DNA of 39,405 nucleotides from Alistipes sp. (GTDB taxonomy: Bacteria; Bacillota; Clostridia; Oscillospirales; Ruminococcaceae): positions 1 to 39,405 of the forward strand of contig JAMPAJ010000007.1 in NCBI GenBank assembly GCA_023667265.1, written 5' to 3'. The stretch's first letter is position 1. Each line of letters opens with the position of its first letter. Below are positions 1 to 39,405 of the stretch, one piece after another. The notes beneath the pieces were generated by a model, which was given only the letters and a program-made list of their open reading frames with translations, searched no databases and was not told where the DNA came from. A program made the position numbers and the translations under genes.

Positions 1-55
1 TGAGGTCAGCGGCAATGCTCTGGTCAGCGGCAATGCTCTGGTCTACGGCAATGCT
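1..55. repeat. Terminal overlap, left copy (identical to 39351-39405)
   Basis: Bases 1-55 match 39351-39405 exactly. The same 55-mer also occurs at 39261-39315, because it lies in the 18-bp/90-bp coding repeat. The overlap fits a circular assembly with a short overlap at the join, but the join falls in a repeat, so repeat copy number at this point is uncertain. Confidence 0.9.
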
Positions 56-280
56 GATTACATATGCATCAAAGGATTGGGGTCGCACAATCGCAATACC
101 ACATTTTTCAAGTGCAAAGACGGGCATATCCATGTTTCCTGCGGTTGTTTCAGCGGAAATCTTGATGAATTTGAGGCAAAGATCAAAGAAACTCACGGAG
201 ACAGCAAATTCGCCAAAGAGTATTTAGCTGCGGTTGAGGTTGTGAAGATTCATTTTGAGGAGGAGAACGATAATGCGTAA
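1..280 (+). CDS. C-terminal part of the NAxVxG hexapeptide-repeat protein (continues from 38911-39405)
   Basis: The frame is open from base 2 and ends with TAA at 278-280. It begins inside the hexapeptide repeat (EVSG, NALVSG, NALVYG) and passes into a non-repeat C-terminal domain of about 75 residues, starting NADYICIKGLGSHNRNTTFF, with a CGC motif and an acidic end (HFEEENDNA). The missing N-terminus is at the other end of the window. Joining 38911-39350 to 1-280 gives one 720-nt gene of 239 codons plus stop. Similar repeat proteins with this C-terminal domain are common in Clostridia phages and are often labelled polymer-forming; their function is unknown to me. The hexad spacing suits a parallel beta-helix. 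It is the last part of the early operon and its stop overlaps the next start. Confidence 0.85.
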   Translation, partial: EVSGNALVSGNALVYGNADYICIKGLGSHNRNTTFFKCKDGHIHVSCGCFSGNLDEFEAKIKETHGDSKFAKEYLAAVEVVKIHFEEENDNA

Positions 281-579
281 AAACCCGAAATATCCGCCGT
301 GGTATTGCTTTACTGCTGTGAAATGCAAAAAAGTGCGGAGAATCATATGAGCCGTTCTGCAAGCTTAAACATATTTGCAGGAAACAGAACAGCTATCCAC
401 CGCAACCGGATAAAGAACAGAATGGAGAGAAAAGAATGATCGACGATAAGCAGCCTGACTTCTGCCGCTATAATGCGGAGCTCCCCTGCTGCTATCCGAT
501 AGATGACTGCGACAATTGCCCTGCGAATCCAAGCAGCTGTGATCCTTACTGGGGCTGTACAGCAGCACAGATATTGTAA
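273..579 (+). pseudogene. Cys-rich small protein, reading frame broken at an A6 run
   Basis: A strong GGAGGAG site precedes ATG 273, which encodes MRKNPKYPPWYCFTAVKCKK and then stops at 348-350. In a different frame, skipping one base at the A6 run 327-332, the sequence continues as KCGESYEPFCKLKHICRK and stays open to TAA 577-579, with further Cys pairs (CCYPIDDCDNCP). Joining the frames restores a CxxC pair (KCKKC), which suggests one ancestral zinc-ribbon protein of about 100 residues with a one-base indel. Alternatively the 3' part is translated alone from ATG 436 (47 aa; GGAGAG six bases upstream). A homopolymer sequencing error is also possible. The gene sits in a run of small Cys-rich genes upstream of the terminase. 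Function unknown. Confidence 0.45.
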
Positions 580-601
580 TATTGGCGGAAGGAGTGGCAG
601 A

Positions 602-961
602 ATGAAAAAAGTATGTGAATGCTGTGGAAAAAATTTCACGGCGTGGTTACCGTGGGACACTAAGTGCTGCAAGTGCGAGCGTCTTGAAGACCTCAAAAAA
701 ATACAGGACGCAATCAAAACAGCAGAACCCGGCGAGAAAGTGAATACATTTTCAACCGATTATGTTGTTTGCCCTTACTGCGGTAATGGAATGGAAATCG
801 ACTATGATTGTTATTTAGATTTTCCAGAAATTTATGAAGAGGGCGACCACGAGATCGAATGCCCTGAGTGCGAAAAAACCTTTATTTTGAGCACGTCCGT
901 ATCTTACAGTTGGGAAACGGGAAAAGCCGAAAGCGAGGAGGAAGAAAATGAGACTGATTGA
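602..961 (+). CDS. Zinc-ribbon protein with four Cys-pair knuckles
   Basis: A 119-residue protein; ATG 602 is chosen because AGGAG lies at 590-594. It contains CECC near residue 5, CCKC near 25, CPYC near 59 and CPEC near 93, which looks like two zinc ribbons separated by a helical linker, followed by an acidic C-terminus (ESEEEENETD). Such proteins in phage early regions usually bind nucleic acid or protein partners, but no specific role is known here. The end overlaps the next start by 14 bases, so the two are probably translationally coupled. No catalytic motif is visible. Confidence 0.75.
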   Translation: MKKVCECCGKNFTAWLPWDTKCCKCERLEDLKKIQDAIKTAEPGEKVNTFSTDYVVCPYCGNGMEIDYDCYLDFPEIYEEGDHEIECPECEKTFILSTSVSYSWETGKAESEEEENETD

Positions 962-1274
962 TGCGGATAAACTGAAAGAAACCATATCAAAATATGAATT
1001 CACTGCGCCGAACAAAACGTACCAACACGGCGGAGAATGTGTGCTTAATTTTTATATGCCGAAAATAATCGACGATGCTCCTACAATCGAAGTCGAGCCT
1101 GTGAGACGTGGGAAGTGGATAACCAATGAAATGACAATAGATTCAGGCTGTACGAGTTGCAGTTGTTGCCGTTCTGAATATTACATAGGAGATATACAGG
1201 CTTTAGAGGGCGATAACAATTTTGTTATGTTCTGCCCTAACTGCGGAACTTGTATGGACGGAGGCGAAACATGA
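948..1274 (+). CDS. Phage protein with C-terminal zinc ribbon (MRLIDAD family)
   Basis: A 108-residue member of a very common Firmicutes phage family. It has the N-terminal signature MRLIDADKLKE, the central IIDDAPTIEVEPVRRGKW segment and a C-terminal zinc ribbon (CTSCSCC, then CPNCGTCMDGG). The function of the family is unknown. GAGGAGGAAG lies just before ATG 948, inside the previous gene. The stop at 1272-1274 overlaps the next ATG at 1271 (ATGA), so the regulator downstream is likely to be coupled to it. This family is usually found in early or middle operons of temperate phages, as here. Confidence 0.85.
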   Translation: MRLIDADKLKETISKYEFTAPNKTYQHGGECVLNFYMPKIIDDAPTIEVEPVRRGKWITNEMTIDSGCTSCSCCRSEYYIGDIQALEGDNNFVMFCPNCGTCMDGGET

Positions 1275-1708
1275 CAGTTAAGGAATATCTGGAACAAGCA
1301 CGGTTTCTTGACTTGCGTATCGATGCAAAGCTTGAAGAGGTTGACCACTTGAATGCATTAGCTACAAAAGCAACTACAGTATACAGTGATGCACCCGGCT
1401 GTTCAGACAAGGACTCAGCGAAAATGGCAAAGACAATTGAAAAAATAATTGATTTAGAAAATGAGATCAGCAGGGATATTGATTCTTTAATAGATCTCAA
1501 ACGTGATATTTTAAGCACAATCAAGCAAGTTCCGAATCAGGAATATCAGTATATTCTGGAACAAAGATATCTGAATTTTGTGAAATGGGAGCAGATAGCC
1601 GTTGAAATGTCTCTTGACCTGCGATGGATATACAGACGTCACGGTATGGCTCTTGCAGAGGTTCAAAAAATCATGGAAAAAAACAAATTCGCCACTAAAG
1701 ACCATTGA
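1271..1708 (+). CDS. ArpU/RinA-like late transcription regulator with sigma-70 region 4-like HTH
   Basis: A 145-residue protein from ATG 1271 (GGAGG at 1259-1263). The N-terminal two thirds are helical and charged, and the C-terminal part (YILEQRYLNF..WEQIAVEMSLDLRWIYRRHGMALAEVQKIM) resembles the sigma-70 region 4 helix-turn-helix of the DUF1492/ArpU/RinA group. These proteins activate late transcription in Gram-positive phages and are encoded immediately upstream of the small terminase gene, as here. The recognition helix would be about residues 115-130. Its likely target is the promoter/leader region between this gene and terS, where a -10-like sequence and a terminator are seen. The family call is good; the activation mechanism is inferred. 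Confidence 0.75.
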   Translation: MTVKEYLEQARFLDLRIDAKLEEVDHLNALATKATTVYSDAPGCSDKDSAKMAKTIEKIIDLENEISRDIDSLIDLKRDILSTIKQVPNQEYQYILEQRYLNFVKWEQIAVEMSLDLRWIYRRHGMALAEVQKIMEKNKFATKDH

Positions 1709-1734
1709 AAGCCACTACGTAAGAGTGATATACT
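1705..1734 (+). promoter_or_regulatory. Possible late promoter upstream of terS
   Basis: TTGAAA at 1705-1710 and TATACT at 1729-1734 are separated by 18 bases, and a second -10-like TATAAT follows at 1735-1740. The start point would be near 1741, only about 16 bases before the terminator stem at 1757. The -35 overlaps the stop codon of the regulator. Moderate match only. Confidence 0.4.
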
Positions 1735-1756
1735 TATAATCAGAAAAGAAGAAAAC

Positions 1757-1786
1757 AAATCCCCGGGTTCAATCTCGGGGATTTTT
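1757..1786 (+). terminator. Intrinsic terminator in the terS leader
   Basis: AAATCCCCG (1757-1765) pairs with CGGGGATTT (1776-1784) around a 10-base loop, and the 3' arm runs into a T tract ending at 1786. It separates early transcription from the late structural operon, or forms an attenuated leader for the promoter just upstream. Confidence 0.8.
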
Positions 1787-1805
1787 GCATAAGGAGAGGA
1801 GGAAA

Positions 1806-2309
1806 ATGCCAAAATGGACGGATAATCCATGGGAGCGTCAGAAAGGCGAATCCGAAAAGGCTTATGAGGCTTTTGCAAACTACCGGGATATGGGCGAGAA
1901 CCGCACTGATGTAGCAGTTGCAAATAAGTTACGGAAAAGTTGCACTTTGATTCGCCGTTGGAAAAAATTATGGGACTGGGCTGAACGTGTCCGGGCTTAT
2001 GATAATTGGCTTGAAAAAAGTGCTCGGCAAAAGATCGTAAAAAATCGACAGGATATGATAGATAGGCATATCCGAATTGCTAAGGACTTACAGGGCAAAG
2101 CGTTGTCGGCACTGCAAAACGCCGATTTAGACGAAATGTCATTCAAGGACATTCGGGAGGTTCTGAAAATGGCAACTGAGCTGGAACGAATTACACAGGG
2201 CATGGCAGAGGTTGAAAGCACACCTAAAGAGCAGGAAAGCAGAACGTCATTTGCCGATATCATTACATCAGCCTATCAAAAACGAAAGAATAGTGACGAT
2301 AATGAATGA
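1806..2309 (+). CDS. terS: Terminase small subunit
   Basis: A 167-residue protein that should recognise phage DNA and hand it to the large terminase. ATG 1806 follows GGAGAGGAGG; an in-frame TTG at 1785 lies in the terminator and is rejected. Residues 1-75 hold an HTH-like DNA-binding region (WTDNPWERQKGESEKAYEAF ... VANKLRKSCTLIRRWKKLWDW), a pattern typical of Firmicutes phage small terminases. A helical region (RQDMIDRHIRIAKDLQGKALSAL) suits the oligomerisation core, and the C-terminus is polar. The stop overlaps the terL start by eight bases. The position directly before the large terminase supports the call. Confidence 0.85.
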   Translation: MPKWTDNPWERQKGESEKAYEAFANYRDMGENRTDVAVANKLRKSCTLIRRWKKLWDWAERVRAYDNWLEKSARQKIVKNRQDMIDRHIRIAKDLQGKALSALQNADLDEMSFKDIREVLKMATELERITQGMAEVESTPKEQESRTSFADIITSAYQKRKNSDDNE

Positions 2310-3711
2310 AGAAGCCGTTTTATACTATGCCGAACATCCTGTAGAATTTGTCGTTGACATTATCGGAGCATTTCCCGATAAGGAACAAAGGAAAATTCTT
2401 GACAGCGTTGCACATAATCAAATGACAAGCGTCAGAAGCGGTCACGGCGTCGGGAAAAGTGCCGTAGAAGCTTGGATAATTATTTGGTTTATGCTTACAA
2501 GACCTTTTCCTAAAATACCATGTACCGCACCGACACAGCACCAGTTATTTGATATTCTCTGGGCGGAGGTCAGCAAGTGGATAAGAAATAATCCGATTTT
2601 GGCAAATGAGCTTATATGGACAAAAGAAAAGCTTTACATGAAAGGCTATCCGGAAGAATGGTTTGCAGTAGCACGAACGGCGAGTAAGCCGGACGCATTA
2701 CAAGGATTTCATGCGGATGATGTACTCTTTATTATTGACGAAGCAAGCGGCGTAGATGACAAAATATTTGAACCAGTGCTTGGCGCATTGTCTACTCCCG
2801 GAGCAAGACTTCTGATGTGCGGCAATCCCACTCAGCTGAAAGGCTTTTTCTTTGAGAGCCACCATAAGAACAGAGCAGCTTACAAAACATTTCATATCGA
2901 CGGCAGAAACAGCGAACGAGTATCGCAGGAATTTGTTGATACGATCATCAATATGTACGGTGAAGACAGCGACGTATTCAGAGTACGAGTTGCAGGAGAG
3001 TTTCCGCTTGCAGAAGATGACGTATTCATCCCCTTGCCCCTGATTGAAAAATCCATACAGACAGAATACAAGCCAAAGGAAAAGCCTCAGCAGATACACA
3101 TAGGCTGCGACGTTGCCCGATATGGCGATGATAAAACAGTCATATGCTATCGAATTGACGAAAAGGTGGAGATACACAAGAAGCGTAACGGACAGGACAC
3201 AATGAAAACGGCAGATGACATTCTGAAATTGGGGATAGAACTGTCAGAGCGGTATAAGCTTGACCCGAAAACGGACGACCCGATACCAGTAAAGGTAGAT
3301 GACGGAGGCGTAGGAGGCGGAGTTGTAGACCGCCTGAGACAAGTCAAGAGGAATAATCCGGAGTTGTACTGGTGGCTTGAGGTTTATCCGATTAAGTTCG
3401 GTCAGAAGATACAGCATAAATATTACGACGATTCAACAACATACATGATGAGTGTTGTAAAAAAGCTTTTGCAGCCGTATGACGAAAGCGGAAAGCCCAA
3501 GCCTGTAGAGCTGATTCTTCCCAATGACGATAACCTTGTAGGACAGTTGTCAAGCAGAAAGTACAACATGACCGACAGAGGAAAGATCAGGGTCGAAAGC
3601 AAAAAGATAATGAAGCAGAGAGGACTTCCCTCTCCCGATGAAGCGGACAGTGTTCTTCTTGTCTGTCTGCCTGTAAAACTGCCAAAGAAAAGAGTTGAGA
3701 AAAAATTATGA
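2302..3711 (+). CDS. terL: Terminase large subunit (ATPase and nuclease)
   Basis: A 469-residue DNA-packaging motor. The start at ATG 2302 overlaps the terS stop; longer in-frame starts lie inside terS. The N-terminal ATPase has Walker A GHGVGKS (residues 47-53) and Walker B LFIIDEAS (142-149), followed by the coupling segment CGNPTQ (173-178). The C-terminal RNase H-like nuclease has acidic residues in CDVARYGDDKT (D270), VDDGG (D333/D334) and DEAD (446-449). Length and order match a full terminase. It translocates DNA into the prohead and cuts it at the portal. It overlaps the portal gene by four bases (ATGA), the usual coupling in this cassette. Confidence 0.96.
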   Translation: MNEEAVLYYAEHPVEFVVDIIGAFPDKEQRKILDSVAHNQMTSVRSGHGVGKSAVEAWIIIWFMLTRPFPKIPCTAPTQHQLFDILWAEVSKWIRNNPILANELIWTKEKLYMKGYPEEWFAVARTASKPDALQGFHADDVLFIIDEASGVDDKIFEPVLGALSTPGARLLMCGNPTQLKGFFFESHHKNRAAYKTFHIDGRNSERVSQEFVDTIINMYGEDSDVFRVRVAGEFPLAEDDVFIPLPLIEKSIQTEYKPKEKPQQIHIGCDVARYGDDKTVICYRIDEKVEIHKKRNGQDTMKTADDILKLGIELSERYKLDPKTDDPIPVKVDDGGVGGGVVDRLRQVKRNNPELYWWLEVYPIKFGQKIQHKYYDDSTTYMMSVVKKLLQPYDESGKPKPVELILPNDDNLVGQLSSRKYNMTDRGKIRVESKKIMKQRGLPSPDEADSVLLVCLPVKLPKKRVEKKL

Positions 3712-5264
3712 GCAGGAAAAAGCCTCAGATAACGGCAAAGATAATCAAGGCTCACGATGATTCACAAGACATCATCAAAGCCGAAACTGTCACTCAGATT
3801 CCGCAGGAAGAAGCGTATTCAACCGACTGGATAGAGCCTCCGACTGATTTGAGAGGGTTTAAGAAGCTTGTAAACAACAGCGCAATACTTCCCCAGTGCA
3901 TCAGAGCGTATAAGAATAACATTGCAGGATTCGGAATAGGCGTCAGATACAAGGAAGATGTTGAAGAAACTCCTGAAATGGCAGAAGAATTCCAAAGAGC
4001 AGAAAACATAGTTGCTGCTTTTACAATGGAGCAGGATGCCAAAGAGGTGTTCGAGGACGTTGTAGAAGCGAGAGAGACCTACGGCATAGCCTACATGGAG
4101 GTTATACGCAATATCGCAGGAGAAGTCGTTCAGATAGAATTTATCAACGATACGGCAAGCATGAGAAAAACACACCCTCTCGAACCGTACATTGACTGTA
4201 CATATTACCGAAACGGTGAAGATATAGCACGCAAGAAAAAATTCAGAAAATACAGACAGCAAATCGGCGGTAAAACCGTTTATTTCAAAGAATTTGGCGA
4301 TACAAGGGTAATGGACAGTCGAAACGGAGAATATGCCAAAGACAATGAGACTATCGACTTACAGTATCAGGCGAACGAGATCATCGAGTTTGCTCTCGGC
4401 ACAGCTCCGTATGGAGAAGTCCGCTGGATAGGTCAGATTCTCGGAGTAGACGGCAGCAGAAAAGCCGAAAATCTCAACAATAACTATTTCAGAAACGGAC
4501 GGCATACTCCGCTCATGATAATAGTCAAGGGCGGAACTATAAGCAATGACAGCTTCCAGAATCTTCGTGCATATATGGACGAGATTAAGGGAGAAAACGG
4601 ACAGCACTCTTTCTTACTGCTTGAAACGGAGGCTACGGACGGCAGAGTTGATTTCGACGCTAAAGAAAAGCCCGATATCGAGATAAAGGATATAGCAAGC
4701 ATATTGCAGAAAGACGAGCTGTTTCAGGAATACATCGACAACAACAGAAGAAAAGTGCAGTCTGCATTTCAGCTTCCCGATCTGTATGTAGGATATACAA
4801 CGGATTTCAACAGGGCGACTGCTCAGACAGCGCAGGAAGTAACGGAGGAGCAGGTATTTCAGCCCGAGCGGACAAGCCTTGCATGGATAGTAAATAACAA
4901 GCTGCTCAGCAGCTACCGTTTTAAATATGTCGAGGTGTTTTTCAAAGAGCCTAATATCACAAATCCCGATGATATATTCAAGCTGCTGTCAGTGTGCAGC
5001 CACGCAGGCGGTCTTACTCCTAACTTTGCAAAGGAGATCATATATAACGCTTACGGACGTGTTTCAGAGGACTACGAGGGCGACTGGGGAAATATCCCTA
5101 TCGGTGTCAACACTCAGCCTCAGAACGCATCACAGATAGATATATCGCAGCTTACAGAACAGCTTAACAAGCAGATAAGCAAAGCTGCTTCAAACAGCAG
5201 CGATGAAGTTGTGGCGGTAATGAAAGAAGTCCGCAGACTGCTTAAAGAAATGGCTGGTGATTGA
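3708..5264 (+). CDS. xkdE: Portal protein, PBSX/XkdE family
   Basis: A 518-residue portal, the ring at the head vertex through which DNA enters. The N-terminus (TDWIEPPTDLRGFKKLVNNSAILPQCIRAYKNNIAGFGIG) and the AMSK-type body are typical of PBSX-family portals. LYVGYTTDFNRATAQTAQEV near residue 365 is the conserved portal segment that follows the wing domain. The C-terminal 60 residues are polar with a short helix (EVVAVMKEVRRLLKEM). It lies immediately after terL with a four-base overlap and before the gpF-like gene, the canonical order. No truncation is seen. Confidence 0.92.
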   Translation: MSRKKPQITAKIIKAHDDSQDIIKAETVTQIPQEEAYSTDWIEPPTDLRGFKKLVNNSAILPQCIRAYKNNIAGFGIGVRYKEDVEETPEMAEEFQRAENIVAAFTMEQDAKEVFEDVVEARETYGIAYMEVIRNIAGEVVQIEFINDTASMRKTHPLEPYIDCTYYRNGEDIARKKKFRKYRQQIGGKTVYFKEFGDTRVMDSRNGEYAKDNETIDLQYQANEIIEFALGTAPYGEVRWIGQILGVDGSRKAENLNNNYFRNGRHTPLMIIVKGGTISNDSFQNLRAYMDEIKGENGQHSFLLLETEATDGRVDFDAKEKPDIEIKDIASILQKDELFQEYIDNNRRKVQSAFQLPDLYVGYTTDFNRATAQTAQEVTEEQVFQPERTSLAWIVNNKLLSSYRFKYVEVFFKEPNITNPDDIFKLLSVCSHAGGLTPNFAKEIIYNAYGRVSEDYEGDWGNIPIGVNTQPQNASQIDISQLTEQLNKQISKAASNSSDEVVAVMKEVRRLLKEMAGD

Positions 5265-5265
5265 G

Positions 5266-6231
5266 ATGTGCATACATTGCAAATCGCTGATAGAAGCTAT
5301 AGACGGATTCATCGCAAAAGCCGATGACGACTTGAAAGACGACCTTGAAGAAAGCGGCAGGGTATCACCCGACGAGACTGTTGATTGTATCAATGAGATC
5401 GAGGACGGAGTTACAGCGGCTCTTCTTTCGGAGACCGATTATTTTATCAAGCAGATCAAGAAGCGGAAAACACTTACAGAGCTGCTTGACGATCTCGAAG
5501 AGATCAAAGCTAAGGACATCTACTGCGATGAGATAAAAACAGTAGTTTCCGGGCAGCTTCACAAGCTCGTTCCGAAGCTTGTAAAAGAATACGTTTCTAT
5601 TGTCGACAAAGAAATCGAGATCACAACCGTTTCCAAACGCACTACCGCATGGATAGATAACTGGAGCGGACAGCTTTCAGAATTGATGAAGCTTGACAGT
5701 CATAAGCAGATAGAAGATATTCTGAAAAAAGGATTTGAAAACGGAAGCGACATAGCAAGCGTCACAAGAGATATTCTCGACAGCGGAATGAGGGACGAAC
5801 ATTATCGGGCAAGACGTGTAGCTGTCACAGAAGTTCTCGGAGCGCACAATGCCGCAAAGCAGGAAGCCGCTATGCAGAATCCCTGCATAAAAGAGAAGAT
5901 GTGGAGGCATACAGGAGCTTACAACAACTCTCCCAGAGAAAATCATGTTGATATGGATGGACAGAAAGTACTTGTGTCAGAGCCATATAGTCTTACAGGA
6001 GCGGGCGGCGAAACATATCATCCAATGTTCCCCACAGACCCGATACTGCCGCCCGGAGAAAGAATCAACTGCCACTGCTTGTCTCAGGATATTGTTGATG
6101 AAGATATACTCGGACTGTCTCCCGAAGAACGACAGAGGCTACAACAGGAAGCTATCGACAGCATGGACGATGAATGGGAAAAGGAGCTTGACGCTCAGAA
6201 CAGGGCTAAGGCAGGAATCGAAGAAGATTAA
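5266..6231 (+). CDS. Minor head protein, phage Mu gpF-like
   Basis: About 321 residues from ATG 5266; a GTG at 5257, overlapping the portal stop, is an equally possible start and neither has a strong ribosome site. The C-terminal half carries the Mu F-like/SPP1 gp7 domain: RRVAVTEVLGAHNAAKQEAA, KMWRHTGAYNNSPRENHVDMDG and PPGERINCHC, whose conserved His and Cys residues are all present. The N-terminal half is helical, with one CIHC pair at the very start. These proteins bind the portal and help in head assembly or DNA ejection. The gene is followed by an unusually long, AT-rich gap with two hairpins. Confidence 0.88.
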   Translation: MCIHCKSLIEAIDGFIAKADDDLKDDLEESGRVSPDETVDCINEIEDGVTAALLSETDYFIKQIKKRKTLTELLDDLEEIKAKDIYCDEIKTVVSGQLHKLVPKLVKEYVSIVDKEIEITTVSKRTTAWIDNWSGQLSELMKLDSHKQIEDILKKGFENGSDIASVTRDILDSGMRDEHYRARRVAVTEVLGAHNAAKQEAAMQNPCIKEKMWRHTGAYNNSPRENHVDMDGQKVLVSEPYSLTGAGGETYHPMFPTDPILPPGERINCHCLSQDIVDEDILGLSPEERQRLQQEAIDSMDDEWEKELDAQNRAKAGIEED

Positions 6232-6242
6232 CGGAATCCTCT

Positions 6243-6276
6243 CAGAACGTTTTAAACGGCATTTTAAGGCGTTCTG
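6243..6276 (+). other. Hairpin downstream of the gpF-like gene
   Basis: CAGAACG (6243-6249) pairs with CGTTCTG (6270-6276), with an inner TTAAA/TTTAA stem. It begins 12 bases after the stop codon. There is no T run after it, so it is a weak terminator at best and may be an mRNA end or stabilising structure. Confidence 0.5.
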
Positions 6277-6342
6277 ATTCTAAGCAACAAATTACACTTC
6301 AAACAGTCAAAAGCTTAAAATAACGGCGAATAAAGCGTTAAA

Positions 6343-6381
6343 AACAGATTTAAATTTAATTCTGTAAATTTCAAATCTGTT
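6343..6381 (+). other. Strong AT-rich hairpin before xkdF
   Basis: AACAGATTTAAATTTA (6343-6358) pairs with TAAATTT and AAATCTGTT (6365-6381) with a single bulged C at 6372 and a six-base loop. It ends 36 bases before ATG 6418. It has no T tract. It may protect or process the mRNA for the protease and capsid genes. Confidence 0.6.
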
Positions 6382-6417
6382 CTTATAAATTCAAAATCCT
6401 ATGAGAGGGGTGAAATC

Positions 6418-7740
6418 ATGAACGAGAAAGTAAAAAAAGCTTTTGAAATCACAGACGCAAAGATTTCCTTTGTATCACTGGTGGATAAAGCTGCCAACAA
6501 GAGACAGTTCCTTATCACCAAAGCGAAAGACGGCAAAGCCGAATGGAACACGGTAGGCAGGATAGTCAAGACGGACAGCTCGAATCATTATGTTACAGGC
6601 GTTGTATACGAACCACTTGTAGAGGACGCTCACGGCGACTTTATGACAGAGGAAGAGATCACCAAGGCGGCATATTGGTTCGCAAAGAACGGCAGCGGAA
6701 CTGACATTCAGCACAGTTTTGAAGCCGAGGAGGGCGTATCTGTCGTTGAAAACTGGATAGCTAAGGCTGATTTCGAGATAAACGGCGAATCTATCAGCAA
6801 AGGCACTTGGCTTATTACAGCAGAAGTTCAGAACGATGAGATATGGGATAAAATCTCAAAGGGAGAGATCACCGGGTTCAGTATGGGCGGTCAGGGGAAA
6901 TACAGCAAAAAGGACGTTGACCTTGACGATCTCAAAAAGAACGACGGTGCAGAGGATAAGCAGGGACTTCTTGCGAAGTTTGCAAAAATGATCGGCTTGA
7001 AAGCGATCAAAAAAGGCGAAGTTACCGAGATTTACAACGAAAGAAGTAAATCGGCTTGCTTTTGGGAAGCTCTTAACGCCTTGGAACAGTGCTTGTACGA
7101 GTATGACTGGAATACAGGCAGAAGAACGTTTGAATCCGATGAAAGAATAATCCGTGAAGCCCTTTCAGATTTTTCCGAAATTATCACGGATATTCTCATA
7201 TCGGACAGCATTACAAAGGCAATATCTCCCGATTTTGAACAGCTTGAAAAGGCAGGAAAGAAAATGTCGGGCAGAAACAAGCAGACGCTCTGCGGAATCT
7301 ACGATAGTCTCGGCGCATTCTTAAAGGAGTTTGACGACCCCGAAACAGAAAACGCCGATACTGATAACAACAGCGAGGAGGAATCAGAAGTGACGAAATC
7401 AGAAGTTGAAAAGCTTATCGCCGACGGCATCGCTAAGGCTCTGGAGAATGCAACCAAATCTCCCGAACCTGCGGAAACCGTTGAAAAGTCAGCCGACAAC
7501 ACGGCTGTTACAGCAGAATTTATCGAAACGGCGGTACAGGAGGCTGTTAAAAAGGCTCTTGAATCCGAACAGCCTAAGCCTGAAACGGTTACAGCCGAAC
7601 AGGTGGAAAAGATGATCGGCGATGCCGTAGCAAAGGCGATCGAACCTATCAGAAAGCAGACAGGACTTCCAACGAACCTCAACGATGATAAAACCGTTGA
7701 GAAACAGGCGGAACAGCATTATCTGCACGGTATTCTCTAA
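6418..7740 (+). CDS. xkdF: Prohead serine protease with scaffold region, XkdF family
   Basis: A 440-residue protein; GAGAGGGGTG precedes ATG 6418. Residues 1-165 match the XkdF putative serine protease: SLVDKAANKRQFLITK, GVVYEPLVEDAHGDFMTEEE, DIQHSFE (candidate catalytic His99) and GFSMGG (candidate catalytic Ser155). The middle (about 200-300) is a helical domain. The C-terminal 130 residues are highly acidic and Ala/Glu/Lys rich (SEEESEVTKSEVEKLIADGIAKALE, repeated as VEKMIGDAVAKAIEPI), typical of a scaffold that is cleaved off during capsid maturation. Position just before the major capsid gene supports this. A protease-scaffold fusion is inferred. Confidence 0.85.
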   Translation: MNEKVKKAFEITDAKISFVSLVDKAANKRQFLITKAKDGKAEWNTVGRIVKTDSSNHYVTGVVYEPLVEDAHGDFMTEEEITKAAYWFAKNGSGTDIQHSFEAEEGVSVVENWIAKADFEINGESISKGTWLITAEVQNDEIWDKISKGEITGFSMGGQGKYSKKDVDLDDLKKNDGAEDKQGLLAKFAKMIGLKAIKKGEVTEIYNERSKSACFWEALNALEQCLYEYDWNTGRRTFESDERIIREALSDFSEIITDILISDSITKAISPDFEQLEKAGKKMSGRNKQTLCGIYDSLGAFLKEFDDPETENADTDNNSEEESEVTKSEVEKLIADGIAKALENATKSPEPAETVEKSADNTAVTAEFIETAVQEAVKKALESEQPKPETVTAEQVEKMIGDAVAKAIEPIRKQTGLPTNLNDDKTVEKQAEQHYLHGIL

Positions 7741-7760
7741 AAAGCAAGGAGGAAAAGAAA

Positions 7761-8678
7761 ATGCTTAATGAAGAAATCATCAAGGCAGCCGCTATTCAGA
7801 CGTCAACGCTGACAAGCGGTCTGCTCAATCCCGAACAGGCAAGAAAGTTCATTCAGCAGACTTTCGAGGCAACCAATCTCGGCGGTCTTGTCAGACGTGA
7901 AATGCGTACTGCAAAGACAGGCGAAATTGATAAGATCGGTATCGCCTCTCGTATCGTCCGCAAGAAAACTGAGAACACAGACGACGGCTACAGAGCAATC
8001 GTCAACACGTCTCAGATCGAATACAGCACTACTGCTGTACGTCTGCCTTGGGAGATCACGGAAGAAACCCTCAGAGAAAATATCGAGGGACAGAACCTTG
8101 AATCTATCATCACAAATCTTATGACAACGCAGCTCGGTATTGATATGGAAGACCTGTATCTCAATGGTGATGAAGATACGGACAGCGGCGACACCGATTA
8201 CGACTTCCTGAAAATCAACGACGGCTGGATCAAGCAGATTTCCAACGGCGGTCATGTATACGACGCTTCAAGCGACAGCGGAATGACCCTCGACCTGTTC
8301 TATAAAACGCTGTCTCAGATTCCGAATAAGTACAACAACGGAAAGCTCCGTTGGCTTATGTCTCCGAGACGTGCGCAGGAATGGGAGCTGTATCTGCTTA
8401 ATCAGGTTATCGGCAAGGGCGGCGCAGTTCCCGAGAGTATTTACACCTCTCCTGCAAAAATCGCCGTTGTTGAGTGTCCGTCAATGAGCGATGATACAAT
8501 TCTGCTGACAGACCCGAAGAATCTTATCGTTGTCAATACATACGGCGTGCAGATTCGCAAGACAACAGAGGGCAAGGAAGCTATTATGCAGGATAAGCGT
8601 TTCTACGTCACTCACCTTGACTACGACCCGATCATTGAGGAGCTTGACGCAACAGCGATCATCACAGGTCTCAAGTAA
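7761..8678 (+). CDS. xkdG: Major capsid protein, HK97 fold, XkdG family
   Basis: A 305-residue protein with an excellent AAGGAGG site before ATG 7761. It begins LNEEIIKAAAIQTSTLTSGLLNPEQARKF, then contains the E-loop and spine segments typical of PBSX-type capsids (TTAVRLPWEITEETLRENIEG near residue 95) and the A-domain segment KLRWLMSPRRAQEWELYL near 205. Length fits an HK97-fold subunit without a long N-terminal delta domain, which agrees with the scaffold being supplied by the preceding protease gene. It builds the icosahedral shell. Confidence 0.9.
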   Translation: MLNEEIIKAAAIQTSTLTSGLLNPEQARKFIQQTFEATNLGGLVRREMRTAKTGEIDKIGIASRIVRKKTENTDDGYRAIVNTSQIEYSTTAVRLPWEITEETLRENIEGQNLESIITNLMTTQLGIDMEDLYLNGDEDTDSGDTDYDFLKINDGWIKQISNGGHVYDASSDSGMTLDLFYKTLSQIPNKYNNGKLRWLMSPRRAQEWELYLLNQVIGKGGAVPESIYTSPAKIAVVECPSMSDDTILLTDPKNLIVVNTYGVQIRKTTEGKEAIMQDKRFYVTHLDYDPIIEELDATAIITGLK

Positions 8679-8691
8679 GAGGTGACGGCGT

Positions 8692-9072
8692 ATGTATCGT
8701 GTAAAACTCATTAAGGCTTTATCATACTGCGGACTTGTAGCTGCTACAGCGGCAACCCCCTATGTGGATATTGAAGATGATGAAACGGCGGAAAAAGTTC
8801 TTGCAACAGGTTATTTTGCGACTGTTTGTGCCGGACCGAAAACGTTAGAGGTTACAGAGAAAGAAGCCGATTATCATTACGGCAGTAAGCCGCTTGATGA
8901 GATGAATATCTCAGAGCTTGAAACTTTTGCGGCATACAAAGGCGTAAGCCTCAAGGGAATCAAGAAGAAAGACGCTATTATCAGCAAACTCAGAGAAGAG
9001 CTTCCTGCTGATGAGCTTGAGGGCAATATCGAGTACGGCAGTCCTACAATTGTTGAATTGCAGAATGAATAA
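8692..9072 (+). CDS. YqbF-like head accessory protein with HeH/Rho-N-type domain
   Basis: A 126-residue protein. Residues 1-50 form a short beta-rich module (MYRVKLIKALSYCGLV..PYVDIEDDETAEKVLATGYF), and residues 65-100 (PLDEMNISELETFAAYKGVSLKGIKKKDAIISKLREE) are a typical HeH/LEM-like helix-extended-loop-helix that binds nucleic acid in other proteins. The gene occupies the place of yqbF in the B. subtilis skin element, between major capsid and YqbG-like connector. Its function in the virion is unproven; capsid decoration or DNA contact are possible. Confidence 0.7.
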   Translation: MYRVKLIKALSYCGLVAATAATPYVDIEDDETAEKVLATGYFATVCAGPKTLEVTEKEADYHYGSKPLDEMNISELETFAAYKGVSLKGIKKKDAIISKLREELPADELEGNIEYGSPTIVELQNE

Positions 9073-9093
9073 AGCGTAATACGGAGGTGCGTT

Positions 9094-9477
9094 ATGGCTA
9101 AAAGACCATGGGTTACGCCCGATGAGCTTCGGGAATACTCCGAGATAAAAGCTGTTCAGAACCGTACTGATGCAAGGCTGAAAATCGACATAGCGAGAGC
9201 CGAAAAGTACATTATCACCTATACGCATAATGATTTCAGCAGTTATGACGAAATCCCCTGCGAAGTCAAGACAGCGGTGATCCTGCTTGCAGAGGCATAT
9301 GGAAGCCGTGCCGTAGCTGTTTCCATAGACAAAAAGTCGGAAACCTTTGACGATTATTCGTATACAAACAGCGATTCGGAAATCAGCATTGATAATCTGG
9401 ATATAGCCGCACTGCTCGATGACTTTGTGATAGCAGAGACTAAAAACACAATGAACATGAGGTTAAGAAAGTTATGA
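9094..9477 (+). CDS. Head-tail adaptor, YqbG/DUF3199 family
   Basis: A 127-residue protein (GGAGGTG before ATG 9094). The sequence MAKRPWVTPDELREYSEI..RTDARLKIDIARAEKYIITYTHNDF and the following EVKTAVILLAEAYGSRAV match the all-helical gp6/gp15-like adaptor fold of the DUF3199 family. It should bind under the portal and extend the channel. It overlaps the next gene by four bases (ATGATAG). Order and size agree with PBSX/skin cassettes. Confidence 0.82.
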   Translation: MAKRPWVTPDELREYSEIKAVQNRTDARLKIDIARAEKYIITYTHNDFSSYDEIPCEVKTAVILLAEAYGSRAVAVSIDKKSETFDDYSYTNSDSEISIDNLDIAALLDDFVIAETKNTMNMRLRKL

Positions 9478-9836
9478 TAGAGGATTTTTTCGACCATAGG
9501 TGTGATATTTATCACGTTAAAGCTGAGGAGGATTCGCCCGGTTACGGGCTTCCTGCCTCGCACAAGTACGAGTATGATGACGAACCTGATATCAAAGCTC
9601 TAAGTTGTCATTTCGGAGTGAAAAGCTCCAATATCACAATCGTTCAGCAGCAGCCGTATAACAGCATGGATGCAAGAATCAAGCTCACACTGCCTGCCGA
9701 TACGGACGTAAGACTTAACGATAAAATCATTGACTGTGATACGAAGCTTGAGTATACGGCAGAACAGCCGCGAAACATTCGCAATCATCACAAGTACGTG
9801 TATATCAAGCGCACAGAAAGGCAGAAACCGTTGTAA
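9474..9836 (+). CDS. xkdH: Head closure protein, XkdH/DUF3599 family
   Basis: A 120-residue, mostly beta protein starting MIEDFFDHRCDIYHVKAEEDSPGYGLP. The pattern of a short N-terminal strand, a loop with PGYG and a C-terminal beta domain (MDARIKLTLPADTDVRLNDKII) fits the DUF3599 head-closure or stopper group found between YqbG and the gp10-like protein. It would seal the DNA-filled head and join it to the tail. The stop codon shares one base with the next ATG (TAATG), which suggests reinitiation. Confidence 0.75.
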   Translation: MIEDFFDHRCDIYHVKAEEDSPGYGLPASHKYEYDDEPDIKALSCHFGVKSSNITIVQQQPYNSMDARIKLTLPADTDVRLNDKIIDCDTKLEYTAEQPRNIRNHHKYVYIKRTERQKPL

Positions 9837-10351
9837 TGGCTACAGTTGAAATTGATATGTCGGCTTGCAGACCGTTTTTTGATAAACTGAGAGCAGCAGG
9901 AAACGGCGATCTGAAAAAGGAAATGTCCGAGTGGGTGGAAGCACTCGGCGTTGAACTTCTCAGAATCGTTGAAGATGAGATCATACGCAGAAATGTTGTT
10001 GATACAAGATTGCTGCTCCACAGCTTCACCAAAGGTGACAGTAACAACATTTGGGAGACATCAGACGGCGGACTGACATTGGAAATAGGAACGCACGCAC
10101 ATTACGCCTCATATGTCAATGACGGACATTGGACAAACCCGAAAGGCGTTGCAGTACGTTTTTTACCGGGTGTATGGGACGGCGGCAAATTTCGGTATGT
10201 TCCCGGAGCGAAAACAGGCATGATACTCAAACAGCATTGGGTAGAGGGGCGTCACTACTGGGACAGCGCATTGCGTATATTCGAGAAGATGTTTCCCAAT
10301 CTTGTAGAAGCAAAGTTTCAACAGTGGATAGACAGGTATTTTGAGGAGTAG
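9836..10351 (+). CDS. xkdI: Tail completion protein, HK97 gp10/XkdI family
   Basis: A 171-residue protein. DEIIRRNVVDTRLLLHSFTKG, LTLEIGTHAHYASYVNDGHW and the C-terminal RHYWDSALRIFEKMFPNLVEAKFQQWIDRYFEE match the HK97 gp10-like family, in which the Y-A-x-Y-V-E/N-x-G motif is conserved. Such proteins join the head-closure ring and the tail. It starts one base after the previous stop codon begins, so it is coupled. Position equals xkdI in PBSX. Confidence 0.85.
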   Translation: MATVEIDMSACRPFFDKLRAAGNGDLKKEMSEWVEALGVELLRIVEDEIIRRNVVDTRLLLHSFTKGDSNNIWETSDGGLTLEIGTHAHYASYVNDGHWTNPKGVAVRFLPGVWDGGKFRYVPGAKTGMILKQHWVEGRHYWDSALRIFEKMFPNLVEAKFQQWIDRYFEE

Positions 10352-10363
10352 GAGGAATGTAGA

Positions 10364-10813
10364 ATGGAACAGGAATTGGCGAGTATTTTCAGTTTCGTAC
10401 TAAAGTCTGCGGACAGTCCGCAGCCGTATTACAGGAATATTCCGCAGGATTTCGCTGTACCGTCCGTTTACTTTCCTGTCCCCGAAATAAGTACAGGCGG
10501 CGATACTTTCAACACCTATGAAGCCGAGTATGACTGGTATATCAAATTCTTTCATTCAACGACACAGGAAGCTTATTCGCTCGCTCTTAAAGCTCTCACA
10601 GCTATCAAAGAAAACAGGAACCTCATTCCCCTGCTTGATGAAAACGGTGCAAAAATCGGCGGCATTCGCATTAAAGACCCCGATTTGAGAATCGTTGATG
10701 AATGTGCAGTACAACTTACTATCCGTTTCGTAAGCAGACGACCGTATATTCAGACGAGCGGACCGAAAGTTCAGGAATTTACTGCCGATACAAAAATAAA
10801 ATCCGATTCATAA
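10364..10813 (+). CDS. xkdJ: Tail terminator, XkdJ/YqbJ (DUF6838) family
   Basis: A 149-residue protein from ATG 10364 (GGAGGAATG upstream). The features QPYYRNIPQDFAVPSVYFPVPEI near the start, EYDWYIKFFHSTTQEAYSLALKALTAI in the middle and a C-terminal strand (CAVQLTIRFVSRRPY) fit the terminator family that caps the tail tube and sheath below the head. It directly precedes the small gene and sheath gene as in PBSX-type cassettes. Confidence 0.72.
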   Translation: MEQELASIFSFVLKSADSPQPYYRNIPQDFAVPSVYFPVPEISTGGDTFNTYEAEYDWYIKFFHSTTQEAYSLALKALTAIKENRNLIPLLDENGAKIGGIRIKDPDLRIVDECAVQLTIRFVSRRPYIQTSGPKVQEFTADTKIKSDS

Positions 10814-10828
10814 AAAGGAGTCAGAATT

Positions 10829-11062
10829 ATGAGTAAACTACGAAACGGCGATACCGCTGTAGAAGCTGCTGTAGCAGAACAGGCAGTATCTACGGCAGAG
10901 CCGAAATTTACTCTTGAAAAGCTGAGAGAACACTCTGTGAAGCTTTTCGGAGTAGACGAAAGCACCTTTATTGGTGCGACTACAGGACTTGCGGAGGCAG
11001 AGTACTCCGTAAGCGAAATCAAGAACACCATTGAAAAATGGAAAACAAAGGAGGCTACATAA
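10829..11062 (+). CDS. Small conserved protein before the tail sheath
   Basis: A 77-residue protein (AAGGAG before ATG 10829). The first 25 residues are Ala rich and the rest (KFTLEKLREHSVKLFGVDESTFIGATTGLAEAEYSVSEIKNTIEKW) is a small helical domain seen in many Clostridia contractile-tail cassettes at this place. Function unknown; a sheath assembly helper is possible but not shown. The sheath ribosome site AAAGGAGG lies inside its last codons, so sheath translation is likely to be linked to it. Confidence 0.7.
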   Translation: MSKLRNGDTAVEAAVAEQAVSTAEPKFTLEKLREHSVKLFGVDESTFIGATTGLAEAEYSVSEIKNTIEKWKTKEAT

Positions 11063-11064
11063 TT

Positions 11065-12417
11065 ATGGCTGGCGGAACATTCGATAAGAGCGTCGGTAAG
11101 GTAAGACCCGGCACTTACATTAACTTTGAAAGTACGAAGCAGACTACCGTAAGCGGAAGCAACAGAGGTACAGTCATCATTCCTCTTGCAAATACGAACT
11201 GGGGTCCGGCAGGAAAAATGCTGACTATCACAGCGTCAGCTCCCGATAGAGCGAAAGTTGAGCTTGGCTACAGCGTCAACGAAGACGACCCAAGCGGAAA
11301 TATGCTTCTGATTCGTGAAGCTCTCAAAGGCGCAAACACAATCCTTGTATATATCTGTACAGAGGGAAAAGCAGCGGCGACTAAAACAGGCGGAGGACTT
11401 GTCGCTACAGCTAAGTACAAGGGTACAAGAGGAAACGATCTCTCGTTCTCCGTTGCAGCTAATCCTGCAAGCGGATTTGATGTTTCCGTGTTCCTCGGCG
11501 GCAATATCGTTGAAAGCTTCAACAACGTCACAACTGCTACAGACCTTGTTGAAAGCCAATACATTACATTCTCGGCAGACGGCAGCAGCAAAATCTCAGC
11601 CGTTGCAGGAGTTACCCTTGAGGGCGGAGAAAATGCAGCTTCAAGCAACGCAGGAGTAGCGGAATTTCTTGGTGCTTGTGAGAATGCAGCTTGGAACACA
11701 ATGGCGTTTCCTTTTGCTGATTCGTCTTTACAGGCAACAGCTCTTTCAAAAGCAAAGCACCTGCGTGAGAACGTAGGAAAGTGCGTACAGGTCGTATGCC
11801 CTAACTTCTCGGCAGACTACGAGGGCGTTATCAACGTCACCAACAGCTATGCTATTGAGGGCAGAGAACTTACTGTCGCTCAGGCAACAGCCTATGTAGC
11901 AGGAATTACAGCAGGAGCAGCAAGTACCGAAAGCAACACCGCAAAAGCAGTTTCAGGAGCGATAAGCGTAGTTGGAGCGAAAACTCATGAAGAAGCTGTT
12001 GAAGCTATCAACAAGGGCGAATTTTTCTTCTCTGTTTCGGAGGCAGGAAGCGTTGTTGTCGAGTACGACATCAACAGTCTTGTAACTATCACAGACAAAA
12101 AGGACGCTTCATACAAGAAAAACAAGGTTATTCGTGTGTTTGACAGTTTTGCAGACAGCATCAAGGCGAATTTTCCTCCTAACCGTTTCAGCAATGATGA
12201 GGACGGTTGGGAAATTATGGAGGGTATCGGTCGCACCATTCTGAAACAGCTCGGACCTCGTTCTGACGGCGGCTCGGGAGCTATTAAGAATATTGACTAT
12301 ACAGCAGACTTCCTCGTTGACAGGGAAAACTCCGTAGGAGATCAGACATTTTTCAACGTAGGAATCGAGCCTGTGGACAGTGCCGAAAAGCTCTATTTCA
12401 CAGTATCAACAAGATAA
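11065..12417 (+). CDS. xkdK: Tail sheath protein, XkdK family
   Basis: A 450-residue contractile sheath subunit. ATG 11065 is chosen because AAAGGAGG lies at 11048-11054; an in-frame ATG at 11038 is inside the previous gene. The start AGGTFDKSVGKVRPGTYINFES is typical of Firmicutes sheaths. The middle domain (KYKGTRGNDLSFSVAANPAS) is the insertion domain, and the C-terminal domain contains NNR-like NRFSNDEDGWEIMEGIGRTILKQL and ends with a beta-strand pair (EPVDSAEKLYFTVSTR) used for the sheath handshake. Presence of this gene assigns the phage to contractile-tailed (myovirus-type) viruses. Confidence 0.95.
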   Translation: MAGGTFDKSVGKVRPGTYINFESTKQTTVSGSNRGTVIIPLANTNWGPAGKMLTITASAPDRAKVELGYSVNEDDPSGNMLLIREALKGANTILVYICTEGKAAATKTGGGLVATAKYKGTRGNDLSFSVAANPASGFDVSVFLGGNIVESFNNVTTATDLVESQYITFSADGSSKISAVAGVTLEGGENAASSNAGVAEFLGACENAAWNTMAFPFADSSLQATALSKAKHLRENVGKCVQVVCPNFSADYEGVINVTNSYAIEGRELTVAQATAYVAGITAGAASTESNTAKAVSGAISVVGAKTHEEAVEAINKGEFFFSVSEAGSVVVEYDINSLVTITDKKDASYKKNKVIRVFDSFADSIKANFPPNRFSNDEDGWEIMEGIGRTILKQLGPRSDGGSGAIKNIDYTADFLVDRENSVGDQTFFNVGIEPVDSAEKLYFTVSTR

Positions 12418-12431
12418 GGAGGAGTTAAGTA

Positions 12432-12872
12432 ATGAGCGAAGTTATGACACATAACAGAAATCCCCTCTCCATGCGTGAGGGAAAGGCGTTTATCGACGGC
12501 GTAGAAGTGCTTGACGGCATCAAACTTGAGATCAAGTTTACGCCTGACGTGTGGACAGGAAAACAGCTTGGCGACCGGGCAAACAGCTCTCGTTGGCTGG
12601 GATATTCCATTACAGGAACTATCACTCGCAGACGTTCGACAAATTTCCTTGAAGATAAGATCAGAGAGTACAAGCAGACAGGCATTACGCCTGAGCTTAC
12701 AATTCAGGGCATTATCGACGACAAGAACAGTGATTACTACAATCTCAACGGTACTCATACTGTTACTGTTGTCGGCTGTGTTATGACTGGAGACCTGAAT
12801 CTTGTCAATCTCGACAGCAACGGAGAAGTGGTGGACGATACTATCACATTCAATGCTAAGGATATCGTATAA
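12432..12872 (+). CDS. xkdM: Tail tube protein, XkdM family
   Basis: A 146-residue protein, GGAGGAG upstream. It begins MTHNRNPLSMREGKAFIDGVEVLDGIKLEIKFTPDVWTGKQLG and contains GYSITGTITRRRST, the two conserved segments of the XkdM/DUF2001 tube family. It stacks as hexameric rings to form the inner tube. A clear intrinsic terminator follows the gene, so tube and sheath can be expressed above the level of downstream tail genes. Confidence 0.92.
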   Translation: MSEVMTHNRNPLSMREGKAFIDGVEVLDGIKLEIKFTPDVWTGKQLGDRANSSRWLGYSITGTITRRRSTNFLEDKIREYKQTGITPELTIQGIIDDKNSDYYNLNGTHTVTVVGCVMTGDLNLVNLDSNGEVVDDTITFNAKDIV

Positions 12873-12896
12873 AGCGAATATATGAATTACAAGCAG

Positions 12897-12929
12897 GAGA
12901 CCGTCACGGTCAAACTGACGGTCTCTTTT
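12897..12929 (+). terminator. Intrinsic terminator or attenuator after the tube gene
   Basis: GAGACCGTCA (12897-12906) pairs perfectly with TGACGGTCTC (12916-12925) around a nine-base loop, followed by TTTT. It lies between the abundant tube protein and the low-abundance tail chaperone, so it probably lowers downstream transcription rather than ending the operon. Confidence 0.85.
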
Positions 12930-12954
12930 CACTTTTCACAGGAGGAATTTTATC

Positions 12955-13422
12955 ATGAGTAAGAAAGACCTGAAATATTTTATGAGAAACACCGAGCCTG
13001 AGATCGTAACCGCACCCGGTCCTGATTCTTTCAGGGATGAAAACGGAAATGTTATCCAGTTTGAGATCAAGGTGCTTACACAGACTGAGATTCAGAAAAT
13101 CAATGACGGCTACCGCACTCGCAAGGTCGCAACCGACAAAAAGGGCAATCCCCTTATTGCCAACGGAGAAGTGGTGTGGAAAACCGAAAAGGATAATCAG
13201 AGAGCGACACGTCACATCATGGTTGAAGCTTTACAGTACCCTGACCTTAAGGACAAGGAGCTTATGGATTACTATAAGTGCGTTGATGTTACCGAAATGC
13301 CGCTTCATGTATTCCCGAAAGCCGATGAGTTTGAACACGTTCTCCGCATCGTTATGTCAGCTCTCGGTCTCGGTGATTTTGACGGTGATGACGAGGAGAC
13401 GCTTGAAGAAGCAAAAAACTAA
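12955..13422 (+). CDS. xkdN: Tail assembly chaperone, XkdN family (zero-frame product)
   Basis: A 155-residue protein that should hold the tape measure protein during tail assembly. It starts MSKKDLKYFMRNTEPEIVTAPGPDSFRD and carries the XkdN-like body (FEIKVLTQTEIQKINDGYRTRK, RHIMVEALQYPDLKDKELMDYYKCVD) and an acidic C-terminus. The last sense codons are GCA AAA AAC followed by TAA. This contains the canonical slippery heptamer A AAA AAC, so part of the ribosomes can shift to the -1 frame and make a longer protein (see next feature). Position between tube and tape measure is the standard place for frameshifted chaperones. Confidence 0.92.
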   Translation: MSKKDLKYFMRNTEPEIVTAPGPDSFRDENGNVIQFEIKVLTQTEIQKINDGYRTRKVATDKKGNPLIANGEVVWKTEKDNQRATRHIMVEALQYPDLKDKELMDYYKCVDVTEMPLHVFPKADEFEHVLRIVMSALGLGDFDGDDEETLEEAKN

Positions 13423-13598
13423 TCAAGTGCAAGGGGTCAAATGAACATTGGGCGCATATTCTCTGGCAGCGTCACAATCTTCGTATGGAGGACTTCTGCG
13501 ATATGCCGAGAAAGAGACAGCTGTTCTACATAGCGTCAGAGATATGCGAAATGGAATCCCCTTGCAGATATGATACACGGATAGGAGGTGGCAGTTAA
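12955..13598 (+). CDS. Frameshifted long tail chaperone (xkdN with -1 extension)
   Basis: After slippage on A AAA AAC at 13413-13419 the -1 frame continues from CTA (13419-13421) for 59 codons to TAA 13596-13598, giving about 214 residues. The extension reads LIKCKGSNEHWAHILWQRHN followed by LRMEDFCDMPRKRQLFYIASEICEME, the conserved part of second-frame tail chaperones (W-H/R..L..EDF..MPR..Q.FYIASE). No independent start with a good ribosome site precedes this frame. The tape measure ATG follows the extension stop directly. This is the G/GT-type arrangement known from many phage tails; the shift itself is inferred from sequence. Confidence 0.85.
13413..13419 (+). promoter_or_regulatory. Programmed -1 ribosomal frameshift site A AAA AAC
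   Basis: The heptamer fits X XXY YYZ in the zero frame (gcA AAA AAC) and sits directly before the TAA stop at 13420-13422. The -1 frame is open and encodes a conserved chaperone extension. I did not identify a clear downstream stimulatory hairpin; the adjacent stop codon may itself favour slipping. Confidence 0.88.
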
Positions 13599-16500
13599 AT
13601 GGCAGAGCTAAAGGCAAGATTCAGTCTTATTGACGAAATGAGCGACAAGCTGTCGGGCATTGCGGATAAAGGACAAGAGGTAATGAATAACTGGGAACAA
13701 GCCGGAAACTCAGCGAGTTCAGCTATGGATAACGTCACCTCTTCTGCCTCAAATGCTGTTTCTACGGTTGACGGCGTGGCAAAGTCCCTCGATGATTTAA
13801 GCAGTACCGCAAACAGCGCAGGAGCTAATGCAGATTCTCTTTCAGAAGCAATGAACAGCGTAGGCAATTCCATTGACAATGCGGCAGCCGAAACGGATAA
13901 CTGGACATCGGCTGTCGGCAGCTACAACAAAGAAGCTCTTGAAATGGTTTACGCCACAGAGGAGCTTGTGGAAATGGGGTATAAAACCGCCGACGCTTTA
14001 GGCAATCAGGAAGAGATGTACGCACTATGCGAACAGGCGGCATCACAGCTTAATTCTCAAATGGAGAGTGCTGTTGATTCTCACGAACAACTTGCAAATT
14101 CTATTGAAACGACAAATGAAGCTATGGAACGTCTTGCAGACAGTGGAAAACTTTCTGCTGAAAGTCAGGAACAATTGGAAAGTACAAGTCAGGCGGCTGC
14201 TCAGGCTATGCAGGAGCTTGAATCCGCTCAGGCAGAAGCTCAGGCGGCTATGGATAATTACGACGCTGTAATCATTTCAGGCACGACCGATCTCGGAGAA
14301 CTCGAAGCGGCAGCACAGAGAGCAAGTACAGCCGCAGAAAATTTAGCCTCTGCTCAGGATAAAGCCTCTAAAGCTACGGAGGAATACTCAAATGCTGCCG
14401 ATAACGCAGGGAAAAGTGCGGAGGAAAGCGGCACTAAGGGAGTGGATGCCATAACGGCTATATCCGAAACTCTTATAGCCGCAAAAATAGCTGAAAAAAC
14501 GCTGGAAATCGCAAGTGCGGCTTATGAGCTTGCAGACGCATACAGCGAGGCTCAGGAAATTGTTGTAAATGCAACAGGAGCAACAGGTGAAGCATTGGAC
14601 GGTCTTGAACAGAGCATGATGAATGCCTACACAGGACACTATCAGGACCTCAACACAACGGCAGGAGCTATCGGAGAGATCAATACCCGAATGGCTCTTA
14701 CAGGTGATGAACTAATTGACGTAACAGGGCTTTTCCTTGATTATTCAAGAATCACAGGCTCAGACGTTGTAGGTTCGGTACAGAACGTCACAAAGGTTAT
14801 GAATCAGTGGGGCGTTGATATGAACGACGTTGAAAGCGTTCTCGACCGTCTTGCTTATGCAGGGCAGATTTCGGGAGCTTCTGTAGACAGTTTAAGCCAA
14901 ACCCTTATCACTGGTGCAGCTTCGTTCCAAGAGGTAGGATTATCTCTTGACAGCACGATTCAGTTATTAGCTGATTTTGAACTTGCAGGAATCAACAGCT
15001 CGACAGCGATCACGGCTATGCGTACCGCTGTAAACAACTTTACTAATGACGGAAAGGATGCGGAAGCCGAATTACAGAATGTAATCAACAAGATAGCGAA
15101 CATGGAAGATTCAACGGAAGCTACCGCATTGGCGGTTGATACTTTCGGCACTCGTGCAGGTCAGCAGCTTGCCTCTGCGATCAGAAATGGTACTGTATCT
15201 ATTGATTCGTTCAATGCTTCTCTTGAGGCGGCTGACGGCACTCTCCGCAAGACAGCGGAAGCAGGAGAAACGCTCGGTGAGAAGTGGGAGAAATCCAACA
15301 ACAAGATAAAAGCAGCCTTTACATCTGCTCTACAGCCGACTATAGACAAATTTTCAAGCGGTTTCGCAAATGTTATGAGCGGCATCGGAGACTTTCTCAA
15401 CAAGCACCCTGCCGTAACGAAAGCCATTATAGCTATAGGCACAGGCTTAGGAGTTGCCGCCGTCGCTATTGCCGGAGTTACATTTGCCGTGACAGTAGCT
15501 ATCCCTGCAATAACAGCGTTCGGAGCGTCTATTCAAGCTGCACTCGGACCTATAGGTTGGATATCGCTTGGAGCAACAGCGTTGGTAGGAGGCATTTTCG
15601 CACTTACGAGCGCATTTTCAAGCTCGGAAGATCAAGTAGCAGACTACAACGGCACTATGGAAGAGTGCTCAAACGAGATCGAACGCACTCAGGCGGCATA
15701 TGATAAGGCTTGCGAGCTTTACGGCGAGAACAGTGCGGTTGCTCAGGAGCTTGCAGAAAACCTCGAAACTCTTAATGCTCAGTTTGAAAAGGGCGGCGGT
15801 GCAGGAGCTGTATACGTTGAGCAAGCAGAAAAGCTCTCTCAGGCTTTCGATGAGCTTTCGGCATCTCAGAAAAAAGCTATGGAAGAGATCGACAAAACGA
15901 AAACATCAGGTCTTAATGCTGTAGCTATGCTTTCTGCGTTGTCCGAACAGTCAACGTACACGAATGCAGATTTGGATTTAATGTCTGAATATGCCGACTA
16001 TCTCAACGATACGTTCAACTGCAATATCGTTGTTGATTATGACACAAGGGAACTGACAGGATTCAATCCCACTGTTCTGACAGATACGGTTCTCAAGGCA
16101 GCGGCAGACGAAAGATATCAGAAAGCTATGGATATCTTAGGCGGCGCAGGGCTGCAAGACAACTATACCGAAGCCAAAAAGCAGGTATCGGAACTCACCG
16201 AAAGAATGAACGAGCTCGTTCAGCTCACCGCTGAGGTGAACATGATAGACTATGACGGTCCTTACACCAATAAGGACATCACAGATGAAATGGACCGTAT
16301 AAGAGAAGCACTTGCTATCTATGAGCCTATGCTCGAAGATGCCACTGCACAGATCCAAGAATATGGAGCTATAGTAGATGAAACAGGTGCTTTTACTGAA
16401 AATTTCTTGAAAACCCTTGACGGATTAGCTCTTGGTACTGACGAAGCGGCAAGAGCAACCGAAAATAACACGTCTGCATTAACAGATGAAGAACAGGGTA

Positions 16501-18065
16501 TCATAGCCGCCTCGGAAGCCTGGGGAGAATATCAGGAGCAGATCAAAGAACTCTGTGTCGCTTACGATGAAGCATATCAAGCCGCTCTTGAAAGCTTTCA
16601 AGGACAGTTTGGGCTGTTTGAACAAGCTTCTATGGAATCTGAGACCTACTTAAACTCGACTGTAGCTAACGCACAAGCGGCTTTAGACAGTCAGCTTGCA
16701 TACTGGACAGAATACAGCAACAATATTGACTATTTAAAAAACCTCTCTGCAGAGGATTTAGGCATTACGCAGGAAAATTATGATGCGCTTATGAGCTACG
16801 TCCAGTCCGGCAGTGAAGAAGCGGCAGGACTTGCTGACGACATGGTTGAGGAACTCAAAAGCGGTCATAAGGAATCGGTAACGGAACTTGCCGATACGCT
16901 TGGAGATGTTACTGCAAAGCAGGAAGAAATAGCGGCGGCAACAGCCGTCTGGACAACAGGATTCTCAGATCAGATAAACGCTTTCGCTACAGATATGGCA
17001 ACCACCATTGTTACCGATCTGGATTTGTCAGACGAGGCTCAGGCATCTGGATTCAATACCATTGTGTCGTATGCGGCGTCTATCACTAACAATGGCGGAC
17101 AAGCTGTTAGCGCTGCGCAGAGCATAGCGGATCGTGTGTCAGCGGCTCTTTCATCTGCAAATACGTCTATTAACATCGGCATAAGCGGAAGTGTTCCCGG
17201 TCACGCAACAGGTACGACAAACGCAGAGGATGTGTTTGTCGCAGGTGAAAACGGACCAGAGCTTATTGTAGGCAAGTCAGGAAGCACGGTATTCCCTAAT
17301 TCTGAAACGAACAAGATCATATCAGCTTTGCATGATGTAGGTGGAGCAAGCTACAGCAACTCCTACACAACGGCAAATGCTGTTATAGATAATTCCGCTG
17401 TAAACCATTACAGCAGCGCATATGAAAATTACATTCAGACTGAAAGTACCGAGATTTTCAACAATTATACCAATGTTGAGAATGGCAGCAGCTACGATGA
17501 TTCAACAGTAATTCATTATCTTGACAGCTTTGTATCTATCTGCTCGGCTATTGAAAAAGAAGTAGTCAGAAATGAAAATAAATCGGCAGAAACAATATCC
17601 GATATTCCAGATATCGTTACAATTGTAGACCTTTCAAAGCTTGACGAGACTATCTCGAAAATTCGTTACGGCAACGATATAAGTAATTACGATGATAGTA
17701 TAACTTATGGAGATACGCATAATATCGACAACAGCCGAGAATTTGAAATAGATTATAATTATGGCGATACGCTTAGTAAAACTGAAAACAACTTGAACAC
17801 GAACTATATTTCTGACGATGAAACATCTCACAGAACAGGCATAATTCCACCTGATCCGAACAGCAGCGATGAAAAGAACAATGACAAAGACGGAGATACA
17901 AGACGTATTGTTATTGAGGTAGCAGGAAGCGGCAGTATTGACATCACGAACGGAGTTGACAGAGAACAGGTGCTTGAACTGTTGCAGGATAATCTCAAGC
18001 CTGTACTTATGAACATTATCTCAAGCGAAATCTACGAGGAGGGAGAGCTGTCGTATGACTTCTGA
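13599..18065 (+). CDS. xkdO: Tail tape measure protein
   Basis: A 1488-residue protein, the longest in the genome, that sets tail length. AGGAGGTGG precedes ATG 13599. Residues 1-300 are Ala/Ser/Glu-rich coiled coil. About 305-560 is the TP901-type tape measure core ([20 protein letters not shown] ... [20 protein letters not shown] ... [20 protein letters not shown] ... [13 protein letters not shown]). About 600-680 holds two or three hydrophobic segments ([40 protein letters not shown]). Near residue 1200 is [25 protein letters not shown], a motif common near the end of these proteins. The last 200 residues are Asn/Tyr/Ser rich. No lytic domain was seen. By the usual 0.15 nm per residue the tail would be about 200 nm (inference). 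Confidence 0.95.
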
Positions 18066-18717
18066 TTACCAGTTTTGGATATCTGCAAACAGTGAAAAGG
18101 AGAAATTACAGCTCCCGGTAAATCCCGAAAAGATCACAGCAAAAAGAGGCTCGAACAATGATAAACTCACAATTGCAGGTCTCGGAGAAATAACGGTCAT
18201 TCAAGACAGAAAAGCGATAGAATTTTCATTTTCGAGCTTCTTTCCCTCTTCATATTTTCCCGGAGCAAAGGTGAAGAAAATCACTCCGCCGCTCACGATC
18301 ATCAAGAAGATATCGAGTTGGCAGGAAAGCAAAAAGCCTGTTCATTTCGTTGTTACGCAGTGCGGAATTGACATTTATTGTTCGATCGAATCATTCAACT
18401 ACACTGAAAAAGGCGGTGACGTCGGAAGCTATGAGTATAGCATTACTCTGAAAGAGTACCGAGAAATAACCGTAAGAAAAATCAGCGTTGACACCTCAAC
18501 TCAGAAAGCAACGGTCAAGAATACCGAGCAGCGTGTTGATAATACGCAAAAGCCGAAAACATATACCGTTGTCAGCGGAGACTGCTTATGGAATATTGCC
18601 AAGAAATACTATGGAAACGGTTCTCAGTACACCAAGATTTATGAGGCAAACAAAAAGACAATAGGAAGCAATCCGAATCTGATCTATCCCGGTCAGGTGT
18701 TGACTATTCCGACTTAG
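18055..18717 (+). CDS. xkdP: LysM-domain tail protein, XkdP family
   Basis: A 220-residue protein overlapping the end of the tape measure gene by 11 bases. Residues 1-150 match the XkdP/YqbP N-terminal domain ([34 protein letters not shown]), and the C-terminal LysM (about 170-219) reads [20 protein letters not shown] ... [25 protein letters not shown]. LysM binds peptidoglycan glycan chains, so the protein probably sits in the baseplate hub next to the tape measure and contacts the cell wall during infection. Confidence 0.92.
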
Positions 18718-18727
18718 GAGGTGCTGT

Positions 18728-19951
18728 ATGCAGTCAGGAATCAGTCTTTATCTTTTCAAGTCGCATACAGACGGCATCGACATAACCAATCTTGTATCAG
18801 AGATCAAGTGGAAAGGCAGAAAAGGAAGTGCGGCAAGAAGCGTTACAGCTAAAATCATTGACGACGACGGCTATAAACACGCACGTTCGGGAATTGATGT
18901 TGAGAAAGGTCACCAGTGCATACTCTCTTATGACGGCGAAGAACTTTTCAGGGGCATGATCATGTCAGAAACGCAGAGCGACAAGAAAACCATGAATTTT
19001 ACCGCCTATGACATGGGTATTTATCTCTCAAATAACAAAGATACGTTTATTTACGAGGATAAAACAGCCGATGAAATATTTCGTGACGTTTGCAGTCGTT
19101 TCGGACTTCCTGTAGGTACTGTAGACAAATGTACATACAGAATCCCCGAACTCACCAAAAGCAAGACGACGGCTTTCGATGTAATTGCGGACGCTCTCAG
19201 CCTTGATTATGAAAACACAGGGATCAGACACTATGTTTATGCAAGCAAAGGAAAGCTCAATCTTATCACACGCCGTAAGAACATTTTACAGTGGGTATTT
19301 GAAACAGGACAAAACATCATCAACTACAGCTACAACCGCAGTATTGAGGATATAAAGACGAGAATCAAGATGCTTTCTGATGAGGGAACTGTTGTTGCAG
19401 AATCAAGAAATAGCGCACTCGAAAAACTTATAGGCGTTTTTCAGGACATAGACAAGCCAGATGAAACGCTGAATGACGGACAGATAAAGGAGCTTGCAGA
19501 CAGTACGCTTGAAGAGAAGAGTATGCCGAAAAGAACGCTGACAATTGAAGCTGTAGGAAAAGCTGATGTAATTTCAGGAATAGGAGTATTTGTCATTATT
19601 CCACATTTGGATTTGTCAAGAACATTCTATGTCGATGAAGATACGCACACGTTCTCTGGAAACAACCACAAAATGAATATAAAGCTTAACTACGCAAGTG
19701 ACATAGGAAAGGATGACGGCAGCTCGACCGCAGCATCATCTTCGGACAGAAAAGTCGGCGATATAGTACAGTTTAACGGTGGGCTTCACTATGTCAGCAG
19801 CTCTGCGGCGAATCCTACAGGAGCAAAATGCAGTGCAGGACCTGCAAAGATAACCGCAATAGCCAAAGGTGCAAAACATCCTTATCACCTTGTCCACACG
19901 GATTCAACAACACGTGTTTACGGTTGGGTAGACGAGGGTACATTCAGTTAG
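18728..19951 (+). CDS. xkdQ: Baseplate hub protein XkdQ with C-terminal SH3-like domain
   Basis: A 407-residue hub protein (GGAGGTG before ATG 18728). Residues 1-325 match XkdQ/YqbQ: ITNLVSEIKWKGRKGSAARS, FRGMIMSETQSDKKTMNFTAYDMGIYLSNN, DVIADALSLDYENTGIRHYVY, IEDIKTRIKML. This is the gp27-like hub fold. Residues about 340-407 (VGDIVQFNGGLHYVSSSAAN ... AKGAKHPYHLVHTDS ... VYGWVDEGTFS) form a bacterial SH3-like domain also found on Clostridia cell-wall enzymes, not part of the short B. subtilis form. It may bind host wall. No amidase or NlpC domain is present. Confidence 0.9.
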   Translation: MQSGISLYLFKSHTDGIDITNLVSEIKWKGRKGSAARSVTAKIIDDDGYKHARSGIDVEKGHQCILSYDGEELFRGMIMSETQSDKKTMNFTAYDMGIYLSNNKDTFIYEDKTADEIFRDVCSRFGLPVGTVDKCTYRIPELTKSKTTAFDVIADALSLDYENTGIRHYVYASKGKLNLITRRKNILQWVFETGQNIINYSYNRSIEDIKTRIKMLSDEGTVVAESRNSALEKLIGVFQDIDKPDETLNDGQIKELADSTLEEKSMPKRTLTIEAVGKADVISGIGVFVIIPHLDLSRTFYVDEDTHTFSGNNHKMNIKLNYASDIGKDDGSSTAASSSDRKVGDIVQFNGGLHYVSSSAANPTGAKCSAGPAKITAIAKGAKHPYHLVHTDSTTRVYGWVDEGTFS

Positions 19952-19964
19952 GAGGGATTAAGAA

Positions 19965-20288
19965 ATGAACGGAGAACCTAAGGAAACAAGCTTAAAGGAA
20001 CTGTTTCAAGGCATGATACCAAACGGAGCAGACTTGTTACAGGGAACAGTCAAGAGTACAAATCCCTTGAGAATCCAAATGACAAATGACAGCAAGCTTA
20101 TAATCAGCAAGCTGTCTGCGGTAATTCCAAAGCATTTTACAGATCACACAGTTACAGCGGATATATCCGATTCATCCGGCAAAAAAAGCGCAACAATAAC
20201 GGTGCATAATGCGTTGAAAGTCGGAGATAAAGTTCATCTGATAGCTTTACAGAACGGAAAAAAGTACTTCGTTCTTGACAGGGTGTAA
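19965..20288 (+). CDS. xkdR: Baseplate protein XkdR (DUF2577)
   Basis: A 107-residue beta-rich protein (GGAGGG before ATG 19965). The sequence LKELFQGMIPNGADLLQGTVKSTNPLRIQMTND and the C-terminal KVGDKVHLIALQNGKKYFVLDRV are the DUF2577 signatures, an OB-fold related to tail spike or hub proteins. It lies between XkdQ and XkdS as in PBSX. Two bases separate it from the next ATG. Confidence 0.85.
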   Translation: MNGEPKETSLKELFQGMIPNGADLLQGTVKSTNPLRIQMTNDSKLIISKLSAVIPKHFTDHTVTADISDSSGKKSATITVHNALKVGDKVHLIALQNGKKYFVLDRV

Positions 20289-20290
20289 TT

Positions 20291-20707
20291 ATGCCGGACG
20301 TATTTATACCACTGCCTGTCGCAGAGGTTGAAACAATGCAGGAAGCACCGTCCATGACATATCATCTTGACCTTGACAGAGGCAGAATATCTGAAAAGAT
20401 AGACGGCATAGAAGCTGTCAATCAGGCGATCAGAAAAGCGATCATCACGCCTCGATTCAAGTGCCTTATTTATGACAATCAGTACGGCAGTGAGATTGAG
20501 GAAGCAATCATAGCAGGAGACGCCACACAGGAATATATAGAGACTGTTATCGAGGGATTTGTAACCGACTGTTTGAAACCCGATACGAGAATACTCAGCG
20601 TATATGATTTTTCGGTCACACTTGAAAATGATTCCGCTTATATCTCGTTTAAGGCTGATACTATTTTCGGAGAAACCACTATCGAGGAGGTGATTTCAGG
20701 TGTTTGA
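20291..20707 (+). CDS. xkdS: Baseplate wedge protein XkdS (DUF2634)
   Basis: A 138-residue protein of the gp25-like/DUF2634 group: TYHLDLDRGRISEKIDGIEAVNQAIRKAIITPRFKCLIYDNQYGSE contains the conserved R..IYD.QYG..I segment. The C-terminus (LENDSAYISFKADTIFGETTIEE) is a beta hairpin. It should bind XkdT in the wedge that triggers sheath contraction. It overlaps the GTG start of xkdT by eight bases, and the strong AGGAGG for xkdT lies inside this gene. Confidence 0.9.
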   Translation: MPDVFIPLPVAEVETMQEAPSMTYHLDLDRGRISEKIDGIEAVNQAIRKAIITPRFKCLIYDNQYGSEIEEAIIAGDATQEYIETVIEGFVTDCLKPDTRILSVYDFSVTLENDSAYISFKADTIFGETTIEEVISGV

Positions 20708-21815
20708 CGAATACAGCTATGAACTTCTGCTGCAAGATGTTCTGGACAATGCTCCTGCCGGAATTGATACAAGACCGGGCAGTATTTTCTATGACGCTGT
20801 TTCAGGCATCCTTATAAAGGTTGCTAAGCTTTACTCGGATTTAGACCTTGTATTTACGCTTACGCAGTTAGATACCGCTTCGGGAGAATATCTTGATATC
20901 AAATCATCTGAATACGGAATTGTAAGGCATGCGGCAACAAAAGCACAGTATTCAGTTATATTTGAGGGCAGCGTGCCTAATGTTGGAGAAAGATTTTTCA
21001 CTAATGGAGAATACTTCACTCTGAAAGAAACAGATGACGGCGTTATGTATTTAGAAGCGGAAACATCAGGCACAGACGGTAACAATATTTACAGCAGTAC
21101 TCCTGCCGTGCCTGTCAACAACATACAAGGCTTAGTGTCTGCTACTTTCGGGACGATCGTTGAATACGGAGCGGATGACGAAACAGATGAAAGTCTGCGA
21201 CAGCGTTTGAGAGAAAAGATAGCCAGTCCTACCGAGAACGGCAACAAGCAGCATTATAAGACATGGTGCGAAAGTTTTGAGGGCGTAGGACGTGCAAGAA
21301 TTATTCCGCTATGGAACGGACCAAACACAGTCAAAGCGATTCTGATAAATCCTCTGGGACTTCCCTGTTCCGATTCCGTCGTTGAAAGCTTGCAAGAATA
21401 CATAGACCCTGCCACGAAAGGATATACCGCCGTTGTGGACGGTAAGACCTATGTAGTGGGCGACGGTCTCGGAGAGGGCATTTCCAATCTCGGAGCTCAT
21501 TTTACAGCCGCCGCCGCAGGAGAAACTCGTATAGATATTTCATTCGATGCCGAGCTGACATCCGGCACTACAGCAGACAGTGCCATAGGTGAAACTACAG
21601 AAGCGGTAAGGAATTACTTTAAGAATCTTGTAATTGGGACAAGCGACACAAACGATATCTTAATCAGACTTTCTGCTATCGGCGCATTGATTTCAGGACT
21701 TCCAACGATTCTCGACTACTCAGAGCTTAAAATCAATGGCGATACTAAGAATATCTATCCCGGAGAAGATAATGTTCCGATAGTTGGCGAGGTGACGATC
21801 AATGTTCTACAATAA
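20700..21815 (+). CDS. xkdT: Baseplate J-like protein XkdT
   Basis: A 371-residue baseplate J family protein. The start is GTG 20700, supported by GAGGAGG ten bases upstream. The N-terminus (YELLLQDVLDNAPAGIDTRPGSIFYDAVSGI) and the core (TDESLRQRLREKIASPTENGNKQHYKTWCESFEGVGRARIIPLWNGPNTVKAILI) are typical of gpJ/gp6-type wedge proteins, which form the ring that drives sheath contraction. Full length, no break. It overlaps xkdU by 14 bases. Confidence 0.93.
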   Translation: MFDEYSYELLLQDVLDNAPAGIDTRPGSIFYDAVSGILIKVAKLYSDLDLVFTLTQLDTASGEYLDIKSSEYGIVRHAATKAQYSVIFEGSVPNVGERFFTNGEYFTLKETDDGVMYLEAETSGTDGNNIYSSTPAVPVNNIQGLVSATFGTIVEYGADDETDESLRQRLREKIASPTENGNKQHYKTWCESFEGVGRARIIPLWNGPNTVKAILINPLGLPCSDSVVESLQEYIDPATKGYTAVVDGKTYVVGDGLGEGISNLGAHFTAAAAGETRIDISFDAELTSGTTADSAIGETTEAVRNYFKNLVIGTSDTNDILIRLSAIGALISGLPTILDYSELKINGDTKNIYPGEDNVPIVGEVTINVLQ

Positions 21816-22377
21816 GTATTTCAAAAACAACTACGAGGAGCTTATAACGTATTATCCGAAGTTTTACAGAGAAGTGCTTGAAATGAAGGCTATCCTTGAA
21901 TCCGAGGGGAAACTTGCTGATGATATGGAGGATAACATTGAACGAGTTTTCAACAACTGCTTTATTGATACAGCAGATGAAAATACTATCGGTAATCTTG
22001 AAAATTTTCTTAGTATTCAGAAACATCTGGATAAAACGTTAGAAGAACGCCGACAGTATGTCAAATCCCATTTTATTGCAGTAGGTAAAATATCAGCAAC
22101 GGCAATTATAAACATGATAAGAACTTATACAGGCAGCAACGCTGAAATTTGCTTTGAACCGTTTGATGAAAATAATAACAACTGTCTTTCAATCGCGCTG
22201 CCTTATCCAAAGGAAGCGTATTATGAAAAAGATATTTACTCGTTATTGACAAAAGTCATTCCTGCGCACATTCGTTTTCAGCTAAGACTAAAAACATCTG
22301 TTTCATCAGGGTTGTATCCAATATGTTCATTGTTTCCACATCACGATATCTATCCTAAAGAAAAGGAGAGCTTATGA
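21802..22377 (+). CDS. xkdU: Baseplate protein XkdU (DUF2313/YmfQ-like)
   Basis: A 191-residue protein. The pattern YYPKFYREVLEMKAILESEGKLADDMEDNIERVFNNCFIDTADENTIGNLENFLSI is the family signature, and RRQYVKSHFIAVGKISATAIINMIRTYTG is the second conserved part. Related proteins (gpI/gp53-like) link the baseplate to the fibres. It overlaps the fibre-like small gene downstream by four bases, so the switch from baseplate to fibre genes occurs here. Confidence 0.88.
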   Translation: MFYNKYFKNNYEELITYYPKFYREVLEMKAILESEGKLADDMEDNIERVFNNCFIDTADENTIGNLENFLSIQKHLDKTLEERRQYVKSHFIAVGKISATAIINMIRTYTGSNAEICFEPFDENNNNCLSIALPYPKEAYYEKDIYSLLTKVIPAHIRFQLRLKTSVSSGLYPICSLFPHHDIYPKEKESL

Positions 22378-22610
22378 AATACAAAAGAATAATGTGGGAA
22401 GAATACCCGTCAGTAAAAACGCCGATAAATGCTTTGAATCTTAATCATATGGATCAGGGAATTTCAGAACTATCAGACTTGATTGACGATATTCAGTCAA
22501 TTACATCATCAGAAATCAACGATGTCATAGGCGACGGATCATCTGCACCAGATATTGATATTAATGCAGAAGAACTGACCTTCGATGATATCGACAGTCT
22601 TTTTTACTAA
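22374..22610 (+). CDS. Small tail-fibre-like protein ending in IDSLF
   Basis: A 78-residue protein (AAAGGAGAG before ATG 22374). YPSVKTPINALNLNHMDQGISELSDLIDDI matches the N-terminal attachment segment seen in Firmicutes phage fibres (TPIN..NLNHM..GI), which normally leads into a coiled coil. Here the protein ends soon after with LTFDDIDSLFY, a C-terminal motif shared with the next fibre gene (ITEAEIDSLFTAA). It may be an adaptor between baseplate and fibre, or a fibre reduced to its two ends. Function inferred only. Confidence 0.7.
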   Translation: MKYKRIMWEEYPSVKTPINALNLNHMDQGISELSDLIDDIQSITSSEINDVIGDGSSAPDIDINAEELTFDDIDSLFY

Positions 22611-22618
22611 AACAACAG

Positions 22619-22646
22619 TTTCCTGTCTTTAAAAATACGTGCCACT
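22619..22646 (+). repeat. 28-bp inverted repeat, left copy
   Basis: The sequence TTTCCTGTCTTT...TGCCACT is the exact reverse complement of 23425-23452. It lies between the small fibre gene and ATG 22663, just before the AGGAGG site (22652-22657). The two copies bracket the whole of the following gene. Confidence 0.95.
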
Positions 22647-22662
22647 GAAACAGGAGGAAATT

Positions 22663-23403
22663 ATGGCTAAATTTTTAACACTTGAAGGTCTTTCACATTT
22701 TCTGACGAAAATCAGAGGTATTTTCGTCGGAGCGGCATCCGATACAACAAAGGGTCACGTTGTTACATTTGGCGATGACGGCAAGACGATCATCGACAGC
22801 GGTTTTACTATCGGTAAGTCCGTACCTGCCAACGCTGATTTCACAGCGCATACGGCATTTACTACAACCACAAGCGGTATCGTTCCCGCACCTACAGCAG
22901 CCAATTCAGGCAAGTTTCTTAAAGGCGACGGCACATGGGGAACTCCTGCAAACACGACCTATACGGCGGCTACGGCTTCAAAGGACGGTCTTATGACATC
23001 TGCTGACTTCACAAAGCTCAGCGGCATTGAGGCTGACGCGGACGTTAATGTTATCGAAAGCATCAAGGTCAACAACACCGCTCTCAGCGTAACAGGAAAG
23101 GCAGTTAACATTGACCTTTCAAGCTATGCGACATCCGCCAGCGTTGAGTCCACTTACGCCAAGAAATCCGATATTACTAATATTTACAAGTACAAGGGTA
23201 CAAAGGCAAGCTATTCGGCTCTCCCTACAAGTGGCAATGCTGTCGGTGACGTGTGGAATATCGAGGGAGCGGATGATGCTCACGGTATCGCCGCCGGAGA
23301 TAATGTAGCCTGGGATGGAACTGCATGGGATAATTTCCGCGGTACTCTTTCAGTTCCGGAGATCACGGAGGCGGAAATCGACTCGCTCTTTACAGCGGCT
23401 TAA
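22663..23403 (+). CDS. Tail fibre protein A (between inverted repeats)
   Basis: A 246-residue protein; ATG 22663 is chosen for AGGAGG at 22652-22657. The N-terminus MAKFLTLEGLSHFLTKIRGIF is a fibre attachment segment that recurs in the next gene (MAKFLDLSGLSYFWGRIKSY). The middle is Thr/Ala/Ser rich and contains KFLKGDGTWGTPANTTYTAA and ASKDGLMTSADFTKLSGIEADADVNVIE, both widely seen in phage fibres. About residues 175-225 form a small domain (YKYKGTKASYSALPTSGNAVGDVWNI) found at fibre tips. It ends with EITEAEIDSLFTAA. It probably helps in host binding. The gene and its ribosome site lie fully inside a perfect 28-bp inverted repeat, so inversion would turn it off. Confidence 0.85.
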   Translation: MAKFLTLEGLSHFLTKIRGIFVGAASDTTKGHVVTFGDDGKTIIDSGFTIGKSVPANADFTAHTAFTTTTSGIVPAPTAANSGKFLKGDGTWGTPANTTYTAATASKDGLMTSADFTKLSGIEADADVNVIESIKVNNTALSVTGKAVNIDLSSYATSASVESTYAKKSDITNIYKYKGTKASYSALPTSGNAVGDVWNIEGADDAHGIAAGDNVAWDGTAWDNFRGTLSVPEITEAEIDSLFTAA

Positions 23404-23424
23404 AACAACAATAAATTAAAATCA

Positions 23425-23452
23425 AGTGGCACGTATTTTTAAAGACAGGAAA
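23425..23452 (+). repeat. 28-bp inverted repeat, right copy
   Basis: AGTGGCACGT...GACAGGAAA matches the reverse complement of 22619-22646 at all 28 positions, and the match stops at both edges. It lies 17 bases before ATG 23470. Confidence 0.95.
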
Positions 23453-23469
23453 AAAGAAAGGAAATTAAA

Positions 23470-25440
23470 ATGGCTAAATTTTTAGATTTGAGCGGATTAA
23501 GTTATTTTTGGGGCAGAATTAAGAGTTATATCTCAGATGCCAAACATGATATTGCCGGAACTATCGCAACAGAAATAGCAAAGGTCGATGTATCAAATTC
23601 ACAGGTTGGCAAGCGTGTTGACGCATTGGAGCAAATTGCTGACCTCAGTGGAAACATTGCTTTTACATATGAAATAGGTGCAATAAATACTTCTACAGGT
23701 GTAAACGCATCTTCGTCAACAAGGATCCGCAGTACAAACTATATTGCAAACAAATATGTTCCCATTAATCTTACGATCAATGGAAATGTAAAAGTCATGG
23801 CGGTTTACTATAGATATGATTACACAGTGTATGGACATTCGGATTGGAGAACTGAAAGTTCAGTCTTTGAAATCGGTAATAATGAAAATGTTGCATTTGC
23901 ACGTATATTTGCTGGTTTTACAGACGATTCGGCAATTATTTCAATTGACGATCTGAAAAATGCCTTTTCATTGCGTTATGCAATAGAATCTCTGAAATAC
24001 AATGGAATTGTTGTTTCGAGCGGAAGAACCTCTTTCGCCGAGTGTAAGGACAATGGGTATTATTCGTTTACACAGGCTTCTCTTGAAGAAATTGACGATA
24101 AGCCTGACGAGTTATCGGACGGCGGTATTCTTACAGTTGAAAATCACGCTGCGACGAATGCTCGTTTTCAGACGATCAAGACTACCAAGGGCGAAACGTA
24201 TTTCAGATACAATAACAACAAATTTATTAGTATCTCATTAAACACCATGAAATACAACGGAAATGTGCTCGATGATGGAAGAACCTCTTTCGCCGAGTGT
24301 AAGGACAATGGGTATTATTCGTTTACACAGGCTTCTCTTGAAGAAATTGACGATAAGCCTGACGAGTTATCGGACGGCGGTATTCTTACAGTTGAAAATC
24401 ACGCTGCGACGAATGCTCGTTTTCAGACGATCAAGACTACCAAGGGCGAAACGTATTTCAGATACAATAACAACAAATTTATTAGTATCTCATTAAACAC
24501 CATGAAATACAACGGAAATGTGCTCGATGATGGAAGAACCTCTTTCGCCGAGTGTAAGGACAATGGGTATTATTCTTACACTTTAGATTCAATTCCGGCA
24601 ATTATTGATGCGCCTATAGGGTTAAATGCAGGAGGAACGCTGACAGTTGAAAATCATGCAGCAGCAAACGTTCGCTTTCAGACCATAACTACATCGGCAG
24701 GCAAGAAATACTTCCGATTTAACAGTAACGAATTTAAAGATATTTCGGCATCTTCGGCAATCGGTTCAGGTGTAAGATGGTATGCTCTGGGAGACAGTAT
24801 AACACAGGGATATTATTCTTATATTTCCGATGAAAGCAGCGAGCCTAAAATAGCCACAACATCAAATTGCTGGGCAAAAAAGGTTGCTTCTGCTAAGAAT
24901 TATACATTTACTAACTACGGCGTAGGCGGATCGGGATATGTTCATAACGGCACAGTTCTCGATAAGCTTAATGCTCGCGCTCACGTTGATACTATTGATT
25001 TCTCAGATGCAGACCTTGTAACGCTTGCATATGGCGTCAATGACTGGAAGTATAACGAACCATTGGGAAAATTTGACGATGATGTGCAGTCGGGCGGAAC
25101 ATTGTACAGCAATATGCGATATGTTATTGAGAAGATCCTCAGTGATAACCCACTATGTAAGATCATCGTTATCACACCGATAAATTGCAGTAGATACGGA
25201 ACCTATGAAGGCAACTGGGGGATCGGTTATCAGTTCTCCAATAATGGAACACTGGAGGATATTTTCAACGCCGAAAAGACTGTAGCCGATTATTACGGTC
25301 TGGAACTGATAGACATGACCCACAATTCATGTGTAAACAGACTTACTGCTCCCCACATTCTTATTGACGGCGTTCATCCGTCGATCGCAGGACATGAAGC
25401 AATGGGAAGAGAAATTTCAGATAAGATAAATTTTTGGTAA
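23470..25440 (+). CDS. Tail fibre B with C-terminal SGNH/GDSL hydrolase
   Basis: A 656-residue protein. Residues 1-20 repeat the MAKFL attachment segment of fibre A. Residues about 185-354 are two identical 85-residue repeats (GRTSFAECKDNGYYSFTQAS ... SLNTMKYNGNVLDD), and a third diverged copy follows (to about 430). The C-terminal 220 residues are an SGNH hydrolase: block I ALGDSITQG (Ser443), block III YGVNDW (Gly522, Asn524) and block V DGVHPS (Asp633, His636). Such domains deacetylate or de-esterify surface sugars, so this is probably the receptor-binding or depolymerising fibre. Ribosome site AAAGAAAGGAAA. The repeat domain likely sets fibre length or valency (inference). Confidence 0.88.
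   Translation: MAKFLDLSGLSYFWGRIKSYISDAKHDIAGTIATEIAKVDVSNSQVGKRVDALEQIADLSGNIAFTYEIGAINTSTGVNASSSTRIRSTNYIANKYVPINLTINGNVKVMAVYYRYDYTVYGHSDWRTESSVFEIGNNENVAFARIFAGFTDDSAIISIDDLKNAFSLRYAIESLKYNGIVVSSGRTSFAECKDNGYYSFTQASLEEIDDKPDELSDGGILTVENHAATNARFQTIKTTKGETYFRYNNNKFISISLNTMKYNGNVLDDGRTSFAECKDNGYYSFTQASLEEIDDKPDELSDGGILTVENHAATNARFQTIKTTKGETYFRYNNNKFISISLNTMKYNGNVLDDGRTSFAECKDNGYYSYTLDSIPAIIDAPIGLNAGGTLTVENHAAANVRFQTITTSAGKKYFRFNSNEFKDISASSAIGSGVRWYALGDSITQGYYSYISDESSEPKIATTSNCWAKKVASAKNYTFTNYGVGGSGYVHNGTVLDKLNARAHVDTIDFSDADLVTLAYGVNDWKYNEPLGKFDDDVQSGGTLYSNMRYVIEKILSDNPLCKIIVITPINCSRYGTYEGNWGIGYQFSNNGTLEDIFNAEKTVADYYGLELIDMTHNSCVNRLTAPHILIDGVHPSIAGHEAMGREISDKINFW
24022..24575 (+). repeat. Perfect 255-bp tandem duplication with partial third copy
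   Basis: 24022-24276 and 24277-24531 are identical by direct comparison, and 24532-24575 repeats the first 44 bases before diverging. The period is 255 bp (85 codons), so the frame is kept. Identity without silent changes suggests a recent or homogenised duplication inside fibre B. Confidence 0.93.
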
Positions 25441-25453
25441 AGGAGAGAGACTA

Positions 25454-25771
25454 ATGAATATTTACGCAGATATCATTGTCAAATTTGCAGGAGTTCTCGG
25501 AGCGGTCGCTGCTATTGTTACAGCAGTTTATGCTGTTGCGAGATGGTTTCAGAAGCAGGAAAAGCAGTCGATAGACATCGAGGAGCTTAGGAAAAAGGAA
25601 GCTGACGACATCCAGTCAATGAAGGATGAGCAGTGTCTTATCAGCTATGCAATGCTTGCCTGCCTTGACGGATTGAAACAGCTCAACTGCAATGGAGCTG
25701 TCACAGAAGCGCACAACAAACTACAGAAACATCTTAACAAGAGAGCGCACTCGTCACACTCAGATGAGTAG
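25454..25771 (+). CDS. Membrane protein of the lysis cassette (holin-like)
   Basis: A 105-residue protein with one N-terminal hydrophobic segment (about residues 8-30, IVKFAGVLGAVAAIVTAVYAVARW) followed by a charged cytoplasmic part (QKQEKQSIDIEELRKKEADD). This type is common just before holin and endolysin genes in Clostridia phages. It may be a second holin, antiholin or regulator. AAGGAGAG precedes ATG 25454. Confidence 0.7.
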   Translation: MNIYADIIVKFAGVLGAVAAIVTAVYAVARWFQKQEKQSIDIEELRKKEADDIQSMKDEQCLISYAMLACLDGLKQLNCNGAVTEAHNKLQKHLNKRAHSSHSDE

Positions 25772-25791
25772 CCGATAGGAGGTGTTGCATC

Positions 25792-25983
25792 ATGAAGATC
25801 AGGGACAAGCTTGCAAAATTGATTGATGTGAAATCGCTTGTAACGCTGATTTTAACGGTTGTTTTCGCCGTTCAGACAGTGAAAGGTATAATTACATCAG
25901 ATCAGTTCCAAACCATATTCACAACCGTTATAGCGTTCTATTTCGGCACGCAGTTTAACAAAAATTCAAAGGAGGATAAATAA
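25792..25983 (+). CDS. Holin
   Basis: A 63-residue protein with a short basic N-terminus (MKIRDKLAKLID), two hydrophobic segments (SLVTLILTVVFAVQTVKGI and FQTIFTTVIAFYFGTQF) and a charged tail (NKNSKEDK). Size, topology and position directly before the endolysin fit a small class II holin. AGGAGGTG precedes ATG 25792, and the endolysin start is two bases beyond its stop. Confidence 0.8.
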   Translation: MKIRDKLAKLIDVKSLVTLILTVVFAVQTVKGIITSDQFQTIFTTVIAFYFGTQFNKNSKEDK

Positions 25984-25985
25984 CT

Positions 25986-26549
25986 ATGAGTACATACAAG
26001 TATAACGACAAGACACAGCTTACGCCACACTTCAATGTCAGTGAGTTTCGCTGCAAATGCGGTGGAGCACATGATACACAGCTTGATACAGCTCTTGTGG
26101 ATAAGCTTGAAAAGCTCTACATAGCTTTGAACTGTTCAAAAATCATTGTCAACAGCGGTTATCGTTGTTCAGCGCATGACAGAAATGTAGGTGGCAGCGG
26201 CTACGGTCAGCACGTTAACGGCACTGCGGCAGACATAGTCTGCTATGACCAGTCGGGCAAGAAAATTTCCTCGAAAATCGTGTGCTGTGCAGCTCAGGAT
26301 ATCGGCTTTACTGGAATTGCTAACATCGACAGCAGCTACACTGCAACTCATGTTGATGTCCGCGTTTCCGGTAAATGGTTCGGCGATGAAACTGTTACTA
26401 CTGCTTATAGCGTTTGTTCGGATTTTTATGGGTATTTTGGATTGAGCAAGACTGATGTTTACGGTGTTACTGCTCAGGTGAAGAAAACTAAGAATTTCAC
26501 ACTTACTGTCGATGGCGTGACTTATGAGGGGACGCTGACCGAGAAATGA
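25986..26549 (+). CDS. Endolysin, peptidase M15 (D-Ala-D-Ala carboxypeptidase-like)
   Basis: A 187-residue protein. HFNVSEFRCKCGG is the typical start of M15A peptidases. Zinc ligands are His76 (YGQHVNGTAADI), Asp83 and His122 (THVDVR), with IIVNSGYRCSAHDRNVGG between. The C-terminal 40 residues (VYGVTAQVKKTKNFTLTVDGVTYEGTL) are a short beta tail that may bind the wall. It cleaves peptide cross-links of peptidoglycan at lysis. No signal peptide, so release needs the holin. It is the last gene of the late operon, followed by a strong terminator. Confidence 0.9.
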   Translation: MSTYKYNDKTQLTPHFNVSEFRCKCGGAHDTQLDTALVDKLEKLYIALNCSKIIVNSGYRCSAHDRNVGGSGYGQHVNGTAADIVCYDQSGKKISSKIVCCAAQDIGFTGIANIDSSYTATHVDVRVSGKWFGDETVTTAYSVCSDFYGYFGLSKTDVYGVTAQVKKTKNFTLTVDGVTYEGTLTEK

Positions 26550-26558
26550 TAATACATC

Positions 26559-26593
26559 AAAACCTCCCGTTCGTTTTCAACGGGAGGTTTTTT
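26559..26593 (+). terminator. Strong terminator ending the late operon
   Basis: AAAACCTCCCGTT (26559-26571) pairs perfectly with AACGGGAGGTTTT (26579-26591), a 13-bp stem with a seven-base loop and six Ts at 26588-26593. Confidence 0.93.
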
Positions 26594-26604
26594 ACGTGGT
26601 ACAA

Positions 26605-26628
26605 GTGTCGTAGTAGGTGTCGTAGTAG
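26605..26628 (+). repeat. Tandem 12-bp repeats, probable integrase arm sites
   Basis: GTGTCGTAGTAG occurs twice in direct succession (26605-26616 and 26617-26628). It lies about 55 bases from the tRNA-like core. Tandem direct repeats flanking a tRNA-derived core are typical arm-type binding sites of tyrosine integrases. Confidence 0.6.
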
Positions 26629-26641
26629 AGGTTTTTACACG

Positions 26642-26675
26642 AAAAAAGCCATTTGTAAGAATCCTTACAAATGGC
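26642..26675 (-). terminator. Terminator of the tRNA-Ser fragment
   Basis: On the minus strand GCCATTTGTAAG and CTTACAAATGGC form a perfect 12-bp stem with a four-base loop, then six Ts (plus-strand A run 26642-26647). It follows the CCA end by about six bases. It looks like the natural terminator of the host tRNA gene carried along in attP. Confidence 0.8.
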
Positions 26676-26681
26676 TATATA

Positions 26682-26741
26682 TGGCGGACAGGGAGGGATT
26701 CGAACCCTCGATACGCTATTAACGTATACACGAGTTTCAAG
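26682..26741 (-). other. attP core: 3' part of a tRNA-Ser(UGA) gene
   Basis: Read on the minus strand, 26741-26682 gives anticodon loop CTTGAAA (anticodon TGA), the 3' anticodon stem CTCGT, a variable arm (ATACG/CGTAT), a T arm (GAGGG TTCGAAT CCCTC), the 3' acceptor strand CCTGTCC, discriminator G and encoded CCA. The 5' half of a tRNA is missing: upstream bases TTGAC do not pair with CTCGT. So it is not a functional tRNA. A block of identity from the anticodon loop to the 3' end is the classic core of phages that integrate into tRNA genes and restore the gene on integration. Confidence 0.85.
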
Positions 26742-26800
26742 GTCAATTACAGTATAGTCAGCAAAAAAAACATCTGAATAATCTTTCATATTATCTCTCC

Positions 26801-27232
26801 TCAATAGCTCTGCTTTTGCATTTCATTAATTTTCAAAATAATTTCCGCTCTTTGCACAATAGACAGATTCCGTATCATATTCACAAGTTCGAGCGTATCT
26901 TTATCAATTGCGGCTGTATTTACATTAACAGTGCTGTTATCACTGTTGACGTTGCTTTGATTTATTGAAGTGCATGAATTTAATTCAGGTGCATCGGTAC
27001 GCCCGAGAAGGTAATCAACAGAGCAGGCAAGTTGTTCTGAAATATCAAAAAGTATTTTAGCACTTAACCCCATTTTGCTATTAGCCGATGTTGCTATTGT
27101 ATTTTTATTTAAATTACAAGTTTCGTTCAATTCTGACAAGGAAATATTACTTGCCAAACGTATACTTTTAATTCTGTCAACAGTGGTTTGTGGATTATAA
27201 ATAAAAATACCTCCCAAAGATTGTGCAAACAC
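26801..27232 (-). CDS. XRE-type repressor
   Basis: About 143 residues; the only clear minus-strand gene. The N-terminal HTH (TTVDRIKSIRLASNISLSELNETCNLNKNTIATSANSKMGLSAKILFDISEQLACSVDYLLGRTD) is a standard lambda-repressor-like domain. The C-terminal half (Asn/Ser/Thr linker, then DTLELVNMIRNLSIVQRAEIILKINEM) looks like a dimerisation helix; no peptidase S24 domain, so SOS self-cleavage is not expected. The start is uncertain: GTG 27232 is the longest, but GGGAGG at 27215-27210 points to a start near an ATT codon at 27202. It is transcribed from the leftward promoter at 27361-27389 and likely controls the rightward one. Confidence 0.85.
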   Translation of the reverse strand: MFAQSLGGIFIYNPQTTVDRIKSIRLASNISLSELNETCNLNKNTIATSANSKMGLSAKILFDISEQLACSVDYLLGRTDAPELNSCTSINQSNVNSDNSTVNVNTAAIDKDTLELVNMIRNLSIVQRAEIILKINEMQKQSY

Positions 27233-27240
27233 ACAATTTC

Positions 27241-27282
27241 CTAAAATATTGTGGAATTAACTTGACAATTCTAAAATTTTAG
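27241..27282 (+). promoter_or_regulatory. Candidate repressor operators (CTAAAAT motifs)
   Basis: CTAAAATATT occurs at 27241-27250, the perfect palindrome CTAAAATTTTAG at 27271-27282 inside the spacer of the rightward promoter, and another CTAAAAT at 27378-27384 inside the spacer of the leftward promoter. The shared half-site and its places suit binding by the XRE repressor or Cro-like protein. Confidence 0.6.
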
Positions 27283-27290
27283 GTTATAAT
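27262..27290 (+). promoter_or_regulatory. Rightward early promoter (PR-like)
   Basis: TTGACA at 27262-27267, a 17-base spacer and TATAAT at 27285-27290 are a full consensus sigma-A promoter. The start point would be near 27297. It drives the Cro-like gene and the early region. Confidence 0.93.
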
Positions 27291-27360
27291 ATAGACAAGC
27301 TATTACAAAAGGCACAAAATTCACGAAACATTATTGCAATTTACTTGTCTTTGCACTTCA

Positions 27361-27389
27361 AGTATAGCATATTTTGTCTAAAATGTCAA
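27361..27389 (-). promoter_or_regulatory. Leftward repressor promoter (PRM/PL-like)
   Basis: On the minus strand TTGACA (27389-27384), a 17-base spacer and TATACT (27366-27361) give a near-perfect sigma-A promoter with a start near 27354. It points toward the rightward promoter, so the two transcripts overlap by about 57 bases. Confidence 0.9.
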
Positions 27390-27423
27390 TAGCTAAGATA
27401 TAAATTTTTGTAGAGGTGATATA

Positions 27424-27630
27424 ATGTCATTTGCAGAAAACGTAAAAAAACTCAGAACAGAAAAAGGGCTTACGCAGGCGGAACTTGCAAATCTTATAGG
27501 AATTGCACAGCCTACATTAGCCCAGTACGAAAAAGGTTTAAAGCTTCCGACTATCCTTACAGGCGTAACCCTTGCCCAGAAGCTTGGTACAACCTGCGAG
27601 ATGCTTGTGTGCGACCAGAAAGGAGCATAA
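27424..27630 (+). CDS. Cro-like XRE regulator
   Basis: A 68-residue protein made only of an HTH_XRE domain: FAENVKKLRTEKGLTQAELANLIGIAQPTLAQYEKGLKLPTILTGVTLAQKLGTTCEMLV. The recognition helix is around residues 27-38. It is the first gene of the rightward early operon (AGAGGTGAT before ATG 27424), opposite the repressor, the place of cro. It probably binds the operators in 27241-27384 to favour lytic growth (inference). Confidence 0.88.
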   Translation: MSFAENVKKLRTEKGLTQAELANLIGIAQPTLAQYEKGLKLPTILTGVTLAQKLGTTCEMLVCDQKGA

Positions 27631-27633
27631 ACA

Positions 27634-27894
27634 ATGACTGCACTGGAAAAAATCACAGAATATCTCAGCAAGGACACCGAACGACTGGCTGAGATCATCG
27701 AAAAGCATCCCCAGCAGATACCAGTCCCAGTAATAGCGGAGTGGTGGGGATGCGATGAAAACAGCCTCAGAGACGCACTACAGCAGCAAGGGCTTCTGGG
27801 AATCGCCCAGCGTAAACCAGGGAAACTCAACAGAGGCTTTGTTGTTCCCACCGGGCACTTAGTCCGCTGGTATATGTGCAAATGGGGATTGTGA
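27634..27894 (+). CDS. Small early protein, possible DNA-binding
   Basis: An 86-residue protein (AAAGGAGC before ATG 27634). The part VIAEWWGCDENSLRDALQQQGLLGIAQRKPGKLNRGFVVPTGHLVRWY looks like a winged-helix or excisionase-like HTH with a basic wing. I do not recognise the family with certainty. Position directly after cro suggests a regulatory role. Confidence 0.6.
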   Translation: MTALEKITEYLSKDTERLAEIIEKHPQQIPVPVIAEWWGCDENSLRDALQQQGLLGIAQRKPGKLNRGFVVPTGHLVRWYMCKWGL

Positions 27895-27911
27895 AAAAGG
27901 AGGTAAACCAA

Positions 27912-28064
27912 ATGAAACACTACCGCATAACCCTAAAAAACCGCAAAGGCGAGCCGCTGTACATAACGGTCACGGCGAGCAGCCTGTACGAAGCGATGAA
28001 GAGGGTCGATTTTTCATCCAACTGGCATTTTGCGGACTACAGCGTGATAGGAGGAATAAAATGA
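27912..28064 (+). CDS. Small early protein, unknown
   Basis: A 50-residue protein; ATG 27912 is chosen for AAAGGAGG at 27896-27903. MKHYRITLKNRKGEPLYITVTASSLYEAMKRVDFSSNW suggests two strands and a helix. It overlaps the next gene by four bases. Function unknown. Confidence 0.6.
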   Translation: MKHYRITLKNRKGEPLYITVTASSLYEAMKRVDFSSNWHFADYSVIGGIK

Positions 28065-28306
28065 AGACGTGCAAATATTGCGGGATCGACCTGCGCGAAC
28101 CTGGAGCACACCGGCAATACTGCCCGGAATGTCTTGTGATCCGACGTGAGGAAACAGACCGTGTAAGACGCAGAAAAGAGCTGCTGCGGCGCGTACTTGG
28201 CAATATGCAGCCTCTCCACCGGGATATCAGGGCTGCGGACGCCAGAAAAATGACCTACGGCAGGTACATGGCATGGAAACAGGAGCAGGAGGCGCGGCAA
28301 AGATGA
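28061..28306 (+). CDS. Small zinc-finger protein
   Basis: An 81-residue protein with an N-terminal zinc knuckle (CKYCGIDLREPGAHRQYCPEC) and a very basic helical remainder (RREETDRVRRRKELLRRVLG). The combination suits a small DNA- or RNA-binding protein. AGGAGG precedes ATG 28061, and the stop overlaps ATG 28303. Confidence 0.65.
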   Translation: MKTCKYCGIDLREPGAHRQYCPECLVIRREETDRVRRRKELLRRVLGNMQPLHRDIRAADARKMTYGRYMAWKQEQEARQR

Positions 28307-28584
28307 TACAGAGAGTGATACTTCCCGGCGATATATCGACGCTTCTGGCGATTCTCGGCGTGATCGCAGTCGTGGTGTACATAGTGACCTCGGTTGCCAG
28401 GATAAGAGAAGTTCCCCGGGAGAGGGCGGACAACAGCTTTCAGCGAGCTGTAGGGAAAAACAGGACTTCTCCCATGCTCGCGGAATTTTACAAGGCTGCT
28501 GCCGAGGGCGACCCAGATGACCGCGATTACTGGGCAGAAACGGCTGAGATGTTTTCCGGAGGTGACGAAAATGACTGCAAATGA
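28303..28584 (+). CDS. Small single-pass membrane protein
   Basis: A 93-residue protein. ATG 28303 is preferred because it overlaps the previous stop (ATGA); an in-frame ATG at 28273 would add ten residues. One hydrophobic segment (STLLAILGVIAVVVYIVTSVA, about residues 10-31) is followed by a polar cytoplasmic domain (SPMLAEFYKAAAEGDPDDRDYWAETAEMF). Its role is unknown; an early membrane protein could act in exclusion, but nothing shows it here. Confidence 0.6.
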   Translation: MIQRVILPGDISTLLAILGVIAVVVYIVTSVARIREVPRERADNSFQRAVGKNRTSPMLAEFYKAAAEGDPDDRDYWAETAEMFSGGDENDCK

Positions 28585-28732
28585 GCAGCGAAAGGTATTC
28601 AAGATATGTCAGATACTGGGCGTTCTGGAGCGATGCTTCGGCACAATAGCCGTGCCGATGAGCCTACTTCTCGACCGGGTGTCTGACGAATGGGTCGATT
28701 TTTACTACGCTAAGCTGGTGGACAGGCTGTGA
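28571..28732 (+). CDS. Small early protein, unknown
   Basis: A 53-residue protein from ATG 28571 with GGAGGTGAC directly upstream. EQRKVFKICQILGVLERCFGTIAVPMSLLLDRVSDEWVDFYYAKLVDRL is mostly helical with a central hydrophobic stretch. It overlaps the preceding gene by 14 bases. Function unknown. Confidence 0.6.
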   Translation: MTANEQRKVFKICQILGVLERCFGTIAVPMSLLLDRVSDEWVDFYYAKLVDRL

Positions 28733-28738
28733 GGTGAG

Positions 28739-28807
28739 ATGAAAAATGACGATTTCAGATATTTTCGCTCGCAGCATATCTGCGTCCGCAAAAAAATAAC
28801 CGTCTGA
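28739..28807 (+). CDS. Possible 22-residue peptide
   Basis: GAGGTG precedes ATG 28739, which encodes MKNDDFRYFRSQHICVRKKITV. The stop lies in the stem of the reverse-oriented hairpin at 28800-28822. Too short to be sure that it is a gene. Confidence 0.3.
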   Translation: MKNDDFRYFRSQHICVRKKITV

Positions 28808-28822
28808 AAACAACTCAGACGG
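28791..28822 (-). terminator. Intrinsic terminator facing left
   Basis: CCGTCTGA (28800-28807) pairs with TCAGACGG (28815-28822). The A-rich run 28791-28796 lies on the left, so on the minus strand the stem is followed by TTATTTTTT. On the plus strand no T run follows. It would stop leftward, not rightward, transcription. Confidence 0.6.
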
Positions 28823-28845
28823 AAGAAAGAAAAAAATACTTACCA

Positions 28846-28860
28846 CTGCTATTATAGCAG
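28846..28860 (+). promoter_or_regulatory. 15-bp palindrome before the radical SAM gene
   Basis: CTGCTAT-T-ATAGCAG is a perfect inverted repeat ending 22 bases before the TTG start at 28883. It contains TATTAT, a -10-like element. It may be an operator or promoter for the gene. Confidence 0.35.
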
Positions 28861-28882
28861 ATATGAAAGGAAAAGTCAAGTT

Positions 28883-29794
28883 TTGAAAATTGGATTGTGG
28901 TCGGACAGTCACAACTTTCCGAGTTTACCGCTGATGAAGCTATCTGCATATCATAAGTCGATAGGCGATGAAGTTGAACTATTCGACCGATGGAACTGCT
29001 ATGATCTGGTGTATGCTTCAAAAGTGTTCAGTTTTACAGACGATATCGACACTTATCCTGTTCAGGCTGACGAAATCCGGAAAGGCGGTACGGGCTACTG
29101 TATCAGTGTACAAAATGGGCGAGAGGTGTTCGATAGTTCAAATAATACGGCTCTTCTAAAGGATATAGAGCATATTTATCCGGATTACAGTTTGTATCCT
29201 CAATACAACTATGCGACCGGATTTCTCACGCGAGGATGTCCCAGAAATTGCGGATTCTGCGTAGTCGGTAAGAAAGAGGGACTACGCTCATGTCAGGTGG
29301 CTGACTTGTCGGAATTTTGGAGAGGACAAAAGGAAATTAAGCTGCTTGATCCGAATATACTTGCCTGCAAAGATCATGAAAAACTGTTGATACAGCTTGG
29401 GGAAAGCGGCTCAAGGATTGATTTTACACAGGGACTCGATATTCGTCTTGTCAATCCTGATAATATAGCTTTACTTAATGCGATAAGATCACCTATATTG
29501 CATTTTGCGTGGGACAATCCTACGCAAGATCTAACAAAATATTTTAAGTTGTTTTCGGAACACTCAACTATAAAATCATATCGCAATAAAATTGTCTATG
29601 TACTGACAAATTTCAATAGCACGATTGACGAAGATCTATACAGGATTTATACACTTCGCGAATTAGGGTATAGTCCGTATGTTATGATTTATCAGAAAGA
29701 AAACGCACCGCAAGAAATTAAACGATTGCAAAGGTGGGTCAATTGTCGCTGGATTTTTAGAAGTGTTGATAAATTTGAAGATTACAAAGGATAA
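28883..29794 (+). CDS. Radical SAM protein of phages
   Basis: A 303-residue protein starting at TTG 28883 (AAAGGA upstream; an ATG at 28863 is in another frame and stops at once). The 4Fe-4S motif CPRNCGFC (Cys119, Cys123, Cys126) shows a radical SAM enzyme that splits S-adenosylmethionine to start radical chemistry. The N-terminus (MKIGLWSDSHNFPSLPLMKLSAYHKSIGDEVELFD) is a B12-binding-like Rossmann domain lacking an obvious cobalamin His motif. This two-domain family is frequent in Firmicutes phages, with no known substrate. It lies between a leftward terminator and its own palindrome, so it may be an independently controlled cargo (moron) gene. Confidence 0.85.
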   Translation: MKIGLWSDSHNFPSLPLMKLSAYHKSIGDEVELFDRWNCYDLVYASKVFSFTDDIDTYPVQADEIRKGGTGYCISVQNGREVFDSSNNTALLKDIEHIYPDYSLYPQYNYATGFLTRGCPRNCGFCVVGKKEGLRSCQVADLSEFWRGQKEIKLLDPNILACKDHEKLLIQLGESGSRIDFTQGLDIRLVNPDNIALLNAIRSPILHFAWDNPTQDLTKYFKLFSEHSTIKSYRNKIVYVLTNFNSTIDEDLYRIYTLRELGYSPYVMIYQKENAPQEIKRLQRWVNCRWIFRSVDKFEDYKG

Positions 29795-29806
29795 GAGGAG
29801 AAGTCA

Positions 29807-30085
29807 ATGACTATCAAAGAAAAAATAATGAGAATAATGGAACTGGCACTGGAGATAGACCCTCCGGAAATGAAGTGCATCGGAGAAGAAAGAACCGCCG
29901 TTTTCGTTGACTGGTCGCCGCATTGTAATAGTCTGTGTGTCTCTGTTCATTTCGGCGGCTGGCGTCCCGGGAGAAAACCGGACGAGAGATTTGACATATA
30001 TACCTATCGCCAGGGCGACGAACTTGACATGATAATCGCTGAGCTGGAACGGATCAGGGCAGAGCTGCCGGGAGGCGGAATATGA
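29807..30085 (+). CDS. Unknown small protein upstream of the methyltransferase
   Basis: A 92-residue protein (GAGGAG before ATG 29807). An N-terminal helix (TIKEKIMRIMELALEI) is followed by a beta-rich part (TAVFVDWSPHCNSLCVSVHFGGW) and a C-terminal helix (LDMIIAELERIRAELPGG). Its stop overlaps the methyltransferase start by four bases. No family recognised. Confidence 0.65.
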   Translation: MTIKEKIMRIMELALEIDPPEMKCIGEERTAVFVDWSPHCNSLCVSVHFGGWRPGRKPDERFDIYTYRQGDELDMIIAELERIRAELPGGGI

Positions 30086-30786
30086 AAGTCCTGGTAGCCT
30101 GCGAGGAATCCCAGAGAGTCTGCACGGCGTTCCGTGAGCTCGGGCATGAAGCCTACAGCTGCGATATACAGGAGTGCTCCGGCGGTCATCCTGAATGGCA
30201 TATACAGGGAGATGCACTGCCGTACATAAACGGAAACTGTACCTTTACCACGCTGGACGGCACACGCCATAATATTGACGGCAGCTGGGACTTGCTTATC
30301 GCGCATCCGCCGTGCACGTATTTGTCAAGTGTTACAACAAGGCATCTCAGCCTGAGAGTTACCCCGGCTGAAAAAGTTGTTGCCAGAATGTGGAAGGTTG
30401 CTGAAAGTGCAGTATTCTTCATGCAGATAGCGTGTGCTGACTGTGAACGGATCGCAATTGAAAATCCTACAGGATATATGTCAAGGCTGTGGAGAAAGCC
30501 CGATCAGATTATACATCCTTACTTCTTTGCAAAAGACAAAAAGGACATAGCGAATTATCAGAAAAAAAGAACCAGTTTATGGCTAAAGGGCTTGAAGCCA
30601 TTACAGCGGACGTCAAGTTTAGAACCACCTGAACCCTATGGCTATACGAAAACGGGTAAACCTATAAATTTTGAAGAAGCGCACGGAAAAATCAAAGGGT
30701 TAGATTGTGACATAAACTCTGCGAAAGCAAGAAGCAAAACCTTCCCCGGCATAGCAAGGGCTATGGCGGAGCAATGGGGAAAATAA
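30082..30786 (+). CDS. Compact DNA cytosine methyltransferase-like protein
   Basis: A 234-residue protein. VLVACEESQRVCTAFRELGHEAYSCDI is the SAM-binding Rossmann start (motif I region). AHPPCTYLS (Pro76-Pro77-Cys78) matches the catalytic PPC of C5 methyltransferases, IENPTG (about 126-131) corresponds to motif VI ENV, and YQKKRTSLWLKGLKPL resembles motif VIII. The C-terminal SKTFPGIARAMAEQW is the usual end. There is no room for a normal target-recognition domain, so specificity is unclear. Such short forms are widespread in phages and may protect DNA from host restriction. No restriction gene is nearby. Confidence 0.78.
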   Translation: MKVLVACEESQRVCTAFRELGHEAYSCDIQECSGGHPEWHIQGDALPYINGNCTFTTLDGTRHNIDGSWDLLIAHPPCTYLSSVTTRHLSLRVTPAEKVVARMWKVAESAVFFMQIACADCERIAIENPTGYMSRLWRKPDQIIHPYFFAKDKKDIANYQKKRTSLWLKGLKPLQRTSSLEPPEPYGYTKTGKPINFEEAHGKIKGLDCDINSAKARSKTFPGIARAMAEQWGK

Positions 30787-30798
30787 AGGAGGACTAAG

Positions 30799-30969
30799 AT
30801 GATCGACTATGAAAAAGCACAGCACATTTTGTATGTTTTACCACGCAAAAATCTTTCAAGGGCAGTAGTACTTTTACAGCCCGAAACTGTAATTGAAAAG
30901 TGTAGAAGTTCAAAGGAGCTGGATTTCTACTACAACAAATTATGCAAAGGAAGGTCTGAAAAATGGTAA
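30799..30969 (+). CDS. Small protein between methyltransferase and ATPase
   Basis: A 56-residue protein: AAGGAGG precedes ATG 30799, and the sequence MIDYEKAQHILYVLPRKNLS to the end KGRSEKW is open to TAA 30967-30969. It overlaps the ATPase start by seven bases, and the ATPase ribosome site (AAAGGAAGG) lies in its codons. Helical, unknown function. Confidence 0.6.
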   Translation: MIDYEKAQHILYVLPRKNLSRAVVLLQPETVIEKCRSSKELDFYYNKLCKGRSEKW

Positions 30970-32249
30970 CGATCAGCAGTCTCGAATTCGAGAACGTAAA
31001 GAGGATAAAAGCGGTAAAGCTTGAACCGTCGCCTACAGGATTGACGGTGATCGGCGGACGCAACAATCAGGGTAAGACAAGCGTTATTGACGCTCTTGCA
31101 TGGGCGGTAGGCGGAGATAAATATAAGCCGTCACAGGCGCAGAGAGACGGTTCTGTAATTCCGCCGTCGCTGCACGTTGAGCTTTCAAACGGAATTATAG
31201 TTGAGCGCAAAGGCAAAAACAGCAGCCTTAAAGTTATCGATCCGAGCGGCAAACGCGGAGGGCAGCAGTTGCTTAACAGTTTCATTGAAGCTTTTGCGCT
31301 TGACCTTCCGAAATTTATAAACTCTACAGCCAAAGAAAAGGCTGATATCTTGCTTAAGATCATAGGTGTCGGAGATAAGCTTCATGAACTTGAACAGGAA
31401 GAATCCCAGTTGTACAACCGCCGCCATGCTATCGGGCAGATCGCCGATCAGAAAGCGAAATTTGCAAAAGAGATGACTGCATATCCGAATGTTCCCGATG
31501 AAATAATTTCGGCATCCGAGCTTATCCGCCAACAGCAGGAAATTCTTGCCCGTAACGGTGAGAATCAGCGAAAACGGCAGCTTAAAGAACAATATGACCG
31601 TGAACTTGAAGAAGCGAGACAGGCTCTTGACGAAGCCAAGAGGCGCTTTGCTCAGGCTCAGTCAAACGCCAAGACTGCGGCAAAATCGGCAGAAAATCTC
31701 ATAGACGAATCGACTGCAGAGCTTGAAAAAAATATTTCAGATATTGAAACTCTGAACGCGAAAATAAGAGCAAATCTCGACCGTGAGAAAGCCGAGGAGG
31801 AAGCGAAAGGCTACAGCAACCAGTATGCGGCTTTGACGGAAGAACTTGAAGCTGTACGAAAGGAAAAGTATGATCTGCTCAACAATTCCGATCTGCCTCT
31901 GACAGGACTTTCTGTTGCTGACGGTGAGCTTACATACAAGGGGCAGAAATGGGATAATATGAGCGGTTCAGAACAGCTCAGAGTATCAGCGGCAATAGTC
32001 CGCAGGCTCAATCCCGAATGCGGATTTGTGCTTCTGGACAAGCTTGAACAAATGGACAGTGACACTCTCAGAGAGTTCGGAGAATGGCTTGAATCAGAGG
32101 GCTTGCAGGCTATAGCGACAAGAGTTTCAAACGGAGACGAATGCTCAGTGATTATCGAGGACGGATATGTTGTCACATCGGCTGAACTGCCAATAGAAAG
32201 CAAAAGCTTTCATCCTGAAAAGAAAAATTGGGAAAATGTTGATTGGTAA
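30963..32249 (+). CDS. SMC/RecF-like AAA ATPase
   Basis: A 428-residue protein. Walker A is GGRNNQGKTS (about residues 31-40). A coiled coil spans about 130-305 (LEQEESQLYNRRHAIGQIAD ... AELEKNISDIETLNAKIRAN), followed by the ABC signature MSGSEQLRVSAAIVRRL and a Walker B-like FVLLDKLEQMD. In the last motif Lys stands where SMC proteins have Glu; I believe this is usual in this phage family. It is encoded next to Sak4-like and DUF669 genes, so it probably acts in phage recombination or replication, like an SbcC/RecF partner without the nuclease. Confidence 0.82.
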   Translation: MVTISSLEFENVKRIKAVKLEPSPTGLTVIGGRNNQGKTSVIDALAWAVGGDKYKPSQAQRDGSVIPPSLHVELSNGIIVERKGKNSSLKVIDPSGKRGGQQLLNSFIEAFALDLPKFINSTAKEKADILLKIIGVGDKLHELEQEESQLYNRRHAIGQIADQKAKFAKEMTAYPNVPDEIISASELIRQQQEILARNGENQRKRQLKEQYDRELEEARQALDEAKRRFAQAQSNAKTAAKSAENLIDESTAELEKNISDIETLNAKIRANLDREKAEEEAKGYSNQYAALTEELEAVRKEKYDLLNNSDLPLTGLSVADGELTYKGQKWDNMSGSEQLRVSAAIVRRLNPECGFVLLDKLEQMDSDTLREFGEWLESEGLQAIATRVSNGDECSVIIEDGYVVTSAELPIESKSFHPEKKNWENVDW

Positions 32250-32358
32250 TTCATGAATGTAAATTTTTTGTAAAATTTTTGCAATAATCAATGGTTTTAC
32301 GTTGAATGAGGGCTCATTTCAGACTATTTATGGAAGAAGTTATAAGGAGGTATTCCAT

Positions 32359-33405
32359 ATGCAGATCACAAGTGGAAAAATTATGAAAGCGCAGAAAATC
32401 GTTGTTTACGGTCCCGAGGGGATAGGCAAATCAACCTTTGCAGCGCAGTTTCCCGATCCTGTATTCATTGATACAGAGGGGAGCACGGGGAACATGGACG
32501 TTAAACGTCTGCCAAGACCCACAAGCTGGGCGATGCTTCATGAAGAAATGAAATATGTTATCGATAACAAGGTATGCAGAACTCTTGTAATCGATACTGT
32601 TGACTGGGCTGAACAGCTCTGCCTTGAAGCGATCCTTTCCAAATACGGGAAAAGCGGTATCGAAGACTTTGGCTACGGCAACGGCTACGTTTATGAAAAA
32701 GAGGAATTCGGGCGTTTCCTTAATCGGCTGGAGGACGTTATTTCGGCAGGAATAAACGTAGTCCTTACAGCTCACGCACACCTGAGAAAGTTTTCACAGC
32801 CCGACGAGATCGGCGAATATGACCGCTGGGAGCTTAAACTCGGTAAGAAAACCAATTCTCAGATATCGCCTCTTGTAAAGGAATGGGCGGACGCTGTGCT
32901 GTTCGTCAATTACAAGACGTTTGCGGTGTCAACGGACAAAGATGGTAAGAAGTTCAAGGCTCAGGGCGGCGGACGTGTGATGTATACTCAGCATCACCCC
33001 TGCTGGGATGCAAAGAACCGCTTCGGACTTCCCGAAGAAACAAAATTTGAATACTCGGTAATTGCACCGTATATTCCGTGTGCAAAAAATGAAAGTCCTG
33101 CGACGACCTCTCAGGAACAGCCGAAGCCACAGCAAAAACAGGAGCAGACAAACACTGAAGAATGGACGGACATAACGCCTGAGATCGTTATACCCGATAA
33201 TATTCCCAAGGCTCTTGCCGACCTGATGAAAGCAAACAGCATATCAGAGGAAGAGATCAGACTTGTTGTATCTAACGGAGGATTTTTCCCTTATGATACT
33301 CCGATAACGAATTATCCACCCGATTTTGTGAACGGTATGCTTATTGCAAAATGGGACGGAATGTATAAGAAAATCTGTGAAAACAGAACAGTACCTTTTG
33401 AATAA
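32359..33405 (+). CDS. Sak4-like AAA_24 RecA-fold ATPase
   Basis: A 348-residue protein; ATG 32359 is chosen for AAGGAGG ten bases upstream. Walker A GPEGIGKST (Gly18-Thr26), FIDTEGS (near 37) and TLVIDTVDW (Walker B, Asp79) mark the AAA_24 family. VVLTAHAHLRKF is the sensor-like strand. Members such as Sak4 help single-strand annealing and recombination together with an SSB-like protein. A Gln/Pro-rich linker (QPKPQQKQEQTNTEE) leads to a small C-terminal helical domain. It follows the SMC-like ATPase after a 109-base AT-rich gap and is upstream of the DUF669 gene. Confidence 0.85.
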   Translation: MQITSGKIMKAQKIVVYGPEGIGKSTFAAQFPDPVFIDTEGSTGNMDVKRLPRPTSWAMLHEEMKYVIDNKVCRTLVIDTVDWAEQLCLEAILSKYGKSGIEDFGYGNGYVYEKEEFGRFLNRLEDVISAGINVVLTAHAHLRKFSQPDEIGEYDRWELKLGKKTNSQISPLVKEWADAVLFVNYKTFAVSTDKDGKKFKAQGGGRVMYTQHHPCWDAKNRFGLPEETKFEYSVIAPYIPCAKNESPATTSQEQPKPQQKQEQTNTEEWTDITPEIVIPDNIPKALADLMKANSISEEEIRLVVSNGGFFPYDTPITNYPPDFVNGMLIAKWDGMYKKICENRTVPFE

Positions 33406-33425
33406 TTTATAGGAGGATTTTTATT

Positions 33426-33923
33426 ATGAGCAATATCGAAAGAGAATTTTCATGGGACGATGAGATCGAAAAGGACGGCGGAGAATTTTCACTTCTGCCA
33501 GAGGGAGATTACGATTTCACGGTCAAATCTTTTCAGAGAGGCAGACACAGCGGAAGTGAAAAGCTTCCACCCTGCAACAAAGCTGAGCTTACGATCACAA
33601 TATGGGGCGAAAATGAAAGCGTTGACATCAAGCATAATCTGTTCCTGCATTCAAAGGTCGAGGGAATGCTTTCAGCGTTCTTTACTGCTATCGGGCAGAA
33701 GAAACACGGTGAGAAGCTGAAAATGAACTGGAATGAGGTTGTCGGAGCAAAAGGAAAATGTCATGTGTACATAGATAAATACACAGGAAAAAACGGAACT
33801 GAATATACCTCGAATAAAATTAAAAAATTCTATGCTCCCGACGCTGATATCACAACTGTAAGTCCGCAGCCGAAAGCCGCCGAAACATCCTCAAATCAAT
33901 GGAGTAACGCATCATGGAGCTGA
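33426..33923 (+). CDS. DUF669 single-strand DNA-binding-like protein
   Basis: A 165-residue protein (AGGAGG before ATG 33426). EFSLLPEGDYDFTVKSFQRGRHSGSEKLPPCNKAELTITIWG and NLFLHSKVEGMLSAFFTAIGQKKHGE are the DUF669 signatures. The family has an OB-like fold and is regularly paired with AAA_24 recombinases, so it probably binds single-stranded DNA. A flexible Ser/Ala/Pro-rich C-terminus ends NQWSNASWS. It overlaps the helicase start by ten bases. Confidence 0.85.
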   Translation: MSNIEREFSWDDEIEKDGGEFSLLPEGDYDFTVKSFQRGRHSGSEKLPPCNKAELTITIWGENESVDIKHNLFLHSKVEGMLSAFFTAIGQKKHGEKLKMNWNEVVGAKGKCHVYIDKYTGKNGTEYTSNKIKKFYAPDADITTVSPQPKAAETSSNQWSNASWS

Positions 33924-35494
33924 GACCTTATCAAAAGGAAGCAAAGGAAGCTGTTCTTACGCAGTGGAATGACGGTATACAGCGCACTTTGCTTGTGCTT
34001 CCCACAGGATGCGGAAAAACTGTCGTATTTGCAAAAATTACGGAAGAATGCGTCCGTAACGGGAAAAGGGTTCTTATTCTTGCCCATCGCGGAGAGCTTC
34101 TCACTCAGGCTTCCGATAAGATAGAAAAAGCCTGCGGATTGAAATGTGCTGTTGAAAAGGCTGACGAAACCTGTCTTGACTCATGGTACAGGATAACAGT
34201 CGGCTCGGTACAGACCCTTATGCGTGAAAAAAGACTGAGTAATTTTTCTTCCGGCTATTTTGATGTAATAATCATCGACGAAGCTCATCACGCTGTTTCC
34301 GACAGCTACACACGAATACTTAGTCACTTTGAAAATGCCGCTGTTCTGGGAGTTACCGCAACTCCCGACAGAGGCGATATGAAGAATCTCGGAAAAGTAT
34401 TTCAGTCTCTTGCTTACGAATATACTTTACCGAAAGCTATTAAAGAAGGATATCTTTCTCCGATAAAAGCCGTTACGATTCCGCTTAAAATAGACTTTAC
34501 GGGAGTTTCCGTACAGGCTGGCGATTTTAAAGCTTCCGATATTGACACTGCTCTTGATCCATATCTGTATCAGATAGCGGAGGAGATGAAAGCTTACTGT
34601 TTGAACCGCAAAACAGTAGTTTTTCTGCCGCTTGTAAAGACTTCTCAAAAGTTTCGCGACATATTGAATCAGGCAGGATTTACAGCGGCGGAGGTAAACG
34701 GCGAAAGCCCGGACAGAGCAGAGATCCTCGAAGATTTTGACAAGGGGAAATACAATGTTCTCTGCAATTCAATGCTTCTGACGGAGGGCTGGGACTGTCC
34801 ATCGGTAAACTGCGTTGTTGTTCTGAGACCGACCAAAGTCCGCAGTCTTTACAGTCAGATGGTCGGCAGAGGAACACGCCTCTGCGAGGATAAAACGGAA
34901 CTGCTTCTGCTTGATTTCTTATGGCATACCGAACGGCACGAGCTTTGCAGACCTGCCTGTCTTATTGCGGAAAATGAAGAAGTCGCAAAGAAAATGACCG
35001 AAAAAATCGCTGATGCCGGCTGTCCTGTTGATATAGAGGAAGCGGAGAGAGCTGCTGCGGACGATGTTGTTGCTGAACGTGAAGAGGCTCTTGCAAAGCA
35101 GCTTGCAGAAATGAGAAAACGTAAGAAAAAGCTTGTCGATCCTTTGCAGTTCGAGCTTTCAATACAGGCAGAGGATCTGTCATCATACGTTCCGTCATTC
35201 GGATGGGAAATGTCTCCGCCGACAGACAAACAGAAAGAGACTCTTGAAAAGCTCGGAATACTTCCCGATGAGATTGATAATGCAGGCAAGGCAAAAATGA
35301 TACTTGACAGACTTGAAAAACGTCGTATAGAGGGGCTTGCAACTCCAAAACAGATACGCAGGCTTGAAATGTATGATTTTCAGCACGTAGGTTCGTGGAC
35401 TTTTGAACAGGCAAGCAAGATGATCTCACGAATTGCAGCCAGCAGCTGGAGAGTTCCTGTGAATGTCGTACCGAAAGAATATGTTCCGGAATAA
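33914..35494 (+). CDS. DEAD/DEAH-box superfamily 2 helicase
   Basis: A 526-residue SF2 helicase. RPYQKEA is the Q-like motif, LPTGCGKTVVF motif I (residues 29-40), AHRGELL motif Ia, IIDEAHH motif II (about 120-126), GVTATPDRGD motif III and MVGRGTRLCEDK motif VI (near 316). The C-terminal 130 residues (PPTDKQKETLEKLGI ... ATPKQIRRLEMYDFQHVGSWTFEQASKMI) form a small helical domain often fused to phage helicases of this type. It should unwind DNA at forks or during recombination. The ribosome site is weak (GGAG), so coupling with DUF669 is likely. Confidence 0.93.
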   Translation: MELRPYQKEAKEAVLTQWNDGIQRTLLVLPTGCGKTVVFAKITEECVRNGKRVLILAHRGELLTQASDKIEKACGLKCAVEKADETCLDSWYRITVGSVQTLMREKRLSNFSSGYFDVIIIDEAHHAVSDSYTRILSHFENAAVLGVTATPDRGDMKNLGKVFQSLAYEYTLPKAIKEGYLSPIKAVTIPLKIDFTGVSVQAGDFKASDIDTALDPYLYQIAEEMKAYCLNRKTVVFLPLVKTSQKFRDILNQAGFTAAEVNGESPDRAEILEDFDKGKYNVLCNSMLLTEGWDCPSVNCVVVLRPTKVRSLYSQMVGRGTRLCEDKTELLLLDFLWHTERHELCRPACLIAENEEVAKKMTEKIADAGCPVDIEEAERAAADDVVAEREEALAKQLAEMRKRKKKLVDPLQFELSIQAEDLSSYVPSFGWEMSPPTDKQKETLEKLGILPDEIDNAGKAKMILDRLEKRRIEGLATPKQIRRLEMYDFQHVGSWTFEQASKMISRIAASSWRVPVNVVPKEYVPE

Positions 35495-35507
35495 CAAGGA
35501 GAAATAA

Positions 35508-37721
35508 ATGGAGAAAAATTTAATTGACGCTCTTGAATACATAGACCCTGCCAACTGCGATTATCAGGAGTGGATAAACGTGGGCATGGCTCTGAAGCAC
35601 GAAAATTACGACGTAAGCGTCTGGGCAGAATGGTCTGCAAGAGATATTGCACGCTATCATCCCGGTGAATGTGAAAAGAAGTGGCGTTCTTTCAGGGGAA
35701 ACACTTCTCCTGTGACAGCAGGTACGATATATCAGATGGCTTTTGAAAACGGTTACTCGCCCGATCGTGAGAGCTATGAGCTTGACTGGGACAGCGAGAT
35801 TGGCTCAAAGTCGGACGGCGTTATAGTTGACCGCAACTGGATAGAGGGACGTGAGATCGCAGAGCCGGTCAACTGGGATCCGGTAAGAGAGATAACGACA
35901 TATCTCGAAACGCTTTTTGAACCGTCCGAAAATGTAGGTTACAATTTCCGCTCGTTTAAAAACGACAAAGGTAAATATACTCCTGCCGACAAAGGCGGAT
36001 ATGACAGAACGGCAGGAGAGCTTCTTCAGGAGCTTTCAATGTGCGACGGCGATATCGGAGCTGTTTTCGGCGATTATGACAAAGAAGCCGGAGCGTGGAT
36101 AAGATTTAACCCTCTTGACGGAAAGGGCATTAAAAATGCCAATGTTACCGATTTCAGATATGCTCTTGTAGAAGCAGACAATATGGAGCTTGACAAGCAG
36201 AATGCTGTTATCAGGGAACTTGAACTGCCTGTCGCTGTGCTTATGTACAGCGGAGGAAAGTCCATTCATGCAATTGTACGTATTGACGCTCCGAATAGCG
36301 ACGAATACCGAAGACGTGTCGATTTTCTTTATAATATATGCAAGAAAAACGGTCTCACTCTCGATCAGAATAACCGTAATCCCTCACGTTTGAGTCGTAT
36401 TCCGGGAGTTGAACGTGCAGGAAAAAAGCAGTTCATTATTGATACAAATATCGGCAAGGCGACCTGGGATGAATGGAAAGAATGGATAGAGGGTATAAAC
36501 GACGATCTGCCAGACATTGAAAATATAGACATTCTGTGGGATAATATGCCGGAGCTTTCGCCACCGCTTATTGACGGAGTTCTGAGACAGGGACATAAAA
36601 TGCTCATTGCAGGTCCGTCAAAAGCAGGAAAATCATATGCTCTTATTGAACTGTCTATTGCGCTTGCAGAGGGAACAAAATGGCTCGGTTTTCAATGCTC
36701 CCAGGGACGTGTGATGTATGTTAATCTGGAGCTTGACCGTGCAAGCTGTCTGCACCGTTTTAAGGATGTGTATGATGCGCTTGGCGTTACTCCGCAGAAT
36801 TTGAAAAACATAGATATATGGAATCTGAGAGGGCGCAGCGTCCCTATGGACAAGCTCGCTCCGAAGCTCATCAGACGTGCTTCAAAAAAGAATTACGCTG
36901 CTATTATTATTGATCCCATATACAAAGTTATAACAGGCGATGAAAATTCAGCCGATCAGATGGCAGCCTTCTGTAATCAGTTTGATAAGGTATGCAACGA
37001 GCTTGAATGCGCTGTTATCTATTGCCATCACCATTCTAAAGGCTCTCAGGGCGGCAAAAGGAGCATGGACAGAGCGTCAGGCTCAGGAGTATTCGCCCGT
37101 GATCCGGACGCTCTCCTTGACCTTATAGAGCTTGAAATCAACGACGATCTCCGCACGGCAGAGGAAAATAAACTGACCTGCGATATAGCGTACAAGTGGC
37201 TGTGCCGCTTCAATAAGGATATGTTTTTATCGGACGACGACAGACTTTCCCCCGTTCAGATAATGAAAACTGTAAGGGATAATCTACAATTGAAAACGTG
37301 TCAGCACATTACAGCGGAAATTGGAGCGGCGAAGAAAAAGCTTTATCCCCGGACTGCCTGGAGAATAGAAGCTACTCTCAGAGAATTTCCGAAGTTTGCT
37401 CCTGTTAATGTCTGGTTTGATTATCCTGTTCACAGGATAGACAGTGACGGTGTTCTGAAAGATATTAATCCCGATGAACAGTGGAAGCAGAATTTCAGTA
37501 AGAAAAAATCAACTAAGGAACGCAAGGACGAGCGGAAAGAAAGTATTATGGCAACTTTTGAATCCTGCAACATTGACGGAAAGGTCACTGTCCAGGATAT
37601 GGCGGAGCTTAGTGGTATATCTGAAAAAACAGTCCGCAGACACTTAAAGGAACACGGTGGATTCTGGATAGACGGTAACGAAGTTGGTTTAAAAGAACAG
37701 GGACAAAGTCGGGACAAATGA
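35508..37721 (+). CDS. Primase-helicase (PriCT-2, primase and RecA-like helicase domains)
   Basis: A 737-residue replication protein. Residues 5-80 are PriCT-2 (LIDALEYIDPANCDYQEWINVGMALKHENYDVSVWAEWS). About 160-330 resemble an archaeo-eukaryotic primase (DFRYALVEADNM, SGGKSIHAIVRIDA, NRNPSRLSRIPGVER). About 350-590 are a RepA-type AAA_25 ATPase with P loop GPSKAGKS (369-376), AIIIDPIYK Walker B and YCHHHSKGSQGG. The last 50 residues form an HTH (VQDMAELSGISEKTVRRHLKEHGG), possibly for origin binding. It should prime and unwind phage DNA. The repeat cluster just downstream starts inside its last codons. Confidence 0.88.
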   Translation: MEKNLIDALEYIDPANCDYQEWINVGMALKHENYDVSVWAEWSARDIARYHPGECEKKWRSFRGNTSPVTAGTIYQMAFENGYSPDRESYELDWDSEIGSKSDGVIVDRNWIEGREIAEPVNWDPVREITTYLETLFEPSENVGYNFRSFKNDKGKYTPADKGGYDRTAGELLQELSMCDGDIGAVFGDYDKEAGAWIRFNPLDGKGIKNANVTDFRYALVEADNMELDKQNAVIRELELPVAVLMYSGGKSIHAIVRIDAPNSDEYRRRVDFLYNICKKNGLTLDQNNRNPSRLSRIPGVERAGKKQFIIDTNIGKATWDEWKEWIEGINDDLPDIENIDILWDNMPELSPPLIDGVLRQGHKMLIAGPSKAGKSYALIELSIALAEGTKWLGFQCSQGRVMYVNLELDRASCLHRFKDVYDALGVTPQNLKNIDIWNLRGRSVPMDKLAPKLIRRASKKNYAAIIIDPIYKVITGDENSADQMAAFCNQFDKVCNELECAVIYCHHHSKGSQGGKRSMDRASGSGVFARDPDALLDLIELEINDDLRTAEENKLTCDIAYKWLCRFNKDMFLSDDDRLSPVQIMKTVRDNLQLKTCQHITAEIGAAKKKLYPRTAWRIEATLREFPKFAPVNVWFDYPVHRIDSDGVLKDINPDEQWKQNFSKKKSTKERKDERKESIMATFESCNIDGKVTVQDMAELSGISEKTVRRHLKEHGGFWIDGNEVGLKEQGQSRDK

Positions 37722-37875
37722 CGTTTTGTCTTTTGTCTCTTCTAAGGACAAACTCGACAAAATCCGATATTGTCCTTATTGTGGACAAACTCGGTAAAAC
37801 ACCGATTTTGTCTCAGGGACAGACAAAGTATATTATTACATAATATACGTTTTTGTGCCGAGGGAGCACAAAAAC
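37701..37875. other. Candidate replication origin: repeat and palindrome cluster
   Basis: GACAAA or its complement TTTGTC appears about nine times between 37701 and 37827. Two similar units start GGACAAACTCG at 37746 and 37783, 37 bases apart; each ends with the complementary TTGTC (GGACAA/TTGTCC 37746-37775; GACAAA..CGGT/ACCG..TTTGTC 37784-37812). They are followed by GTATATTAT-tac-ATAATATAC (37828-37848) and directly by GTTTTTGTGC/GCACAAAAAC (37849-37875). The cluster begins in the last codons of the primase-helicase and ends before rusA. Iterons beside a replication initiator suggest an origin. Confidence 0.65.
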
Positions 37876-37916
37876 TATTACGAAATAATAATTGCGCGCG
37901 AGGAGGTGCAGCGAAA

Positions 37917-38309
37917 TTGATAACTGAATTTTTTATGCCGATGATACCGCCGACAATAACTCATCAGGAAAAGCAAGTCACGGTAAAAAACGGCAAGCCT
38001 GTTTTTTATGAGCCGCCGCGTCTGGTAAATGCAAGAGTAAAGCTGACTGCTTATCTTTCAAAGTACGCTCCCGAAAGTCCGTACTGCGGAGCTGTTAGAC
38101 TGATCGTAAAATGGTGTTTCCCGAAAGGCAGACACCGTAACGGCGAATACAAAACCACTAAGCCTGATACCGATAACTTGAATAAGCTCCTGAAAGACTG
38201 CATGACTGAATGTGGCTTCTGGAAAGACGACGCTCTTGTTGCTTCGGAGATCTGTGAGAAATTCTGGGCTGAAACGTCAGGGATCTATGTGAGGATAGAC
38301 AGCCTATGA
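37917..38309 (+). CDS. rusA: RusA-type Holliday junction resolvase
   Basis: A 130-residue protein. TTG 37917 is chosen as the start because AGGAGGTG lies at 37901-37908; no ATG in frame has a comparable site. FFMPMIPPTITHQEK begins the RusA fold. Key acidic residues are in KPDTDNLNKLLKD (Asp84, Asp86) and FWKDDALV (Asp104, Asp105), and KWCFPKGRHRNGE lies between. It cuts four-way junctions formed by phage recombination or replication. The stop overlaps the next ATG (ATGA). Confidence 0.9.
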   Translation: MITEFFMPMIPPTITHQEKQVTVKNGKPVFYEPPRLVNARVKLTAYLSKYAPESPYCGAVRLIVKWCFPKGRHRNGEYKTTKPDTDNLNKLLKDCMTECGFWKDDALVASEICEKFWAETSGIYVRIDSL

Positions 38310-38506
38310 AAATAAGCGATGTCAAAAGGCGGCTCGGAACTTACGTAAAATTTACCAGTGTTAAACATCATATTTGCAGCGATTATATTCTCACAGGCTG
38401 CATCATACGAAAAGATAACGATAATAATTTCTATTATCTTGCAGAACTGAACGACTCGAAGCAGCAGAAGTGCACGCTTCTTGTCAGACTTGAAGAAATT
38501 GAATAG
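38306..38506 (+). CDS. Small protein downstream of rusA
   Basis: A 66-residue, mainly beta protein: ISDVKRRLGTYVKFTSVKHHI then YILTGCIIRKDNDNNFYYLAELND and KCTLLVRLEEIE. It resembles small Firmicutes phage proteins of unknown role found after rusA. Four-base overlap with rusA. Confidence 0.65.
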   Translation: MKISDVKRRLGTYVKFTSVKHHICSDYILTGCIIRKDNDNNFYYLAELNDSKQQKCTLLVRLEEIE

Positions 38507-38516
38507 GAGGACTAAT

Positions 38517-38924
38517 ATGAACCGTGAGATTTTATTCAGAGGCAAGAAAGTTATCAACGGCGAATGGGTCGAGGGCGATCTGTTTCAGCATGGCGAACAG
38601 CGTTTTATTATGGGAAACAATCGCAATACTGAGGTTATCCCCGAAACCGTCGGACAGTACACAGGGAAAGAGTTAGACGGTGAAAAACTTTTTACCGGTG
38701 ACATCGTGGAAACTTGTGAGGATTATGATGATATTTTCGGATATCCCACAACAAGTGTATTCAATTCTGTTGTAATATGGGACGATAAAAACTTTTGTTA
38801 CGCTTTGAAAACAGGAGATTTTATACAGCCATTCAACGACTGGAATTGGGATAACTGCCGTCTTATTGATAATATCCATGATAATCCGGAGCTGATAGGA
38901 GGAGAAGAAAATGAAAAAGTTTGA
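38517..38924 (+). CDS. YopX family protein
   Basis: A 135-residue protein; ATG 38517 is chosen for AGGAGG at 38505-38510. NREILFRGKKVINGEWVEGDLFQHGE, VIPETVGQYTGKELDGEKLFTGDIVE and VVIWDDKNFCYAL are the YopX signatures. These proteins are common near the end of early operons in Gram-positive phages; their function is unknown. It overlaps the next ATG by 14 bases. Confidence 0.92.
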   Translation: MNREILFRGKKVINGEWVEGDLFQHGEQRFIMGNNRNTEVIPETVGQYTGKELDGEKLFTGDIVETCEDYDDIFGYPTTSVFNSVVIWDDKNFCYALKTGDFIQPFNDWNWDNCRLIDNIHDNPELIGGEENEKV

Positions 38925-39405
38925 ATTGACAACTGATACTAAAATGTTTTTAGGAAGAAAGCTGTTTCGCATCAAGGCTTTGGTTAGCTTTGGAGATGTA
39001 GAAGCTGGGGAGTTAGGCGGATACGTTGAAAAAGAAGATAATTTGTCGCATGACGGCAATGCTTGGGTCTACGGCAATGCTTGGGTCTACGGCGATGCTC
39101 TGGTCAGCGGCAATGCTCGGGTCAGCGGCAATGCTTGGGTCTACGGCGATGCTCTGGTCAGCGGCAATGCTCGGGTCAGCGGCAATGCTCGGGTCAGCGG
39201 CAATGCTCTGGTCAGCGGCAATGCTTTGGTCTACGGCAATGCTGAGGTCAGCGGCAATGCTGAGGTCAGCGGCAATGCTCTGGTCAGCGGCAATGCTCTG
39301 GTCTACGGCAATGCTCTGGTCTACGGCAATGCTGAGGTCAGCGGCAATGCTGAGGTCAGCGGCAATGCTCTGGTCAGCGGCAATGCTCTGGTCTACGGCA
39401 ATGCT
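38911..39405 (+). CDS. NAxVxG hexapeptide-repeat protein, N-terminal part (continues at 1-280)
   Basis: ATG 38911 follows GGAGGAG. The N-terminal 50 residues (MKKFELTTDTKMFLGRKLFR ... GELGGYVEKEDNLSHDG) are a capping domain. From 39058, 19 hexads of the form N/D-A-x-V-S/Y-G run to the window edge, with Trp, Leu, Arg or Glu at x. The frame is open at 39405 and continues at base 2, so the whole protein has about 239 residues. The hexad pattern suits a parallel beta-helix. Repeat number can change in steps of six residues without frame loss. Role unknown. Confidence 0.88.
   Translation, partial: MKKFELTTDTKMFLGRKLFRIKALVSFGDVEAGELGGYVEKEDNLSHDGNAWVYGNAWVYGDALVSGNARVSGNAWVYGDALVSGNARVSGNARVSGNALVSGNALVYGNAEVSGNAEVSGNALVSGNALVYGNALVYGNAEVSGNAEVSGNALVSGNALVYGNA
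39058..39405 (+). repeat. 18-bp coding tandem repeats with a 90-bp higher-order period
   Basis: The 18-bp unit GGCAATGCTNNGGTCNNC recurs in tandem to the window edge and on to about base 53 on the left. Blocks of five units repeat: the same 55-mer occurs at 39261-39315 and 39351-39405, a shift of exactly 90 bp. Copy number is likely to vary and may be misassembled. Confidence 0.93.
39351..39405. repeat. Terminal overlap, right copy (identical to 1-55)
   Basis: Exact match to bases 1-55. Removing one copy leaves a 39,350-bp circle with an uninterrupted reading frame over the join. Confidence 0.9.

What the first reader, a model, noticed from the sequence alone, without database searches (positions are those of the whole stretch)
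26605..27232. tRNA-Ser attP with arm repeats and repressor, but no integrase in the window
A 60-base 3' part of tRNA-Ser(UGA), its terminator and two tandem 12-bp arm-like repeats form a convincing attP. Temperate phages normally have int between attP and the repressor; here only about 60 bases lie there. I recognise no tyrosine or serine recombinase in any frame of the apparently complete circle. Either the phage descends from a temperate one that lost int, or it uses an integrase supplied in trans, or it persists as a plasmid-like element.
Basis: partly seen in the sequence, partly recalled or inferred. Interest (0 to 1): 0.85.

Follow-up and report, generated by a model that had tools for sequence, protein, structure and literature searches.

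The report
Phage attachment-site scar lacking its integrase
A phage of Ruminococcus-type bacteria appears to have lost its integrase gene and half of its chromosome attachment site in one clean deletion, and a piece matching what is missing was found, starting at exactly that breakpoint, in another bacterium of the same genus; losing an integrase this way is a basically known kind of event.

Summary
The observation mostly holds, with two corrections. The block at 26682-26736 is the 3' part of tRNA-Ser(GGA), not UGA, and only the right half of an attP is present: core plus P' arm. In seven of seven related loci whose integrase side could be read, a tyrosine integrase and a second set of the same repeats lie left of the core; the window has neither. 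Six of six other core left sides of the tRNA-Ser(GGA) type carry the tRNA's 7-nt anticodon loop CTGGAAC; the window has TTGAAAC. So it is a half-site, not a working attP.

The cause is a deletion. Window 26734-26787 is the start of an exonuclease-like gene fused to the tRNA core. A contig of a congener (G002:C78 = JAMPAU010000069.1, Ruminococcus flavefaciens MAG) starts with the same 54 bp, diverges exactly at the window's junction, and carries regulators, a 368-aa integrase, P arm and core: 5,599 bp absent from the window. The break lies at the border of the anticodon loop, where such integrases cross over, so an integrase-made deletion is my preferred, unproven mechanism. 'Integrase in trans' is unlikely. 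Whether the circle is free phage or prophage cannot be settled without reads.

The parts
26682..26736 (-). 55-bp core identical to the 3' part of host tRNA-Ser(GGA): last bases of the anticodon loop to CCA
   Evidence: 54 bp of it begin contig C26 of the same genome; C22 carries the 5' half of the tRNA gene
26647..26676 (.). Near-perfect inverted repeat followed by a T run on the - strand: terminator-like hairpin
   Evidence: Sequence; 93% self-match in inverted orientation
26605..26626 (-). Right (P') arm: two ACTACGACAC repeats, 12-bp period
   Evidence: same distance from the core (80 and 92 bases from the T-loop anchor) in L202, L204 and L262
26733..26734 (.). Deletion junction: exonuclease-like gene fused to tRNA core
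   Evidence: contig G002:C78 identical for 54 bp up to 26734, then diverges
26734..26789 (-). Truncated start of a DnaQ/RNase_T-like exonuclease gene (MKDYSDVFFADYTVIDLE...)
   Evidence: 26734-26787 identical to G002:C78:1-54, where it continues ...TTGLSAKSCEIIELAA; resembles genus proteins of which L251:8118-8684 matches PF00929; no profile hit on the fragment itself
26592..26789 (-). Chimeric 65-aa ORF: exonuclease start read on through tRNA core, hairpin and arms
26801..27232 (-). Repressor-like helix-turn-helix protein, 143 aa
   Evidence: PHROGs phrog_8 transcriptional regulator E 8e-11; Pfam HTH_3 below cut-off
27424..27630 (+). Divergent Cro/CI-like regulator, 68 aa
   Evidence: phrog_8, E 4e-13
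25986..26549 (+). Endolysin-like peptidase beside the P' arm; relatives sit beside the same arm in G018, G096 and G083
   Evidence: phrog_894 endolysin; G096 70% and G083 77% identity; G018 by eye
38911..39405 (+). Tandem-repeat gene that continues in frame across the contig ends (39405 to 56-280)

Best explanation
The window is the circularised genome of a contractile-tailed phage, probably of Ruminococcus, that descends from a temperate phage integrating at tRNA-Ser(GGA). A deletion of about 5.6 kb joined the start of an exonuclease-like gene (after ...GACCTTGAAAC) to the tRNA core (TCGTG...), removing the exonuclease remainder, two more helix-turn-helix regulators, small ORFs, the tyrosine integrase and the integrase-side (P) arm (shown by comparison with C78; that C78 was joined to a window-like body is inferred). 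What is left is core plus P' arm, an attL-like half-site that should not integrate by itself. Because the break lies exactly at the border of the 7-nt anticodon loop, the expected crossover region of the integrase, the deletion was probably made by the phage's own integrase recombining the core with a poor look-alike site (TTGAAAC for CTGGAAC) in the exonuclease gene (inferred). The repressor remains, so the phage may still show immunity but cannot lysogenise normally (inferred).
For: Integrase plus P arm left of the core in 7 of 7 loci of this kind whose integrase side could be read (L248, L202, L204, L262, G143, G073, G096; L204 holds only the integrase C-terminus), and neither in the window. 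I dropped L106 from that count because its left side belongs to another element. G002:C78 begins with 54 bp identical to the window, diverges exactly at the junction, and contains integrase (PF00589, E 2e-31), P arm and core. The contig break there suggests that a second continuation, as in the window, was also in the reads of G002. The exonuclease motif (IDLETTG...EIIEL) is continuous in C78 and in homologues of the genus, so C78 is the older arrangement. The 7-nt loop is CTGGAAC in 6 of 6 other core left sides (one of them, L106, of another integrase type) and TTGAAAC only in the window. Crossover sites in tRNA genes fall into subsites of which the anticodon loop is one (PMC4383910, two passages read).
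Against: The look-alike site matches the loop at only 5 of 7 positions, and overlap mismatches normally hinder tyrosine integrases (recalled); an illegitimate join over the 3-bp AAC homology is possible. No near-identical body of the phage was found in G002 (only window 20001-39405 and one protein were searched there), so C78 and a window-like body are linked by 54 bp plus the core. Two further genomes, G061 and G090, have the right arm pair (one mismatch) without a tRNA and without an integrase of this clade in the 40 kb and 10 kb read, so the family rule is not shown for every arm-bearing locus. No reads were available.
Confidence: 0.78

Rival explanations
1. Same deletion, but made by illegitimate (microhomology) recombination rather than by the integrase.
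For: AAC is shared at the joint; simple deletions are common in phage lysogeny regions (recalled).
Against: The right end falls at the border of a 7-nt crossover region although any end in the ~1.25 kb from int start to core (C78 4393-5653) would also have removed or cut int; the same joint is implied in a second genome, though common descent would also explain that.
Confidence: 0.35
2. The deletion happened in an integrated prophage, which is now locked in at tRNA-Ser(GGA) and only partly excises.
For: Contigs C22 and C26 of the same genome both break inside the tRNA-Ser(GGA) core, as expected if core junctions are mixed.
Against: The window contig reads through the core from exonuclease to P' arm as a circle would; a purely integrated form should not give that join.
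Confidence: 0.3
3. The integrase is supplied in trans by another element of the host.
For: The genome has other tyrosine integrases (13 PF00589 matches).
Against: No close homologue of this clade in the genome (best-scoring hit 30%); the arm pair, one mismatch allowed, occurs nowhere else in the genome; P arm missing and overlap mismatched.
Confidence: 0.05
4. Assembly artefact: the joint does not exist in DNA.
For: Draft k=55 assembly; the core equals the k-mer length.
Against: Exonuclease and core share only 3 bp at the joint, far below k; the assembly of another genome breaks at exactly the same base.
Confidence: 0.07
5. The element persists as a phage-plasmid.
For: Circular contig with primase and helicase genes.
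Against: No partition or plasmid-initiator family among the 50 ORFs scanned.
Confidence: 0.07

Closest known systems
Temperate phages and islands with tyrosine integrase at tRNA genes, anticodon-loop subsite (Islander site A, PMC4383910, passages read)
   Same: tRNA 3' fragment as core, arm repeats, terminator, integrase normally beside the core; the seven relatives fit
   Different: Integrase, P arm and matching crossover loop are gone in the window
Prophages and viral contigs found here with the same arms: G143 (tRNA-Ser GGA), G073 and G096 (tRNA-Ala GGC), L202, L204, L262
   Same: Same core type or its Ala version; same right-arm spacing (79-80 and 91-92) where the right side was read
   Different: They keep integrase (60-91% identity within the Ser group) and P arm
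Virulent phages with defective integration elements, e.g. Lactobacillus phage LL-H against temperate mv4, and Streptococcus thermophilus phage Sfi21 deletion mutants (recalled; the listings of searches did not show the original papers)
   Same: Attachment-site remnant in a phage that lost the integrase by deletion
   Different: Here the breakpoint sits at the expected integrase crossover point and a matching deleted piece is known from a congener

Membership tests
Temperate phage with functional tRNA attP | tRNA-derived core identical to the host tRNA across the crossover region | tested here: not met
   Core identical for 55 bp but loop TTGAAAC versus CTGGAAC
Temperate phage with functional tRNA attP | Arm sites on both sides of the core | tested here: not met
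   Right pair only; 7 of 7 readable relatives have the left set
Temperate phage with functional tRNA attP | Site-specific integrase gene | tested here: not met
   six-frame; 50 ORFs
Temperate phage with functional tRNA attP | Repressor gene | tested here: met
   26801-27232; activity not testable
Integrase-less derivative of a temperate phage | Att remnant plus relatives with int at the same place | tested here: met
Integrase-less derivative of a temperate phage | Deletion ends defined against an int-bearing sibling | tested here: inconclusive
   C78 gives both ends, 5,599 bp absent from window, but its linkage to a window-like body is inferred
Integrase-less derivative of a temperate phage | Cannot lysogenise, grows lytically | not testable with these tools
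   Needs a host and plaques
Phage-plasmid | Partition or plasmid replication initiator genes | tested here: not met
   None among 50 ORFs; four of the 54 translated ORFs not scanned

The most novel reading that the evidence does not exclude
Integrase shedding as a recurrent reaction: the phage's own integrase uses a second site inside its lysogeny region, so that induction can release an int-less circle while the integrase cassette stays behind. The same joint, seen in one genome and implied by contig ends in a second, would then be a repeated product rather than one old deletion.
Probability: 0.1. Interest if true: 0.7.

Novelty: new member of a known kind. Interest (0 to 1): 0.4.

Why it matters
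It shows a likely temperate-to-nonlysogenic conversion at base resolution in a phage known only from sequence, with both the scar and a matching missing piece in hand, and suggests that the integrase itself may cut out its own gene. It also warns that a tRNA fragment with arm repeats is not proof of a working attP.

Tried and rejected
Rejected: tRNA-Ser(UGA) as target. Integrase of tyrosine or serine type on the contig (PHROGs scans). A close clade integrase elsewhere in the genome.

Led nowhere: repressor as a viral-contig query (9 stretches matched a pattern, none encoded a relative); early-region relatives through the AAA gene showed an integrase in some loci but a motif scan found no exonuclease start in the loci then held; relatives of the radical-SAM gene share little else with the window; exact exonuclease-end pattern in viral contigs (0 hits). 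The thiamine-type gene of C26 was not found beside tRNA-Ser in the relatives (0 of 22 loci, several of which hold little downstream DNA), so C26 as host flank rests on 89% identity of its first 94-98 bases with G021 and G029 and on terminators like those behind tRNA-Ser in other relatives. The phage-collection search gave only two Acinetobacter phage records, over a tRNA. The listings of paper searches showed no report of this phage or junction; of the papers listed I read passages of one (PMC4383910).

Rows dropped from counts: L106 (other element on its left), L203 (arm pattern inside a coding repeat of an unrelated contig), G018 and G083 (contigs end before the integrase side), G061 and G090 (arms without tRNA; no clade integrase in what was read).

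Full report
What the window is. The window is contig C43 (39,405 bp) of a 2.57-Mb draft bacterial genome in 45 contigs. Its ends share 55 nt, like other contig overlaps of this assembly, and one tandem-repeat gene reads in frame across the joint. Genes match terminase, portal, tail sheath, tape measure, baseplate, endolysin, primase, helicase and RusA families: a complete-looking contractile-tailed phage. The host genus is inferred from a congener's record title (Ruminococcus flavefaciens MAG).

The tRNA block. On the - strand, 26682-26736 equals the last 55 bases of tRNA-Ser(GGA). Of 22 relatives' loci scanned, 20 hold the intact gene, each GGA and each beside tRNA-Leu(GAG); L079 and L080 gave none. 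In the window's own genome C22 carries tRNA-Leu(GAG) and the 5' half of tRNA-Ser(GGA), then a run of N (100 by my count), and C26 begins with 54 bp of the core followed by non-phage sequence. The UGA gene is elsewhere. Both chromosomal contigs thus break inside the core, which fits several core junctions being present, but coverage is unknown and I draw no firm conclusion on integration.

No integrase. Six-frame Pfam searches put 13 PF00589 and 15 PF00239 matches in the genome, none on C43. Fifty of the 54 ORFs translated, compared with PHROGs, gave none. Transposase-type recombinases were not searched in six frames.

What a complete site looks like. The arm pattern ACTACGACACNNACTACGACAC was found in 3 viral-contig stretches (one, L203, is a coding repeat in an unrelated contig) and, with one mismatch allowed, in 8 of 125 genomes of the genus, the window's own included, where it occurs once. 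Of these 13 loci five hold an intact tRNA-Ser(GGA), tRNA-Ala(GGC) or tRNA-Pro(GGG) beside the arms. L262 and L248 came in later by other queries. Where the integrase side can be read, a tyrosine integrase (365-378 aa where I measured it) and a second set of arm repeats lie left of the core: 7 of 7 (L248, L202, L204, L262, G143, G073, G096; L204 shows only the integrase C-terminus). In the Ser group the left repeats stand about 150-163 bases from the T-loop anchor (L204 has a third at 174), and the right ones, where read (L202, L204, L262), 80 and 92; in G096 it is 137/148 and 79/91; the window has 80 and 92 on the right and nothing on the left. G143 and G073 are integrated prophages with tRNA plus P' arm at one end and integrase, P arm and core about 35 kb away. 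Not fitting or not readable: G018 and G083 end before the integrase side; G061 and G090 have the right arm pair without a tRNA and no clade integrase in the 40 kb and 10 kb read.

The missing piece. The 21-aa start of the ORF between repressor and core was sought in 125 genomes at E up to 10: besides the window itself, G002:C78 matched at E 1.2e-7 and four genomes at E 0.34-1.15. C78 is 5,695 bp and identical to JAMPAU010000069.1, a Ruminococcus flavefaciens MAG contig. Its first 54 bp equal window 26787-26734; the next base differs (A against T), and C78 goes on as an RNase_T-type motif (IDLETTGLSAKSCEIIELAA) before that gene too decays; then come HTH, DUF4160, DUF2442, HTH, a 321-aa ORF without a Pfam hit, a 368-aa Phage_integrase protein (E 2e-31), the P arm, and the ...GCACGACTGGAACTCGTG core. 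C78 ends after exactly 55 bases shared with the tRNA gene, and G002:C16 begins with 54 bases equal to window 26733-26680. So C78 spans from the window's breakpoint to the core: 5,599 bp absent from the window. A contig that stops 54 bases before a divergence point suggests a fork, so the window's joint was probably in the G002 reads too. No near-identical phage body was found in that genome: none for the AAA protein, and against window 20001-39405 eight matches, the longest 68% over about 600 bp near the endolysin; window 1-20000 was not searched there. Over 125 genomes only the window's own matched the 108 bp around the joint in full among the matches listed (that list is cut at its weak end).

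Direction of change. The exonuclease motif is uninterrupted in C78 and in homologues of the genus, so the window is the derived, deleted form.

Mechanism. The anticodon stem-loop CACGA-CTGGAAC-TCGTG has the form of two inverted half-sites around a 7-nt overlap. The six other core left sides examined have CTGGAAC while their further left flanks differ (one, L106, belongs to another integrase type), and the Ala-type G073 core identity starts at the equivalent loop (by eye). Crossovers in tRNA genes fall into subsites, one at the anticodon loop (PMC4383910, two passages read). The window's joint is TTGAAAC|TCGTG, exactly at the right border of that loop. This favours the integrase as maker of the deletion, with the weakness that the exonuclease site matches the loop at 5 of 7 bases and that AAC microhomology exists. 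I give about 0.5-0.6 to the integrase as maker and 0.35 to illegitimate joining.

Consequence. With no integrase, one arm missing and a mismatched overlap, the site resembles attL rather than attP and should not integrate even with helper integrase (inference from the known behaviour of such systems). The retained repressor may still give immunity. The likeliest life style is lytic growth, or a prophage fixed in place; reads would decide.

Novelty. Loss of integrase by deletion is a known route from temperate to virulent phages (recalled examples LL-H and Sfi21; the listings of searches did not show the originals). What is unusual is the breakpoint at the expected crossover position and the recovery of a matching deleted piece.

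Noticed in passing
G031:C3 (L107) and G031:C43 (L106); G143:C1 near 409-455 kb: tRNA-Ser(GGA) looks like an integration hotspot in the genus: at least two integrase types, apparently in tandem arrays (arms TTGCTAAT against ACTACGACAC).
   Followed up: partly
window 38911-39405 and 1-280: Gene with many GNALVYGNA/VSGNA-type tandem repeats in which the contig breaks; a similar protein lies among early genes of L236.
   Followed up: partly
window 23470-25440: Tail-fibre-like protein with near-identical internal repeats of about 80 aa (by eye) and a C-terminal part matching an esterase/lipase family.
   Followed up: no
window 28883-29794: Radical-SAM protein (phrog_9298); 76-80% identical in four viral contigs of otherwise different gene order, two more distant hits.
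   Followed up: partly
G096:C76 (29,192 bp): Contig that starts and ends in the same P' arm region and holds a complete attP of tRNA-Ala type: probably a free circular or tandem phage form beside an occupied tRNA-Ala site (C42).
   Followed up: partly
G061:C5:41227 and G090:C75:416: Right arm pair without a tRNA and without a clade integrase in the 40 kb and 10 kb read: possibly further remnants that lost integration functions.
   Followed up: no
G000:C22:184312-184411: Run of 100 N inside tRNA-Ser(GGA), followed within about 1 kb by a large serine recombinase gene; the scaffold join may be wrong because C26 also carries the tRNA's 3' part.
   Followed up: partly
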